A DNA stretch of 64,000 nt from Hydnum rufescens UP504 (lineage: Eukaryota; Basidiomycota; Agaricomycetes; Cantharellales; Hydnaceae): contig MU129108.1 in NCBI GenBank assembly GCA_014904985.1, positions 44,319 to 108,318 on the forward strand. The letters run 5' to 3'. The position numbers and the translations under genes are program-made. Under the pieces are notes generated by a model. The model worked only from the letters and a program-made list of their open reading frames with translations, made no database searches and was not told the DNA's origin. Every line of letters begins with the position of its first letter. Position 1 is the first letter of the stretch. Positions 1 through 64,000 of the stretch are shown here, in pieces.

Positions 1-1844
1 ATTGACTTTGTTATGGCCCAGCTGCCTGTAGACTGGCGAGTTGGCATTCTCTATGATGTCGGCTGTCAAATTCACCGAAGTGCTCTCAAGTGGAACCTGG
101 TACCATGCTGGATACCCCGAATCGTATTTGGGATTAGTGTATTCCATGCATATGGCCATCAGTGGGTATGCCAACTGTGGTATCATCCTCAGAAAAGTGA
201 TGGCTGGGGTCTCACTGATGGAGAGGGTTGTGAGCGTCTTTGGAGTGATCTCCGGTGCCTCATTCCAAACCTCCGTGTTGCTGGTTTTCATCGCCGATTG
301 TTCCTCTTGGATGTCCAGATTGAACACCTGGACCGTTCAAAGATGTGTGAAGCTGGTGTCTGGTTGGAGAAATGAGTTAAAGCAACGAAGGCATGGCTTG
401 CTCTTGTTGAGGAGAAAAGAGCTAGGATCCACTACAGCAACAAGTATCTGCAGCTGCAGTTCAAGGAACAACGGGCCTATCAGAGCCGACCCCTGGAGTG
501 ACAATCAAAGAAGAAAGGCTTCCACGCTGTTGAGAAGATTCTATCTGTCCGTCACCGTCTATACGTAGCTCAAGATCTTGTTGATGTTCTTCAGAAGCAA
601 CTACTGTCTGTACCAGTATCGGACACTGTTGCCAGCTGGAACGAAATTGTGGAGATTACATCTGCACTTGTTGAGCAGGAGAAAGTTGTTGTTCGGCTGT
701 CAAAACAAGATGACGATTTGACGGCGGTCCTCAAGCTGGGAGACCCCATGTCATACAACAATCTTATGAAAATGAAGGAGCACCCTTGGTTTGAACACCA
801 GCTCAATATGCGTGCTCTGAAGGCACGTATCATTGCCAAGGCCTGCCAGAAGAATTTCGAGATGGACAATCTCACTGGTGCCTTCAGGAGCAAAGCCATC
901 GGTGAGCAACCTATACTAGGTAGAAAGCTTATAATATTTTACTAATTAGCATTGTTATTTTAGACCACAATACAATGGAACATACCAGCAAGGCCTTGAA
1001 ACGGCGCTATCGCTCTGTCAAAAGCCTTGTTGTGGATTACAATAAATGTCGTCAGAGCATGATCAAACTCCGTGGCTGGCGAGGGATTCCTCGGAATGCA
1101 GTCATCCCTCCCCCCATCGACATCAAGGGTCTTTTCAACCTTGATGTGGACAATGACATCTGGCAGGATGTTGGGCTTGTGGATGACGAGTTTGAGGGGA
1201 AGGTGCCGCCTTGGCTTGGTGATGAAGATGTCCGAAATGGCATCCGACTTGTTCAAGAACTCACAAATTGTCATGATGAGCTTTCTCTCTGTGAACGGGA
1301 GCTGTACTCATTGCAGCTTTGGTTTGAGGAAGAATCTGCGGCACTCATGGCAGCTTTGGGGGCTTGCGAAGGTGAGGAATTGATATTTCCATTTGTTGAA
1401 TAATCTGCTGACATGGCCTGTCCTATAGGGGACCCTGATGTACATTTCCTCATGCTAGAGCGTGTCCAGTGGCTTACAGACTTGGGCAGGAGGTGGGAAC
1501 GCTCAATTAATACTTTGTGCCCAACAGATGTATCAGACGGACTGGATGCACCTGATGCACAGAACACCCTCAGCAAACCTCAGTTGGATCGCATGACTGT
1601 TTTAGCAGAACATGCTGGGATCCAACAACAGACAAGGCAACCTCTAGATGTTCTCCACAACCCGGATGCTGAGGAGAGTGTGGACAGCTCTGATGATGAG
1701 GAAGACTTTGAGCTGGAACCCACTCCCATACCTGGGGATTCTGCCCTCATTGCTGCCATGGACTTGGTTGATAAGAATTGTTCAAGTGATGGAGGGAATG
1801 AGGTAGATAGCAGTGATGAAGAGGAATCTTCTAATGAGTTATAA
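1..1844 (+). pseudogene. KDZ-superfamily transposase, copy 1, 3' half
   Basis: This is the catalytic and C-terminal half of a Kyakuja-Dileera-Zisupton (KDZ) DNA transposase; the 5' part lies outside the window. Visible motifs are ILYDVGCQIHRSALKW (one catalytic Asp region), VFHAYGHQWVCQLWYHP and LTDGEGCERLWSDL (catalytic Glu region), then a helical KALKRRYRSV segment and an acidic SSDDEEDFELEP tail. Three exons are inferred: 1-901, 964-1371 and 1429-1844, with introns 902-963 (62 nt) and 1372-1428 (57 nt). The frame is continuous across all three and is broken only by two in-frame TGA codons at 373-375 and 499-501. The KDZ assignment is family knowledge; the intron positions are my reading and are supported by copies 2 and 3. 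Confidence 0.85.
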
Positions 1845-2105
1845 GTTTTTGTAGTACCTACAGGTTTGTACGTGACCTTGGAAAATAATTATTGGTTTGA
1901 AGTTATTTTCCTAAGTTATTTTCTGGGGCCCCTAGCGGTGAACTTACAAAATGTATGGCCTTTGAAGTTGGTTCCGAGGGGCCCCAGGGGCCCCTGGGGC
2001 ACCTCCAGGGGCCCCTGGGGCCCCAGGCCTATATATCTAACTAGATGGTTTGAATGCAACTCTCGTTGTATCTAGTTAGACATAGATAATTGGCTGACCA
2101 GCCTG
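1845..2105 (+). repeat. KDZ element 3' terminal region
   Basis: Downstream of the KDZ stop lie several GGGGCCCC-type palindromes (1925-2030), then the inverted pair CTAACTAGAT / ATCTAGTTAG around 2038-2080, and finally TGGCTGACCAGCCTG at 2091-2105. The same order, with the same last 15 bases or a close variant, recurs at 10692-10706, 16629-16643, 18708-18722, 22099-22113 and, inverted, 11812-11826. I therefore take it as the end of the element. No clear target-site duplication is visible. Confidence 0.65.
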
Positions 2106-2710
2106 TATCAAATAGTTAAAAAGCCTGGGAGTGGTGCCTGTGGCGGGCACAGATAGGCATGCCTATTATAGGGACTTAGAAAATTTTCATCTTTTGAACA
2201 CCTTTAGACACCGCCTAGACGTGCCTATATAAAAACCACCTCTTAGGTCAAAGGCCAATGCAACTGGAACCCACCTAAGAGGTACCTTTTTGAGGGTGCG
2301 TTAGGTGCCCAAAATGGGCTAGGTGAAATTCACAGGATCTGGTGCTTGGGGATTTCCGACCTCTATGTTGTCTTTTTCCACAAGCCATATACACGACCCC
2401 CCTGCTGAGGATGCTGTGACGCCCTCTGGAGCATTGCATCATCCCCGCAAGGGTCAGCAACTCGGCTGTAGTAATGATTCAATGGTTCAAGATCCCCTTG
2501 CTGGGGATGCTGTGATACCCTCTGGAGTGTTGCGTCCTCCTCGCAAGGATCAAGAACTTGTTAGTTTGGCGCTTCCAACATGGAATGTGGTTTCCTTATC
2601 TACTCTCCTCATTACCTGGGAGTTGTTAGAATCTTCTGCTGAGTGTACGTGGGTCAGCTTACATCGCATGACTTGTCTTACATACCTTAACTGCAGATAT
2701 CACAGAACCC
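2106..2710. repeat. Non-coding stretch with imperfect tandem duplication
   Basis: No convincing gene. Two imperfect copies of a segment of about 65 bases (GATGCTGTGA...CCCTCTGGAG...CGCAAGG) lie at about 2398-2461 and 2494-2559. A short inverted pair, CACCTCTTAGGT and ACCTAAGAGGT, lies at 2238-2283. The stretch may be the 5' region of the downstream ULP1-type gene. Confidence 0.4.
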
Positions 2711-5085
2711 TTGATGTGGGTGGGCTCAGGACAGCTGTTGAAGACCACCCACCATCCAATCGAAGAATATCCAGACCTCTTCTTGCTCACCCTTGCCTCA
2801 GTCGAGATATCAGGCGAGATTAGTACGTTTCTGTCCTACTGTGCTTGTTGCACTATCACTAATATGTACTTAGTCTCCAATTTGGAATGGCCACATTTTT
2901 TTCAACAACCCTGGTGCTTGATGTACAGCAACAGTCATCGGTCCTTCCAGTACATCGATCAGCTCCCAGATGGTTGGTCAAACCCCAAGCCTTCTTTTTC
3001 CTCATATGAAGGCAGTATGGCGCTCAATGGGCCATGGTCCCCCGATACCCTTAACCAACGATACGCCCTCTGCAGTCACTCTCAGCTTAGTTGCCCCTCT
3101 GATTTCACTCGATTCCCTCAGAAGTGGAATAAACATCTCCCCTACCTCCCTTACCTTTATCGCGACCCAACTGATCCAAATATGCCTGGACCTGACGACC
3201 TGGTTCCTCAGGGTGATTGCTTTTACCTGAAGGAGTTGTATTTGAATCCTCTGGCCGATTTTGTCCATTCTGCAAGCACCCTTGCCCGGGGGTGGCACTC
3301 CCAGATGCAGAGAAATGGCCTCCATGTCCCTGTTCCTCTCCCATCATGCAAGCATCATGGTGGCGATGTCCAATATCATTTTAAATACTTGTATGTCACC
3401 AAAGTGCGAATTATGGTGGATGTGGAGATATTCCTTCAGTATGGTTACTTGTGTCGAGGATATGCACAATGGTCAATGCACAAGTTTGTTGCCTGCCTCT
3501 CGCGAGAAGTTGGGATGCCTTGTCCCCATTTCAGGGTAGATAACAAACTTATTGGTCCTGTCTTCCGTGAGGATGACATGGAGGACTCTCATGTCTTTGG
3601 GGTCGTCAGGGGATTAGAGTGAGATGGAGTTCCTGTGTTTGTTGTCTCAGTTTTTGTACCACGGTCAGAGACAGTTTGGGACAGGGTGGGTTGCGCAAAG
3701 ATACCTTGGGAGAACCCGATGAATGTCACACCCACACCTGGGGATAATTTCCTCCCCATATCAGTGGAGTATGTCCCCCCCATTGAACATCCTCTCCCTT
3801 GGTTCTCGGCCCCTAGACGTGGCTACCCAGGGGACTACTCCCAATACAGGGGATGGGGATGGAAGCTATGCTATGAAGAGCAGGCACTTCTCGAAACCTT
3901 GATGGCTGCAACCCCCCAACACCCTTTCATACCACTTATGATGCAGTCCTACAAAGTGGTGGCAAAGTTCTTGGGTCTGGGCCCCTTCTTCTGCACTCGA
4001 AGTTTTCCTCCCTCTACTTTCCCACTTCTGAATCCAAATGCGCCTGGTGCACTAGAATCAGCACAGGTCAATCCTCCGCTGGATCCATTGCTCACAACTT
4101 CGGCTCTTGGGGACCTCGCAGCCTGCCATCTTTATTCAGATCTGCCCCAGATAGTCCTAATGAGCGTAAGTGGCTTTCAAACTTTTCTGTGCAGCTGAAT
4201 TTAACAACCCTTTTCCTGGCTCAGATTCAGAATGTTGCCAACAGGAAGTATGGGCAGAAGCCATGGCCTCACCACCTCCCTTCTCCTGAAGGTCTCAGTA
4301 CGCTTCAAGTCAGTCGGGTCAATGATGATGCCATCAACTTGTATATTGATGTGCTGAAGATGTTTGCTCACCCTACTGTCCATGTCTTCAACACTTTTTT
4401 CTTCTCACACTTGTGTGATGGTTTCACCAAAGTGGCATCATGGCACAAAAATCTTCGTCATCCTGTCTTTATGTACATGGAGTGAATTGTCTGCCAATCC
4501 ATCTCAGATCCCAGAACCACTGGGCAGTTGTCTCTATTGATTTCAAGAGATGCATTGTCACGTACCTGGACTCAATATTTCAGCTTCCCAACTTCGAATT
4601 TATTAAGATGATTGTGGCCAAATACTTGGCAGACCTCACTGCCCATGAGTCATGTTCTTTTGACCTTGAGGCATGGACTTTTGTTGGGTCTGAGGAGACT
4701 GTGAGTGAGATCTTTTGTCACTAGTTCTTTTCTGACCATGGTTACTTAGTCTCCACAGCAGATGGGAGTCATAGACTGTGGGGTTTTTGTTATGGCCAAC
4801 CTTCATAACTGTGCTGGGATTCAGCCTTGGAAGGTTCTCCACCCAACTGAGGTTGTTGCGGCAAGGGTTCAGTTCACAGTTGACACAATTCAAGGGGTCA
4901 TCAACTATCCCCGTCAACATGATTCTGTATTGGAATCAATCTTTCCATCTTGCAGGCCTCCAGCTCTCATCCTCCCCGATGAGTCCAATTACATTCCTGC
5001 TGACATGACCTCTGTTGCCCCTCATCTGTTCAATGAGAGGATTCACGGTTGGATGCTGAGTCCTCTCATCATGGGAGCCGTCTGA
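2711..5085 (+). pseudogene. ULP1/SENP-like cysteine protease (C48) with long N-terminal region
   Basis: The C-terminal third has the order of a ULP1 SUMO-protease fold: HVFNTFFFSHL, then NHWAVVSIDF with the catalytic His, then TYLDSI with the Asp, then Q-MGVIDCGVFV with the oxyanion Gln six residues before the catalytic Cys. The N-terminal 480 or so residues are not recognised. Exons fit as 2711-4165, 4225-4700 and 4759-5085, with introns 4166-4224 (59 nt) and 4701-4758 (58 nt), both in phase 0. The gene is broken by in-frame TGA at 3620-3622 and 4483-4485 and by a one-base frameshift near 4488-4495. ULP1-like domains are known companions of KDZ/Zisupton and other eukaryotic DNA transposons, which fits its place beside KDZ genes. 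The start codon is uncertain. Confidence 0.75.
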
Positions 5086-6507
5086 ACACTGTGGATGCTG
5101 GAGAGCAATCTGCAATGGAGATGAAGTTCAGCTCCATCTCAGTTGATAGTCCGCCTCTGCTTCCTATTGTCACCCTTCCTGCTCCTGCTGTCCCTTGTGC
5201 TCCTGCTGTCCCTCCCACTCCCACTCCTGCTCCCATCGTCCCTCTTGCTCCTGTTGCCCCTCTTGCTCCTGTCATTCCTCCCACACCCATTGTTCCTCCC
5301 ACACCCATTGTTCCTCCCACACCCATTGTTCCTCCCACACCCATTGTTCCTCCCACTCCCATTGTTCCTCCCACTCCCATTGTTCCTCCCACTCCCGTTG
5401 TTCCTCCCACTCCTGTTGTTCCTCCCACTCCTGTCATCCCTCCCACTCTTGTCATCCCTCCTGCTCCTGTCATCCCCCTTGTTCCTGTCGCCCCTCCTGC
5501 TCCAGTTGCCCCACATGCTGTAGCTGCCCTCACTGCTGCAGTTGCCTCCCCCTGTCAGGTTACCCCTCCTGCGTCCGTTGCCCCTCCCACACCCATTGCC
5601 CCCATTGCTGCAGTTGCCCCCCCCGCTGCAATTGGCCCCCCTCTTTGGTTATTCCTCCTGCTCCTGTTGCCTTTCCTGCTGTTTCCCTGCTGCCATGGCT
5701 TCCATCCCTGCTTTGGGGACGTGGTATGTTGTTGCCATCAACAAATGGCAGGTTGATGAAGCTGAAGGACAGAATGCTCACCTATATGAGCAGGAGGCCT
5801 TGGAAGAATTCCGTCCAATGGGTGCATTGGCAATGAGTCGCTCTCATGCCAACAAAAAACAGTCAAAGAGTCAAGGATGTATTGTGTACAAGATGTTCAT
5901 CTATTTTAAGGACCAGATACAGGCACAAAGTGCCTTGGAGAATATTCGTGCGATAGCCAAGGTGCGAAATTATCTAGGTGTTGAGTTTATCACACTCCCC
6001 AATGTTGATTATGCTGGAATTGGGTGCAAGGCTATGGACTTGCATTATGCCTCTGTGGTGTATGATCGAGCACAGTCACTGGAGGAATGGGATGCCTTAC
6101 TTACCATTGCACCCAGTATTCACATCAACTCAGCACAGATGGGGCCCCAATTTCTTGAGCATGACCTCCACCCTCTTCCCCCCCAACTATCGCCTGGTAA
6201 TGTACACAAAATGGCCGCATGTTCCTTCACCACCAATGATTTTGAGATGTGTATTACCCTCCAAGAGCAGAATGAAGGCCCTGACTCTATCAGTCTCGGG
6301 ATTCAATGGTTTATGATGCTGCTTTGTGCCTTCTGGTCAAGAAAGCCTGCAACATTTAAGACCAGACTCTCTCCCTCACATGTGGTTCTTCGCAATGAGC
6401 TGGTCAGGTTTTTGGATTGGTTTGGGTACACTGAAGAGTTTGGAGTCTCAGAGACTTTTGGGATTAAATCCAATATGAAATGGCATCTGGTCATTGAGCT
6501 GCCTTGA
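5049..6507 (+). pseudogene. Pro-rich hexapeptide-repeat protein, frameshifted
   Basis: The first part reads as a Ser/Pro-rich leader and then a PPTPIV-type hexapeptide array in frame 3 (5049 onwards). The array continues in frame 2 (PPSLVIPPAPVAFPAVS), and from about 5690 in frame 1 as MASIPALGTWYVVAINKW and a further 260 residues of ordinary composition ending at 6507. Two shifts therefore lie at 5600-5690, where there are runs of six to eight C. I do not recognise the C-terminal domain. It directly follows the ULP1-type gene and overlaps its end, so it could also be that protein's tail. A gene of similar plan lies on the minus strand at 50394-53017. Confidence 0.5.
5278..5470 (+). repeat. 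18-bp coding minisatellite
   Basis: About ten tandem copies of an 18-base unit, CCTCCCACTCCCATTGTT with variants, encode PPTPIV/PPTPVV. The period equals six codons, so unit gain or loss keeps frame. Confidence 0.9.
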
Positions 6508-7017
6508 CATATGGGTTTTTTTTTTATCTACATTGCTTGTTCCTACATTGTTTGTTCTCTGCGACAATGTTATTATTACTTGTTTGGTACCCCTCATCGG
6601 CAGAATCCGAGGAGTTGAACAGCTCCATCTGTCGGCAGGACTCATAATCTCATCCTATCACTTTCCGGGTCTCACAGTTCTTCCATCATGTTTTGGCATA
6701 TGCTCCATTGCAACTTCAAGCTAGACGTTGGGCTACACTTCATGTTGTGGCTTTCCGTCAGCAGGAGGTGCTATTGGATATCACCTTATTGCTCCCTGGT
6801 AGCATATCCCATTGGTGCATCCCATCAGCACACTTCATCGACACTCACAGCTCATTGTGCTCATCTGTGGGCTCGCATTCTGTTGGTCTGTGCGCCCCAG
6901 GTTGAGTGAGGTGTAACAGTGTTAACTATTATCTCCACAACTGTTTTATCCTGTGCGTATCTCTGCTCTATGCAGCCCTCAGTGAAATTCACCTCACAAT
7001 CTTCTCTTAGTGAGAAT
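6508..7017 (+). other. Inter-genic stretch, possible coding remnant
   Basis: An open frame from about 6640 to 6905 (HHVLAYAPLQLQARRWATLH..) looks protein-like but has no recognised domain. It may be a tail of the preceding gene or the start of the KDZ gene. Nothing else is seen. Confidence 0.25.
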
Positions 7018-9902
7018 ATGTCAACCCATGACCCAAATACCAGTGGCTCGAGAAAGAGAAAACGGGGGTCCAGTCCACCACAAAACAGTATGACTGACCC
7101 CTCCTCCACATATACAAATGCCTTCAAGGCAGGTGTGGCCTTGTTCCAGGATGTGGCTGATACTTGTCCAAAACCTCCCAGACATGCCCATCATGGGATC
7201 TCAAAGAAATCGGTGGCTCCCAGAACAATTCTTCCACAGGAGCCCTCAAGTTTGACAGGTCATAAAGGCCCTAAGAAACTAGCACTGATCACAACTTCTT
7301 CTGTGTGGAAGTTGGACAAGGAGACTGGCACATTTGTTACTGTCATGCCAGTGCATAAGGCTGTTAACCGGCCTGCATGACCAGCAATCTCAGCACCCCA
7401 TTATCATTGACCTGTATCATCTGCCATGTCATCCGTCGATCTCCATGACAAGGAACGCCACACATTGCTGTTTTCTACTGCAGTAGGTGGCAATAGTACC
7501 CCTCGTCATGAGGCTCCATTGCCAGAAGCTGTGGAATGCCCGTTTTCTGTACAATATCCAACATACGCCAGAGGTTTAGATCACTTCTCAGTGGAGCAGG
7601 CGCTGTCTTGTCATGCACATTGCTGGGCTGCCACAGCATGGAGGTGGGATCATGAGATTATCCCCTCCTTAATTCGTCCATATATGGAGTACATATGCTG
7701 GTCAAAGTGGGGCCAATCTCACATAGATCATGTGTTGGTCAAGTGTTCATGTGGTGGCCCTGCAGTATTTAAGGTGGTTACTACTGTTTACATGGATCGT
7801 ATGTAGTTTTGCCTTAATATCATGGTTAGATTCTAACTAACAGACAGACTTCCATAGGTCTTGGCAGCATTGAGTTATGCATGTGTCAATGTACAACTGC
7901 GAGTGCTCCAGTTCAACTAGTAAAGCAGGGATTATTTCCTTGCTCGCCTGTTTATCCGGCCCTTGCAATCAACCTGGAAATGCTGGAATTCGCTCTGACA
8001 CTATTTGTCCATCTCACTCCGAATGAAGCCGCATGGTGTGATGCTCTCACAATGTTCTTGTCAAAGAGAGGACATGTATTTGATGCAAAAGACTCATTCT
8101 GTCAGAGATTTGGGACTGCACTGCACCAGTATCAAGTTCTGATATGAGTTGTCAATGCTGAAATGGACAAGCAAATAGGCATTGCCCATCAGGAAGTCCT
8201 ATCCCAAGACCCCATCGAATGAGAGGCTGTCATGTCTGAAGTGATACCTTTACCAAAGATTGATGTGATCACCCCTATCACACACCAGCTGTATGTCAGT
8301 GCCCTGAGCAGCAACAGCCTCACTATTCACAAGCCCACTGCTTCTCAGAGTGTGCCCACTGTTTCTCATGGTGACTTGCCAAGTACTGATGTCCCAAACC
8401 TGGACCCCCCTCATAATCCTCATCTTACTCCATCTGATTATATTCATTCTTGATGCCCATTATGTGCTGGAGCTGGCGGTCAGACCACAGGAAGCAAGCT
8501 GTAAGTAATGTCTATGTAGTTCTTAACTCTTACTTATGAAGCACCCTTTGTAGCCCTGAACTCTTCATATGCATTGATGCTTGCTTTGCTTTGTGCCAAA
8601 ACAAGGACTATGACCAATGTCCAGGCCACAAGAAACAACCTGGTGTCCAAGATCCTCACATCATCACACCAGGAACACATGAAGTACCCCACAGTTTCCT
8701 GGAAGCTTGGAAAGTGAGAGTCGAGGCTGCGCGCTCCATGCAACATGAAGGCAATAATGCCAAAGCCCCAAGATGATCTAACAAAGGCAAGTATGCACCT
8801 CATGATGATCATGGAGACGCAATCGAACCAGGGCTACGAGTCCCCAATTCGTCTCTTGATTCCTGTGGCAAGTCCTTTGTGGCAGCTGATGGAAACAGAA
8901 TAAAGACACCTGGGGACCATTTCTCTGACACTGGAGTGATAGCTGCAGTCTGCCAACATGATTGTGTGATTGTCTATGCCAGTATGTGGACTCCTGGTGA
9001 ACAGCAGTTCTATGCCTTTGCCCTTATTGATGCAGTCATGGCTGAGCTTCCTGAGCATTGGCAAGTTGGTATCCTGTATGACATTGGCTGCCAGATCCAC
9101 CACAGTGCTCTCAAATGGGATCTTCTGCCACAGTGGATGCCATGCATCATATTTGCCATCAGTGTTTTTCATGCATACAGTCATCAATGGGTGTACCAGC
9201 TGTGGTATCATCCTCAGAAGGGGGATGTCTGGGGGCTGATGGATGGTGAGCATTGTGAGCGTCTGTGGAGTGACCTTTGACATCTTATTCCCAACCTGCA
9301 TGTTTCCAGATATCATTGTTGGTTGTTCATCCTTGATCTCCAAATTGAACACCTAGATGATGTTAAGTTGTCCCAGGCTGGAATCTGGTTGGAGAGACAT
9401 GTGAAGTTGACGATGGAACATCTTTTTCTTGCTCAGCAGAAGAGGTCAGCAATTATCTACAGTGACGAGTACCTTCAAGCACAATTTGAAGAACAATGAG
9501 CGTATCAAAGCCGACCTTTGGAACAACAATCCAAGAAAAAGGGTTTCCATGCTGTTTGAGAAGATCCTTGCTGTGCATCAACGCATTAATGTGGCTCGTG
9601 ATTTGGTCAGGGCTCTCCAGCAACAGCTTGTTGCTGCCCCAGTGGTGGACAGCATTGCCAGTAGGAATGAGATTGGCGAGATAATGTCCACAATTGCTGA
9701 GCAAGAGAAAGTCATCTCATGTTTATCAAAACAAGATGAGGATATGATGGCAACATTGCAGCTTGGTGATCCAGTCTCATTCAAGCAACTGCAAAAAATG
9801 AAACACCATGCATGGTTTGAACATCAGCTGAACATGCGTGCCCTCAAAGCTCGGATTATCGCAAGGGTGTGCAAGAAAAATTTCGAAACTCATAATCTTC
9901 AG
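7018..9902 (+). pseudogene. KDZ transposase, copy 2, N-terminal and catalytic parts
   Basis: From N to C the frame gives a basic leader (GSRKRKRGSSPP), the CxC cysteine cluster (CSCGGPA, then CMCQC...GLFPCSPVYPAL), the first catalytic Asp in ICIDACF (about 8570), YDIGCQIHHSALKW (about 9080) and DGEHCERLW (about 9245). Introns fit at 7799-7857 (59 nt) and 8501-8553 (53 nt). At least eight in-frame stops lie at 7378, 7408, 8145, 8220, 8451, 8774, 9278 and 9497, and all are TGA. There is also a one-base insertion near 9560. The last two stops fall where copy 1 has Arg. The gene ends abruptly at about 9902, where the hairpin array begins, and the C-terminal exons are missing. Confidence 0.85.
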
Positions 9903-10706
9903 CCACGCAAAAGAGCAGCAAAGCTGCTCTTTTTGCGTGGTTTTTAATTTTACTAACTTAAAAGTTGTCTTGTAGGTCTCAACGTCCCTGCAAATGAATA
10001 CAGAGGCAAAACCCCGCCCCCCCCCTTTTCGACGCCGCGAACGACGGGCACCCATACGACCCCCGTACGTACGAGTGAGAGTACACGGCCCAGTACCCCA
10101 CACCACTGCAGCGGTGTGGGGTACTACAAGGTATTTTTTCTTTATTTTTATTCCTTATTCTTGTGGCGCAAAAAGAGCAGCATAAGCTGCTCTTTTTGCA
10201 CTGCATTGTTTAACTAATTCATTAATTAGTTCTCTAAATATTGGACCGAGCCCGCACGAACCCCGACCACAGACCGCCGGCGACGGCTGTGAACGAAAAC
10301 CGGGAACGAAACCGCAAGGCCGCACGAACGAAACCGTGAGCGACTCCCCTTGAGGGATCACCCAAATGGAACCAGAGGCCCTGACTGGGTGAATTCCAGG
10401 TAAGTGTTTTTTTCTTTAGCTACACTTGCACAAGAAACAGCAGCCTCTGAGGCTGCTCTTCTTGGCACAGGGTGAGCCCCACTGGGCGAGCCTATGGTTG
10501 TATATACTAAATATAATAATAATATAATAATAATAATATATATATAAATTAATAATGCATAATCTGGCAGGGCCCCTGGGCTGCTTGGGGGGGCCCTTGA
10601 TTGTATTGCAGGGCCCCCAGGGCCCCTGGTAAAAACATCTAGTTAGATATAATAAATGCAAGGCTCATTATATCTATAATGATGTGAAAAGTGGCTGACC
10701 AGCCTG
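9903..10706 (+). repeat. Hairpin-intron array, element i
   Basis: The array starts inside an intron-like unit. Palindrome B lies at 9903-9940 (CCACGCAAAA...TTTTTGCGTGG), with branch TACTAAC at 9951 and acceptor AG at 9974-9975. Exon-like 9976-10130 ends in palindrome A (10092-10125) and donor GT at 10131. The next B is at 10166-10201 with acceptor AG at 10228-10229, and exon-like 10230-10399 ends at donor GTAAGT (10400). The last B is at 10427-10468. An AT-rich microsatellite (10501-10550), GGGCCC palindromes (10566-10635), the CATCTAGTTAGATATAAT inverted pair and TGGCTGACCAGCCTG (10692-10706) close it. The upstream flank is KDZ copy 2, in the same direction. Confidence 0.75.
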
Positions 10707-10797
10707 CCAAAGACCTTGTTCTAATAATGGATATTTTCTAAGTTCACTGGCACAAGGGGAGGGGCCCCAATTATTATTCAAAATTATGTAAGTTAAA
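10707..10797 (+). repeat. Duplicate of KDZ 3' flank
   Basis: This stretch is nearly identical to 12006-12095 in the same orientation (CCAAAGACCTTGTTC ... AAATTATGTAAGT). The copy at 12 kb belongs to the 3' end of KDZ copy 3. Here it is cut by the sequence gap, so a misassembly or a nested insertion is possible. Confidence 0.7.
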
Positions 10798-10822
10798 NNN
10801 NNNNNNNNNNNNNNNNNNNNNN
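10798..10822. other. Assembly gap
   Basis: Twenty-five N. The true distance and the link between the two sides are unknown. Confidence 1.
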
Positions 10823-11811
10823 TCTCAGAGACTGGGTGGAGGCTGTTGAAACCAAAGCAAACAAGCCAGTGAAGGACATTCAAAGGAGCTTGTTCCCAGA
10901 GAATTCCGATGATTCCAAGATGTGTTTTCCAAGGACTCCTTCAATCAGCTCCCTGGCTGGAAACCATGGGATCACCACATCAAGTTAAGCAAGGGAGCCC
11001 AGCTACCTCCCCCAGCCAAAATTTTCCCACTCTCCCCAGCTGGAGCAAAAAGAAGCTCAATGACTTCCTGAAGGAAAACCTGGCCTCCGGTTGGATCCAC
11101 CTTCCAAATCCCCTATGGCTCGCCCCGAGTGTCTTCATGAAGAAAAAAAGATGGAGGGTTTTGGCTGGCCCAGTGACTACCAGAAACTCAAATGACATCA
11201 CTGTTAAGAATGCATACCCTTACCTCTGATCTCTGATGTCATTGACCAACTCTGAGGAGCCAAAGTGTTTGGGAAACTGGACTTGTAGTGGGGCTTCCAG
11301 AATATCTGGGTGGCAGATGGAGAAGAATGGAAGGCAGCTTTCCAGACCAACCAAGGACTGTTTGAACCCTTGGTCATGTTCTTTTGGACTTTGCAACTCT
11401 CCAGGCACCTTCCAAAACATGATGAATGATGTCCTCTGAGAATGGATTGACAATGGAGCATGTATCATATATCTGGATGACATCTTGAGCTTTGCCAAGA
11501 CATGAGAGGAGTAATGTCCATGGAGTCCACAGGATCTTACAGACACTCTGGGAGAACAAACACTTCCTGAAGCCAGAGAAGTGTGAGTTCTTCTGGGACT
11601 GGATCAAGTATCTGGGGATGGACCCTATCAAAGTTGCAGGTGTGATGGAGTGGCCAGAGCCCAAAAACTTGAAGGAGACACAATCATTCCTGGGGTTCAT
11701 CAACTTCTACCACTGGTTCATTCAGGACTTTGCTATAGTTGCCAGGCCTTTGAATGACCTCACCCAGAAAGACACTCCTTCCAGTGGACTGATGCTGAAT
11801 GTAATGCCTTC
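10823..11811 (+). pseudogene. Ty3/gypsy reverse transcriptase fragment
   Basis: Broken frames follow the RT core in order: PPPAKIFPL-like, KKLNDFLKENLASG, a degenerate KK..RPVQDYRKLN region, ISDVIDQLRGAK, WKAAFQTNQGLFEP, the IYLDDIL active-site motif at about 11467, NKHFLKPEKCEFF and ETQSFLGFINFY at about 11680. Many stops and shifts are present. CpG is rare, as in the neighbouring old repeats. The fragment is bounded by the sequence gap on the left and by the KDZ terminus (11812) on the right. Confidence 0.85.
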
Positions 11812-12013
11812 CAGGCTGGTCAGTCACTTTTGCCCATCATATTAGATATAATGCACATTGCATTTATTATATCTAATTAGATGTATTTACTGTGGTCCCC
11901 CTGGGGGCCCCTGGGAGGTGTTTTGGAGGCGGGTATCCTACAGCCAGGGCCCCTGGGGGCCCCAAGAGACTTTTAGGGGCCCCAAAATGGCCTTGGGACT
12001 GCCTCCAAAGACC
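11812..12013 (-). repeat. Left 202-bp terminal inverted repeat
   Basis: The sequence runs from CAGGCTGGTCAGTCACTT, through an ATATAAT...ATTATAT stem and GGGGCCCC palindromes, to CTCCAAAGACC. Against the right copy I see only one C-to-T type change and two one-base indels in G/C runs. Confidence 0.8.
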
Positions 12014-12080
12014 TTGTTCTAATAATGGATATTTTCTAAGTTCACTGGCACAAGGGGAGGGCCCCAATTATTATTCAAAA

Positions 12081-12961
12081 TTATGTAAGTATAAATCTCG
12101 AGTCAATACTGGAGTCCCAGTCACTACTTCCTGCATCAGAGGCCCCATCATCTGAGCACTGCTGACAGATTAGATCTGAAGCAGCAAGGATATCCATATC
12201 TGCCAGAACAGGAGCAGGCTCCAGTTCTAGATCTTCATCATCATCAGAACTATCAACATCACTCTCAATGCCATTGGAATCTAGTTTCCTGGGCCTATCA
12301 GACTGCTGTGGTCTTGCATGGGCTGGAGCCTGTATCTGTTCTGCCAAAAGTCCTACACTGTGCAACAATGGGTGTCGAGCTGGCAATGATGGAGCCATGG
12401 CATCAGATATGACCAAAGCATCCAGTGATTGCCCCCAAGTCTGGCCAAGATTGCAAACAACTTCAAAGACATTCCAAGAGGAAGAATTTCACATCTGAGT
12501 CTTAGATTCAAAGCATTCATTAGAAGAATTGGCCAAACTAAGAAGAAAGATATCATACCTGTAGAAGAATTCAATAGAGTCATCATTGAGGCTGATTCCT
12601 CATCAAACCAATGTTCAAGAGAATTTCTTTCTCTCCAACAAAGCTCGAGTTCATCCTGACAGAGGCAATGTCTTGGACAATTCATATTCCATTTCGAACC
12701 ATTTCATGCCCAAGCCAAGGAACATCACCTCGAACTCATCGTCAGCAACCGATGTCCTGCCCAAATGTCATTATCAACATCCAGGCTGAAGAGCCCTTTC
12801 ATATCAATAGATGGCAGAATGAGAGCATTTCGAGGGATACCTTGAGACCATGAAGCTCTTCATACTTTCTCGGCATTTTTATTGTACTCTGCAACAAGAC
12901 CCTTGACAGATTGATAACGGTCGCTTGATGCTCTGCTGGTGTGCTGCAGGGTACTTATGGT
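12081..12961 (-). pseudogene. KDZ transposase, copy 3, C-terminal exons
   Basis: Reading the minus strand, the first exon starts after an acceptor at 12962 and matches copy 1 (DRYQSVKGLVAEYNKN, IPRNALILPSIDMKGLFSL, DELELCWRERNSLEHWFDEES). A 58-nt intron (12501-12558) sits exactly where copy 1 has its second intron, and the last exon ends in the acidic SSDDDEDLELEPAP tail, with a stop at 12081. Frameshifts and TGA codons break the first exon. Upstream on the minus strand it is joined to the hairpin array instead of the catalytic exons. Confidence 0.8.
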
Positions 12962-13773
12962 CTGATAACAACAATCAGATTTGCCAGTGAGCACAAGCAA
13001 TAGTGAAATAATAATTATGAGTACACACCTACAGCCTTTGATTGAAAAGCATCCAGTGGGCTGTAGCTGGAGGGGGACTTACCTTATATAGAACCGCACA
13101 CCTGCCATGGCGGGTGTGTGATTCTGGGCCCTTCTTTGGCGCGTTGCCATGGGCTGTGTCCTCATTTGGCGTGGTGCCACATGTTGCGTCGTTTGCCTGT
13201 TGGCATGTTGCATTGCTGTGTTGTGTTGCCATCTATCGCATTGCCGCGTTGCGTTGGCGTGTGCGTTGCTCTCGTCGTTTCGTGGGTTATCGTCGTACCT
13301 ACAAAATAACATTTTTAAATTAGTTAAGAATTGAATACCACGCAAAAAGAGCAGCTTTCGCTGCTCTTTTTGTGCGGGTGTAGCTACTGGGGTGGGGCTC
13401 ACCTTATATACTACCACACACCCGCCGCAGCAGGTGTGTGGTTCCTGAGGCTCGTTTGGCATGTTGCCGTGTGTCGCGTCCTCATTTGGCGCGATGCCGT
13501 ATGTCGTGTTGTTGGCACGCTGCTGTATGTTGCATTGTTGGCGCGCTGCTGTTCGGCGCATTGCCGTGTATCGTGTTGCCACTTGGGCTCTCGCCGTTTC
13601 GCGGATTATCGTCATGCGTTGGACGAGGCTGCAATCTAGAATAATTAAATACATTAGTAAAAAATTTTAAAGCAGCACAAAAAGAGCAGCTTTCACTGCT
13701 CTTTTTGCGCCATTGTATCTACTAATAAAATACTCACCTTGTGACCACACACCCGCCACTGCGGGTGTGTGGT
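12962..13773 (-). repeat. Hairpin-intron array, element ii, left arm
   Basis: Minus-strand reading gives A 13742-13773, donor GTGAGT at 13737, B 13675-13710 and acceptor at 13636 (102-nt intron). Exon-like 13403-13635 carries A 13413-13442, then donor at 13402, B 13338-13375 and acceptor at 13299 (104 nt). Exon-like 13083-13298 carries A 13092-13123. The last donor, GTAAGT at 13082, has no B after it; instead a KDZ-like exon end follows, and the next good acceptor is the KDZ one at 12962. A transcript could thus splice array exons straight onto the KDZ C-terminal exons. The exon-like parts are CpG-rich and lack a long open frame of normal composition. Confidence 0.75.
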
Positions 13774-14520
13774 CGTCTGCTTGCCTTTCCAGGCGGTGGC
13801 TTGTTGTGGTTTCGGAAGAAGACGACTCAACGCCGGCAATTGCCAGTTGTTAAAAAGTGCCCAAGCGCAGTGCTGCAAGCAGAATACATATTAATACCAA
13901 GTATATAGACATGAAATAAACACTATATAATATATATTTGTCCAAAAATGTGAATAAGATGACGATAATAAGTCAGAGCTCAAATAAGGCATAATATGGC
14001 TAATTGCAGAGTGGATGGGGCCACTTCTATGAGTCACAATTGGCCCAAATTTAAATATAATGATAGTAAATGCATACCCCTACATGGGCGACCAGTTATA
14101 TTAGACGATTCTGGCACTTTCAATTTTTCACGCCTTCAATTCCCTAAATAGGGAATTGAAGGCGTGAAAAATTGAAAAATGGGGAGAGTGTCCAAGATAA
14201 TTAGTCTCCAATGTAGGGCACGTATACGCCAGCAATATATTTAAATTTGGGCCGATCCTGAACAGTAGAAATCGCCCAATCCACCTTGCAATGTAGCATA
14301 TCATGCCTTATTGGACTCTGACTGATTGTCTAGGTCTTCTTTATTTTTGTGGGAAGACATTAATCATATATTATTTATTCTACATCTATTTACTTGCTAC
14401 CAATTCATATGGCACTCGTGGCGCCACGCACTTGGGCGCTTTTTGGGTGCCAGCAATTACCGGCGTTGAGTTGCCTTCATTCTTGACCACTAAGGCAACC
14501 ACCCAAAAAGGAAATAGACG
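13774..14520. repeat. Foldback centre of element ii
   Basis: The two halves are diverged inverted copies, meeting at CCTTCAATTCCCTAAATAGGG (centre 14147.5). Matching outer blocks are CTCAACGCCGGCAATTGCC (about 13830) and, inverted, GGCAATTACCGGCGTTGAG-like sequence (about 14450). Array units point outwards on both sides. No gene is seen. Confidence 0.7.
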
Positions 14521-16180
14521 ACCACACACCCGCCGCTGCGGGTGTGTGGTCACTAGGTGAGTCTCCTTTTATAGTAGTAGCTACAACAGCGCAAAAAGAG
14601 CAGCAAAGGCTGCTCTTTTTGCGCTGCTTTGAATTTCTTTACTAACGTATCTTTATTATTCTAGATGATGGCCTGGGACGCCAGACAAAAAACCCCCAAG
14701 CAACGAGGGCACGACCAACCAGGGCCAAAACAACAACGAGCCAGCCGACAAGAAAATGACGTACAAGAACACCAACGAGACCATGGCAGACGTGCCCAGT
14801 GAACGGCCATAAGAACCACACCTGCTGTGGCGGGTGTGTGATTCTATGTAAGGTAAGTCACTCAGTACACCCAACAGCGCAAAAAGAGCAGCATTTGCTG
14901 CTCTTTTTGCGCTGGTTTTAATTTTTAACTAATATATTGTCTATTATTCTAGGTCCATCGCCTGAATCAGAACCACCAAACGAAGACCCGCCGAACGACG
15001 AGTCGCCAAACGAGCTGCCAAACGAGCACCCACCAAACGAGCACCCGCTAAACAAGCACCCGCCAAACAAGCACCCGCCAAACGAGCACCCACCAAACGA
15101 ACACCCGCCAAACGAGCACCGCCAAACGAGCACCCACCAAACGAGCACCCGCCAAACCAGTACCCCCAAAATGAGCACCCGCCAAACAACGACCCGCATG
15201 CGTAACTACACAAACCACACACCCGCTTCGGTGGGTGTGTGGTAATAATAGGTACGTCCAATCCCAACGGTGCCAAAAGAGCAGCAGAAGCTGCTCTTTT
15301 GGCACCTCTGTTTTCTTTTTTTTTTACTAATGTATTATTATTTGTTCTTCTAGGTCTCTTCCCTCCGTGAAGACCCACCCGACGAGGACACGGACAAGCC
15401 CCCAATACGCGCAGCCACCCAAGCTGCCCCCCAAAACGATGATCAACGGAACCGCGTACCACACACCCGCCAAAGCGGGTGTGTGGTAAATATTAGGTAC
15501 ATCTTAATCCCACCGGTGCCAAAAGAGCAGCAGAAGCTGCTCTTTGGCACCTTTGTTTTCTTTTTTTTACTAATATATTATTATTTGTTGTTCTAGGTCC
15601 ATTCCCTATGTGAAAACTCACCCGACGAGGACATGGACGAGCCCCCCCAGTATACCATTTAATGCGCAGCCCCACATGCCTTGAGTGCCTGCCCCCCGAA
15701 CACGACGATCGGCGAAATCGCGTACCACACACCCGCTGCGGCGGGTGTGTGGTTTTATATAATGTAAGTGCACTCCCAACGGCGCAAAAAGAGCAGCACT
15801 GCTGCTCTTTTTGCGCCTGTTTTAATTTTTTAAACTAATGATCTATTATTCTAGGCTAGCAACAAATGAAGACCCATAGAATGAGCCCCCCCCCTGAACA
15901 ATAACTTGCCCGCAAAGCAGGATCCACGAACGGGATGCCAAATGACGAAATGAAGTGATGCCAAACCATAGGAACCCCACACCCATGATAGTGGGTATGG
16001 CTCTGTAAAATATAAGTAATGCACGTCCCCGGTACCACACACCTGTCCAAGCAGGTGTGTTAGATAGTGTTTTTTTTGTTAGTTTTTAATTTTTTTATGG
16101 ATAGTACCACATGCCTGCTCAAGCAGGTGTGGTATGTTTGTGAATTTTTGAATAAATAAATAAATAAACCAGTCAATAAA
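14521..16180 (+). repeat. Hairpin-intron array, element ii, right arm
   Basis: Five clear introns are 14557-14664 (108 nt), 14853-14952 (100), 15252-15353 (102), 15497-15596 (100) and 15764-15854 (91). Their B palindromes lie at 14589-14624, 14877-14912, 15269-15306, 15515-15551 and 15781-15817. A palindromes lie at 14521-14550, 14816-14843, 15214-15243, 15458-15487 and 15724-15753, each 6-13 nt before its donor. Donors are GTGAGT, GTAAGT, GTACGT, GTACAT and GTAAGT. Acceptors read TATTCTAG or TTCTAG, preceded by ACTAAC or ACTAAT. Exon-like parts 15354-15496 and 15597-15763 are homologous, so units multiplied with their exons. From 15855 the array decays, with two degenerate A palindromes at about 16033-16065 and 16106-16135. 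Confidence 0.85.
14961..15190 (+). repeat. 15-bp minisatellite inside an array exon
   Basis: About twelve tandem copies of CCAAACGAGCACCCG and variants fill exon-like 14953-15251. One frame reads as PNEHP repeats. Strand composition is strongly skewed to A and C, as in all plus-oriented exon-like parts of the array. Confidence 0.85.
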
Positions 16181-16441
16181 AACACAACATGACTGCTGAG
16201 TGAAACCCTGCTGACCCCAGGGAGCATATGTATAATATCATGCCAGGTGTAGCCCACTGTTGTCTGAGAATCTCTAAGTCCCAGTCTAAGGTGAGAGGCA
16301 GGGGCCCCTGGGGCCCCTGCCTGAATCATGCAAATCATGTTAGCCGGCCCCAGGGGCCCCTGCCTAAAAACATCTAGTTAGACTATTTAAATGCAAGGCT
16401 CATTGTATCTAACTAGATGTACATTTGTGGCTGACTGGGTT
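16181..16441 (+). repeat. Array end and truncated GGCCCC terminus
   Basis: 16181-16289 shows no gene. 16290-16365 holds GGGGCCCC palindromes. 16368-16422 holds CATCTAGTTAGA and its inverse TCTAACTAGATG around an ATGCAAGGCTCATT loop, then TGGCTGAC at 16431-16438, after which the next inverted repeat (16442) starts. It is a second terminus that stops short of its last bases. Confidence 0.6.
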
Positions 16442-16643
16442 GGTCTTTGGAGGCAGTCCCAAGGCCATTTTGGGGCCCCTAAAAGTCTCTTGGGGCCCCC
16501 AGGGGCCCCTGGCTGTAGGATACCTGCCTCCAAAACACCTCCCAGGGCCCCCAGGGGGACCACAGTAAATACATCTAATTAGATATAATAAATGCAATGT
16601 GCATTATATCTAATATGATGGGCAAAAGTGACTGACCAGCCTG
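16442..16643 (+). repeat. Right 202-bp terminal inverted repeat
   Basis: This is the inverted counterpart of 11812-12013, ending TGACTGACCAGCCTG. The two spans have equal length and sum to constant coordinates, so there is no net indel between them. Confidence 0.8.
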
Positions 16644-16888
16644 TGCACAGGCCCTCATTTCGCCTTGGGCCTCTTCTGGTTTCTTCCAGTGGGGTTTCGC
16701 ACAGTGAAGGAAGAGCTAGAATGAATGAATAATACATTAGTAAATTAAATAAAATGAGGCAGCACCAAAAGAGCAGCTGATGCTGCTCTTTTGGCACCGT
16801 CATGCAGGCCTTAGTTGACTTACAAGGCATCACTACACCTGCAGTGGGTGTGGTCCTGTGGTACTTCCCTTCATGTCCATGTTGAGTC
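16644..16888 (-). repeat. Hairpin-intron array, element iii, left arm
   Basis: One minus-strand unit is seen: degenerate A at 16832-16854, donor GTAAGT at 16823, B at 16762-16798 with GGTGCCAAAAGAGCAG arms, a TACTAAT branch and acceptor at 16716 (108-nt intron). The outer part of this arm is missing; it abuts the terminus at 16643. Confidence 0.7.
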
Positions 16889-17245
16889 AAGGACACTACT
16901 CAACACCGGCACTTTCTGGGATTGAAAGAGTGCCCAATTTCATTTGGGATCTTGCATCTGGAGAACTGAAACTTTCCTTGATGGGACATATATCCACTGT
17001 ATGCAGTCAGCCTGCAACATCCATATCTATTCTCTGCTGGAGAGGGGGATTTGGTGTTTTGATTGATTACTATAATGGCCTTGACAAACATTCTCGGACC
17101 ACTAGATGCATGCAAGATACATAGTATTTATTATTTGCTGCCCATCTAGGTATTTATTACCTATCTAGGTTTGTGCAGCCCATAATTGGGTGCTATTTTG
17201 ATCCTGGAAAGTGCCAGCAGTGAGTGGTTTGTTTTGAGGCTCACC
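16889..17245. repeat. Centre of element iii
   Basis: The outer blocks match the other centres: CTCAACACCGGCACTTTCTGG at about 16900 and its inverse CCTGGAAAGTGCCAGCAGTG at about 17203. Unlike the other centres, the interior is not palindromic. No gene is supported. Confidence 0.55.
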
Positions 17246-18519
17246 TAAGCCACCTCTTTTGTATATAGGACTCAATGCACAAAGACTGAGGGGGAAAACA
17301 GGATCACACACCCACTGCAGCAGGTGTGTGATCATATAAGGTGAGTGTCCATCCCAGTAGACACAACTGCGCAACCAGGGCAGCAAAAGCTGCCCTGCTC
17401 CTTTCACTAACTGACATCTTATTTCTATTCTAGGTTATCATCTCCCACCTGAACAATGACCTGTGTGAAACCCGTGGAGACCCTGGGAAGATTAATGCGA
17501 AACCAGACCCCATGCAAGAATTCGCATGTGTGCACAGCCCCTAAACGCATGTGACAACAGATAAAATATGGTACCACACACCCACCACAGTGGGTGTGTG
17601 GTAATATATGATGAGTCTTTTATTACAAACTGTACCATGGTGCCAAAAGAGCAGCATGAGCTGCTCTTTTGGCACTGCCTCTTGTTTTTTAATACTAACA
17701 TATTATTCATTATTTTAGATCCTCCTTCCTGTGCCAAGACCCACCCTATGAGACTGCGGACAAGGCCCCCAACGAAAATGTCAATATGTGCACCCACCCA
17801 AGACCGCACCCAAGAGCCCAGCCCCCAAACTTCGGGAATATATGCGATGAGGGGTAAACCATGATACCAGACACCCACTGGTGTCTGGTACTGCAAGATA
17901 AGTTTTGTTTTATTTTTATTTTTTATTTTTGTGGCACAAGAAGAGCAGCATAAGCTGCTCTTCTTATGATGCTTTACTAACACCCTTATTTTTCTAGATC
18001 TTGAACCCCACATGAACCCCCAACACCAAACCCATGACCTGAAACCCTGCAAACCCAAACCCCACAAACCCAAACCCATGACCATGACCCCGAACCCACT
18101 GAGTGAAACCAAACCCCATGAACAAAACCACGAATGTTTGAGTACCACTCACCCACTGCGGTGGGTGTGTGGTACTGTTGGTAAGTTTTTTTTCCTAGAG
18201 CATACATTTAACTAACACATCTTTTATTTTAGGTGACAAAATAGCCTCCCCCTGGACAGGAACCCACATGAACCCCTGAATCAGCCCCTGTGAGATGTGC
18301 GCACTGGACCCCGGGCCACACAAACACATCAGCCAGGCCTGCCTCATGAGAACAAGCAACTGAGGCCATGCACAAACACATGAACCAGACCCCATGCAAA
18401 CATGCAAACAAACCTTGTGTGTGCACCCCTGCTGTGGTGGGTGATCATTTAAGGTGAGTATTTTCATATTGCTACAAGTGCACAAGAAGAGCAGCCACAG
18501 GCTGCTCTTCTTGCATGGG
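17246..18519 (+). repeat. Hairpin-intron array, element iii, right arm
   Basis: Introns are 17341-17433 (93 nt, B 17369-17402), 17611-17718 (108, B 17639-17676), 17897-17997 (101, B 17931-17975) and 18181-18232 (52 nt, no B). A last donor at 18454 is followed by B 18479-18515. A palindromes lie at 17302-17333, 17572-17603, 17865-17890, 18141-18176 and a weak one at 18421-18446. Two donors read ATGAGT (17611) and ATAAGT (17897), each one G-to-A change from GTGAGT or GTAAGT. The exon-like part from 17719 is homologous to exons 15354 and 15597 of element ii. Confidence 0.8.
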
Positions 18520-18722
18520 TGAGCCTAGTGTATATAATAATAATAAATAAATAAATAATTGTAATGGCTAGGGGCCCCAGGGGCCCCTGGGCTGCTTGAC
18601 TGGCCCCCTCAACTGAATTGCAGGGGCCCCTGGGGGCCCCCTGGGTCTGATATCTAGTTAGAGCATATAAATGCAACCTTCAAAGTATCTAGTTAGATAC
18701 TGATAATTGGCTGACCAGGCTG
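18520..18722 (+). repeat. Terminus of element iii
   Basis: An AT-rich microsatellite (TAATAATAAATAAATA) is followed by GGGGCCCC palindromes (18570-18645), ATCTAGTTAGAG ... ATCTAGTTAGAT and TGGCTGACCAGGCTG at 18708-18722. The layout equals that of 10470-10706. Confidence 0.7.
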
Positions 18723-20241
18723 CACCTGCTTCAGTGGGTGTGTGGCACTGTATTTGTTTCATCATATGTTGCAGATATACGACCGTTGGGGTCTTGAGTG
18801 GCTGTGCCCACCACCATATTTCACCCAGGGTCCCGTCAGTGCATTCTTCAGGTGGGGTTTCATGGAGTGAGAAGGGACCTAGAATAATGCAGATGTTAGT
18901 AAAAAAAATAATTCAAGCAATGCCAAAAGAGCAGCTAGTGCTGCTCTTTTGGTGTCATGGTACACCCCATAAAAAGAAAACTCACCTAATAGTGCCACAC
19001 GCTGTTGGAGGGATAAATCCCTACACCATAGAAACACTATCCGAGGCCAATTTTACAACCAAACAAACGGACTGAACATCCATCCGATTCTTGATTTTCA
19101 CACCCTTCATTCATTGGAGAAACAGTCCAAATTCTATATGTCCGAAACCCGCCATTCCACGTCGTTCCTTTGCCTTAAGGGCGAAGAATTGTGATTATGT
19201 AATGACGCGGACTGTGCCTGGCCTTCGTTCTGGACCCGCGGACCCATCACATGATTCAAAAAGGGATTATGTCACTCTAAAGGAGTATTTTTCGAATTCC
19301 TCCGTCAGTTTTGATCGGATCGACTCGAAACGACCGCGCCCAGAAAGATACGAATCGTACCTATCGAACGGTACCAAACACGAAACGAGCGGATCAAAAC
19401 TGCAGTCCCCGTAACAATATCTTTCCATGATTCATACTCTGAAGGAGTATTTCTTGATTTCTGAAGCCAATTCTTATCGGATTCGTTCGCGAGTACCACG
19501 CCCTGAAAGCTGTTGAAAGGGCGCATCGAACGGTACCAAGGCAAAACGAACGGACGCGAACTCCATTTTTCACCAGACAACCCCTTCCTCATGACTCCCC
19601 CTTGCTCCACCAACACAAATGACAAATTGGTTCTGGCCTCTTAATTCCGATGCAAAGGGCACTCAGGGCGACCTATTCCACCTTTCCTTAAGGGAATCTA
19701 TCCAGTTTCAAGGGAGGAATGCCTTGTAAAGTGTTTTTGTCTCTTTTTCACTTGATTCTTGAATATCTCCACCAGTTTTGAAGCTTTTGACTTCATTTCT
19801 TTTTCATTATGCTTCCCTTATCTCGCTTTTCTTCCGGAATTTTTAATTGTGGTCTGGAATGTATATAAAGGGGAGGGGGCATGTAAATATTTGGTTTTTC
19901 CCCTTATCACAGTCTGAGGCACTGAAGTATTGCCGCTGTCTGGAGGAGATTTCCCACTTGTCAAGACTTTTTACAGCCGCATTTAGACTGAATAGTCAAG
20001 AGGACAACTTCAGGGTGTGGCCTTGACATCTTAATTTTGTGACACTGATCTATTCCTTTGAGCAATCACTGTTCATTGGGATTTCCTATTATCCTAAAAG
20101 ACCTTCATTTTCCCGGACCTGAATATTCGAATTGTCCCCATGGCTCCCTTCTTTTGTCCTATCCTCAATGACGTGGACAGTAGTTGGATTGGTTTAATAA
20201 CCATCCTGCTTACAACGCCCACCAGGGTGGGTGTGTGGCAC
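18723..20241 (-). repeat. Hairpin-intron array, element iv, left arm, split by a solo LTR
   Basis: Minus-strand intron 18879-18985 (107 nt) has donor GTGAGT, B at 18921-18955 and acceptor TTCTAG. Its A palindrome is in two pieces, 18991-19002 and 20219-20241, because a solo LTR sits inside it. A half palindrome at 18722-18748 marks a further, truncated unit. Confidence 0.75.
19003..20214 (+). mobile_element. Solo Ty3/gypsy LTR, CpG-rich copy
   Basis: The 1212-bp sequence runs from TGTTGGAGGGATAAATCC to CTGCTTACA, the same ends as the LTRs of the gypsy element at 54611-64000. It is flanked by a 4-bp duplication, ACGC (18999-19002 and 20215-20218). A TATAAA box lies at 19863-19868. Orientation follows the complete element. 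CpG sites are mostly kept. Confidence 0.85.
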
Positions 20242-20940
20242 TGTTGTGCTTGCTTCAGGCTTGATGTTGAGTAGAATCTGAAGATCCTACTCAATGCCAG
20301 GACTTTCCAGGCTTGAAAGAGCACCCAATTAGGGGCAGTACCAACTCATATGGATAGATAATAAATACTAAATATCTGTCTAAAACAGGTGGAGGAATAA
20401 ATGATAGTCTGTTGGATTGCACTAAGGCACCATGTGCAAAGAGGAATTGGGCAACTTCCATGCATTATAATTGGCCAAGATTTGAGTATCTTGGTGGGAT
20501 GTATATATATTTTATGTTGATGAAATGAATTGGACAATCATGCCAATTTTCAGTTTCTTGTGCCTTCAATTTCCTGAATAGGAAATTGAAGGCACAAGAA
20601 ACTGAAAATTGGCATGATTGTCCAATTCATTTCATCAACATAAAATATATATACATCCCACCAAGATACTCAAATCTTGGCCAATTATAATGCATGGAAG
20701 TTGCCCAATTCCTCTTTGCACATGGTGCCTTAGTGCAATCCAACAGACTATCATTTATTCCTCCACCTGTTTTAGACAGATATTTAGTATTTATTATCTA
20801 TCCATATGAGTTGGTACTGCCCCTAATTGGGTGCTCTTTCGAGCCTGGAAAGTCCCAGTGTTGAGTTGTTTGTTTTGATGATTACCTAAGCTACCTCATT
20901 CATATATAGGACAACCAACAGGATCCCACAGAACTAGAAC
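20242..20940. repeat. Perfect palindrome at centre of element iv
   Basis: Arms of about 280 bp (20290-20575 and 20580-20865) are near-identical inverted copies around the 4-nt spacer GAAT; the centre is 20577.5. The arms produce the same 63-residue frame on both strands (20346-20537 minus, 20618-20809 plus), which I do not regard as a gene. Outer blocks (GACTTTCCAGGCTTGAAAG and its inverse) are shared with the other centres. Confidence 0.9.
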
Positions 20941-21900
20941 AGGACCACACACCCACCATGGTGGGTGTGTGGTCCTATAGGTGAGTTCCCTCCTACTATA
21001 TACAGCCATGCAAAAAGGGCAGCAAAAGCTGCCCTTTTTGCACTCCTTTAACATTTTAACTAATATACATATTATTTCCATTGTAGGTTTAAGGTTGTCA
21101 TGAATAACAATGATACAAAACACCTGAAAATCAATGCGGGCTGAAATCTATCCAAGACCCCACATACATGCACAGCCCCCACACCCATGCAACGACAGAT
21201 AAAACACGGCACCACACACCCACTGCGGCAGGTGTGTGGTGCTATCTGGTGAGTTCCATCCCCCAATAGATACAGCCACACAAGAAGGGCAGCTGTTGCT
21301 GCCCTTTTGCGCTCTTTGACATTTGAAACTAACATACTATGTGTGCCAAAGGGTGATGTGTCAAATGGCAATGCATCAAATGAGCACACAACAGATGAGA
21401 ACCTGCCCAGCAAGTGGCCCTGGGAACCACACCTGCCATGGCAGGTGTGGCCTATATACAGTGAGCCCCCACCCCCATGACCCTGCATATCAAAACATGG
21501 CTGACAATACACAGGGTATATAAAGTACCACACACCCACCACTGTGGGTGTGTGGTACTACAAGGTGAGTTTTTTTATTAATCCTGTGGTGCAAGAAGAG
21601 CAGCATAAGCTGCTCTTCTTGTGATGCTTTATTGTCTAACTAATGTATTGTTTTTTTCCCTAGATCTTGGACTCAAATCCAAATGAACCCCGACCCCAAA
21701 CCCACCAAATGAACACCTGGTGAATGAAGATCCAGTGAGCTGAACCCCACAACCCACCCAATGACCCAAACCCACCAAGCTGAACCCTGTGACCCCAAAC
21801 CCACCAAACCAAGCCAAACCCCCCACATGAAGGTAAGGTTTTTTTTCCTTTGGCTACGATCATGCAAGAAGAGCAGCCTCTGGCTGTTCTTCTTGGGTGC
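20941..21900 (+). repeat. Hairpin-intron array, element iv, right arm
   Basis: A 20941-20976 is a perfect 36-base palindrome, followed by donor 20981, B 21009-21042 (GGGCAG/CTGCCC arms) and acceptor 21086. The exon-like part 21087-21248 holds A 21209-21242 and is homologous to 17434-17610 of element iii. Donor 21249 and B 21277-21310 follow, but no good acceptor. Next come A 21427-21450 (perfect 24-base palindrome), A 21524-21559, and intron 21565-21663 with B 21588-21627. The last exon-like part is 21664-21832, then donor GTAAGG at 21833 and a degenerate B at 21863-21900. CpG is nearly absent here, unlike element ii. Confidence 0.8.
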
Positions 21901-22113
21901 ATGGGTGAGCCTATCATTGTATATAATAATAACATTAGTAATAATGATAATAATAATAATAATAAATAAATAATCCATAGCTAGGGGCCCCTGGGCTGCT
22001 TGAGGGGCTGCTTGGTGGCCCCTGGAGGCCCCTGGTGTAAACATCTAGTTAGATATGATAAATGCAATGCTCATCATATCTAATATGATACAGAAAAGTG
22101 GCTGACCAGGCTG
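21901..22113 (+). repeat. Terminus of element iv
   Basis: The order is the same as at the other ends: GGTGAGCC, a TAATAATAATAAATAAATA microsatellite, GGGGCCCC palindromes, CATCTAGTTAGATATGAT...ATCATATCTAATATGAT, then TGGCTGACCAGGCTG at 22099-22113. Confidence 0.7.
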
Positions 22114-25100
22114 ACCCACACACAGCCTAATCAACAACACCTAGCCCTCAGGGGGGGCACATGAACCCAAAATGGAATATTGAGGATAGTGCAGTGGAAA
22201 GTGGTTGGTTCATGGCATAAATATGCTCAGCAGATTCAGACAAGTATGATGAATTGATTAAGCCCAAGAACACTGAAATTGGCCATGATTTGACCCCCCC
22301 AGGCAATGTTGAGTGGGAGATGAGAGGAAGATGAGGAACAGCAAAGCCAGAAGTTCTCAGAAAGCACTGAAGGTAAGTGTGTTGAGAAGATGTGATTTGG
22401 GCACACAGAATACACCCACACACAGCCTAAGCAACAACACCTAGCCCCTGGGGGGCCACATGAACCCAAAATGGAATATTGAGGTTACCATGATGGAAAG
22501 TGGTCGGTGTGTGGTGTATATATGCTTGATGGATTCAGATGAATGAGACAAATTGATTAAGCCCAAGAACACCAAAATCAGCCATGATTTGACCCCCCCA
22601 GGCAATGTTGAGTGGGAGATGAGGGGAAGATGAGGAACAGTGAGGCCAGAAGTTCTCAGAATACACTGAAAGTAGGTGTGTTGAAAGGCTGTGATTTGGG
22701 CACACAGAATTCACCCACACACAGCCTGAGCAACAACACCTAGCCCCCAGGAGGAACACATGAACCCAAACAGGAAGATTGACCATAGTGATGTCATGTG
22801 AATCAGGTGGTGTATTCTCTTGAAGTAGGCTTGTTGGAGAGCTGATATTTGGGCACAGATGCTGTGCCCACACTCAGCCTATCCCACAAAGCCAGGGCCC
22901 CAGTGGGACCCAGCAACATCACATTTGATGTCAGCTGTCTGTTGAAAGCTTGACTCAACACTGGCACTTGCTGAAATTAACAAAGTGCCCATATACACTG
23001 TTCCAATATACCTGGATACCAGCTATTTTTCTGCCACTTATATTTGTAATTCCATTGTTGTATTTCTTTGTTTCTCTTCATGTCCACTTGCCTACTATCT
23101 TGGTGTGCTCTGTATACCATATATGTACACTATTAGCCTTTACACCTCAGGTCTGTTTCCAATGTCCTTTCCAATCAGTACAGTACATGTACTTGGCCAT
23201 TATGTACATTCCTGCCAGGGGGGCCAGGTGTCCTCATGTCCCCATTGTCATCACTGGCCCCCCTTCTTCATATTTCTTTTCTTCCTGCCTCCACCCTCCT
23301 TCTCCTGTTGATGATTTAAGGGACCTCACAGACACACAATTGAGTTTCCCCCCTGACCTAACAGGCATGGACAGTGTCCTACATGAGATATGTATATCAG
23401 CAGATGGGAGGCCCCTGGCAGTAGTGAAATCCTTTCAGACTTCACTGAGTGTTGAAGAAATGTATTTATTCAGATTTTCTGAGGAACAATGGAGTGCACT
23501 TGCCCTCCACTCTGGGAGAGAATCTGAATGATTAGACCTGAATCCTCAGGGATTGGGGGTGGATTTATTATGCCCACCACAACCAGGTGTTATTTTCATT
23601 CCACAAGAAATGCTGTATCAGGCTGTAGTGTCCAGGGTTACAATTTGGATATAGGGGTAGTATCCACTGTTAGGCATGTGTCCATGCATCCTGAACCAAA
23701 TTTGAGACTTGTCACATGTCACACAATCCCATGAACTGACTTTCAGATGGGTGTGACACATGGGGAGGTCACTTGATATTAAAGCACATATGGGCCTGAG
23801 TGCCTTTAAGCACTAGCAAATCCCCAATATCTCTTTCATGGAATTTCTGGCATCCATATGGGGATCTTCCTTTTAGTCCTCAGTATTCCAGCTGTACAAT
23901 GAAATAGTTGTTGGGGATTTGCTAGTGCTTTAAGGACTAAAAGGAAGATCCCCATATGGATGCCAGAAATTCCATGAAAGAGATATTGGGGATTTGCTAG
24001 TGCTTAAAGGCACTCAGGCCCATATGTGCTTTAATATCAAGTGACCTCCCCATGTGTCACACCCATCTGAAAGTCAGTTCATGGGATTGTGTGATATGTG
24101 ACAAGTCTCAAATTTGGTTCAGGATGCATGGACACATGCCTAACAGTGGATACTACCCCTATATCCAAATTGTAACCCTGGACACTACAGCCTGATACAG
24201 CATTTCTTGTGGAATGAAAATAACACCTGGTTGTGGTGGGCATAATAAATCCACCCCCAATCCCTGAGGATTCAGGTCTAATCATTCAGATTCTCTCCCA
24301 GAGTGGAGGGCAAGTGCACTCCATTGTCCCTCAGAAAATCTGAATAAATACATTTCTTCACCACTCAGTGAAGTCTGAAAGGATTTCACTACTGCCAGGG
24401 GCCTCCCATCTGCTGATATACATATCTCATGTAGGACACTGTCCATGCCTGTTAGGTCAGGGGGGAAACTCAATTGTGTGTCTGTGAGGTCCCTTAAATC
24501 ATCAACAGGAGAAGGAGGGTGGAGGCAGGAAGAAAAGAAATATGAAGAAGGGGGGCCAGTGATGACAATGGGGACATGAGGACACCTGGCCCCCCTGGCA
24601 GGAATGTACATAATGGCCAAGTACATGTACTGTACTGATTGGAAAGGACATTGGAAACAGACCTGAGGTGTAAAGGCTAATAGTGTACATATATGGTATA
24701 CAGAGCACACCAAGATAGTAGGCAAGTGGACATGAAGAGAAACAAAGAAATACAACAATGGAATTACAAATATAAGTGGCAGAAAAATAGCTGGTATCCA
24801 GGTATATTGGAACAGTGTATATGGGCACTTTGTTAATTTCAGCAAGTGCCAGTGTTGAGTCAAGCTTTCAACAGACAGCTGACATCAAATGTGATGTTGC
24901 TGGGTCCCACTGGGGCCCTGGCTTTGTGGGATAGGCTGAGTGTGGGCACAGCATCTGTGCCCAAATATCAGCTCTCCAACAAGCCTACTTCAAGAGAATA
25001 CACCACCTGATTCACATGACATCACTATGGTCAATCTTCCTGTTTGGGTTCATGTGTTCCTCCTGGGGGCTAGGTGTTGTTGCTCAGGCTGTGTGTGGGT

Positions 25101-25560
25101 GAATTCTGTGTGCCCAAATCACAGCCTTTCAACACACCTACTTTCAGTGTATTCTGAGAACTTCTGGCCTCACTGTTCCTCATCTTCCCCTTATCTCCCA
25201 CTCAACATTGCCTGGGGGGTTCATATAATGGCCAATTTTGGCATTCTTGGCCTTAATTGATTCGTCTGATTTGTCTGAATCCATTGAGCATATTGACACC
25301 ACAAACTGACCACCTTCCACTGTGCTATCCTCAATCTTCCATTTTGGGTTCATGTGCCCCCCTTGGGCACTAGGTGTTGTTTCTCAGGCTGTGTGTGGGT
25401 GTATTCTGTGTGCCCAAATCACAGCTTTTCAACCCACCCCTATTAAATATATCCTGAGATCTCATGGCCACACGGTTCCTCATCTTCCCCTCACCTTCCC
25501 TCACCACCACCAGGGATGCTCAAATATTTGCTGTTTCAAGCATTATTAGCCTTGTTTGAT
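22114..25560. repeat. Three-kilobase palindrome with flanking tandem units
   Basis: Arms of about 1.26 kb (about 22620-23880 and 23933-25195) are nearly identical inverted copies around a 52-bp spacer (23881-23932); only a few differences are seen. Further out the symmetry decays. The flanks are tandem units of about 300 bp beginning CACACACAGCCTAA.CAACAACACCTAG (22120, 22420, 22718) with inverted partners on the right. The sequence ACTCAACACTGGCACTT...AAAGTGCCC at 22954-22991, and its inverse at 24823-24859, ties this structure to the centres of elements ii-iv. CpG is almost absent. Confidence 0.85.
22950..23531 (+). other. Open frame within palindrome arm
   Basis: A 193-codon frame runs across the arm; a mirror copy with two residue changes is on the other strand at 24282-24863. 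The second half (DDLRDLTDTQLSFPPDLTGMDSV...EEMYLFRFSEEQWSALALHS) has normal protein composition, while the first half looks like a non-coding hydrophobic translation. No family is recognised. It may be a gene fragment caught in the repeat. Confidence 0.25.
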
Positions 25561-25754
25561 TCCTCTTACCACCCAAACCTGTGCCCCTTTCTGCTGCTCT
25601 CTCAAATTCTTCCATCATTCCATTACTATGTACTAGTATATTCATGGTGAATCTATCATGCATGCCCCCCATTGAACTATACCTAGTCCACCCACCTGCA
25701 TTTTGATGTGGTACTCAATGCCCTATGTGATCTCTTTCATATGATTGAGCCAAG

Positions 25755-26273
25755 CTACTGAGCTGTTGGCCTTAGTTGCACATAATGCACAGCCATGGGG
25801 TTGTACTGAATATTTGAGAAGTCCTTCATCTTCAGGCTGTTGACAATGGTTGATGTCAAATTTGATGTCAAAACCATCAATACAAGGTCAAAATTCAGTT
25901 TTTGATCATCATTTGACATCAGCCCCAATTTAAGCCTCTCAGGCCAGGACAAAACATCAAAATAGTACTCCTTTTGAGCTAAGGCTATATGGCTGACCAG
26001 CCTGCTCACACCATGAATAAAATCCACAACATTTTTCATGTGTGACTCCTCAAACCCATTTGCCCTGACCACTTTCCCAATCACACCCAACCCCCTCCCC
26101 CACCCATTGAAATCACTGAAATCATCAACAGCAAAACTGACTGCCATCATCATGGTAACAGTATAGTTTATCACATATGCTGGTCTGGCTACAAGCATAC
26201 TGATGACAAGTTCAGCTGGCTCCCAGCTGCAGAACTTGCCAATGCTCAGGATGCAGTGATAGACTTCCATCAA
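25755..26273 (-). CDS. Hypothetical protein fragment
   Basis: A 172-codon open frame has ordinary composition and no membrane segment or motif that I recognise. The frame is closed upstream by stops near 26280-26330, and no splice extension is evident. It sits between the palindrome and low-complexity DNA in a CpG-poor setting, so it is more likely a TE or gene remnant than an active gene. Confidence 0.3.
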   Translation of the reverse strand: MMEVYHCILSIGKFCSWEPAELVISMLVARPAYVINYTVTMMMAVSFAVDDFSDFNGWGRGLGVIGKVVRANGFEESHMKNVVDFIHGVSRLVSHIALAQKEYYFDVLSWPERLKLGLMSNDDQKLNFDLVLMVLTSNLTSTIVNSLKMKDFSNIQYNPMAVHYVQLRPTAQ

Positions 26274-26361
26274 CTACACCCCAAAAACCAGGAAGAGAAG
26301 TACTCAACCTATCTGTGTAAACCATGAAAACCTCCACAACACCATGATCATTAGTCACCCC

Positions 26362-26365
<4 letters not shown>

Positions 26366-26393
<28 letters not shown>
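26366..26393 (+). repeat. (TC)n microsatellite
   Basis: Fourteen TC dinucleotides in a T/C-rich stretch of about 150 bases. Confidence 0.95.
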
Positions 26394-26399
<6 letters not shown>

Positions 26400-27142
26400 C
26401 CTTTTTTCCTTCCTTTTTCTCTTCTCCCCCTTTTGCTTCCTATCTTCCTCTTGCAACTTTTCATTCACTACTCAATTCATCACAACCACATTTTCAAAAA
26501 ACAAAGTTTTTTCCTTTTAATCCTCCTCCTCCTCCTTGTGCTGCTCCCTCATGAACTCTTGCCCCACCTCAGCATACTCAGTGACATCCACCCATTGTTG
26601 CCACACACTACAACAGTTACCCACTCAGTCCTTTGTGAGAACCAGTGCACTCTCCAACCTCTGGACCTCCAACTCTGCCACTTCCACCTTACACAATGAC
26701 TCCACATCAGGAAAACCAATTTGCTCCTGAGATTGGACTCATCTCTGAAGGCTTCTGAAGGCTTCTGAAGACTTCAAAGATCTTAGAAGACACTTGAGAT
26801 GTGGAAGCTTGGAGAATATAAAAATTTAGAGGAAAAGGCTGTTATTGATTGTTGAAGGCATGCATATAGGATCACTTTTACTTGAAAACTGATTGATATA
26901 AAATGAAGAATTTTTTGCATAACTATTTTTACCATTCAACACAGAGTTACAAGCACCATCAATAACAGGTGCAAGGGGGGAGTGAGAAAAGTAATAGAAG
27001 ATAGTGGGACAACACCACTGGCATGAATTCCCTTTGCCCACATTGCACTGCCAAGACTCAACTCAGCAGCAATGAGTTCAAACTGTTGTCCTTTATTATG
27101 TAACCCTGCAGTCTGCATGCCTATATAGCAGGAGCTGAGGGC
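26394..27142. other. Non-coding stretch
   Basis: Pyrimidine-rich, with short GGCTTCTGAA direct repeats at about 26748-26785, which resemble those at about 37735-37765. The right end (27050-27142) holds one unit of a repeat of about 60 bp (TTATGTAACC..GCAGTCTG...GGGCCTTTG) that continues after the copia element at 36612. No gene is supported. Confidence 0.5.
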
Positions 27143-27147
27143 CTTTG

Positions 27148-27524
27148 TAGTGTGAGGCTACAGATGATAATGGTATTTCCCCTGATGACTAAGTGGACGT
27201 GAATGAATTCGATAGACCGGAGAGCCCTAGTTGCTCGGGTGATTAGCAGGAAGGATATTATTAGAGAGTCCTTAGATCTGTTGGCAAGCTCAAGCTCACC
27301 CTTTTATACTATGTACAAGATATTAAAGAAACTACAGGTGAATTGTAGAATGTTTGGGTGCTATACTACTGGCACCAACAAGAAGGACATAGAATGTTCT
27401 CTTAGGTATATTATTACCATAAGAGGGTGGTAGGGGAGTTGCACTTGATATGGTGTTAAGTCCATATAGGGGTATTGCCACTTTGGGCTGATTATATAAT
27501 TAACTCTTTATTTTTATTCCAACA
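27148..27524 (-). repeat. Copia 3' LTR
   Basis: 377 bp, TAGTGTGAGG to ATTCCAACA on the plus strand. It differs from the other LTR at a modest number of sites, for example GTGGACGTGAATGAATTCG versus GCAGATGTGAACAAATTCA, largely C/T and G/A changes. Confidence 0.9.
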
Positions 27525-27540
27525 CTCCCCCTCAAGTGCA
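27525..27540 (-). promoter_or_regulatory. Copia polypurine tract
   Basis: The minus strand reads CTTGAGGGGGAG directly before the LTR start, the usual plus-strand primer site of copia elements. Confidence 0.7.
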
Positions 27541-27699
27541 ACACAATCCAAGTCCAGTGATGTGGCGGTCCAATCTTGCACCCATGAGTGCTTTCGTAAG
27601 TATATCAGCCATCATGTGCTCCATAGGGCAGTAAACAAAATTAAATGATCCATCTTTAATGGTCTGGCAGATAAAATGGAATCAGATATCAATGTGTTT

Positions 27700-29330
27700 T
27701 GTTCAGGTGTGATAATTATCACCCATAGCAAGTTGTATTGCGGCTTGATTGTTGCAATAGGGAGTTGTAGGTTTAAGGGAAAAATGAAATAGCTCAGCAA
27801 TTAGGCTTCGTAGCCATATGCCCTCTTTTGCTGCATGAGTCACAGTGATGTATTCTGCCTTGGCAGTTGATAGGGTAACGAGTTCTTGTTTTCTTGAACT
27901 CCATGAGACGGTTCCACCATTAATTAGATATGCATATCCGGAGATCGTGCATCTATGGTCTTGTGTGGCCCCATCTGCATCTGTAAAACCGAGTAGATCA
28001 CATGGCTTAGTGCCATATACAAGATTGAATTCTTTTGTGCTGGCTAAGTATTGTATGACCCATTTAACAGCTTCCCAATGTATCGGACCCAGATTATTAA
28101 GGAATTGGGATAACGTGGATATGGCAAAAGAAATGTCTGGCCTTGTGGCCACAGACACATACATAAGGCTTCCTATAGCTTCACAATAAGGAGTACACCT
28201 CATCTGTTCAATATTCGCAGGATTATTTTCATTATCTATTTGGGTATGTGGCCCCTGGTTCCATTGGAGTGTTAACAGATTTTGCATTGCTGAGGGAGAA
28301 TCGGGTGACTATTGAGTTAATATACAACATTTGGGATAATTAGATTGTCCGTAAATTGCGGTCTCATTAGACTTTAATTCCTAATAGCCAATGTAATGGC
28401 CCTAGGTCTGTAATGGCATATTTTTCATTGATTTTCTTTTTGTATTCATCAAGTAATTTTCTTGATGCACTGGTGAATGTACAATAATCAATGTGAATGG
28501 CCAATATTAATTTTTCTCCATTTCTTTGTGTATGGAAAACACCAGGGTTGGCATGGCTCGCACTAAATCCAAGATCATTAAGCACCTGTGAAAGTGAGTC
28601 ATACCATCGTCTTCCAGCTTGTTTAAGACTGTAGAGTGTCTTTTGTAGTCACAAAATAGTGTTCTTCCCCTGAGGTTCATATTCAGGGGGGAATTGCATG
28701 TATATCTCTTTGTCTGCATCTAATTCACCATTTAGGTAAGCACCATTAAAGTCAAATGAATCAATCTCCCAGTCTTTCTCCATGGCCATTGCAATAATCA
28801 TATGGAAACTGGCAAGTTGTGCCACTGGGGAATAGGTTTCATAGTAATCAACACCATATATTTGAGTAAATCTGCAGGTCACAAGCTGTGCCTTGTATTT
28901 TTGGATAGTACTGTTGGCTTTTCATTTTATTTTGAATACAAGTTTGCAGTCAACAATATCTTTGCCCTGTGGCCATGGCACTTCCTCCCAGGTTCCAGCG
29001 TCTTTAACAGTCTTGAGTTCTATGTCAATGGCCTCTTTCCATTTTGGCCAATCTGTTCTTAATTTCACCTCTTCCAAGGACTTGGGATCACCATCAATGT
29101 CTTGTATTGCCCCATAGACAGCTTCATTGAATTCCATGTGATACACAGCATCATTTTCAAAATTAACTTCAGGGGTGGCAGTGCTCCCCCTGACACTGGG
29201 TATTTTATCGTCTGGCTTGGAATTCATATACCCATGTACAGTACCTTCACCCTGTTCAAGGCATTGTACATACTGCGAGGGTTTTGGGACATGTGCTGAA
29301 TGTTGCTCAGGTTCAGCAGGCCGGGTCATG
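27700..29330 (-). pseudogene. Copia reverse transcriptase and RNase H
   Basis: From high to low coordinates the translation gives LRTDWPKWKEAIDIELKTV, GVDYYETYSPVAQLASFHMI, FDFNGAYLNGELD, LAIHIDYCTF (the active-site YVDD is HIDY here), DLGPLHWLLGIKV, then the SLMYVSVATRPDI and GFTDADGATQDHRCTISGYAYL RNase H part and AKAEYITVTHAAKE. The late RNase H Asp (CDNQ) reads NNQ. Stops and shifts lie between the blocks. Confidence 0.85.
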
Positions 29331-30570
29331 CGCAGTTTCCTGATCTGGATTTATATAGGGGGTGGGGGATCTAGCATTTTGCCTTGAGCTTGAGCTGGGC
29401 ATATCAAATGGAATTTCAATTGTCAACATCACAAACTTGATGTTTCATTCAACGGAAATCTTATTCCATCCCTTCCAATAAATTCTATGGGCATGGGGGC
29501 TGTCATTATCATAGCCCACCCAAAATGCCTCATTTGCCCATTCATCCAATTTGGATTCTGAGTCATTATGGACCCAGACTCATTGGCCCCATTCAGGAAC
29601 ATTTCCCAAATTCGGTTTTTCTTTTGTGAGTCGTTCAAGTGGGGTCATGTTCCCTAAAACCCATGTGGAAGTATGGTTCTTGAGCCATACAGCCCAATTC
29701 ACTGCCTCTCCCCACAGATTTTTGGGTAATCCGGACTGATGCAACATAGTGTGGGTTCGCTCAAGGATTCTTCTATTTAGGGACTCAGCAACTCCATTAT
29801 GTTGTGGAGTATCATGTGTAGTTAATCGTCATTCTGTCCCCTGATTACATAAGAATGTGCTGAATGTGGTACTCATATATTCGCCCCTGTGGTCAGACCA
29901 AAGTCTTTTAATTTGAACTCCATGTTGGGTTGTTGCCCATGCTACAAAGTCTTTGTATGCATTAAAGGCCTCATCTTTTGTCCGTATGACCTGAATTTTT
30001 GTATATTGCATTGTGTCATCCATAAATGTTATGTAATATGATCACCCACTGAGCAAATTAAGGGGGGATGGTCCCCAGACATCCGTATGTATTTCTTCCC
30101 CAAAGGAAGATGCAAGGGGTGCAGTTCTTTCCTTTTTTCCTTGTGGCCTTTCCATACTTGCATGAGTCACAGGAAAATTCTGTAATGTCATCCACAAGTT
30201 TAATGCCCTGGATAACATTATTTTTGATGAGGGAATGGATTGAGTTGATTGAGATGTGACCCAACCTCCAATGAAGCTCTGAGAGCTTAATTGTTTCATC
30301 CCCAGTACTAGCAGCCACATTGGCATGCTCAACTTTATATAGGCCATTATTGCCTACTGGAATTTCCCCAATAATCACACCCTTGGGATTCTTTATTTTG
30401 CATGAGGTTCCATCAAATAGGACCCTGTGGCCTGCTTTTGTAATCTGATTAATTGAGACGATGGTGAGTCCCATTTCTGGAGCATGTAAGGCATCATGTA
30501 ATATAACTGGGGTGAATTTTCCACCATTTGGCACCTGTATTTTTAAATCACCAGTGCCAATAGCATAAAA
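29331..30570 (-). pseudogene. Copia integrase region
   Basis: LHWRLGHISINSIHSLIK followed by FSCDSCKYGKATRK gives the HHCC zinc-binding module. The catalytic core is seen as EEIHTDVWGPSPL, then IKRLWSDHRGEYMS and a degenerate DE region. Frame breaks occur at about 30050 and below 29830. Confidence 0.8.
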
Positions 30571-30837
30571 TATTCATTTGTCAGCCATGGTAATTGGGCA
30601 AGGGTCAATAGAGTGATAATTAATGAATTGCTCTTTGTATGGTGACATATGCCTTGTTTCCCCTGAGTCATATAATTTGGTGTAAATAGGGGAATTTATT
30701 TGTGAATTCATCATGGCCACAGTATTTGTCTCTGGCCTCATGGCCTCAATTACAGCCCATGCCTCAACATCAGCATGCTCTGTGGCTGTGGCTGTGCTTT
30801 CCTTTGCACCCGCCCTGGGATTTGTGGACCATCCTAT
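30571..30837 (-). pseudogene. Copia protease region
   Basis: The frame contains TKLYDSGETRHMSPYKEQF, the DSG aspartic protease site just upstream of integrase. The frame ends at the left edge of an insertion, so the zinc-knuckle part of Gag is not seen. Confidence 0.7.
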
Positions 30838-31149
30838 TGACAAGTGATTATAGATCATGAGTACAATGCAGCACAGAAACTTGACAAGATCCAACATGAG
30901 TATGAAGAGAAGTGAAAGGAGGATATAAAGGACAACACGGAACTACTGGACCAGTTAAGTCGTACCATCGCCAATCACAACCTCCAAATGGATTCTCTCA
31001 TGCCACCCCTCTCTCTTCTTTCAGCAACCCTACATCAATGAGAAGCTGACCTCAAGGCGAAAGCCAAGGACCTTGACAGACATGACTTCAAACTTTTACA
31101 ACATGAGCAGTGTGTAACCAATTGGCATGATCAGCTACTCTATCCATCT

Positions 31150-31509
31150 ATGTATCACCATGTTACCCAAGTCAACTGTCTTGCTAAAATCTTTATCCAA
31201 GCAGCAGATATCATGCAACAGCAGCATCACTTAGACACCCCATATACAGCATTTGTCCTTCATCATCATATCACTCCTGCACTCACCAAGTTATCTGAAT
31301 CCCTCCATGCTTCACATGATCTCGCCCCTTCCATCTCGACCAATGACCAAGCCATCGAATATTATAAAAAATATGTGTATGACATTCAGTATGACTTAAA
31401 AAACAATGAATGGGCTGAATTCAAGGACACCCTGACTGCGTATGAACTAACAGACCTTCCATCCAACCCAGCGACTGACGAATCAGACAACGACACAAAC
31501 GGTTGGTAG
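31150..31509 (+). pseudogene. Helical C-terminal remnant of unknown TE protein
   Basis: A 119-residue open frame, rich in helix-forming residues, ends in an acidic tail (NPATDESDNDTNGW). The same frame upstream, back to about 30840, is broken by two stops. By position (before an LTR-like block) and by composition it recalls the C-terminal extension of the gypsy element at 63000-63827, but I cannot show homology by eye. Confidence 0.3.
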
Positions 31510-34119
31510 CCCATCACCATGACTTGTCCTTGTCTCACAGTACATATGCCTTGCCCAACGCAATCCTCCATCCTCTCCCCTTCCTTTCCCATCCTCTTTC
31601 TCTCTCTCATTAAAAACAAAAAGAAATATGTGCTTGCCCCAATGTACCATCTCTCTCGCCTGAAGGAAAAACCCCTCCTTTGCTCTTCTTTCTCTCCATG
31701 TAAAACTATGTCACCTGTTGGCAAAACAATGTTCATTTCTCCTAACTCTCATTTCTCTCAAAGTCTGAAAGCCTCTATGTCACTTGAATCCTTTTCTTAA
31801 GACTGACCTTGCCTGGTGATGTGAACTTGTCAAAAAAAAAAAAAAATCAAAATCAAAATAAAAATCAAAAGAAAAACAACAAGTCAAAAAAAAGAAACAA
31901 AGTCATAGCCCGCATAAAAACAAAAATTCCACAAGTCTGTAACAACAAAACCATGCTAATTAGGAGACTCACAACTTAACCAGTAAACAAAAACAATGGC
32001 CAATTAATCAAAATTTTGCTGAACCCAAAACCAAAACCAAACCCAAACCGAGTGCCCTGAAAATCCAAAGGTCCTCTCAAGTCTAGACCATCTCAAATCC
32101 ATTCATAAAAAAGCACTTCTCACACAAAATCCTCTTTCCTCATCCCATCCACTGACTCTAAAAAGAACATATGTCAAAAACAATGTGACTTGTATAAATG
32201 CTTACCTAAAAAGGGGTAGGACACCATCAAATATGCCTACCAACGTACTCACCAATGGCATTTCTGAAACTCACACAGAACTCCCATCCAACCTCGACAA
32301 TGTATACATCCCAGAGGATATGACAGGATACATGATTTTCTTTGTACAGCACGTCAGGGACTGAAATGACCCAATCCTGAATCTTCACATTGGACAAAGA
32401 GGTTACTTTTGCCCCAACACGACAACCACAATCCAAACGTATACGATTGCCCACCTTGAATCATATTGTGTAACTTGAGAATACTCCGATGACTCTGATT
32501 TTCACATGAGGGTACAGATAAGAATGGTCATATATGGGAATGTTGATAGAGATGCAGTCCACCTTCCTACGTTCACCCATCATCCTCCCAAATAAACCAT
32601 CATCGTTGTCGTTGAATCACCTCTAAAAATAAAAAATCCTCCTCTATCGCGAAAATGCCAGACAAATGAAAAACACCAAAAATGGAAAAGGGGAATATGG
32701 ACAGCAGATCTGGTCACATGTCAAAACTGAATAACTGGATACAAAAGTCATTAAAAATGTGGACCAAACACCTTCATCTTCAAATCCAAAAACTTCCTGC
32801 TACAACCTTGAAAAAGCCATGAACTTGAACAGTATGTAAAAACCATGATCATTAAGGACCTTCATTAAACATTCAGGAACTCAGGCAATATCGAGAACTC
32901 AGGCAATAATTCGAATTTGATGGATCAAATTCCTCTCTCATGTCAGGACTTTGAAGCAATGGGAGAAACTGAAATTGGCCTTGGAACCTTCGTAACTGAC
33001 CATGACTTGCACTACCTAGCACTATGCATAGGAGAATTCGGCATATTCTATCCTGACATCAAAAATGACACCAATCACTTCTATTATGCCTACTTAAGCC
33101 AAGTCCGAATCAAGGACTTCAGTTCAGACAGTTGCCTTTTTGTTTGAATCCACCTCATCCTCATAGTATTTGGTGAAATGGACAATGAGTGCCCATACCC
33201 ATACTTCACCCATGCAACCCCCATTGTCATTTGATCCTTTTCGAAATAAAACATCACCTCTGCCCATACCCTGATGACATTGACATATGAGAAGATGACA
33301 GCAAAATATGAATGGAAGCAACCCTGCCAATCAATGAAGGAATCCAAATCCATGGAAAGCCTAAGCAAAATTAAATGGACACATGGTCATTGGTCTACGA
33401 TGCAAAAGTGACATAAAAGCAAATCGAATGACTGTCCGCAAGGCACAAATCAAAAAGTGTTCACCATGCCATTGGAACTTCACACGATTATATATCAGCA
33501 ATTCGATTACCCATACCCTGAACCATTCACCCATCTCAAACCCCACATGATTATCCGCTATTATCCAAATCCCCAAGTTGCATTCGATGGTGTTATAAAG
33601 ACAAAAAGAGTCAACTGGACAACGTACAAGTTCAGAGAACTGCATAACAATCAACCCACAATATGCCATGATCTCGAAATCAAATTTGTCCTTCTCCTCT
33701 GCATTCCAGAAAACACAACTGTACCTCATTGAACCTTCTCCACAGACACTCTTGACCTCCACCCAAACAATATCATCCAAAGTGGGTATTCACTTAAAAA
33801 TCCTAGGACAATACAAAGGAAAGCTATTAAAAACGCGGATATTAAAGACCCATACCCAACAATAAGTGACTTCTATCACCAAATTTGAAATGTAAACTCA
33901 CAGGAAATCTCACTTTGGTTTGAAGGATGGACATGGTGGTTCTACATGAGGAGGCACAATCAGATCTCAATCATATAACTGTGGAAAAAGGCAAATGACA
34001 TTGCAAGGGGCTGCAATTAAAAGTGTTCACCATCTGTGGAAGATAAAAACATCCAGTATCAGAAAATGCGGAATCACACCACTTCCAGCCATTGGACAAT
34101 CACATGACCAATCACAAAA

Positions 34120-34570
34120 TTAATTATGGCTATGTGCAGAAATTGAATTCGTTCTATAACTCCATCAGTTTTGATTGGAGAAATACGCCCATATAATGCT
34201 TAGAAAGCTACGATTCACACCTTTCAAACGGTACCAAACACAAGTCTAACGGACCAAAACTGCACTCTCCAGACCAATTTTACTATCAAAATCCGGAATT
34301 TCCAGTAAAAAACAAATTTCTCCATCAGTTCGCATTCAATCCTCTCGGAACAACTGTGCTTAGAAAGATATAAAAAATCCACATCCAACGGTACTAAGTT
34401 CGCGAAGAACATATCAAAACTGAACTCTACAGAATGATATTACTATCAGAATCAACACCCATCAGTAAAAAGTGAATTTCTCTGTCAGTTTACATCGGAT
34501 CTTCTCAGAAACACCGCGCCCAGAAAGCTGTTAAAAATCCGCATCTAATGATATTAAGAACGTCTATTAC
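34120..34570 (+). repeat. Diverged gypsy LTR-like block
   Basis: Three tandem segments of about 150 bp each start CTCC/GATCAGTTT and carry GCCCAGAAAGCTA-like and CAACGGTACCAAA-like blocks. The same blocks occur in the LTRs at 19003, 38430 and 54611. Confidence 0.6.
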
Positions 34571-34732
34571 AGATGCAAACTGCTGTTTCTGCATCAAATC
34601 CCATCCCATGCACTTGTCCCCATTATCAACCAGCAACAAAACACCTTAACCATTGGACTATGCCCAAATTAATCTCCAAAACCTGGAGATATCCTTTCAT
34701 TTCACCTCCAGAATGCTCCACATGGTCAGTGA

Positions 34733-34778
34733 CCACATGCTCCAAGCATTCCACATGCTCCAAGCATTCCACATGCTC
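34733..34778 (+). repeat. 18-bp tandem repeat
   Basis: Two and a half copies of CCACATGCTCCAAGCATT. Confidence 0.9.
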
Positions 34779-35554
34779 AGCAAATTGGTGACATCGCCCT
34801 CCCTCATGATTCCTTTTGTTCTTCTTATGCATGACTCAGCTATGACTGCATTATGACATCATCTTGTTATTTTCTTTTGTTCTCACCTATGACTCACATA
34901 TGACTCACCCATGAGGGAGTCATATTTCTTAAACACAGCCACCTTCAGAAAGGTATAAAAGCTGGTAGATTTCCTGTATCCCCCCCCCATCATCTCCTCT
35001 CTGGAAATCATCACTGTCAACCACTGTCAACTTTTCTGCTTGCCTCTAAAGAACAGTCTATCTATAAGCCATCTGGAGCTAAGTCATCTTCAAGGTTGTT
35101 GAGACAAAGCCACTGGTAGCCCTCTATGTGAATCACTAAAGCCAAGGATAGTTGCAGGACCTAAGGTTAGAGTTGCTGGACATCCAAGGAAAAGTAAGCA
35201 TAACGAAATATGAATCAGGTTTTGAAGAAAGAAGGAAGAAACACACTAACAAGACTAACCAAGCACTGACCAGTCTGTAGCCCACAGATATCCGCATTTT
35301 GACCAGGAGAACATAAACAAGAGTACACAAATATCAGTAAACAGACCAACACAACACAAACGATGTATAAGCCTTTCCACAAGCATCCCAGATGTATAAG
35401 CCTTTCTATAAGCATCCCAGATGATATATCATTGACTACAGCCAGTCCATATCCCATCCTATTCTCCACTGAACACCATACACATCTTGCAGAGTGTGAT
35501 CAACCATTGAAGTGAACCAACCCAACGAATAACAACAGAAATACAGTCTCCCAT

Positions 35555-36170
35555 CTACACACTGGCTGAACCAGATTTTGATTTGACAGTCATCGGAGCT
35601 CCCAACCCTTCTTCTATAGCAGCCATAATTGAATTTATTGTATTATCGTATGAATCGGGGAGTGATCCCAACAGTGTATTTCCGTATTCTTTGTCTGTAA
35701 TTGTGGCCCCCATGGCTGCCAATTGCTCTTTTAAATCCGCGAGTTTATCGAAATGTGCCCAGACATCATCGTCTGGGCCACAGCATGTATTTTGTAATTG
35801 TTTATGTAAGTCGACCAAAATTAATTTAGATCACCCTTCATACAAGGCCCGGAGCTGTTCCCACACCTCCTTTGCCTTCAGTCTGGCCTTAATCTGGCCG
35901 AACACCATATCTGGGACTGAGCCTGCCACTAGTTGCTTTACCATGGCCTCATCCCTTCTCCATCTTGCTTCTGGCATAAGCCCATCAACTGTACTGGCCC
36001 CAGAATAATCTGATGTAATCATGTCATTCAAAAGGTGCTCAAGTAGCCCCTTGGTGTCCAGAGCCCACATAATTCAGTCATGGTACATGACCCAATTGGC
36101 CCCATCTGCTGGTAATTTTGTTATCCTGATCTTGAATTCATCACTCATAGCTGTAAGGTGTTACAGGTAG
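35555..36170 (-). pseudogene. Copia Gag
   Basis: The minus strand gives MWALDTKGLLEHLLND, then KARLKAKEVWEQLRALYEG, MVDLHKQLQNT and GSLPDSYDNTINSIMAAIEE, the typical UBN2/copia Gag order. Stops separate the two frames near 35820. The protein is cut at about 35540 by the insertion. Confidence 0.75.
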
Positions 36171-36229
36171 TGTCAAAGATATAGGGGTAAATGTTTTTTT
36201 ATTATAGGAGTGGTGATGGACCCATAACC

Positions 36230-36606
36230 TAGTGTGAGGCTACGGATGATAATGGTATTTCCCCTGATGACTAAGCAGATGTGAACAAATTCAATAGACT
36301 GGAGAGCCCTAGTTGCTCAGGTGAATTAGCAGGAAGGATATTATTAGAGAGTCTTAGATCTGTTGGCGAGCTCAAGCTCACCCTTTTATACTATGTACAA
36401 GATATTAAAGAAACTACAGGTGAATTGTAGAATGTTCAGGTGCTATACTACTGGCACCAACAAGAAGGACATAGAATGTTCTCTTAGGTATATTATTACC
36501 ATAAGAGGGTGGTAGGGGAGTTGCACTTGATATGGCATTAAGTCCATATAGGGGTATTGCCACTTTGGGCTGATTATATAATTAACTCTTTATTTTTATT
36601 CCAACA
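36230..36606 (-). repeat. Copia 5' LTR
   Basis: 377 bp, the partner of 27148-27524. Transcription would run leftwards. Confidence 0.9.
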
Positions 36607-36611
36607 CTTTG

Positions 36612-36760
36612 ACTCTAATGGATTCTGTTATGTAACCTGGCAGTCTGTCTGTGTGCCTGTACAACAGGAGCTTGGGGCCTTTGATTCTGACTTGTGGATT
36701 CTATTATGTAACCCAGCAGTTTGTGTGCCTGCATAGTGGGAGCTCAGTCCAACTTGCAGA
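36612..36760 (+). repeat. Minisatellite flanking copia
   Basis: Two to three units of about 60 bp (GATTCTRTTATGTAACC..GCAGT..TGTGTGCCTG.....GGGAGCT). The unit left of the copia element at 27085-27147 completes the array, so the insertion site was inside this repeat. Confidence 0.7.
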
Positions 36761-36784
36761 TTAGTCATGTGATCTAGTCATGTG

Positions 36785-36935
36785 ATCAATGCTTGAATGC
36801 ACCACTCTTGAGGAGTATTCATTGGATTTCTCTGTCAGTTTTTATCCACTCCTCTGGAAAAATGGTGCACAGAAAGCTATGAGTCATGCCTATCAAATGG
36901 TACCAAATATAGGTCAGGCTCATTGGAACTCTTGC
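36785..36935 (+). repeat. Gypsy LTR fragment
   Basis: GGAGTATTCATTGGATTTCT, CACAGAAAGCTATGAGTC and CAAATGGTACCAAAT follow the order of the LTRs at 19287 and 38709. Confidence 0.6.
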
Positions 36936-38429
36936 TTCCATCTAGCCCTGTTTTTACACATTTTCACTGCTTGCCAATGCTCCCCATGCTCTTCCCCCTC
37001 AAATATTATCCTATCTGGAATCCTGGGGCCAGGGTGGGAAAAAAACAGCTTAAAAAGATAATCATCTGGCAGCAGTGTTGCCATGAGTCAATTTGAGTCA
37101 GCAGAAGCCATCTGGGGGTGAAGCAGAAGAAAATGTTGTTTATGTACTGTAATTTTTTCAAACTCCGCTCTCTTCATCCAACTTCCTTCACACATGTTCC
37201 TCCTCCTTTACCTCCTCATCACTGTGCCTCCATCCCATTCTCTTGCTTGTTCTCAGTCTTGGTTCCATATATAGGACTGGCACATGTTAAACCCTGGTGC
37301 ATGGGGGGGATGATGAATGGATGCTGCAGTGTGTATGGCACATCCCTATCTCTTAACAGATTTTCTAACCAGTTGCTTGTGTGCAGAATAACATGTACTG
37401 GATATGTATGTATATTTTGTATCTGTCCTTGGTGCTGAACTGACTTGCTGCATTTTAGGTGTGTATTGGGTATCTATTCTGGTAAGTCTCATCTGTGTTC
37501 AAATATTTAAACACTAGACACTGAAATCCATGCTTCCCATATACAGTTTTGTCTTTTATGCTGGAGATTGTTTTGCAACAACAGTTTTATGATGGGATGG
37601 CCTTATGCATAGTCTTTTTGCTGTCAACTTTTCACCCAATAGACTCTAAATATAGCTAGTTTTATCTCTGTTTGATTGAAGCCTCAGAGCTTATAGAGCT
37701 TGGCTTCTGTGATGCAAAGACACTTCAGAAAGCTCCAGAAGGCTTCAGAAGGCTTCAGAAGGCATGAAGCTTATGCTTTGAAGGCTCAGAACAAGGACCA
37801 TGCTTATTTTGGTTCTCAGGCTTCAAAGCCTTCAGAAGTCTCTGAACCCATTCTTGGTTTTCCTGATGCACAGCCTCCCACTGCACAAGCATGGTGCATT
37901 GCACCAACTCAGTCATGGGATCCTCAGAGCTCATCATCACAGTCCACACCCACTGCATCAACACATCCATGGTAAGTGACCATGAACCCCCCACTACAAA
38001 AACCCCACCTGACAACTTGTCCTTATCTGAAGGCAACAATGGGCCACTCACCATCATCACTGCAAGCTGCAGTCTCCTCTCATTCATGAATAACCATGAC
38101 TTGGTCTGCAACCCTTTCAACACAATGCCTCCACCCCATAACTGCCTCCTCCATATTGGGAATGAGAGGGGACAGATTGAGCAGTTGCCCCTGTGCCTGC
38201 ACCTGCTGCTACACCCCAAGTCAATAAACCACCATGATCAAAAAAGCCAAAAACCCACTCACCTCCCACTTGACCAACTCACCCTTTGATTTCTTGACTG
38301 CCTCAGCAGTCATGGGAATATCCATGGCAGCACTCACCTTAAGAGTCAAGATGGCTTCATCTGCCATTGCAATGATAGTAGTACAGAACCAGAAAAATCC
38401 ACAACAAACCCACCCTTTATAGAATCTGT
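36936..38429. other. Non-coding, CpG-poor stretch
   Basis: No recognised gene. The only open frame of note (37700-37975 plus, 91 codons) has GGCTTCAGAA direct repeats at its start and no domain. A minus frame at 38221-38390 (ADEAILTLKVSAAMDIPMTA) is short and unassigned. Confidence 0.4.
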
Positions 38430-39644
38430 TGTTGGAGGGATAAATCCCTACACCATAGAAACCCCATCCAAGACCAATTTTCCAAACAAACAAATGAATT
38501 GATCATTGATCCAGTCTTTAATTTTCACATTGTTCATTCATTGGAGAAACAGTCCAAATCCCACACATCCAAAACCCCTCATTCCACATTGTTCCTTTGC
38601 CTTAAGGGCAAAGTACTGTGATTATGTAATGACATGGACTGTGCCTGGCCTTCATTCTGGACCCACAGACCTGTCACATGATCCAGAAAGGGATCATGTC
38701 ACTCTTAAGGAGTATTTTTCAAATTTCTCTCTCAGTTTTGATTGGATTGACTCAAAACAACTGTGCCCAGAAAGATACAAATCGTACCTATCAAACTGTA
38801 CCAAACATGTGACAAACGGATCAAAATTGCAGTCCCTGTACTATTATCTTTCCATGATTCATACTCTGAAGGAATATTTCTTGATTTTCAAAGCCAATTA
38901 TTATCTAATTTGTTTGTGACTACCACACCCTGAAAGCTGTTAAAAGTGTGCATTGAATGGTACCAAGGGCAAAATGATCTGATAAGAAGTCCAATTTTCA
39001 CAAGACAACACCCTCTGCATGACTCCCCCCTTGCTCCACCAACACAAATGACAAATTGGTTCCAGCCCTCTTAATTCCAATGCAAGGGACACTCAGGGTG
39101 ACCTATTCCACCATTTCTTAAGGGAATCTATCCAGTTTTAAGGGAGTAATGCCTTGTAAAGTGTTTTTTTCTCTTTTTCACTTGATTCTTGAATATCTCC
39201 ACCAGTTTTGAAGCTTTTAGCTTCATTTCTTTTTCATTATGCTTCCCTTATCTCTTCTTTTCTTCCGGAATTTTGAATTGTGGTCTGGAATGTATATAAA
39301 GGGGAGGGAGCATGTAAATAGTTGGTTTTTCCCCCTATCACAGTCTGAGGCACTGAAGTGTTGTTGCTGTCTGGAGGAGATTTCCCACTTGTCAAGACTG
39401 TGTATAGCCACATTAAGACTGAATAGTCAAGAGGACAACTTCAGGGTGTGGCCTTGACATCTTTATTTTGTGACACTGATCCATTCCCTTGAGCAATCAC
39501 TGTTCATTGGGATTTTCTACTATCCAAAAAGACCTTCATTTCCCTGGACCTGAACATTCAAATTGTCCCCATGGCTCCCTACATTTGTCCTCTCCTCAAT
39601 GACATGGACAGTAGTTGGATTGGTCCTTAACAATCCTGCTTACA
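38430..39644 (+). mobile_element. Solo gypsy LTR, CpG-depleted copy
   Basis: 1215 bp with the same ends (TGTTGGAGGGATAAATCC ... CCTGCTTACA) and the same length class as 19003-20214, colinear throughout. TATATAAAGGGGAGG lies at 39293. Nearly every CpG of the other copy is TpG or CpA here. No target duplication is visible. Confidence 0.85.
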
Positions 39645-40232
39645 CCATCATGGCATCTGCCAAACCTGCTCAAACCCCAACACATCCCACACCTCAATAA
39701 TGCACTTCAAGGGCTCTGCACTTAAAGGGGGGGTACTGTTACAAGTCATACTCATGTTATGAGTCGTACTTGCAACCTTGTGAGATTAACTGCGGCTCTC
39801 CCACAATCATGTGACCTCACTGCCCATTGCTTACAACTCCCAATCCTCCTTCTTTATTAATCCACTCCTTCCTGCTTACATCTCCCCTTCCCTTATTCAT
39901 CCTCCCTTTCTTAGTAACTACCTTACCAATCCCTCCTTGATCTCTCAGTATACAAGTAGCTACCTTTTGTAACCTCACTCCTTAGAAGATCAAGAATATA
40001 TTGTCAATTGAACTCTCACTCTCATGACTAGCCTTTTGTCTCTTGTGAACTTCTCTTTTGTGTTAACCTTCATTGAGAATTAGTCTTCCACCCCACTCCT
40101 CTCACATACTCATCTTTCATGACCTTATGTAATCCTTGCACCACAACTCCTTGTCAATCATCTTAAGGAATTCTCTTTCATACTTGACTTGATTACATAA
40201 TCAAGTTCTCATACTACAAATGACCTTTAACA
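39645..40232 (+). mobile_element. 3' end and LTR of another gypsy element
   Basis: A purine tract, AAAGGGGGGGTAC, at 39724-39736 stands directly before TGTTACAAGTCATAC (39737). The LTR ends TGACCTTTAACA at 40232 (496 bp, TG...CA). Left of the tract are 80 bases of internal remnant, cut by the solo LTR. No coding part remains. Confidence 0.7.
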
Positions 40233-40688
40233 GGACCATCCATTACCAAGTGGTAAATCATGAAAAAAAAATGAATATGTGTTCCCCTTGAGTTTGGAGA
40301 CCATGATGAAAAGGCAGAAGCCCTGGGTGGGTATGCCAGCCTCCCTGTAGAGACCTTGTACAGATGAATTAAACTGACTATTTCTGTCCCAAGTGTATGG
40401 CAGGTAAGGTCCCAAATAAATTATCTGATTTTTCCAGGCAGCCCAATTGGTTCATAAAAGAAGAAAAATGACATTAACAAAACCATGGATGTTTTTGAGA
40501 TTGTAGGGCAACATTTGAGGCTGTTGAGTTTCTTGTCCCAATAAATCACATGAGTTGTTTGGTGCCCTCATACCAAGTTGGACAGGATGTAGGCAGGAAC
40601 ACCAGCCTCAGACAAGATACTGGACAATATTGTGTAGAAGCTTGATTGAAGAGAGCATGGTGCTCCTTTTGGGATAAAGAACCTTGTG
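40233..40688. other. Non-coding stretch
   Basis: No gene, repeat or RNA that I can support. Confidence 0.5.
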
Positions 40689-41003
40689 TGTTGCGGAGGT
40701 ACAAACCAGTGGGGTATGTACATGAAATACCTACGTTATATATAGTAAAAGGAGGGCGGCCCTAGAGTGGGCCGGACGTGCGGAGAGGGGTAGAGGCACG
40801 AGAGGGGCGAGCGGCACGTGACAACGTACGCCGTAGTCGATAACCGCCCATTTCAACAGCTCCATCAACATTATATACATAAGTATGTATGATAACCTGA
40901 AGTCTCTTTCAAGTCAACACTAAGTCTAAGTCAAGTCTAACGGAAATCTCTCGGAGTCGCCCGAAGTCGAGTCCAAGTCAGTTCAAGTCAAGTCGCGGCA
41001 ACA
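40689..41003 (+). repeat. Possible solo LTR
   Basis: 315 bp running from TGTTGCGGAGGTACAAACC to TCGCGGCAACA, with a TTATATATAG box at 40737 and an AAGTC-rich 3' half. The inverted ends and the internal TATA box suggest an LTR, but no target duplication is present. Confidence 0.5.
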
Positions 41004-41049
41004 CTAGCGGAGCTCCAATCTCATCTGATTCTGAGAGCACTTTTCAACC

Positions 41050-42340
41050 TATGATGGGCGACAGCGACCTGGAATCCTTTGTGACCCATGACCGAACCTA
41101 TGATCTATGTAGAACGCTAGCACAATTCCCAATCACCTCAAAAGTGGACTTGGTGTCATACTTATCCGCAAACAATTCATCGATCCCTTTCCTTCGTCGC
41201 ACTTCTCTAGTGGTCTTACGGAGTCCTTCAATCGCGGCACAGCATCCTATTCTCCAGTGACGGGCCCGAAGACGATGTGGTGTCCAATGAACCTGCACAG
41301 TGGAGGATGAAAACCCCCCCGCGGCAAATCGTACAGGTACCCTATACGACGAGACGCTTCTCGGCCTTGGCTCTTACTTGATGGTCTTGTCAGTTCGTGA
41401 TGGTCCCTTAGCACCAGCATAACCCTGTTCTTAAATCGGAAATACGTCTTCCAAGCCAAGTCCCCTCGCGTCCGTTATTTTTCTTAGTACAGGTCGTGCG
41501 GACCGTATGAACATGGTGAAATAAATTTACGAGGCGAGCCGGGCGAGGAGTGTCTGCTCAGTAAACCTCTCATTTACCCTGTCGATGCAGTGATCTAGGT
41601 AAGTGTACGTGATCTACGCGTGTTTTGGCCGTTGTGTCTCTTTCACTCCAGATTCACCTCGTCCTTGCGGGAGTCTAGAAAACTGTAGGACACATACCTG
41701 TCCCATTTCCCGCGCCTTAGGTTTTCCATGTACTTCACTATCACTCAGCCTACAAGGGCGTTGTTTGGACTTTGGATCTCCCGCGGTGTATTTTCTTCAT
41801 CCATTCTCCCTTCATTTGCTCATACCTAAATAGGTGGCGAAGACACTTACCCAACATCAAAACTCGGAGCCGCAAGGAGCCTGTGTAACTCATTCTTTCC
41901 TTGGTCGTCTTCTGAGTGGAGGGCTGATCCGCCTCCCTACTCAGGGAGAATGAAAGAAGCAACCACGTTTTACCGTTCTTGTGTTCAGTGAGAATAGCGT
42001 TGGAAGACTTGGGGCGATGGCTGCGAGACCACGTCGACCCATACCACGAAGATATGTCCAAACTTGAAACGATACGACACACAATAGGAAGTGTCCGTGT
42101 ACACGATGTTCAGGATCAGTCTGGGTGTATGTACTTAGATTCTGTGAGCCGTTCGCCGTGACGGGGACGACAAAATTGCAAGGGTGCGCGGTTATGAGTT
42201 CGTTGAAAGTTTTCGTCGAAGAGGCGGGGAGGTTTGAGTTGGTCAGCCATGTTCAGGAAAGCCTCATGCAAGCATATACTGACGGAGTAGCGGAAACAGA
42301 TGGGGATTGAATGGAGATCATCCGATTCGGACACGTGGCT
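41050..42340 (-). CDS. Possible multi-exon host gene, unassigned
   Basis: This stretch is CpG-rich, like the kinase gene beside it. Minus-strand fragments look protein-like: MADQLKPPRLFDENFQRT...RPRHGERLTESK (about 42250-42130), SSWYGSTWSRSHRPKSSNAILTEHKN (about 42060-41980) and RKTTREVR (about 41210). Plausible GT/AG pairs exist but I could not build one convincing model, and plus-strand frames of similar length overlap. Function unknown. Confidence 0.25.
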
Positions 42341-42953
42341 ATGCCTCTTGTATTGGATTCCCTGCGTTTCTGATTCCTAATGGCAAACAGAGACAGAGCG
42401 AGGTTGCCCATTCTCATGCCTCCGGTCTTATTTCCCCCTGGATCCGGTGCTGACGCCACCGACTCTTTTGCTGCTATCGCTGAAAGGAACCCTCCAGTCG
42501 ACTGGACGTTTCCTGACTTTTATACGGAAGTTACCTCTCCTTCCTCTGCGTAAGCCATCCTGTTGAATACGTGTGGCGGCATAATAACGGAGACTTTTGG
42601 TAGGCTACGCGCATTTATATCAGGGAATGTCCGAGGCATTGCGTGTTGCCTGGACTGGGTTGGCATGGTTTATCATGTCCTTGTATTCCAGGCGGCTGAA
42701 TGAACTTCCAGGACTATTATCTGCTCATGAGTGTCCACATCCAGAACCAGAGGGTGCCAATTGTCTGGCTATGGGCAGAGAGGCGGTCCAATAGCAACCC
42801 GGGTACAATCCGATTCTCCGTCGACCGCTCTAAGCTCAGGGAGGCACGCGACGATTATGCCATGGCCACCACATTTGCTGCCCTGAATTTCCGTCACGTT
42901 ATAGACCTTCTCAATAATATTAATGTAGTAGCCCCCTCGACTTCGACGTACCC

Positions 42954-44914
42954 TTGGTGGTGGACTTGCATCAACTTTGGAACACTTCATCAAGGCTTCG
43001 GGGATCTTGGGGCAAACCACCCTCACCAGGCTGGCTCGAGAAGAGCATCTTGTTTTCCCCAAGCTACGCGACCGGTGTAGAATTCATGCAGCGCCAATTT
43101 GCTATCCAGTACCCTAACGCGAAAAGGATCTCACTCAGGGACCGGGCCAGATGGAAAAACGAGCCCGCTTCTCCGTCTCAAGCATTCGATTTAACCCTAG
43201 CGGGCACGAAAGGGAAAATAGCACATATTGGCTCAGCACCAACCCCACCGGAGGAACATCTCCAACGACCTCGCCCAATGCAGTCACCCAATGTGAATGG
43301 TGCTGCGCCTGCTGCTGCCGACGCTGGGAAGAATGGTGGTGAACCGCCTCGAGGACACGAAATCAACCGCTCCACCAATGTACTTACCTCAAAGCCTGTC
43401 GAATCCACGACACCATATGATCCGCGTCGTCGTTCAATACCCCGAACCAGGAACACCTTATCTGGCCAAACCGATGAAAGGCGACCAGTGCAACTCGCAA
43501 ATCCATCCTCAACTCCCACTCCTCCGACTCTGATGTCTCCTAAAGAGGCTTCCACCGGAATAGATGTAGCCACGTCCATTCTGCAAGGTGTTATGATTAC
43601 GGCTCCTGCAGAAGCTTCGGAACAAGCCCCACATGCCAGCCCACCATTTCCCAATCCCCAAGTCAGTCCCTTCAAAACCCCCAACTTGACTGGCCACATT
43701 GTTCGCTTAGGCTCAACACCCATGGCCAGAGGAGGGTACTCCTCAGTCTGGAGAGGTACCTTACTCTCTGCCACCTCCGACGACCCTCACCGAACTCTTC
43801 AGGTGCTCTTTTCAATTCATAGCTCCCGGAGGGTGCATCTGCCAACAACCGATTCCCTAGGTCGCTCTCAAGGTGCTTCATGTCCCATATACAGATGAGT
43901 CCACAGTCAAACGGAAACTCCACAAGGTAATTTTATCTGATAATTGCACCATGGACCTTCCATTCACAATGGGTGTAGCATCTGCATGTAGAAATGCGCG
44001 TATGGGCCCAATTGCATCACGAGAATGTGGTGAGACTGTTAGGTCACACTGAAGAACCTGAAGGGCCTGGTCTCGTTTCAATCTCGTACGTTCACGGTGA
44101 TGTCTTGAGCTTTCTAGCGAAGAATCCAAGCGTCAATCGAGAGATTATCGTGCGTTTCAATCGATATACTTTCACCCAAATATGGGGTGCATCCCCAACT
44201 GAGCTTCATCGTTACAGTGTGCAGATGTTGCACTGGGATTACAGTACTTGCATGAACACAAGCCTCGAATTATACACGGTGATCTTAAAGGGGTATGGTT
44301 GAATACATGGTGCGATAGTGCATTGCTGATGAATTGACATGCTCAGCGGAATGTGCTGATCGATGGAGAAGGAAGAGGGTGTATTTGTGATTTTGGACTG
44401 TCTATAATTCTTGATGGGGGACCTACTGGCCATACATCATCGAACTTCGGCGGCTCACTGCGATTTCTGGCACCCGAACTTCTCGACGAAACCACTAGAA
44501 CTGTGGAGACGGACATATATGCCTATGCATGCACTTGTATTGAGGTGCGATCTATTCTTGCTGGGCGGCATGCTTTGTATCTAGCTTGTAATCCTCTATT
44601 CCCTGTAGATCTTGTTTAACCAGGAGCCCTACCACCAACTCTCCAAAGAGGCACCCCTAATACGTGCTATATCGAATCGTGAGCCTCCCTATGAACCATC
44701 GAAGGAGGAAATCACTTTTCCTTCGATTTTGCGAACCTTGAAGCGCTGCTGGGATCATGATCGATCGAGTCGGCCACCATTGAACTTAATCATCGACACT
44801 ATAAAGCGCTGCTTGCACCATACCTATCGAACAAATTTAGGTGTCCAACAAGGAATCGTACGTGTTCTCTCTGGAGAGCACTCTACTGGATTATGCACCC
44901 AAATTATTTGTTGA
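42954..44914 (+). CDS. Protein kinase, fungal TKL-like
   Basis: A Ser/Thr or dual-specificity kinase. After a Pro/Ser-rich leader of about 250 residues come the glycine loop ARGGYSSVWRG (43725), VALKVL with the ATP-binding Lys (43861), EMRVWAQLHHENVVRLLGH (helix C), CADVALGLQYLHEHKPRIIHGDLKG (HGD in place of HRD), NVLIDGEGRGCICDFG, GGSLRFLAPELLD, ETDIYAYACTCIE and DRSSRPP. All catalytic residues are present. Introns fit at 43803-43860, 43927-43978, 44150-44217, 44293-44346 and 44545-44608 (52-68 nt, all in phase 0). TKL-like kinases with HGDLK are expanded in agaricomycetes. Upstream exons are likely (a Met at 42380 and a donor at 42550), and the 3' end past 44840 is uncertain. CpG is abundant, unlike the surrounding repeats. 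Confidence 0.8.
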
Positions 44915-45718
44915 CAGGGCAGGCATGCTCGGTTTATGTGCCTTCCTGGCGTTGAACAAGCAAGGCTTATATGGGTCGATGACGATGGACTGAGCATTCT
45001 GGTGAAATCTTCGACCTCATTCCACCGAGTCCCGATTTATCAGCGCTATCGCTGGGAATTGATGGACAGGCAGAACCTCGAGGGTGCGTTGCGGCTTACT
45101 CTCTAACGGAAGCAAAAGCTGATAGGGTATTAGTAGACTCGGATGATGGCTCCGACGCATCCTCTCTCTTGGGGAAGGATGCATCATCACTGGAGAGCCC
45201 ACCCTACATCTCAAAATGGACGGATTACTCTGTGAAATTTCGCCTCCCCTACTCATCAATGGTGTCCTACGAGTCCTACCACAAAGCTTCTTCGTAAGGG
45301 GTATAATGGATGTTAGGCCGAAAACCGACACTGGAGAGCACATCGGAGTAGGCTGTGCCTGCTGGAGGTTGAGTCGAGTCACAGCAATACTAGCCACAAT
45401 TCCCTTTCCTTACAACCATTCGTCATCTTCTGGCTTAATCCTGGGAGTCATGTTGTGTATGTATGTATGCAACTATGACTGTAGATGCCAATTCCAGACA
45501 TGCATCAGGAAACCTGACAGCACTCCAGAGCACATCAAAGTTTAGGTTGGAAATTTATCATTTACTTTGGTAGCTTTCACAGCTTTGTTCAGCATTGTTA
45601 CTTTGCTTTGGCCTCAGAAAAATTCTAGGCATATCGGAGATGCCTGATCGGAGTTTGAAAACCACATCTGTTGCTGATTGTTTGGTCACTTTTGCATCTG
45701 TTCCTTGTTCATTCATGT
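44915..45718. other. Downstream of kinase, possible further exons
   Basis: Short frames (GVEQARLIWVDDDGLSIL at about 44950) look coding, and an acceptor fits at 44919, so the kinase or a neighbour may extend here. No domain is recognised. Confidence 0.25.
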
Positions 45719-46380
45719 TCAACCCACTTCCCCCCTCCCTTGACCACTCCTCCCCTCTTGCTCTGTCCCCTGTCCCTGCCTCCTACAGGAGCTTAGGCCT
45801 AGTTGAGGGCCTTGTGCCAGTGTGGCTGCAACTGAGGCTTGAAGTCTGCCTGAGATGTAAGTTGAGAGTTGCCCCAAAGCTGAGTTGAACTGAACTGATA
45901 CCCAGTTGACCCATGGTTTAAGCCAGCTCCTCCACCTCACTTGTCCTGACAGCTTCTGCCAACTTGACTTGTTGACACAGTTGGGATTAGTTCAGCTTTG
46001 GGGCAACTTCCAGGCTAGTGTTGCCGTGACTCCGCTTGTGCTTGGCTCCCAGACAGCTTCTGCCAACTCAACTTGTGCTGGGGTTCGGCTCAAGCTGATG
46101 GATCAACTTGAAAACCATTCAGTTGGGGATCAGTTTGGCTTGACTCAGCTTTGGGGCAACTTCTGGGCAACTTGACTCATGGCTTGAGCAAACATTGAGC
46201 CTGAGTCATGGCAACACTATTCCAGGTGACTTGACTTGTGGCTCGAGCCAACTCTGAGCCTGAGCCATGGCAACACTACTTCAGGGTGACCCCTTCATGA
46301 CTCAACCCATGGCTTGAGCTAACTTTGACCCTGACTCACAGCAACACTATTCTGGGCTACTTGTGCCTTCTTGGTATGTA
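45719..46380 (+). repeat. Degenerate tandem repeats
   Basis: Units of about 65-70 bp with GAGCCTGAGYCATGGCAACACTA recur at about 46200, 46265 and 46330. Units with CAGCTTTGGGGCAACTT recur at about 45873, 45990 and 46147. No gene is supported. Confidence 0.7.
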
Positions 46381-47259
46381 TCCCATCCACCCATGCCCAA
46401 CTTGGTCCCTTTTTGCTCTCAGTACCTAGATGATTATGTAATTATATTTCTGGCGATTAATGAAGTGTTTTGATTGTACACAATGCAAAGTTCCAAAGCT
46501 ATCAGAGCTGCTCAAAGAGGCAAAAGATATGAAGTATCAAAGCAGAATCCATGCTCTAGATGTTCAATATTAGGGTAAGACATTTGTTCTGCTTTGTTTG
46601 CTTTGTTAGCTCTAGAGTCTCCAAAACAGCTGTTGGGTTTCCTGATGTGTGTACATGTACAACTTGAAGGAGGAAGAAAGGACATCAAACATGCATTATA
46701 CTTGAATGAATGGAATGTTTACACTCCTGTGGAGAGATCAATGCAGGAAATCAACCAGGCAGAATCTGAAATTTTGGAACTTTGAGCAAAGTGGAATCTT
46801 GAGTGTGTGAAAAAATCAACTATACTATGCAGACCACCTCAGTCAGCCACTTAGAGGGGCCTTAATAGGTATGTCAAACTGTGTCAAATCAAAAGCCTAG
46901 CAGGCATCAGAATCCTTTGATATCAAATAATTTCAGGAGGGTGACCTTAGGTCAATCCATAAGTCTGCCCTTGGGGATTTTGATATCAAACTCACAACCT
47001 TTAAGGTTTCTCATGGTACAGCAGCAGATATCTAGTCAATTAATGTGTTATATACGCATAGAGCAATTAACAAGAAGTTGAGTTCTTCAGAGATTAAGAA
47101 ATTAAATCCAAGAAATAGGTGTAGTATGTCAAATGAAGGGAAAACATTTGTCTTAAAAAAGGCCAAGGGAAGGCAGAGGTACTCAAAGTGCATGAAGCAC
47201 ATAAAAGCATGCAAAGCACACATCCAAGACATCCACAAGTGGAGATTGGGTGGAAGAAT
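46381..47259. other. Non-coding stretch
   Basis: AT-richer DNA without a recognisable gene, RNA or repeat. Confidence 0.5.
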
Positions 47260-49625
47260 TTAGAGAGGAAATCCATCATCAAACCCTTGATTCAAGCCAA
47301 GGTTCAAATCAGGGTACCTTGCAAACAGGGATGCCATCAAGGGATCATTGTGTGGGTTGTATTCTTGCTGGTTTTGACCATATCCCCTGGCCCAGTCCAT
47401 TGGACCATTGATGACACTGCTCGAAGCATTCCCACTAAATTGATCATTGACAACACTGTTGACAGAAGACCCAGCACCACCCCAAGTAGTTCCACTAGAT
47501 TGACCACCAACAGAACTTGCTCCACCTGGATTTTCAAAAGTATCTGTTGCAGGGCCATCATCATCACTGGGCTCATCAATGAATTCAGCAGACATTGGAT
47601 GCTTAGGGCCCATCCTCTTTTTCTTCTGTGAGTGGCCATCACCTTGAGAGGCCCGCTTCCTGGGCCCAGAAGCACCACCTGTGATGGGAGTCCCATTGGC
47701 AGTGTTGGCATTGGATTCTTTTGGCTCCCCCAGTCCATCCACTTGAGCAACAGTCAGGAGTGGGTTACTGAATTGATCAGAGACAATTACAGTGTCACTG
47801 GGAAGCTTCCCATTATTCTCCTGGGCAATATGCTTGAGCTGAGTAACTCAGACCTTTGTTGAATTGGCCAATGGCTGGAAAAAGGTATGCCAAAGTTTCT
47901 TCCAACTCTCCATTCGGACTACAGTGACATCAAGGGACAAGAGACTTGGAAATTTGGATTCCGTAACCCACTTCTCAATCTTCAACTCGTTGTTGACAAG
48001 GAATCAGGGGAGACTTGCCCTAGGTATACGTGGTACCTGACCAATCAGAGGAGTCAGAAGGTTATTGAGCTCCTCTGAAATCTCCTTCTGCATCAGATGC
48101 ATAGACTTTGGAATCTTTTGCTTCTGATTTTGGTGTAAAAGATGTTTCCCCTGATAGACCAGGATGTGGGAATGAATCATCTTCAATGATGTACTGTCTT
48201 TTGGGAAAGACAAATTTAGCCAGTCCTTCATTGCTGGCAAGCCAGTGAATAGAGCATTCTGTTTTGAAGCCACCTTGTCAGGAATGCCACTGACAATTCC
48301 ACAGAACCTGTGGATGTTCATAGTGGCCATCCATTTCAAGTCATCCTTCCAGCATTTTGTAGTCTGCTTAATGACTTTGCCCATCACAGCCGGTGAGAGG
48401 GCAATATCAAAAGCTTGGGCTGCCTTTGAGGCATTGTGCTGATCCACAAGCTCCTTTGATTTCTTTTTCCATGCATCAGAGTCTTCACCACTGTGTGCAG
48501 CAATGAGCTCATGATAGGCTGGCTGTATGACTTTTTCCACATACTCGTGATGGGGATGGTCTGGCTTGGGGTCCTTCTTGTACAAGGCCTGATACACATT
48601 CCATGGATTCCCAGCACTTTGCTGTTCTCTTGTGCTTATTGCAAGGTTCCCAATCTGCATCACAGACTCAAGAGGCCTGTCCCACTCTTTTGCCTTGTGC
48701 TCGAGCTCATGGTTCATGGATTCAACAATGCCTCTGATCTCAGCGACTTGTTTGTCCATAAATGGTCCACCCTGTGATTTTATTTGTGCAGTGTCACCCT
48801 CCTTGGCAACTGAGTCATCATCCTCAACATCTGGATTCCCATCATTTGGATTTGGTGGATCCAAAATGACTGAATTTTCATGCTGATGATATAGACCAGA
48901 AGGCTTGGCCTCATGATCAAAATCCCCAAAGAATGGAGAATTGCCAAACATGTGAGATGAGGTATGACTTGGGGGCTGGGGAGACCAAGTGGCAGCCTGA
49001 GTGGGGGACTGAGCAGGAGACCGACTGTGAGGACAACCATGAGAGCGATTGCAATATTGAGCATGATGAATCCAGGGTGATTGAGTGTGAGGAATATGGG
49101 GTGATTGAGCACAAGGAATACAGGGTGATTGAGCATGAGGAATACAGGGTGATTGAGCACAAGGAATACAGGGTGATTGAGCATGAGAAAGACCAGGAAA
49201 TGGAGCAGGAGAACCAGCAGGAGATGGGGAGTGACCAGCAGGATTCAAAGAATAAGGAATGGACTGTAGTGGAAGTCAATTTAAAGCAATATAGGAAATA
49301 AAATGGATAGGAAACACACTGTAGGTACACTGGGATGGTTTCTAGATCGAGGTGGAGTGAGCTGAACCATTTGTTGGTGTGATCGCAATGACAGAATGTC
49401 AATAAACCACTCATTATGCTGAGGGACAGGGTGTGTAATGGGGGTGCTGGAAGCTTCACCAGTTGTGTCAGAAGACTCTCTTGTCTGGGGCCCACTAGCA
49501 GATTCACTGCTTGTTGAAGGGACTGTGGTGTCATTGGTTATTGTAGAGGACCAGGCCATTCGACCTGCTGGGGTGGCAGCAGGCCTTGTGGTCCTTTTTT
49601 GGGCTTGATATGTCTTAGGTGGCAT
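47260..49625 (-). pseudogene. TE-type protein of unknown function, two in-frame TGA
   Basis: Exon 1 (49625-49320) begins MPPKTYQAQKRTTRPA and is Ser/Thr-rich. A 56-nt intron (49264-49319, phase 0) leads to exon 2, which holds an AQSPCIPH-type octapeptide array, an acidic patch, a helical core (MNHELEHKAKEWDRPLESVMQ, NPWNVYQALYKK, KSKELVDQHN) and a basic patch (SQKKKRMGPKHP) before the stop at 47260. The frame is intact except for TGA at 48004-48006 and 47848-47850. Total length would be about 769 residues. I recall similar 'NPWN' proteins as large families in agaricomycete genomes, but I know no function. Confidence 0.6.
49075..49188 (-). repeat. 24-bp coding repeat
   Basis: About five units of GAGCACAAGGAATACAGGGTGATT and variants give the octapeptide AQSPCIPH on the minus strand. 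Confidence 0.9.
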
Positions 49626-50393
49626 ATTGGGCTAGGAGTCAGCTTGTGAAAAAAAGTAGTAGAAGTGGGGGGTACAGAAAGTGCACCCTTGCAACTTCAG
49701 GCTACAACATTGAGGGAATGGATGGTGAGATATCACATGGTGCAAAGTAGGAATAGGGAGAGCACAAAAAACTGTGCTGTCCTAAACCAGGCTTTGAGGG
49801 ATTGAAAGTGTAGGGTAGTTGGAAGACAGCGAGTGCAGCAGGAGTGAATAAGATGCCAAAAAAAGCAGATGGAAAGCAGGCGATAGGGGTGCAGTGTGCA
49901 CCATCTTTGACCAGACTCTCCAAGAACCCCCAAAGGCTGGCAAGAGGTAGGAGTGGAAGGTGTAGCCCTGGGACTTCACAGGTTTGTTGGAAGACAACCA
50001 AAAGCCAGTAGAAGGAGTGTAGTGGATGGAAAGTCTTCAGTGGAGCAGGAAATAGGGAGTGTATGGTCACACTGTCCAAAACCAGACTCCACCAGAGACT
50101 GTTAATGTTGTGCAAGCAAAGGATATTCCCAGACATTGCCAGTAAATGATTCTTCAGTACAGATGGATGTATATATTATTGTATGAATGAGTACATGTGC
50201 AATATATGTAAGATGATAATATTAATGTTGAGGAACAGAGGATAGAGAGGAAAGTGCGGGAGGTCCAAGGCAATGATGGGATGCAGGAAATGGCAGAGGG
50301 AAGGCAGCAACAAGCTGGTGGTGTGGGGAAATGGGCTGGTGGCAAAGGGGATGGTCAAATAGCATATGAATGAGAGTAAGGCTAGAGATATAC
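49626..50393. other. Gap between minus-strand TE genes
   Basis: No convincing gene. Two related segments (CAGG...TTTG.GGA.AGTGTAGG and a similar stretch) near 49780 and 49970 may be a diverged tandem pair. Confidence 0.35.
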
Positions 50394-53017
50394 CTACTCA
50401 TCAATCCACTTGTGGAATCAAGGCTGGTCCCTATTTAACTCCAAGACAATATGCCATGCTGGCTGGATCCTTGTTTGTCCAAAATTCTCCATGCTTGAAC
50501 AAACCTCACTCCCTCCAAGATCAGCATATGCCCATCTGGAGATCTGGCATATGTCAGATATCATTGTGCCCCCAGGCACTGGCCAAATGTTCTCACAGAA
50601 AGCCAAAGCAGTACCCTTTGCCAGAGCCCTGTGTGCAATCATCTGCATCTCCATGCATCATATACCAACTGTCACGGAGCCTGGGTCTTCCTTTTGTGCA
50701 CGATGGAGTCATCTGCTGAGCCATTCACTGTCAAACTTGACACTAATCATGGCATGAGTTCGCTCATGCTTGGGAGGAGCAGGATGAGGGTTGAGTAATG
50801 CAGGATACTGAATATAGTTGAGCATCTCAGGGATAGCATCACCAGGTGTCGCGTAAGGGCATGGTCCAACAGCCAGGAGCTCCTGGATCTCAGCAGTTGA
50901 GATTGCATTGATGTACACCTCCTGCATGTACCTTACTTCAGCAACTCCAAAACAATTCACCAGTGTATCCATGTACAGGAAAGGGAGAAGTGTCTTGCCA
51001 CTGAATGAAGATGCCAAGATGCTCCAACATGAATCCCATTTGGCCACATCCTTGAAGAGGAGGTACATGTGGTACATTGCACCCTTCTTCCAAATGGGTT
51101 TCACCCTCTGTGTTGCTAGCACACCCAGATGAGAGTTCTGATGCACCCAGGTCAAGGGGTCCTCTTGGCCATCAACACCCTCAATATCCAATGCATACCA
51201 TTGGGCTAGCCTCAGGCATTCTGGTGGAGGCCATGGCATGCTCATGTCTGAAACACTTGGTGCAACACTAGAAGTAGGTGCCACAGAGCCTTGAGGAAAC
51301 GGCCTTGGTGCAGGCCCTAAGTGACTCAGGAGAGGTGTAGCCTCAGGTTGGGGTGGCAATGGAGGATCCTGACAACTGGGTGGTGGTCCAGAGGACAGCA
51401 GTGGTGTCTGACTGTGGTGATGCAGTTGAGATGGGCCTGGATGTGCATACTCTTGGGATGGAGAGAGGGATGGCCTCCATGCTGGCTGTGGCAGGGGCTG
51501 ATGGGTTGGTGCCTTTGAAGACGAGGCACTCTGCCAAGGTCCATCCCACATCTGCCCATCACAATCATCCCTGAAGTGGCCATGGCTCTGGTGCTCAAGC
51601 TCTTGGGATGCTTGGAAGCTTGATGGCTCCCATTGCCTTCCCAACTCCCCAGGTCATCCCCTTGGCAGTTCTCATTGCACCACTTGTGGCCCCCTTGGTG
51701 GCTCCAGGGGTGATCTTGGCCTTCCTTTGGGGTGGCCAGAGTGGAAAGACGGACCTTGATGAGCAGGAGACCAGGCTTGATGAGGAGGAGAGGGGGACTG
51801 ACAAAAAGAAGACAGAGTGGGGTGGGGAGAAGGTTCCCAGCAATGGTGGGACCAGTGGTGAAACAGTGCACAGCGGGGAGGGAATGACACACGAGGGGGA
51901 GATGGCACACAATGAAGAGGAGCTGGCACATGATGAGGGGATCATGCACAACGAGGGGATCATGCACAATGAGGGGATCGTGCACAATGAGGGGATCATG
52001 CATGACAAGGGGATCACGAACAACAAGGGGATTGCAAATGACAAGGGGATTGCAAACAACGAGGGGATTGCAAATGACGAGGGGATTGCAAACAACGAGG
52101 GGATTGCAAACAATGAGGGGATTGCAAACAATGAGGGGATTGTGAACAATTAGGGGATTGCGAATGATGAGGGGATCATGAACAATGAGGGGATTGTGCT
52201 TGATGAGGAGGTGGGGACAAATGACAGGGAGATGGTGCACAAGGTGGAAATGGGTCACTCACTGGAGTGACAGGAGAATACGTGGGAGCATGAGGAGAAC
52301 CAGGCTCAAGAGAAGTAGGGGTCAGGGTCAGAGAGCGTGGCCAAGCAGGATTCAGCACAGAAGCAGGGGCAGAAGGAACAGGAAGGGCAGGAACCAGAGG
52401 GGCAGGAACTGGAGGGGCAGGAACTGGAGGGGCAGGAACAGAAGAGGGAGCAGGTGCAACAGAGGCATGTCCACCCTGTTGAAGGCGCACATGCTCTTCT
52501 GCTTCCCATTTCAGTCTTTCTGCTTCAAGCCTTTGAGCCTCCTCCAGTGCTCTGATCCGGGGGGCTGCTGCTTTGTCTGCCTCAGCATGCTGTCTCTCCT
52601 GGGCAAGTTTTTTTGCCTGCTTTTTTTTTTTGCCTTTGAGGGGCCATCGGAGGATCTCCACAATTGCATAACTGCAGTCTTGAAGTCAGTTTGGGGAGGC
52701 TTCCTGTTGTGCCATTTCCCCCTCTTCTTCCCCTGGGCACCTTGAAGAACTTTAGTAATTTGAGACTTTGCAGTACCATCTCCACTTTCAGCAGTGAGTA
52801 CTAGGGCCTTTGCTTCAGCCTCCTGTTTTGCATCCAAGTGAGGAGTAGGATTGAGATCATAGTCCCCCTCATTCTCCCAATTATCATCATCCTCATCATA
52901 GGGGTTCCCCATGATGTCATTGTAGATATTGAAACCATGATCCTCCATGTTATCATCCACCACCTTTGATGAAGAAGCCATTGGACCGTCATCCTCATTG
53001 ACATAGATTTTTATCAC
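50394..53017 (-). pseudogene. Pro-rich repeat protein, frameshifted, three TGA
   Basis: The N-terminus is acidic (EDHGFNIYNDIMGNPYDEDDDN), followed by KKRGKWHNRKPPQTDFKTAVMQLW. The frame then changes at a run of eleven A (52621-52631 on the plus strand) into a charged coil (KLAQERQHAEADKAAAPRIRALEEAQRLEAERL), a PAPPVP stretch, an 18-bp repeat zone and a C-terminal domain (CLRLAQWYALDIEGVDGQ...KFDSEWLSR). TGA codons lie at 50709, 50658 and 50418 in frame, and the final stop is TAG at 50394-50396. The plan (Pro-rich hexapeptides, then a WY domain) is like 5049-6507. Function unknown. Confidence 0.5.
51930..52215 (-). repeat. 18-bp minisatellite
   Basis: About fifteen tandem copies of AAACAATGAGGGGATTGC and variants on the plus strand. 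On the minus strand one frame gives SPHCLQ, another NPLIVC. Confidence 0.95.
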
Positions 53018-53333
53018 CTCCCCAAATTCATTGTTAGTGGTGTTGGGAGTCCCTTAGACCATTTGGCTAAACCTTGGGGAAAGTAGTAGTCTGTGTCTAC
53101 CCTTCCCCTTTCTCTTTCCTCTTTTCTCTTCCCCCTTGACCTGGTGGAAAGCTTCTCCACTGGAGTTTGGTGCTGCCCCAGTTTCTAGCTAGATTCACTA
53201 CTCATTACATAAGCAGTCCATTAATAGCTAGTTATGGCAGGACCCGAATCCATCTTTTCTACCATCCTCTGTCCGTCTCGCGGAGTCGCGGACTTACAGA
53301 TTACGCACCACACACTGTGCAACCCCAGTCCTG
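53018..53333. other. Boundary between CpG-poor and CpG-rich DNA
   Basis: No gene. A pyrimidine-rich tract (53100-53140) and a short stem GTCCG...CGGAC at 53273-53295 are seen. Confidence 0.4.
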
Positions 53334-53819
53334 ATGACTAAGCCCACCTACTTTGCCCTTGTGGGCATAGAGACTCTTTCCCTTCAAGAACTACTAATTT
53401 GTTGGGCTATACGAAATGGCCATAGTCCTACAGACTGGGCTAATTCATTGGACCCGGAACCTCCACCACCTTCCGGTTCCTCCCAACTCCTTAGTTCGGA
53501 TACGACTGAACTAACACTGGTGGAGTGTGTAAGAACTCCATTGACAGGTCCCTACAGGACTGCCCATGGGTCAAACTCAGCACCCTCATCCTCACTCTGT
53601 ACACCCCCGGATGCAAATATTCGTGACTCGAACATTGGCAAGAGTGTCTCTAGACCCATGACAGCTCAACCTCTAATGTCCTCATCCACTTATGGGAATT
53701 GGCTGCCTAACCCCCTGCCTTGCAGGGTGGATACCTCAAGAAGGGTGGCCACTCCCCTTAAAAAATATGCTCTCCCATCCTTCAAGGATCAGTCTCCTGG
53801 AACTTCTGTTTCCAGATAA
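53334..53819 (+). CDS. Hypothetical open frame
   Basis: A 161-codon frame, Ser/Pro/Thr-rich, without a known domain. Part of it (about 53722-53775) is repeated downstream at 53862-53912 (GGTGGATACCTCAAGAAGGG), suggesting repeat-derived DNA rather than a host gene. Confidence 0.25.
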   Translation: MTKPTYFALVGIETLSLQELLICWAIRNGHSPTDWANSLDPEPPPPSGSSQLLSSDTTELTLVECVRTPLTGPYRTAHGSNSAPSSSLCTPPDANIRDSNIGKSVSRPMTAQPLMSSSTYGNWLPNPLPCRVDTSRRVATPLKKYALPSFKDQSPGTSVSR

Positions 53820-54011
53820 GCCCACAAGCCACTTGCAGATGGAACTCTTAGCCCCCTGTCCTACAGGGTGGATACCTCAAGAAGGGTGGTTACTCCCCTA
53901 AAAGAATGTGTGAAGCCTGTAGGGCTTGAACCCGCCCGTCTCTCATCTCAATTGTGCAAGTACATCCGTACCTCACTTGATTGAAGCAACAAGTATAGCT
54001 CCTCCTGGGCC

Positions 54012-54610
54012 ATGAAGATCATCTCCACCTGGCTTGACTGGCTACTCTACGACTTAGATGTGGACTCGACCGACTTCCTCAATTGGGTTGTACACGACTT
54101 CCGTATGGGGTCTACTTGCTACAAGCTAGACCCAGTACTGGCACACGCTATTTGGCAATGCAGAGTCATTCTAGGGGAAACTGTACAGGAAATCCCCTTG
54201 TTCTACAAAGCTACTACTAGCAATAACTACGGGCCCAGACCGCGCGACCTTGAGAAGTCCAACCTCAAGGTATGATTCACCACCTTGGGTCTACTCCAGC
54301 TTGCAGTCATCCAGGCAAAACATTGTCTTTGGGATACCTCAAATGTACTGGCTTCCTATCTGAAAGAACCAGACTTGGCTCGAAGGAATCATGCTGCCAT
54401 TGAAAGAATCTGCAGCCCTTGGGGTAACTCCTACAACACAGACCTGGGTCTAGCTCAACTGGTGACAAAGGAAGCCCAAACCTTACATTGTTGTGGAGCC
54501 AACCTCCTGAAAGCCATTCCTGGCCCTGATCGGATCGACCAGGGGACGACTTCAGGATTGGAAATAACTTGGACTCCTGAAATAGTCATACGGCACGAGC
54601 TCTCCCCCGG
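54012..54610 (+). pseudogene. Unknown coding remnant disrupted by gypsy insertion
   Basis: One frame runs MKIISTWLDWLLYDLDVD...NLKV, stop at 54273, then continues FTTLGLLQLAVIQAKHCLWDTSN...TPEIVIRHELSPG to the edge of the LTR at 54611. It reads like one protein with a single stop, cut by the gypsy insertion. No family recognised. Confidence 0.4.
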
Positions 54611-55973
54611 TGTTGGAGGGATAAATCCCCACCACATAGAATTCATATCACCACCCAACTACCTCCTCAAACAAATCCAATATGTTCAATTCCGCCTCCT
54701 CCATTTCCTGTCATTCCTTTTATTACTAAATAGCACGGATTCCCCTCTTTCAAAACCGTGGCCTACTCGCTTCTCCTCCACATTGTATATGAGACAATTA
54801 TTTGTCCACCTCCAGGTCTTCAACAGACCACCTGATTTTGTATTTACCTCGAGTCCAGCCAATTGTGGCTTTGGCAATTCAACTTGCCCTCTTCATTGAT
54901 GCTCAATCCAGTCTTCTGTGCCATTGCCTCAAGGGCGATATACGAGTCCCAATTATATAATCAAGATTACCTAATCCTTTGGATCCAACTCGTGGATCAG
55001 TCACATGTTAAATAGGGGCTATTCCCATACTCTCAAGGAGTATTTCGTGAATATCTCCCTCATTTTTGATTGGATCGACTCGGCAAGGTAGCGCCCAGAA
55101 AGCTACGATCAACGCCTATCCAACGGTACCACACACACGTTTATCGGATACGAACTGCATCCTCCAGGTCGATTTTACTTCATGCTCCACAGTATCCTTC
55201 AGTATTTCGCGAATATCTCCACCAGTTGTATCCAATTCGTTAGTAACAACCACCCCTGGAAAGACGCTGAAAATCCGCATCGAATGGTACCAAGGGCAAA
55301 ACGAGCGGATTAGAACTCGGCTTTCTGTGATTTAGTCTCCCCATGTCTCATTTCACTTTTACCTCCGCTTTTCTGATTATTAAAGGCAATTATGGTTCCG
55401 GCACCCTATGTCCGATGGAGGGTACGTCTAGGGCGACTAGTTCCACCTTTCCCCAAGGGATTATGTTCAGTAGGAGAGGAGGAATACCTTGGTTAAGCCA
55501 TATTCCCCTGTTCTGACTTGTTAATTGAATATCTCCTTCAGTTTTCAAGCTTTTGACTTGATTTCTTTTCATCATTTTCGCCTTAATCCCACCTTTCTGC
55601 CGGTTACCATGGCATTTTTCTGTGATGTATATTAAGTGCAGGAGACGCGAATTTCCATCGTCTTTCCCCCCATCTCCAGTTGAAAAGCTAGTTGAACTGC
55701 TGCTGGTGTTAGGGTAAATTCCACATCTCAAACCCAACTTATCACACTTTTGATAGGCTCTCAAGAGGAGGACCTAGGGTGTGATTCCCTGATTTAACAA
55801 CCCCTTCATTTATTGTCTGGATAGGCTCTGTCTATACAGGACAATTCTACCCGTCCAAAGACCCTTCCTTCCCTCAGACCCTAACGTTTGGATTGGCCCC
55901 GTGATCCCCTTTCTTAGTCCTTGTTTCCATTTCGCAGACTGTAGCTGGATTCAACTTCCGTTTCCCGCTTACA
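54611..55973 (+). repeat. Gypsy 5' LTR
   Basis: 1363 bp from TGTTGGAGGGATAAATCC to CCCGCTTACA. A TATATTAAG box lies at about 55627. Tandem blocks with CGCCCAGAAAGCTACG and CCAACGGTACCA are shared with the other LTRs. Confidence 0.9.
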
Positions 55974-55977
55974 AATC

Positions 55978-55995
55978 TGGTGGTCCTTACAGGGG
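55978..55995 (+). promoter_or_regulatory. Putative primer binding site
   Basis: TGGTGGTCCTTACAGGG starts four bases after the LTR end and begins with TGG, as expected for pairing with a tRNA 3' CCA. The tRNA species was not identified. Confidence 0.5.
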
Positions 55996-58900
55996 GTCAC
56001 AACTCTCAATCCGTATCCTATCAATTCAATAACTCATGGCCACAAACATGTCCACAATCCAGAGACGCTCCGCGATTCAAAGGAAAAAGGGTTTTACGTT
56101 TCCTCGCAGAATACGAATTCTGTGCTATCGCGGCCCATCTTACTCCATCTCAAACAATCCGTCAGATCACTCGCTACTGTAACACAAAGTCGGAAAGGTT
56201 TATCGAATCTTTAGATGAATACTATAGTGACGACTGGGAGGCCTTTAAGGCCCGTCTTTTGGATTACTACCCCTCTGAAGAGGAGAAGCCCTATTACAAA
56301 TTGGATCATTTACTTAAGCTCGTCCGCAAGGACAGGAAGCTATCCTCTGTCGAAAAGTTTGACAATTACATTCGGGAGTTCACCGTTATCGCTCGTGCTC
56401 TCAAGGATTGGAAAGCACTCTCACAGACTGATAAGTACGATTATTTTTGGAGGGGCATTAAGCCTGTGTCCCTCTGTGATGAAATAGGACATGTATTGAG
56501 GCATTCTAAACAATGGATGGATCTTACAAACCCGCCACCAATGAAAGAGGCGACTCAGGCTATCAAACTACACCTCAAGAGGGATTTGTACCGTGTTCCA
56601 GATGACGAAGGATTGAACACGGCTTCGGAAGACGGTAGTTCTTCTGATACGAGCGAGTCGGATGACGAGTCGGGTACAGACGACATGGACGACGAGTCTA
56701 AGAGAGTCAAAAGCAAGAAATATCAGTCTAAGGTTGAGGCTAAGCAGAAGAAAGAGGAGACTGTACTTAAACCTCTTGAGACCAAGGCCCAGGACTTGGG
56801 CGACCTGATGAAGTTGAATATCGACGACCTTGCCGAAAAGATCGGGCGCTTGACCTTGGCTTTAGGCCAGCTAGACCCCGATAAGGTCGCGCGATGCCAA
56901 GGGAAGTTCACTGCATCATCAATCAAGTGCTTTATGTGCGGGGAACAAGGACACTCACTTAAAGATTGTCCTGAAACGAAAGCCTTTATCACGAAAAAGG
57001 TATTGAAGGTCTCGAGCGAAGGTCGCCTTGTGCAACTTGACAGCAGCGATCTACCACGTGGAGACATCGATAATGGAGGAGTGGCGCATATCCTTCATGA
57101 TCAGATCACGAATGCCTCGAATGTAGAAACGGAGCACTTACGGGGCTTTGAGATGTTGAACCAGGAGTTCGCCGTATTTGGCGATTATGAGTACGAAGTT
57201 TTTCCGGCTGAAAGAAAGCAAGGAGATAGCGAACTGAAGTGGAATGAGCTGTATACGAAGGACAACCCTAAAGGGAAGAAGGCAGAACGCCCAAACAGGG
57301 CATACGTCAAGTTGCCCCAACGATCTGTTAATCAAGTCCCACCCGTCGAGAATACAAAGGTGCCTACCATTTTGAAGAAAGAAACACACATCGCCGAGCC
57401 CATGCCAACTGTACCGAACGAGGACATTGAAATGCGGGATGGAACGAGCATCGGTCCTACCAGACACAAGCAAAAAGAAGCAGCCGAAGACAAGAAGGCT
57501 CCAGCGAGCAAAGCGAAACCTAAGATAAAATCTTCGTTAGAAGATGTAGTCGTATGGGATAAAACGGACCAGATCAAGAAGAGGGCCTTGCCCGCATACC
57601 GTTTTGCAAACGAGCTCCAAGAAAAGGTCGATACCGAAGTTTTATTCCGGTCACTTATGGATAAGGAAGTAACTGTTAAGCTCGGAGATATTTTGGGATC
57701 CTCGTTCGAGCTCGGCAAGAGACTGCAACTGGCGACCAAGATGCAATGTGTTCCAATCAAGTCAGAAATTGCCAGATCTCATAATGTGGAGGCCACAGTC
57801 AACTCGCTAGAGTGTACCGATGAATCTAAATACGAATCGCGAGTCCCTTATTCATCTGAGCTATCTCTGGATCTTGCCTCTGAGTACCTGGTCGAGTCAT
57901 CTGACAACTTGCTGTCTGCTGAAGCTATGGAACTTAAACCTGGAAAACCACCTAAACGGCCGCTAATCAATCGCCCACCTAAGAAACCGCTAGATCGAGA
58001 GATCAATGTGGTTGCCTTCGAATCAGACGAGTCCGAGGACAATTATGCTTCGGATGATAGCAGGTTTGATACTGAAGATCAAGCTGAACAATACTACAGG
58101 CGACAACTCGAAAAGGAACACAACCAAGTGTTCAATGTAAGAGACTCCGACTTTTCATTTCGCCCGTCCTTCCTAGCGATGGTAACGGCAAAAATCCAAG
58201 GCACAATAATGGGGCAGGCTTGCATGATGTTAATCAATAGCGGCAGCGAGTTAAACATGATGGTCCAATCGACCCAAGTGAAACTAGAACTACCTATGGA
58301 CCCGTCTGGCAAGGATTGGATCCTTCGCGGAGTTTCAGGACACCAGGTCAATCTCGTGGGCCTGTGTCGTGATGTTCCAATCCAGGTCGGGGGGGTACCT
58401 CTCCCACATAACTTCTTTATTACATCCGACAATATCGGTCAAAAGGACATTATCCTTGGTCAACCCTGGCTTTTCTCCTACTCTGCGAGAATTGAGTATG
58501 CGCATGGCGAAGGGATGAATCTACAGGTGTGGCAAGACGGAGACCGACAGGGTCGTTTGGTCCGTGTCACTCTACCTATCATGTCTGCACCACGGAATGT
58601 TTTTCCGATTCAGCTAGCCAATTGTCGGACCACGGCCATAAACTCCATCGAAGTAACCTCATCTAACCAAGACTCTATACCAGGTTTCCTCTCTAGTGTC
58701 ACGTCTATTATATCTGGAGAGGACATCAACTCGAAAAGGCTGGGGCCTAATATCAGCCCTTCAGAGATACTAGCTTATGCTATGGAATCTCGCCCTATCC
58801 GGGAAGCCTTATACCGAGGTTTCTACGCCCAGGATGTTACCTGCAAGAGTGACCTTGAACGACGGTTCATCAAAATGTTCGTACAGGATGGTTATTCATA

Positions 58901-61900
58901 TCACCAAGCCGTCGAAGGATCAGACAAAGTTGCAAGATTCGTCCTCGGTAACCACAAGTACAAACCTGTCGGCATTAAGGTCCACCCAGTCGCGTCATAT
59001 AACCCCGACTCGCGTCCCCTCATCTTCAAACCACTTAAACTTGGCGAACTACCCCCACTGCCAACGAAACCCACCAGACACGAGGATCTCAAATATACGG
59101 ATCGAATTACGAAGGATCAGATGTCCCTCATGCTAGGGAAGATCCCCACAGGATTCTTATCTACCGAAGAGATAGACCTTCTCGCGTATTTAATCCTCAA
59201 ATACCAAGATGCTTTTGCCTTTGAAGAACATGAGAGAGGGACTTTCAATACGGAATATTTTCCACCTTACGAAATGCCAACCATACCTCATGAGCCATGG
59301 ATGAAGAAGAATATCAGGATCCCTCTAGGACGGATGGATGACGTACTTAAGCTTCTGCAAGAGCAATTTGACAGCGGGAAATACAAGCGTTCTGCCTCTT
59401 CTTATCACTCCGCTATCTTCGCAGTCGAGAAGAAATCCGGGCTCTTACGTCTTGTTCACGATCTGCAGCCCCTCAACACAGTAATGATCCGTGACGCAGG
59501 ATTACCACCTAGGATCAACGAAATGATCGATCAGTTCACAGGTCGCACTTGTTATTGTATCTGCGACCTCAAAAGCGGTTATGATAGCTATCTACTTGCC
59601 GAGAAATCTCGAGATTTGACCACTTTCCACGGTTATGGTCTTGGACCGCTTAGACTCACGAGGCTGCCTCAAGGTTATACTAACTCAATGCAGGTATTTT
59701 GCCGGGCGACCTCGCATATGATAGGGTCTATGGCGCCAGAACGTGCCAACGTCTTTGTGGACGACTGTGCTGGAATGGGACCGCGTTCAGATTACAATCA
59801 ACATACTATTCCTGATAATAAACACATCCGTCTGTTCGTATTCGAGTTTGCTATGATGCTTCAAGAGCTGCTGGCCCGAGTTAAGGAATCCGGAGCGACG
59901 ATCACAGGCCAGAAAACCGTTATCGCAACGCCTCGATTGGCTCTATTAGGGGCGGTTGTTTCGAAGGATGGAGTGCACATATCGCATGAGATCAACGCTA
60001 AATTAAATAAGTGGCCGACATGTAGAAACTCAACAGACGTACACGGTTTCCTTGGGACTGTGGGTGTTGTCCGCCGATGGATTGAGAATTTCGCTATTAT
60101 CGCGAAGCCGTTGACCCTATTAACCCGCAAAATGTTGCCAAGTGAATTTTCTTGGACCCAGGATGCTCAACAGGCTATGGACAGATTGAAATACCTGGCT
60201 TCTATGGCAGTTCCTATTAGGACGATCAACTACGATCTTGCACGCGAGGTCACTTTGAAGTCGCAATGTTCGACTGATCTTGGATTAGTCTCCATTGCCG
60301 TGGACTCATTGCCTATCGGATGTGGTTGGATAGTTAGCCAACAGCTCGAGGATGGCGAATATCCGATAATATTTGGTTCACTCACCTTTAACAACGTAGA
60401 AAGCCGGTACTCGCAGCCCAAGCTTGAGTTATATGGTGTTTTCCGAGCACTGACCGCAGAACGCTATCGGCTCCATGGAGTACATTTTCGTTTGATACTC
60501 GATGCGAGCTATGTCAGGAAGATGATTAATAATCCTGGGCTTCCGAACGTGGCAATGACTAGATGGATTGCGTACATTCTCTTGTTTGATTTCGAAATCC
60601 AACACAGAAGTGCGACCAAACATCGCGGTCCAGATGGTCTTTTGCGACGTAGGCATGCAGAGGACGACTCGAGCAACTCGGCATATGAATCGGAGGTGGA
60701 TGAAAGTATCAAATTGGTCAAGATACCTAAGGATGATCCAGACAGCGAAGGGAACGAACAGGACTCACCCGAAACAGCTTTAAACCGTCAACCTGACGAA
60801 TGTAATCCACTGGAAGTTGAATGGATAACTCCCGTGGTAATCGAAAAGGACGAGCTTCAGTCCGACATGGTGTTCGAGATCTTCGAGGGCGAGGCCTTCA
60901 TTCCTGATGATAAGGTTCTATCCGAAAAGCTGAATCATAAACATAAGGTCTATGAGTACAATTCCCCGGGACATTGGGAGGAAATACTGGCGTACCTTAC
61001 GAACCTGAAGCTGCCAGAGGACTGTAAACGAAGAGTGCAGGTAGCCAATCAAGTGAAGCACTTTTTTTTGCTTGAGAACATGCTGTGGCGGCGAAACAGG
61101 GACAAACCGCCTCTCCAAGTGGTTCTTAGCACGGATATTCGAACAAGGATTTGTAAAGACGTGCATGACGAGTCAGGACACCGAGGTCAGGATCCCACTT
61201 TCCGCAAAGTAAGAGACTCCTACTGGTGGCCAAATATGTATAATTTCGTTGCCCAGTACTGTCAAACATGCCACGAGTGTCAGATACATTCGTCATATAG
61301 GAACAAAATTCCTGTTCAACCTCAATACATGAGATCGATTCTTAGACGGTTCGACATGGATTCTGTGAACATGCCTAAGGGTAAACACGGCTATAAATAC
61401 ATAGTTGACTTGGTGGATAACCTTACCGGGTTCCTCGAAGCAACCAAGTTGAAGCACATTACGTCGGATAAGATCGCGGATTTTCTCTTTGAAGTCATGT
61501 GTCGCTACGGCTGCATCTTCCAGCTTACGATCGATAACAGATCAGAGTTCAAGGGCGCTGTACAGTCATTAATGGATAAGTACAAGGTGCCTGTCGTACG
61601 AATTTCACCTTATAATCCACAAGCGAATGGCAAGTCCGAGCGTGGTCATGCAGTGTGGATCAGTGCTCTTTGGAAAATATGTGGTATCCGCATATACGAC
61701 TGGCCCGACTATCTCAGATATGCTATATGGGCGGACCGTGTCACTGTTAAACGAAACACGGGATATACGCCGTATTACTTACTTTATGGTCAACATCCTT
61801 TGATGCCATACGACGTTAAGGATCGGACCTTCCACTTGTTAGATTGGCCTTCTGTTCAGACGACAGAGGATCTCCTTGCTTTAAGGATCATGCAGCTAAG

Positions 61901-61952
61901 CAAAAGAGAAGAGCTTCTTGAAGAAGCAGTCCTGGCGAATGAAAAGTCATGA
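55980..61952 (+). CDS. Gypsy Gag-Pol polyprotein
   Basis: About 1990 codons. Gag lies at residues 25-200 (PRFKGKRVLRFLAEYEF, WEAFKARLLDYYP), the CCHC knuckle CFMCGEQGHSLKDC at about 317-330 and protease at about 730-830. RT lies at about 1100-1330 (VEKKSGLLRLVHDLQPLN, LPQGYTNS, FVDDC), RNase H at about 1400-1560 and integrase from about 1725 (HDESGH...CQTCHEC; core DMDSV, TIDNRSEF, SERGH). The protease catalytic Asp is Asn (LINSGSE, codon at 58236), and the Gly after the second integrase Asp is Arg (61539). The first in-frame ATG is only at residue 180 (56517), so Gag needs an upstream splice, a non-AUG start or a lost ATG. The TGA at 61950-61952 interrupts the frame. Confidence 0.9.
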   Translation: MVLTGGHNSQSVSYQFNNSWPQTCPQSRDAPRFKGKRVLRFLAEYEFCAIAAHLTPSQTIRQITRYCNTKSERFIESLDEYYSDDWEAFKARLLDYYPSEEEKPYYKLDHLLKLVRKDRKLSSVEKFDNYIREFTVIARALKDWKALSQTDKYDYFWRGIKPVSLCDEIGHVLRHSKQWMDLTNPPPMKEATQAIKLHLKRDLYRVPDDEGLNTASEDGSSSDTSESDDESGTDDMDDESKRVKSKKYQSKVEAKQKKEETVLKPLETKAQDLGDLMKLNIDDLAEKIGRLTLALGQLDPDKVARCQGKFTASSIKCFMCGEQGHSLKDCPETKAFITKKVLKVSSEGRLVQLDSSDLPRGDIDNGGVAHILHDQITNASNVETEHLRGFEMLNQEFAVFGDYEYEVFPAERKQGDSELKWNELYTKDNPKGKKAERPNRAYVKLPQRSVNQVPPVENTKVPTILKKETHIAEPMPTVPNEDIEMRDGTSIGPTRHKQKEAAEDKKAPASKAKPKIKSSLEDVVVWDKTDQIKKRALPAYRFANELQEKVDTEVLFRSLMDKEVTVKLGDILGSSFELGKRLQLATKMQCVPIKSEIARSHNVEATVNSLECTDESKYESRVPYSSELSLDLASEYLVESSDNLLSAEAMELKPGKPPKRPLINRPPKKPLDREINVVAFESDESEDNYASDDSRFDTEDQAEQYYRRQLEKEHNQVFNVRDSDFSFRPSFLAMVTAKIQGTIMGQACMMLINSGSELNMMVQSTQVKLELPMDPSGKDWILRGVSGHQVNLVGLCRDVPIQVGGVPLPHNFFITSDNIGQKDIILGQPWLFSYSARIEYAHGEGMNLQVWQDGDRQGRLVRVTLPIMSAPRNVFPIQLANCRTTAINSIEVTSSNQDSIPGFLSSVTSIISGEDINSKRLGPNISPSEILAYAMESRPIREALYRGFYAQDVTCKSDLERRFIKMFVQDGYSYHQAVEGSDKVARFVLGNHKYKPVGIKVHPVASYNPDSRPLIFKPLKLGELPPLPTKPTRHEDLKYTDRITKDQMSLMLGKIPTGFLSTEEIDLLAYLILKYQDAFAFEEHERGTFNTEYFPPYEMPTIPHEPWMKKNIRIPLGRMDDVLKLLQEQFDSGKYKRSASSYHSAIFAVEKKSGLLRLVHDLQPLNTVMIRDAGLPPRINEMIDQFTGRTCYCICDLKSGYDSYLLAEKSRDLTTFHGYGLGPLRLTRLPQGYTNSMQVFCRATSHMIGSMAPERANVFVDDCAGMGPRSDYNQHTIPDNKHIRLFVFEFAMMLQELLARVKESGATITGQKTVIATPRLALLGAVVSKDGVHISHEINAKLNKWPTCRNSTDVHGFLGTVGVVRRWIENFAIIAKPLTLLTRKMLPSEFSWTQDAQQAMDRLKYLASMAVPIRTINYDLAREVTLKSQCSTDLGLVSIAVDSLPIGCGWIVSQQLEDGEYPIIFGSLTFNNVESRYSQPKLELYGVFRALTAERYRLHGVHFRLILDASYVRKMINNPGLPNVAMTRWIAYILLFDFEIQHRSATKHRGPDGLLRRRHAEDDSSNSAYESEVDESIKLVKIPKDDPDSEGNEQDSPETALNRQPDECNPLEVEWITPVVIEKDELQSDMVFEIFEGEAFIPDDKVLSEKLNHKHKVYEYNSPGHWEEILAYLTNLKLPEDCKRRVQVANQVKHFFLLENMLWRRNRDKPPLQVVLSTDIRTRICKDVHDESGHRGQDPTFRKVRDSYWWPNMYNFVAQYCQTCHECQIHSSYRNKIPVQPQYMRSILRRFDMDSVNMPKGKHGYKYIVDLVDNLTGFLEATKLKHITSDKIADFLFEVMCRYGCIFQLTIDNRSEFKGAVQSLMDKYKVPVVRISPYNPQANGKSERGHAVWISALWKICGIRIYDWPDYLRYAIWADRVTVKRNTGYTPYYLLYGQHPLMPYDVKDRTFHLLDWPSVQTTEDLLALRIMQLSKREELLEEAVLANEKS

Positions 61953-63827
61953 TTACGAGCAGCCAATGCGTTCAACCAAAAGTACGCAGCTCGGATGGCC
62001 GCCGGTGAATATACTCCCAGCGAGTGGGTGATCGTATACAATGAGGCCTTGGATAGTCAGCATGGATCCAAGGGTGTAGCGAAATGGTTTGGACCTTTTA
62101 TTATCGTACAGCGCAGGCCCTCTGGAGCCTATGTCGTCCAGCAGCCCGATGGTGTCGTATTACAAAGGCCAATCGTGTGGAAAAGACTCAAGCTATACCA
62201 TTTTCGGGAGAACCGGGAACCAGTTGTCAGAACCCCGATTTGGAACGAGGAGGATGGTGAAATGAACATATCTGCTGTTGCTCATAAGAAAATTCCACCT
62301 CGTAGGTCTCAGCCCTGGAACTTAGCAGATCCCATGGAACTCGAGAAATACTGGACATCGAAATACGACTCATGGCAACGCCGTGTCCTAGGCCTTGATC
62401 CTGAAGTAAAACCGGAAGATGAAACCGATCCAGACGTTGCGGCTGATAAAGAAATGTGGAGTTACCACCATAAGAATCCAGACACGGAGTACGACTCACC
62501 TCGATTTCCGTTCGGTATCAAGTTCGCTCCCAAGCTCTTCAACTGGTTGCCATGGGGATCAAGGAATGCCCGCGTGAACGACGGAATGAAGACGTTGAAC
62601 CGGTACATCAGCATGCTGACTGTTATCGGGTTTAGACAAGAACACACCATGCTGATCGGAGACGAATACAATCAAACTAAGGAGGATCATGTGGTGTACA
62701 TTAGTGTACCAGTTGAAGATCTAGGAGGGGTTGAGTCCCATACCCTTACCTGCAACATGACCGACCACTATGTCCCATGGTACTCGGATTCTCGTAGGAC
62801 CGAAGACCACCAAGAGAAGCCTCCAAGAGAAGCCCGCGATACAGAGAAGAAAGATGGGAAAAGGGTGCGCTCCAACTCGATTGGGACACCAAAGAGACAT
62901 TGTATGGAGACGGAATCACCAACCATGACTCCCAGTCCTATCTCGCCAGTACACCATCGTAACTTGGAGAAGGTTCCAGACCCGAAACCGCAGCGAGAAC
63001 ATTTGTTGCATCTGTTGAAGGAACTCAATGAGAGCGACGAGACTCATCACAAATCATCGGACTTATCTCATCAAAGGAAGTCAGATATTCAAAGTGCCCA
63101 ACAGGACGCAGCGACTGTCCAGCTAGGCCGGCCCTTTATCAGCGTATCTGATGAAGTAGCGAAAGGGGTCACCACAGTGGCAACTCAGCTTCGTGATTAC
63201 AGGGCCGAGTGTTTGGATATGCAGGATTTCCATAGGCGGGAGTTCGAGTCATCACTGCGTGAATTCGAACGTATCAACGAAAACACCGATGTCTTGAATA
63301 AATGGACCGAGGATTTGATGAAGGACTTCAAAAAGTCGACTTCCGCGATGTATAAGCGTTTCGATTTGATGGAGCACCAACAACAGCAGGCCATAGACTC
63401 TGCACGCGCTCTTAAGGACATATTACTTCGCATCCATCACGATTTGTTTTCATTGGACGATTACTATATTGCGATAAATGAGTTACTTAGAGGCGCACTC
63501 ACCTCATTCGGTGCCAGTTTCGATAGAACCGATACACGACTGGTTGCATTCAAGAGTGACATGGAAGGAATGTTCCATCATTGGAATTCCATGGCCCCGA
63601 GCCCAGTTCATGATAGCAATTGGATGGCGGAATTGACTAGTATCATCGCAGAAAAGAAGGAAGGTCTGCGCAAGGGTAATCTGAAGGCCGGCCTTGTACC
63701 AGTCCGAAACGAGCGAAGCCAAGACCAAGCAGAGGGTTCGCATTCGTGTTCGAAGGACAAAGAAGTTGTGAAGAGAAAGTCGTCCTCATCTGGCAATCGC
63801 CACAACACCCCACCCCGCCACAAATGA
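61953..63827 (+). CDS. Integrase C-terminus plus long extension, after TGA
   Basis: It is in the same frame as Gag-Pol; the sequence continues LRAANAFNQKYAARMAAGEY and then the integrase C-terminal barrel (KGVAKWFGPFIIVQRRPSG, GVVLQRPIVWKRLKLYHF). After about 80 residues comes an extension of about 530 residues: an acidic/aromatic part (WSYHHKNPDTEYDSPRF, FNWLPWGSRNARVNDGM), a basic Pro/Ser part (KRVRSNSIGTPKRH), then a predicted coiled region (FHRREFESSLREFERINEN, KRFDLMEHQQQQAIDSA) and a basic tail. The function of the extension is unknown. An internal ATG at 61995 could start a separate protein. Confidence 0.8.
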   Translation, partial: LRAANAFNQKYAARMAAGEYTPSEWVIVYNEALDSQHGSKGVAKWFGPFIIVQRRPSGAYVVQQPDGVVLQRPIVWKRLKLYHFRENREPVVRTPIWNEEDGEMNISAVAHKKIPPRRSQPWNLADPMELEKYWTSKYDSWQRRVLGLDPEVKPEDETDPDVAADKEMWSYHHKNPDTEYDSPRFPFGIKFAPKLFNWLPWGSRNARVNDGMKTLNRYISMLTVIGFRQEHTMLIGDEYNQTKEDHVVYISVPVEDLGGVESHTLTCNMTDHYVPWYSDSRRTEDHQEKPPREARDTEKKDGKRVRSNSIGTPKRHCMETESPTMTPSPISPVHHRNLEKVPDPKPQREHLLHLLKELNESDETHHKSSDLSHQRKSDIQSAQQDAATVQLGRPFISVSDEVAKGVTTVATQLRDYRAECLDMQDFHRREFESSLREFERINENTDVLNKWTEDLMKDFKKSTSAMYKRFDLMEHQQQQAIDSARALKDILLRIHHDLFSLDDYYIAINELLRGALTSFGASFDRTDTRLVAFKSDMEGMFHHWNSMAPSPVHDSNWMAELTSIIAEKKEGLRKGNLKAGLVPVRNERSQDQAEGSHSCSKDKEVVKRKSSSSGNRHNTPPRHK

Positions 63828-63905
63828 ATATCCGCGGCCAAACAAATGAAGGAATAAATATTTTGGACTTGTCGCAAGGGACCACAACGTAGCTGGGGCC
63901 TAATA
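63828..63905 (+). other. Gypsy 3' non-coding and possible polypurine tract
   Basis: Seventy-eight bases between the stop and the 3' LTR. The last purine-rich segment is AGCTGGGG, followed by CCTAATA; it is a weak tract. Confidence 0.4.
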
Positions 63906-64000
63906 TGTTGGAGGGATAAATCCCCACCACATAGAATTCATATCACCACCCAACTACCTCCTCAAACAAATCCAATATGTTCAATTCCGCCTCCTCCATT
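63906..64000 (+). repeat. Gypsy 3' LTR, truncated by window end
   Basis: First 95 bases of the LTR, identical to 54611-54705. Confidence 0.95.

Follow-up and report, generated by a model that had tools for sequence, protein, structure and literature searches.

Foldback-type elements (FB, Galileo) show an inverted-repeat architecture with tandem subrepeats, MITEs are usually shorter than about 1 kb, and snoRNA host genes combine non-coding exons with functional introns. In fission yeast, dg is an intron-bearing, silencing-related non-coding RNA with functional splicing or introns (PMC5322907), and introners with terminal inverted repeats (TIRs) and target-site duplications (TSDs) exist (PMC9860276). 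For Kyakuja-Dileera-Zisupton (KDZ) transposons of fungi, TSDs of 7 bp (Kyakuja) and 8 bp (Zisupton), as well as CA...TG ends (Kyakuja), are reported (PMC12730594).

The window analyzed here, i.e., the whole 64-kb stretch of DNA from the 63-Mb genome of Hydnum rufescens UP504, holds at 9903-22113 three copies (E1 to E3) of a dispersed DNA element, named A/B element after its palindrome A and hairpin B. Like KDZ transposons, A/B elements display an 8-bp TSD (as Zisupton) and CA...TG ends (as Kyakuja), and their terminal region is similar to that of a KDZ element in the window (KDZ1), but their body consists of two divergent exon-intron arrays and a palindromic centre, and no transposase was found inside them. 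As with introners, many similar introns appear to have spread by a DNA-transposon-like process, whereas here each intron sits inside the element as part of a module with an exon of its own, and no host-gene insertion was seen in the sample. A/B elements share the inverted-repeat architecture and tandem subrepeats of foldback elements, but their symmetry is centred (the long inverted repeat is central, the terminal one short) and their subrepeats are exon-intron modules. Similarly to MITEs they are non-autonomous with short TIRs and TSDs, but at 4.2-5.3 kb they exceed the usual MITE length and have a transcription-unit design. They come close to snoRNA host genes and dg RNAs through exons that are apparently non-coding and through functional splicing or introns, which in A/B elements are predicted from sequence; they differ from both by the absence of any snoRNA match (Rfam, 9800-22200), by being mobile, multicopy and mirrored, and by a hairpin B in each intron. 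No prior description of such elements was found in a search of the open-licence literature.

Mirrored arrays of exon-intron modules

Modules were ordered as exon, palindrome A, donor, hairpin B, branch site and acceptor, and faced outward on both flanks of a palindromic centre (125 of the 135 units located at most 3 kb from a centre motif, the other 10 facing inward). The initial annotation had proposed a single array of exon-intron units with hairpin-bearing introns over 9.9-22.1 kb; such units and introns are present, 11 of the 12 introns being recovered at identical positions by an independent scan, but the span is made of three mirrored elements instead. Twenty B-type hairpins were found within 9896-22113 and none elsewhere in the window. 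Twelve were of sufficient length for the arm measurement, and their arms spanned 14-21 bp with no more than one mismatch; these hairpins had been called perfect, which is true of many and not of all. Palindrome A, said to stand just before the donor, was indeed found at most 60 nt upstream of the intron in 149 of 200 units, its GGTGT arm ending 11, 13 or 15 nt before the donor in 132 of these 149. The mirrored centre, the transposon ends and the KDZ relationship were missed in the initial annotation.

In E1, a segment at about 9896-10706 (plus strand) is best read as left-arm sequence that was displaced and inverted. It matched in reverse positions 2756-3589 of locus L103, contained hairpins at 9912-9930, 10174-10193 and 10437-10459, and terminated in an element end (10691-10706) followed by CCAAAGAC (10707-10714). 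The latter is reverse-complementary to the 8 bases that follow E1 on its right, so that the target duplication of E1 is present in inverted form. A KDZ gene fragment is fused into the first intron of this segment, which explains its lack of a module donor. On the minus strand, left-arm introns with hairpin B were located by the independent scan at 13299-13402 and 13636-13737, with palindrome A adjoining the donor at 13745-13772 and further copies at 13094-13121 and 13414-13441. The palindromic centre (13980-14315) included an inner palindrome (14118-14177) and outer arms that are 73% complementary. In the right arm (plus strand), palindrome A was present at 14522-14549, 15215-15242, 15459-15486 and 15725-15752, and both the independent scan and folding supported introns at 14557-14664 (with hairpin B, fold z -5.3), 14853-14952, 15252-15353 and 15764-15854. 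The donor GTRNGT had initially been ascribed to all twelve introns; the right-arm intron at 15497-15596 (plus strand) displayed the non-consensus GTACAT, although hairpin, branch site and TCTAG were present there. E1 ended on the right with GTGGCTGACTGGGTTG (16427-16442, plus strand), followed by GTCTTTGG (16443-16450).

E2 encompassed a left-arm intron (16716-16823, minus strand) and a right-arm intron (17341-17433, plus strand), both recovered by the independent scan, the latter being followed by decayed introns with acceptors at 17718 and 17997 and by the right end TTGGCTGACCAGGCTG (18707-18722, plus strand). E3 displayed a left-arm intron at 18879-18985 (minus strand, independent scan) and a palindromic centre at 20276-20879, the proposed bidirectional promoter, with arms of 300 nt that are 96% complementary. 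Its right-arm introns (20981-21086 and 21565-21663, plus strand) were supported by scan and folding, and its right end GTGGCTGACCAGGCTG was located at 22098-22113 (plus strand). The one left end of the window (11812), belonging to another small repeat, paired with no right end.

Splice signals and hairpin B

Splice signals were scored in 213 units containing A and B, which were oriented by palindrome A alone, splice signals playing no part in their selection. The donor GTRNGY was found in 170 of them (11 in the reversed control), CTRAY plus YAG in 178 (14 in the control), and both together in 152, in which the three signals (donor, branch site, acceptor) succeeded each other in the proper order on a single strand; one signal was missing in 61 units, as expected for decayed copies, yet this is not proof of decay. 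Of 257 hairpins, 135 had strict full splice motifs on exactly one strand and none had them on both, for chance levels of 2.9% at random positions (either strand) and 0.2% with shuffled flanks (one strand scored). Genome-wide, exact B cores amounted to 4,237 (1 in the control), and GTRAGT at 20-50 nt upstream of a B core gave 2,300 matches (0 in the control, about 135 expected). These signals support the earlier proposal of spliceosomal-type introns, one hairpin each, in repeated exon-intron units. In the 600 nt before 30 element ends, AATAAA/T motifs were found 212 times in sense and 33 times in antisense, an asymmetry that may partly be a by-product of A-rich, T-poor sense strands. No joined-exon match crossing a junction was found among the matches listed (126; 40 of 407 candidates scored, genome-wide), hence copying looks DNA-based. 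The 40 listed of 47 local junction-spanning alignments ran from A into the intron or from the acceptor into the exon, so that none was a convincing processed copy.

Constraint was estimated at non-CpG sites between copies at least 85% alike, one partner of each pair being conditioned on having the motifs. Exon bodies accumulated 239 changes in 13362, compared with 3 in 1354 for the last 6 nt of the intron and 22 in 5428 for the B stem. The initial annotation had set beforehand, as a test of its introns, whether splice motifs are more conserved than neighbouring bases: measured against exons, this held for the acceptor and the B stem and weakly for the donor GT (0 of 371; P 0.036 after halving the expectation), whereas donor positions +3 to +6 (11 of 814) were hardly below exons and the branch site (8 of 1067) was not significant after the same halving (P 0.39). 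Intron spacers (1.2-1.8% changed) and the palindrome A region (69 of 4535) were also hardly below exons, and A is thus less clearly constrained.

Hairpin B covaried, with double changes in 12 of its 18 pairs, and none of 500 shuffles reached any of the five measures; its sequence was conserved besides its pairing. Mismatches of B on the splice-sense strand favored G-U over A-C. By tree-based parsimony, 70 WC>GU changes against 25 WC>AC were counted at non-CpG pairs, B position 1 alone supplying 13 of the 70, and 50 against 60 at CpG positions; the GU excess could partly come from strand-biased mutation. Single-linkage clusters built at 80% identity and counted at positions 1-13 away from CpG-like context gave no clear preference, with 11 GU and 9 AC for A, and 9 and 4 for B. 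GNRA tetraloops were found in 45 of 145 cases in sense and in none in antisense.

The modules might instead be a host gene for small RNAs, spliced introns releasing the B hairpins as product and exons serving as packaging. Exons drifting more than the splice-site cores and the B stem, the conservation of B in sequence as well as in pairing, and the sense-only GNRA loops would all fit; this reading is nevertheless unlikely given that no Rfam family matched 9800-22200 at gathering score, that hairpin A is also carried in the exon of most modules, and that a hairpin of 18-21 bp is short for familiar small-RNA classes. Still less probable is a reading in which A and B would matter as palindromic DNA, whether as cruciform-prone repeats or as binding sites of the transposase or some other protein, the intron look being secondary. 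Both palindromes are near-perfect and occur in thousands of copies, conservation of A at non-CpG sites barely exceeds that of exons, and internal binding sites are frequent in transposons, but donor, branch site and acceptor are strand-specific, G-U is preferred over A-C at non-CpG pairs, and GNRA loops occur in a single orientation.

Every Rfam match in 9800-22200 stayed below gathering score, the strongest falling on the perfect palindromes at the element centres. Viral contigs contained 87 stretches with the pattern; in the 81 of them that were checked, neither a further core nor an A palindrome nor a unit resembling a splice module was present. A TET/JBP cargo was rejected on a single sub-threshold match in the genome.

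Element ends and the likely KDZ partner

Among the fetched loci, three (L099, L103, L110) had a left end preceding a right end, and all three displayed exact 8-bp target duplications and CA...TG ends, the full elements measuring 5309, 4170 and 5299 bp. Element ends formed an imperfect 16-bp TIR. The duplication length is that of Zisupton and the putative partner transposase is assigned to KDZ by PF18758, whereas the Kyakuja combination of a 7-bp TSD and no TIR was not observed; an 8-bp TSD is compatible with hAT too (PMC12730594).

A KDZ transposase gene (KDZ1) is represented in the window by its 3' part at 1-1844 (plus strand), where a PF18758 match at C200:43851-44651 overlaps window positions 1-333; the window pieces 32-565 and 924-1400, searched alone, gave no Pfam match. 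The terminal region of the KDZ1 element (1956-2105, plus strand), with GGGGCCCC blocks, a CTAGTTAGATA-type palindrome and a GGCTGACCAGCCTG end, aligned to A/B element ends with a best score of 88 (shuffle maximum 24). All eight A/B element ends compared resembled the KDZ1 end (scores 37-88, shuffle maxima 19-25), a similarity partly made of simple GGGGCCCC blocks, and the KDZ ends of loci L126 and L127 had an 18-base stretch alone in common with two A/B ends. The query 1440-2105 gave 16 full-length genome matches including itself and ends at 2105, the element boundary lying outside its reach. No complete KDZ1 element with TSD was found, C200:39801-42800 having no left end and the end at L128 mismatching its flank. 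A second KDZ gene fragment (KDZ2; 8777-9895, plus strand; PF18758 3.2e-36 for 8777-9277) was fused into a B intron at about 9895-9900. Judged on sequence, the KDZ-transposase element at 1-2105 is likely the partner of A/B elements.

Introner-like elements, in which the hairpin introns themselves would be the mobile units, had initially been considered the nearest known idea, and many similar introns with inverted repeats do recall them. Ends and TSDs were found at the boundaries of the 4.2-5.3 kb element and not at introns, leaving this reading unsupported and very improbable. Whether B introns also occur in host genes had been raised as a question; 95 of the first 100 listed donor-plus-hairpin places were clustered, all four inspected of the five lone ones were inside A/B modules, and no intron-only insertion occurred in this limited sample.

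Exon content and the reading of the family

Exon lengths gave remainders modulo 3 (0/1/2) of 38, 47 and 49 (n = 134), exon indels 38, 159 and 93 (n = 290, compared pairs overlapping), and 37 of 38 spliced arms had no frame above the shuffle maximum. A coding gene whose duplicated exons would specify a repetitive protein, suggested by the Pro/Asn-rich 15-nt tandem repeats of exon 14976-15187 and by the frame above shuffle maximum in the one other arm (L107+, whose unspliced frame is still longer), was rejected on frame and indels and is the least credible reading of all. Exons are apparently non-coding, without a convincing frame, and the overall pattern suggests that splicing itself, rather than a protein, is preserved by these elements.

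A/B elements are probably non-autonomous KDZ-type transposons with two divergent, non-coding, spliced transcription units. A KDZ-type transposase, e.g., that of KDZ1, would mobilize the E1-E3 family in trans. The palindromic centre would act as a bidirectional promoter, from which two non-coding RNAs of several modules each (often 3-6) would run outward to A-rich, AATAAA-like 3' ends. The spliceosome would then remove the introns, in which hairpin B lies between donor and branch site, and hairpin A would terminate the exons. Exons drift while splice-site cores and B persist, which points to selection for splicing and/or for the intron hairpin. The benefit would most likely be that efficient splicing of its RNA sustains transcription of the element and lets it escape splicing-coupled silencing. 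A narrower version is more tentative: splicing may be the sole selected content of these selfish elements, whose bidirectional non-coding transcripts of hairpin-intron modules would counter splicing-coupled silencing or release intronic hairpin RNAs, with a KDZ transposase acting in trans.

Non-autonomous transposons are usually viewed as truncated remains of transposase genes. In A/B elements, modules resembling introns are apparently retained by the thousands in mobile DNA without coding function, even as the exons drift. Should splicing be confirmed, these copies would be natural replicate constructs for asking whether introns shield transposon RNA from silencing or promote its silencing; the question is current, inefficient splicing of transposon RNAs having been linked to RNAi in Cryptococcus (review PMC5851062). 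KDZ transposons would also be tied to a large non-coding partner family.

Splice signals and hairpins of the A/B modules

The 63.2-Mb genome, in which the window corresponds to C200:44319-108318, was searched for the repeat, and 20 further stretches of about 10 kb each, picked for having it, were pooled with the opening 26 kb of the window. Together they contained 200 A/B units (exon, exon-end palindrome A, donor, hairpin B, branch site and acceptor), with distinct introns in 190. All 20 B-type hairpins in the window lay within 9896-22113, and an independent scan recovered 11 of the 12 hairpin-bearing introns proposed by the initial annotation at their exact coordinates, while the twelfth had the donor GTACAT.

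Among the 200 units, the donor consensus was AAG/GTRAGT-like, most displayed a TACTAAC or AACTAAT branch site, and TATTCTAG formed the intron 3' end, with the branch motif usually starting 24-25 nt away. Palindrome A was detected at most 60 nt upstream in 149 units, and in 132 of them its GGTGT arm stopped 11, 13 or 15 nt short of the donor. Strict full splice motifs accompanied 135 of 257 hairpins on exactly one strand and none on both, against 2.9% at random positions and 0.2% in flank shuffles (one strand). When 213 units were oriented by the position of A alone, with no splice signal used for selection (leaving out 41 units that lacked A and 2 flanked by A on either side), GTRNGY was found in 170, CTRAY plus YAG in 178 and both in 152, compared to 11 (GTRNGY) and 14 (CTRAY plus YAG) in reversed controls. 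Genome-wide, the exact B core occurred in 4,237 copies (reversed-pattern control, 1), and B cores with GTRAGT 20-50 nt upstream yielded 2,300 matches on both strands (control, 0), where about 135 would be expected by chance under the assumed base composition.

The hairpins also displayed RNA-level signals. In an alignment using 120 of the 132 distinct tetraloop hairpins, both-side changes affected 12 of 18 B pairs, and none of 500 shuffles attained any of five covariation measures. A tree-based count over non-CpG pairs of A and B, on the strand bearing the splice signals, gave 70 changes to G-U versus 25 to A-C (P 4e-6), or 57 versus 25 without B position 1 (P 5e-4); strand-biased mutation is a possible source of this excess, and a count over clusters of copies gave no clear G-U preference. 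CpG positions of A and B showed 50 changes to G-U and 60 to A-C, as methylation decay predicts. GNRA tetraloops were present in 45 of 145 hairpins in sense and none in antisense, and fold z-scores of six introns ranged from -4.0 to -7.5.

Conservation of introns and exons

Copies with 85% identity or more gave 232 alignments for counting non-CpG substitutions, the partner copy not being motif-selected; P values were computed with the expectation halved because one partner of each pair was selected. Fewer substitutions than in exon bodies (239/13362) were found at the acceptor (last six intron bases, 3/1354; P 0.002), in the B stem (22/5428; P 2e-5) and, more weakly, at the donor GT (0/371; P 0.036). 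The branch site did not differ significantly (8/1067; P 0.39), and donor +3 to +6 (11/814) and the A region (69/4535) were scarcely lower than exons. Exons carried no convincing coding signal: 38 of 290 exon-body indels were multiples of three, exon lengths were without phase (38, 47 and 49 of 134), and a spliced frame longer than the maximum of 30 shuffles occurred in a single arm out of 38, L107+, whose unspliced frame was even longer. Given this and the low intron-core substitution, parts of the introns, not the exons, are preserved. The main rival to the overall reading given below is that B-bearing introns would yield intronic hairpin RNA as a product.

Exons of close A/B copies in the fetched loci differed at 8.9% of all sites versus 1.8% of non-CpG sites, a heavy CpG-type decay which suggests that the family is cytosine-methylated.

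Mirrored architecture, element ends and a probable rearrangement

Elements with a recognisable centre were mirrored, their modules flanking a palindromic centre (arms reaching 331 nt) and facing outward. Of 135 units no more than 3 kb away from a centre motif, 125 pointed outward and 10 inward. Nine inward units sat at a distance of 1.7-3.0 kb from the centre matched to them and are probably parts of neighbouring elements, and the tenth (locus L096) overlapped another unit called on the opposite strand. Arm-to-arm identity was at least 95% in 10 of 14 centres, picked for being palindromic, versus a mean of 74% between elements. The centre core pattern had 271 genome matches per strand (control, 0), the two strands mostly marking the same sites, which gives an approximate idea of how many elements there are. 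Before 30 ends, AATAAA/T occurred 212 times in sense versus 33 in antisense, a bias that may in part be a product of base composition.

All three fetched loci in which a right end comes after a left end (L099, 5,309 bp; L103, 4,170 bp; L110, 5,299 bp) displayed exact 8-bp target duplications, their ends being imperfect inverted repeats (CA...TG). The sole left end in the window (11812) is part of a different small repeat, and no right end pairs with it. The left arm of E1, one of three mirrored copies (E1-E3) at 9896-22113, was displaced: 9896-10706 matched the L103 left arm, reversed, and its target duplication was inverted (CCAAAGAC at 10707, GTCTTTGG at 16443). Region ~9896-13058 is best read as probably an inversion that split E1, and the same event probably joined a B intron to a fragment of a KDZ gene. 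The small repeat adjoins E1 at 11812-12013 and 16442-16643 in inverted orientation, its copies having identical blocks of 99 and 67 nt and a related GACTGACCAGCCTG end. At locus L100, two left ends amid nested elements (5245 and 5685) had mutually inverted 8-bp flanks, which may be coincidence or further rearrangement.

A separate, very large palindrome occupied 22446-25367 (arms of 1,435 nt, 98% complementary); a match at 94-96% identity (L112, 11-1619) places it in a second palindromic repeat family. A Ty3/gypsy-like retroelement at 55905-63827 had a 2,015-aa open frame, then a 624-aa frame; in the former, DUF4100, RNase H and integrase zinc-binding domains passed the cut-off, and the reverse transcriptase and integrase core scored slightly under it.

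KDZ transposase and overall reading

The KDZ transposase profile (PF18758) had at least 154 matches in the genome, the best 150 of 584 candidates being scored. The KDZ element at the window start (KDZ1, 1-2105) terminates at 2105 with the same layout as A/B element ends, and its final 150 bp aligned to all eight A/B ends compared (scores 37-88, where shuffles peaked at 19-25; simple GGGGCCCC blocks were counted in). Two other KDZ elements (L126, L127) had only 18 bases in common with two A/B ends, and no complete KDZ1 element was seen. From these alignments, a KDZ1-type transposase element is the likely partner of the A/B elements. According to Kojima 2025 (PMC12730594), target duplications are 8 bp in Zisupton and usually also in hAT, a length shared by A/B elements, unlike the 7 bp of Kyakuja. 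Upstream of the KDZ1 gene, L134 (1369-2143) carried a 289-bp unit repeated 2.7 times in tandem, without B hairpins, and 18-bp tandem repeats lay within open frames between the two KDZ pieces of the window at 5156-5641.

The comparison to introner-like elements in the initial annotation was unsupported: 95 of the first 100 donor-plus-hairpin places listed (contigs 1-5) lay within 5 kb of another, all four inspected of the five lone ones sat within A/B modules, and no B intron inserted alone in a host gene was seen among these sampled places. The best-supported reading of the sequence is that A/B elements would be a non-autonomous KDZ-type transposon with two divergent, non-coding, spliced transcription units. 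In Cryptococcus, according to PMC5851062, transposon RNAs that splice inefficiently are channelled into RNAi, and introns promote expression and probably export. Introns that carry a hairpin and splice efficiently could counteract such routing.
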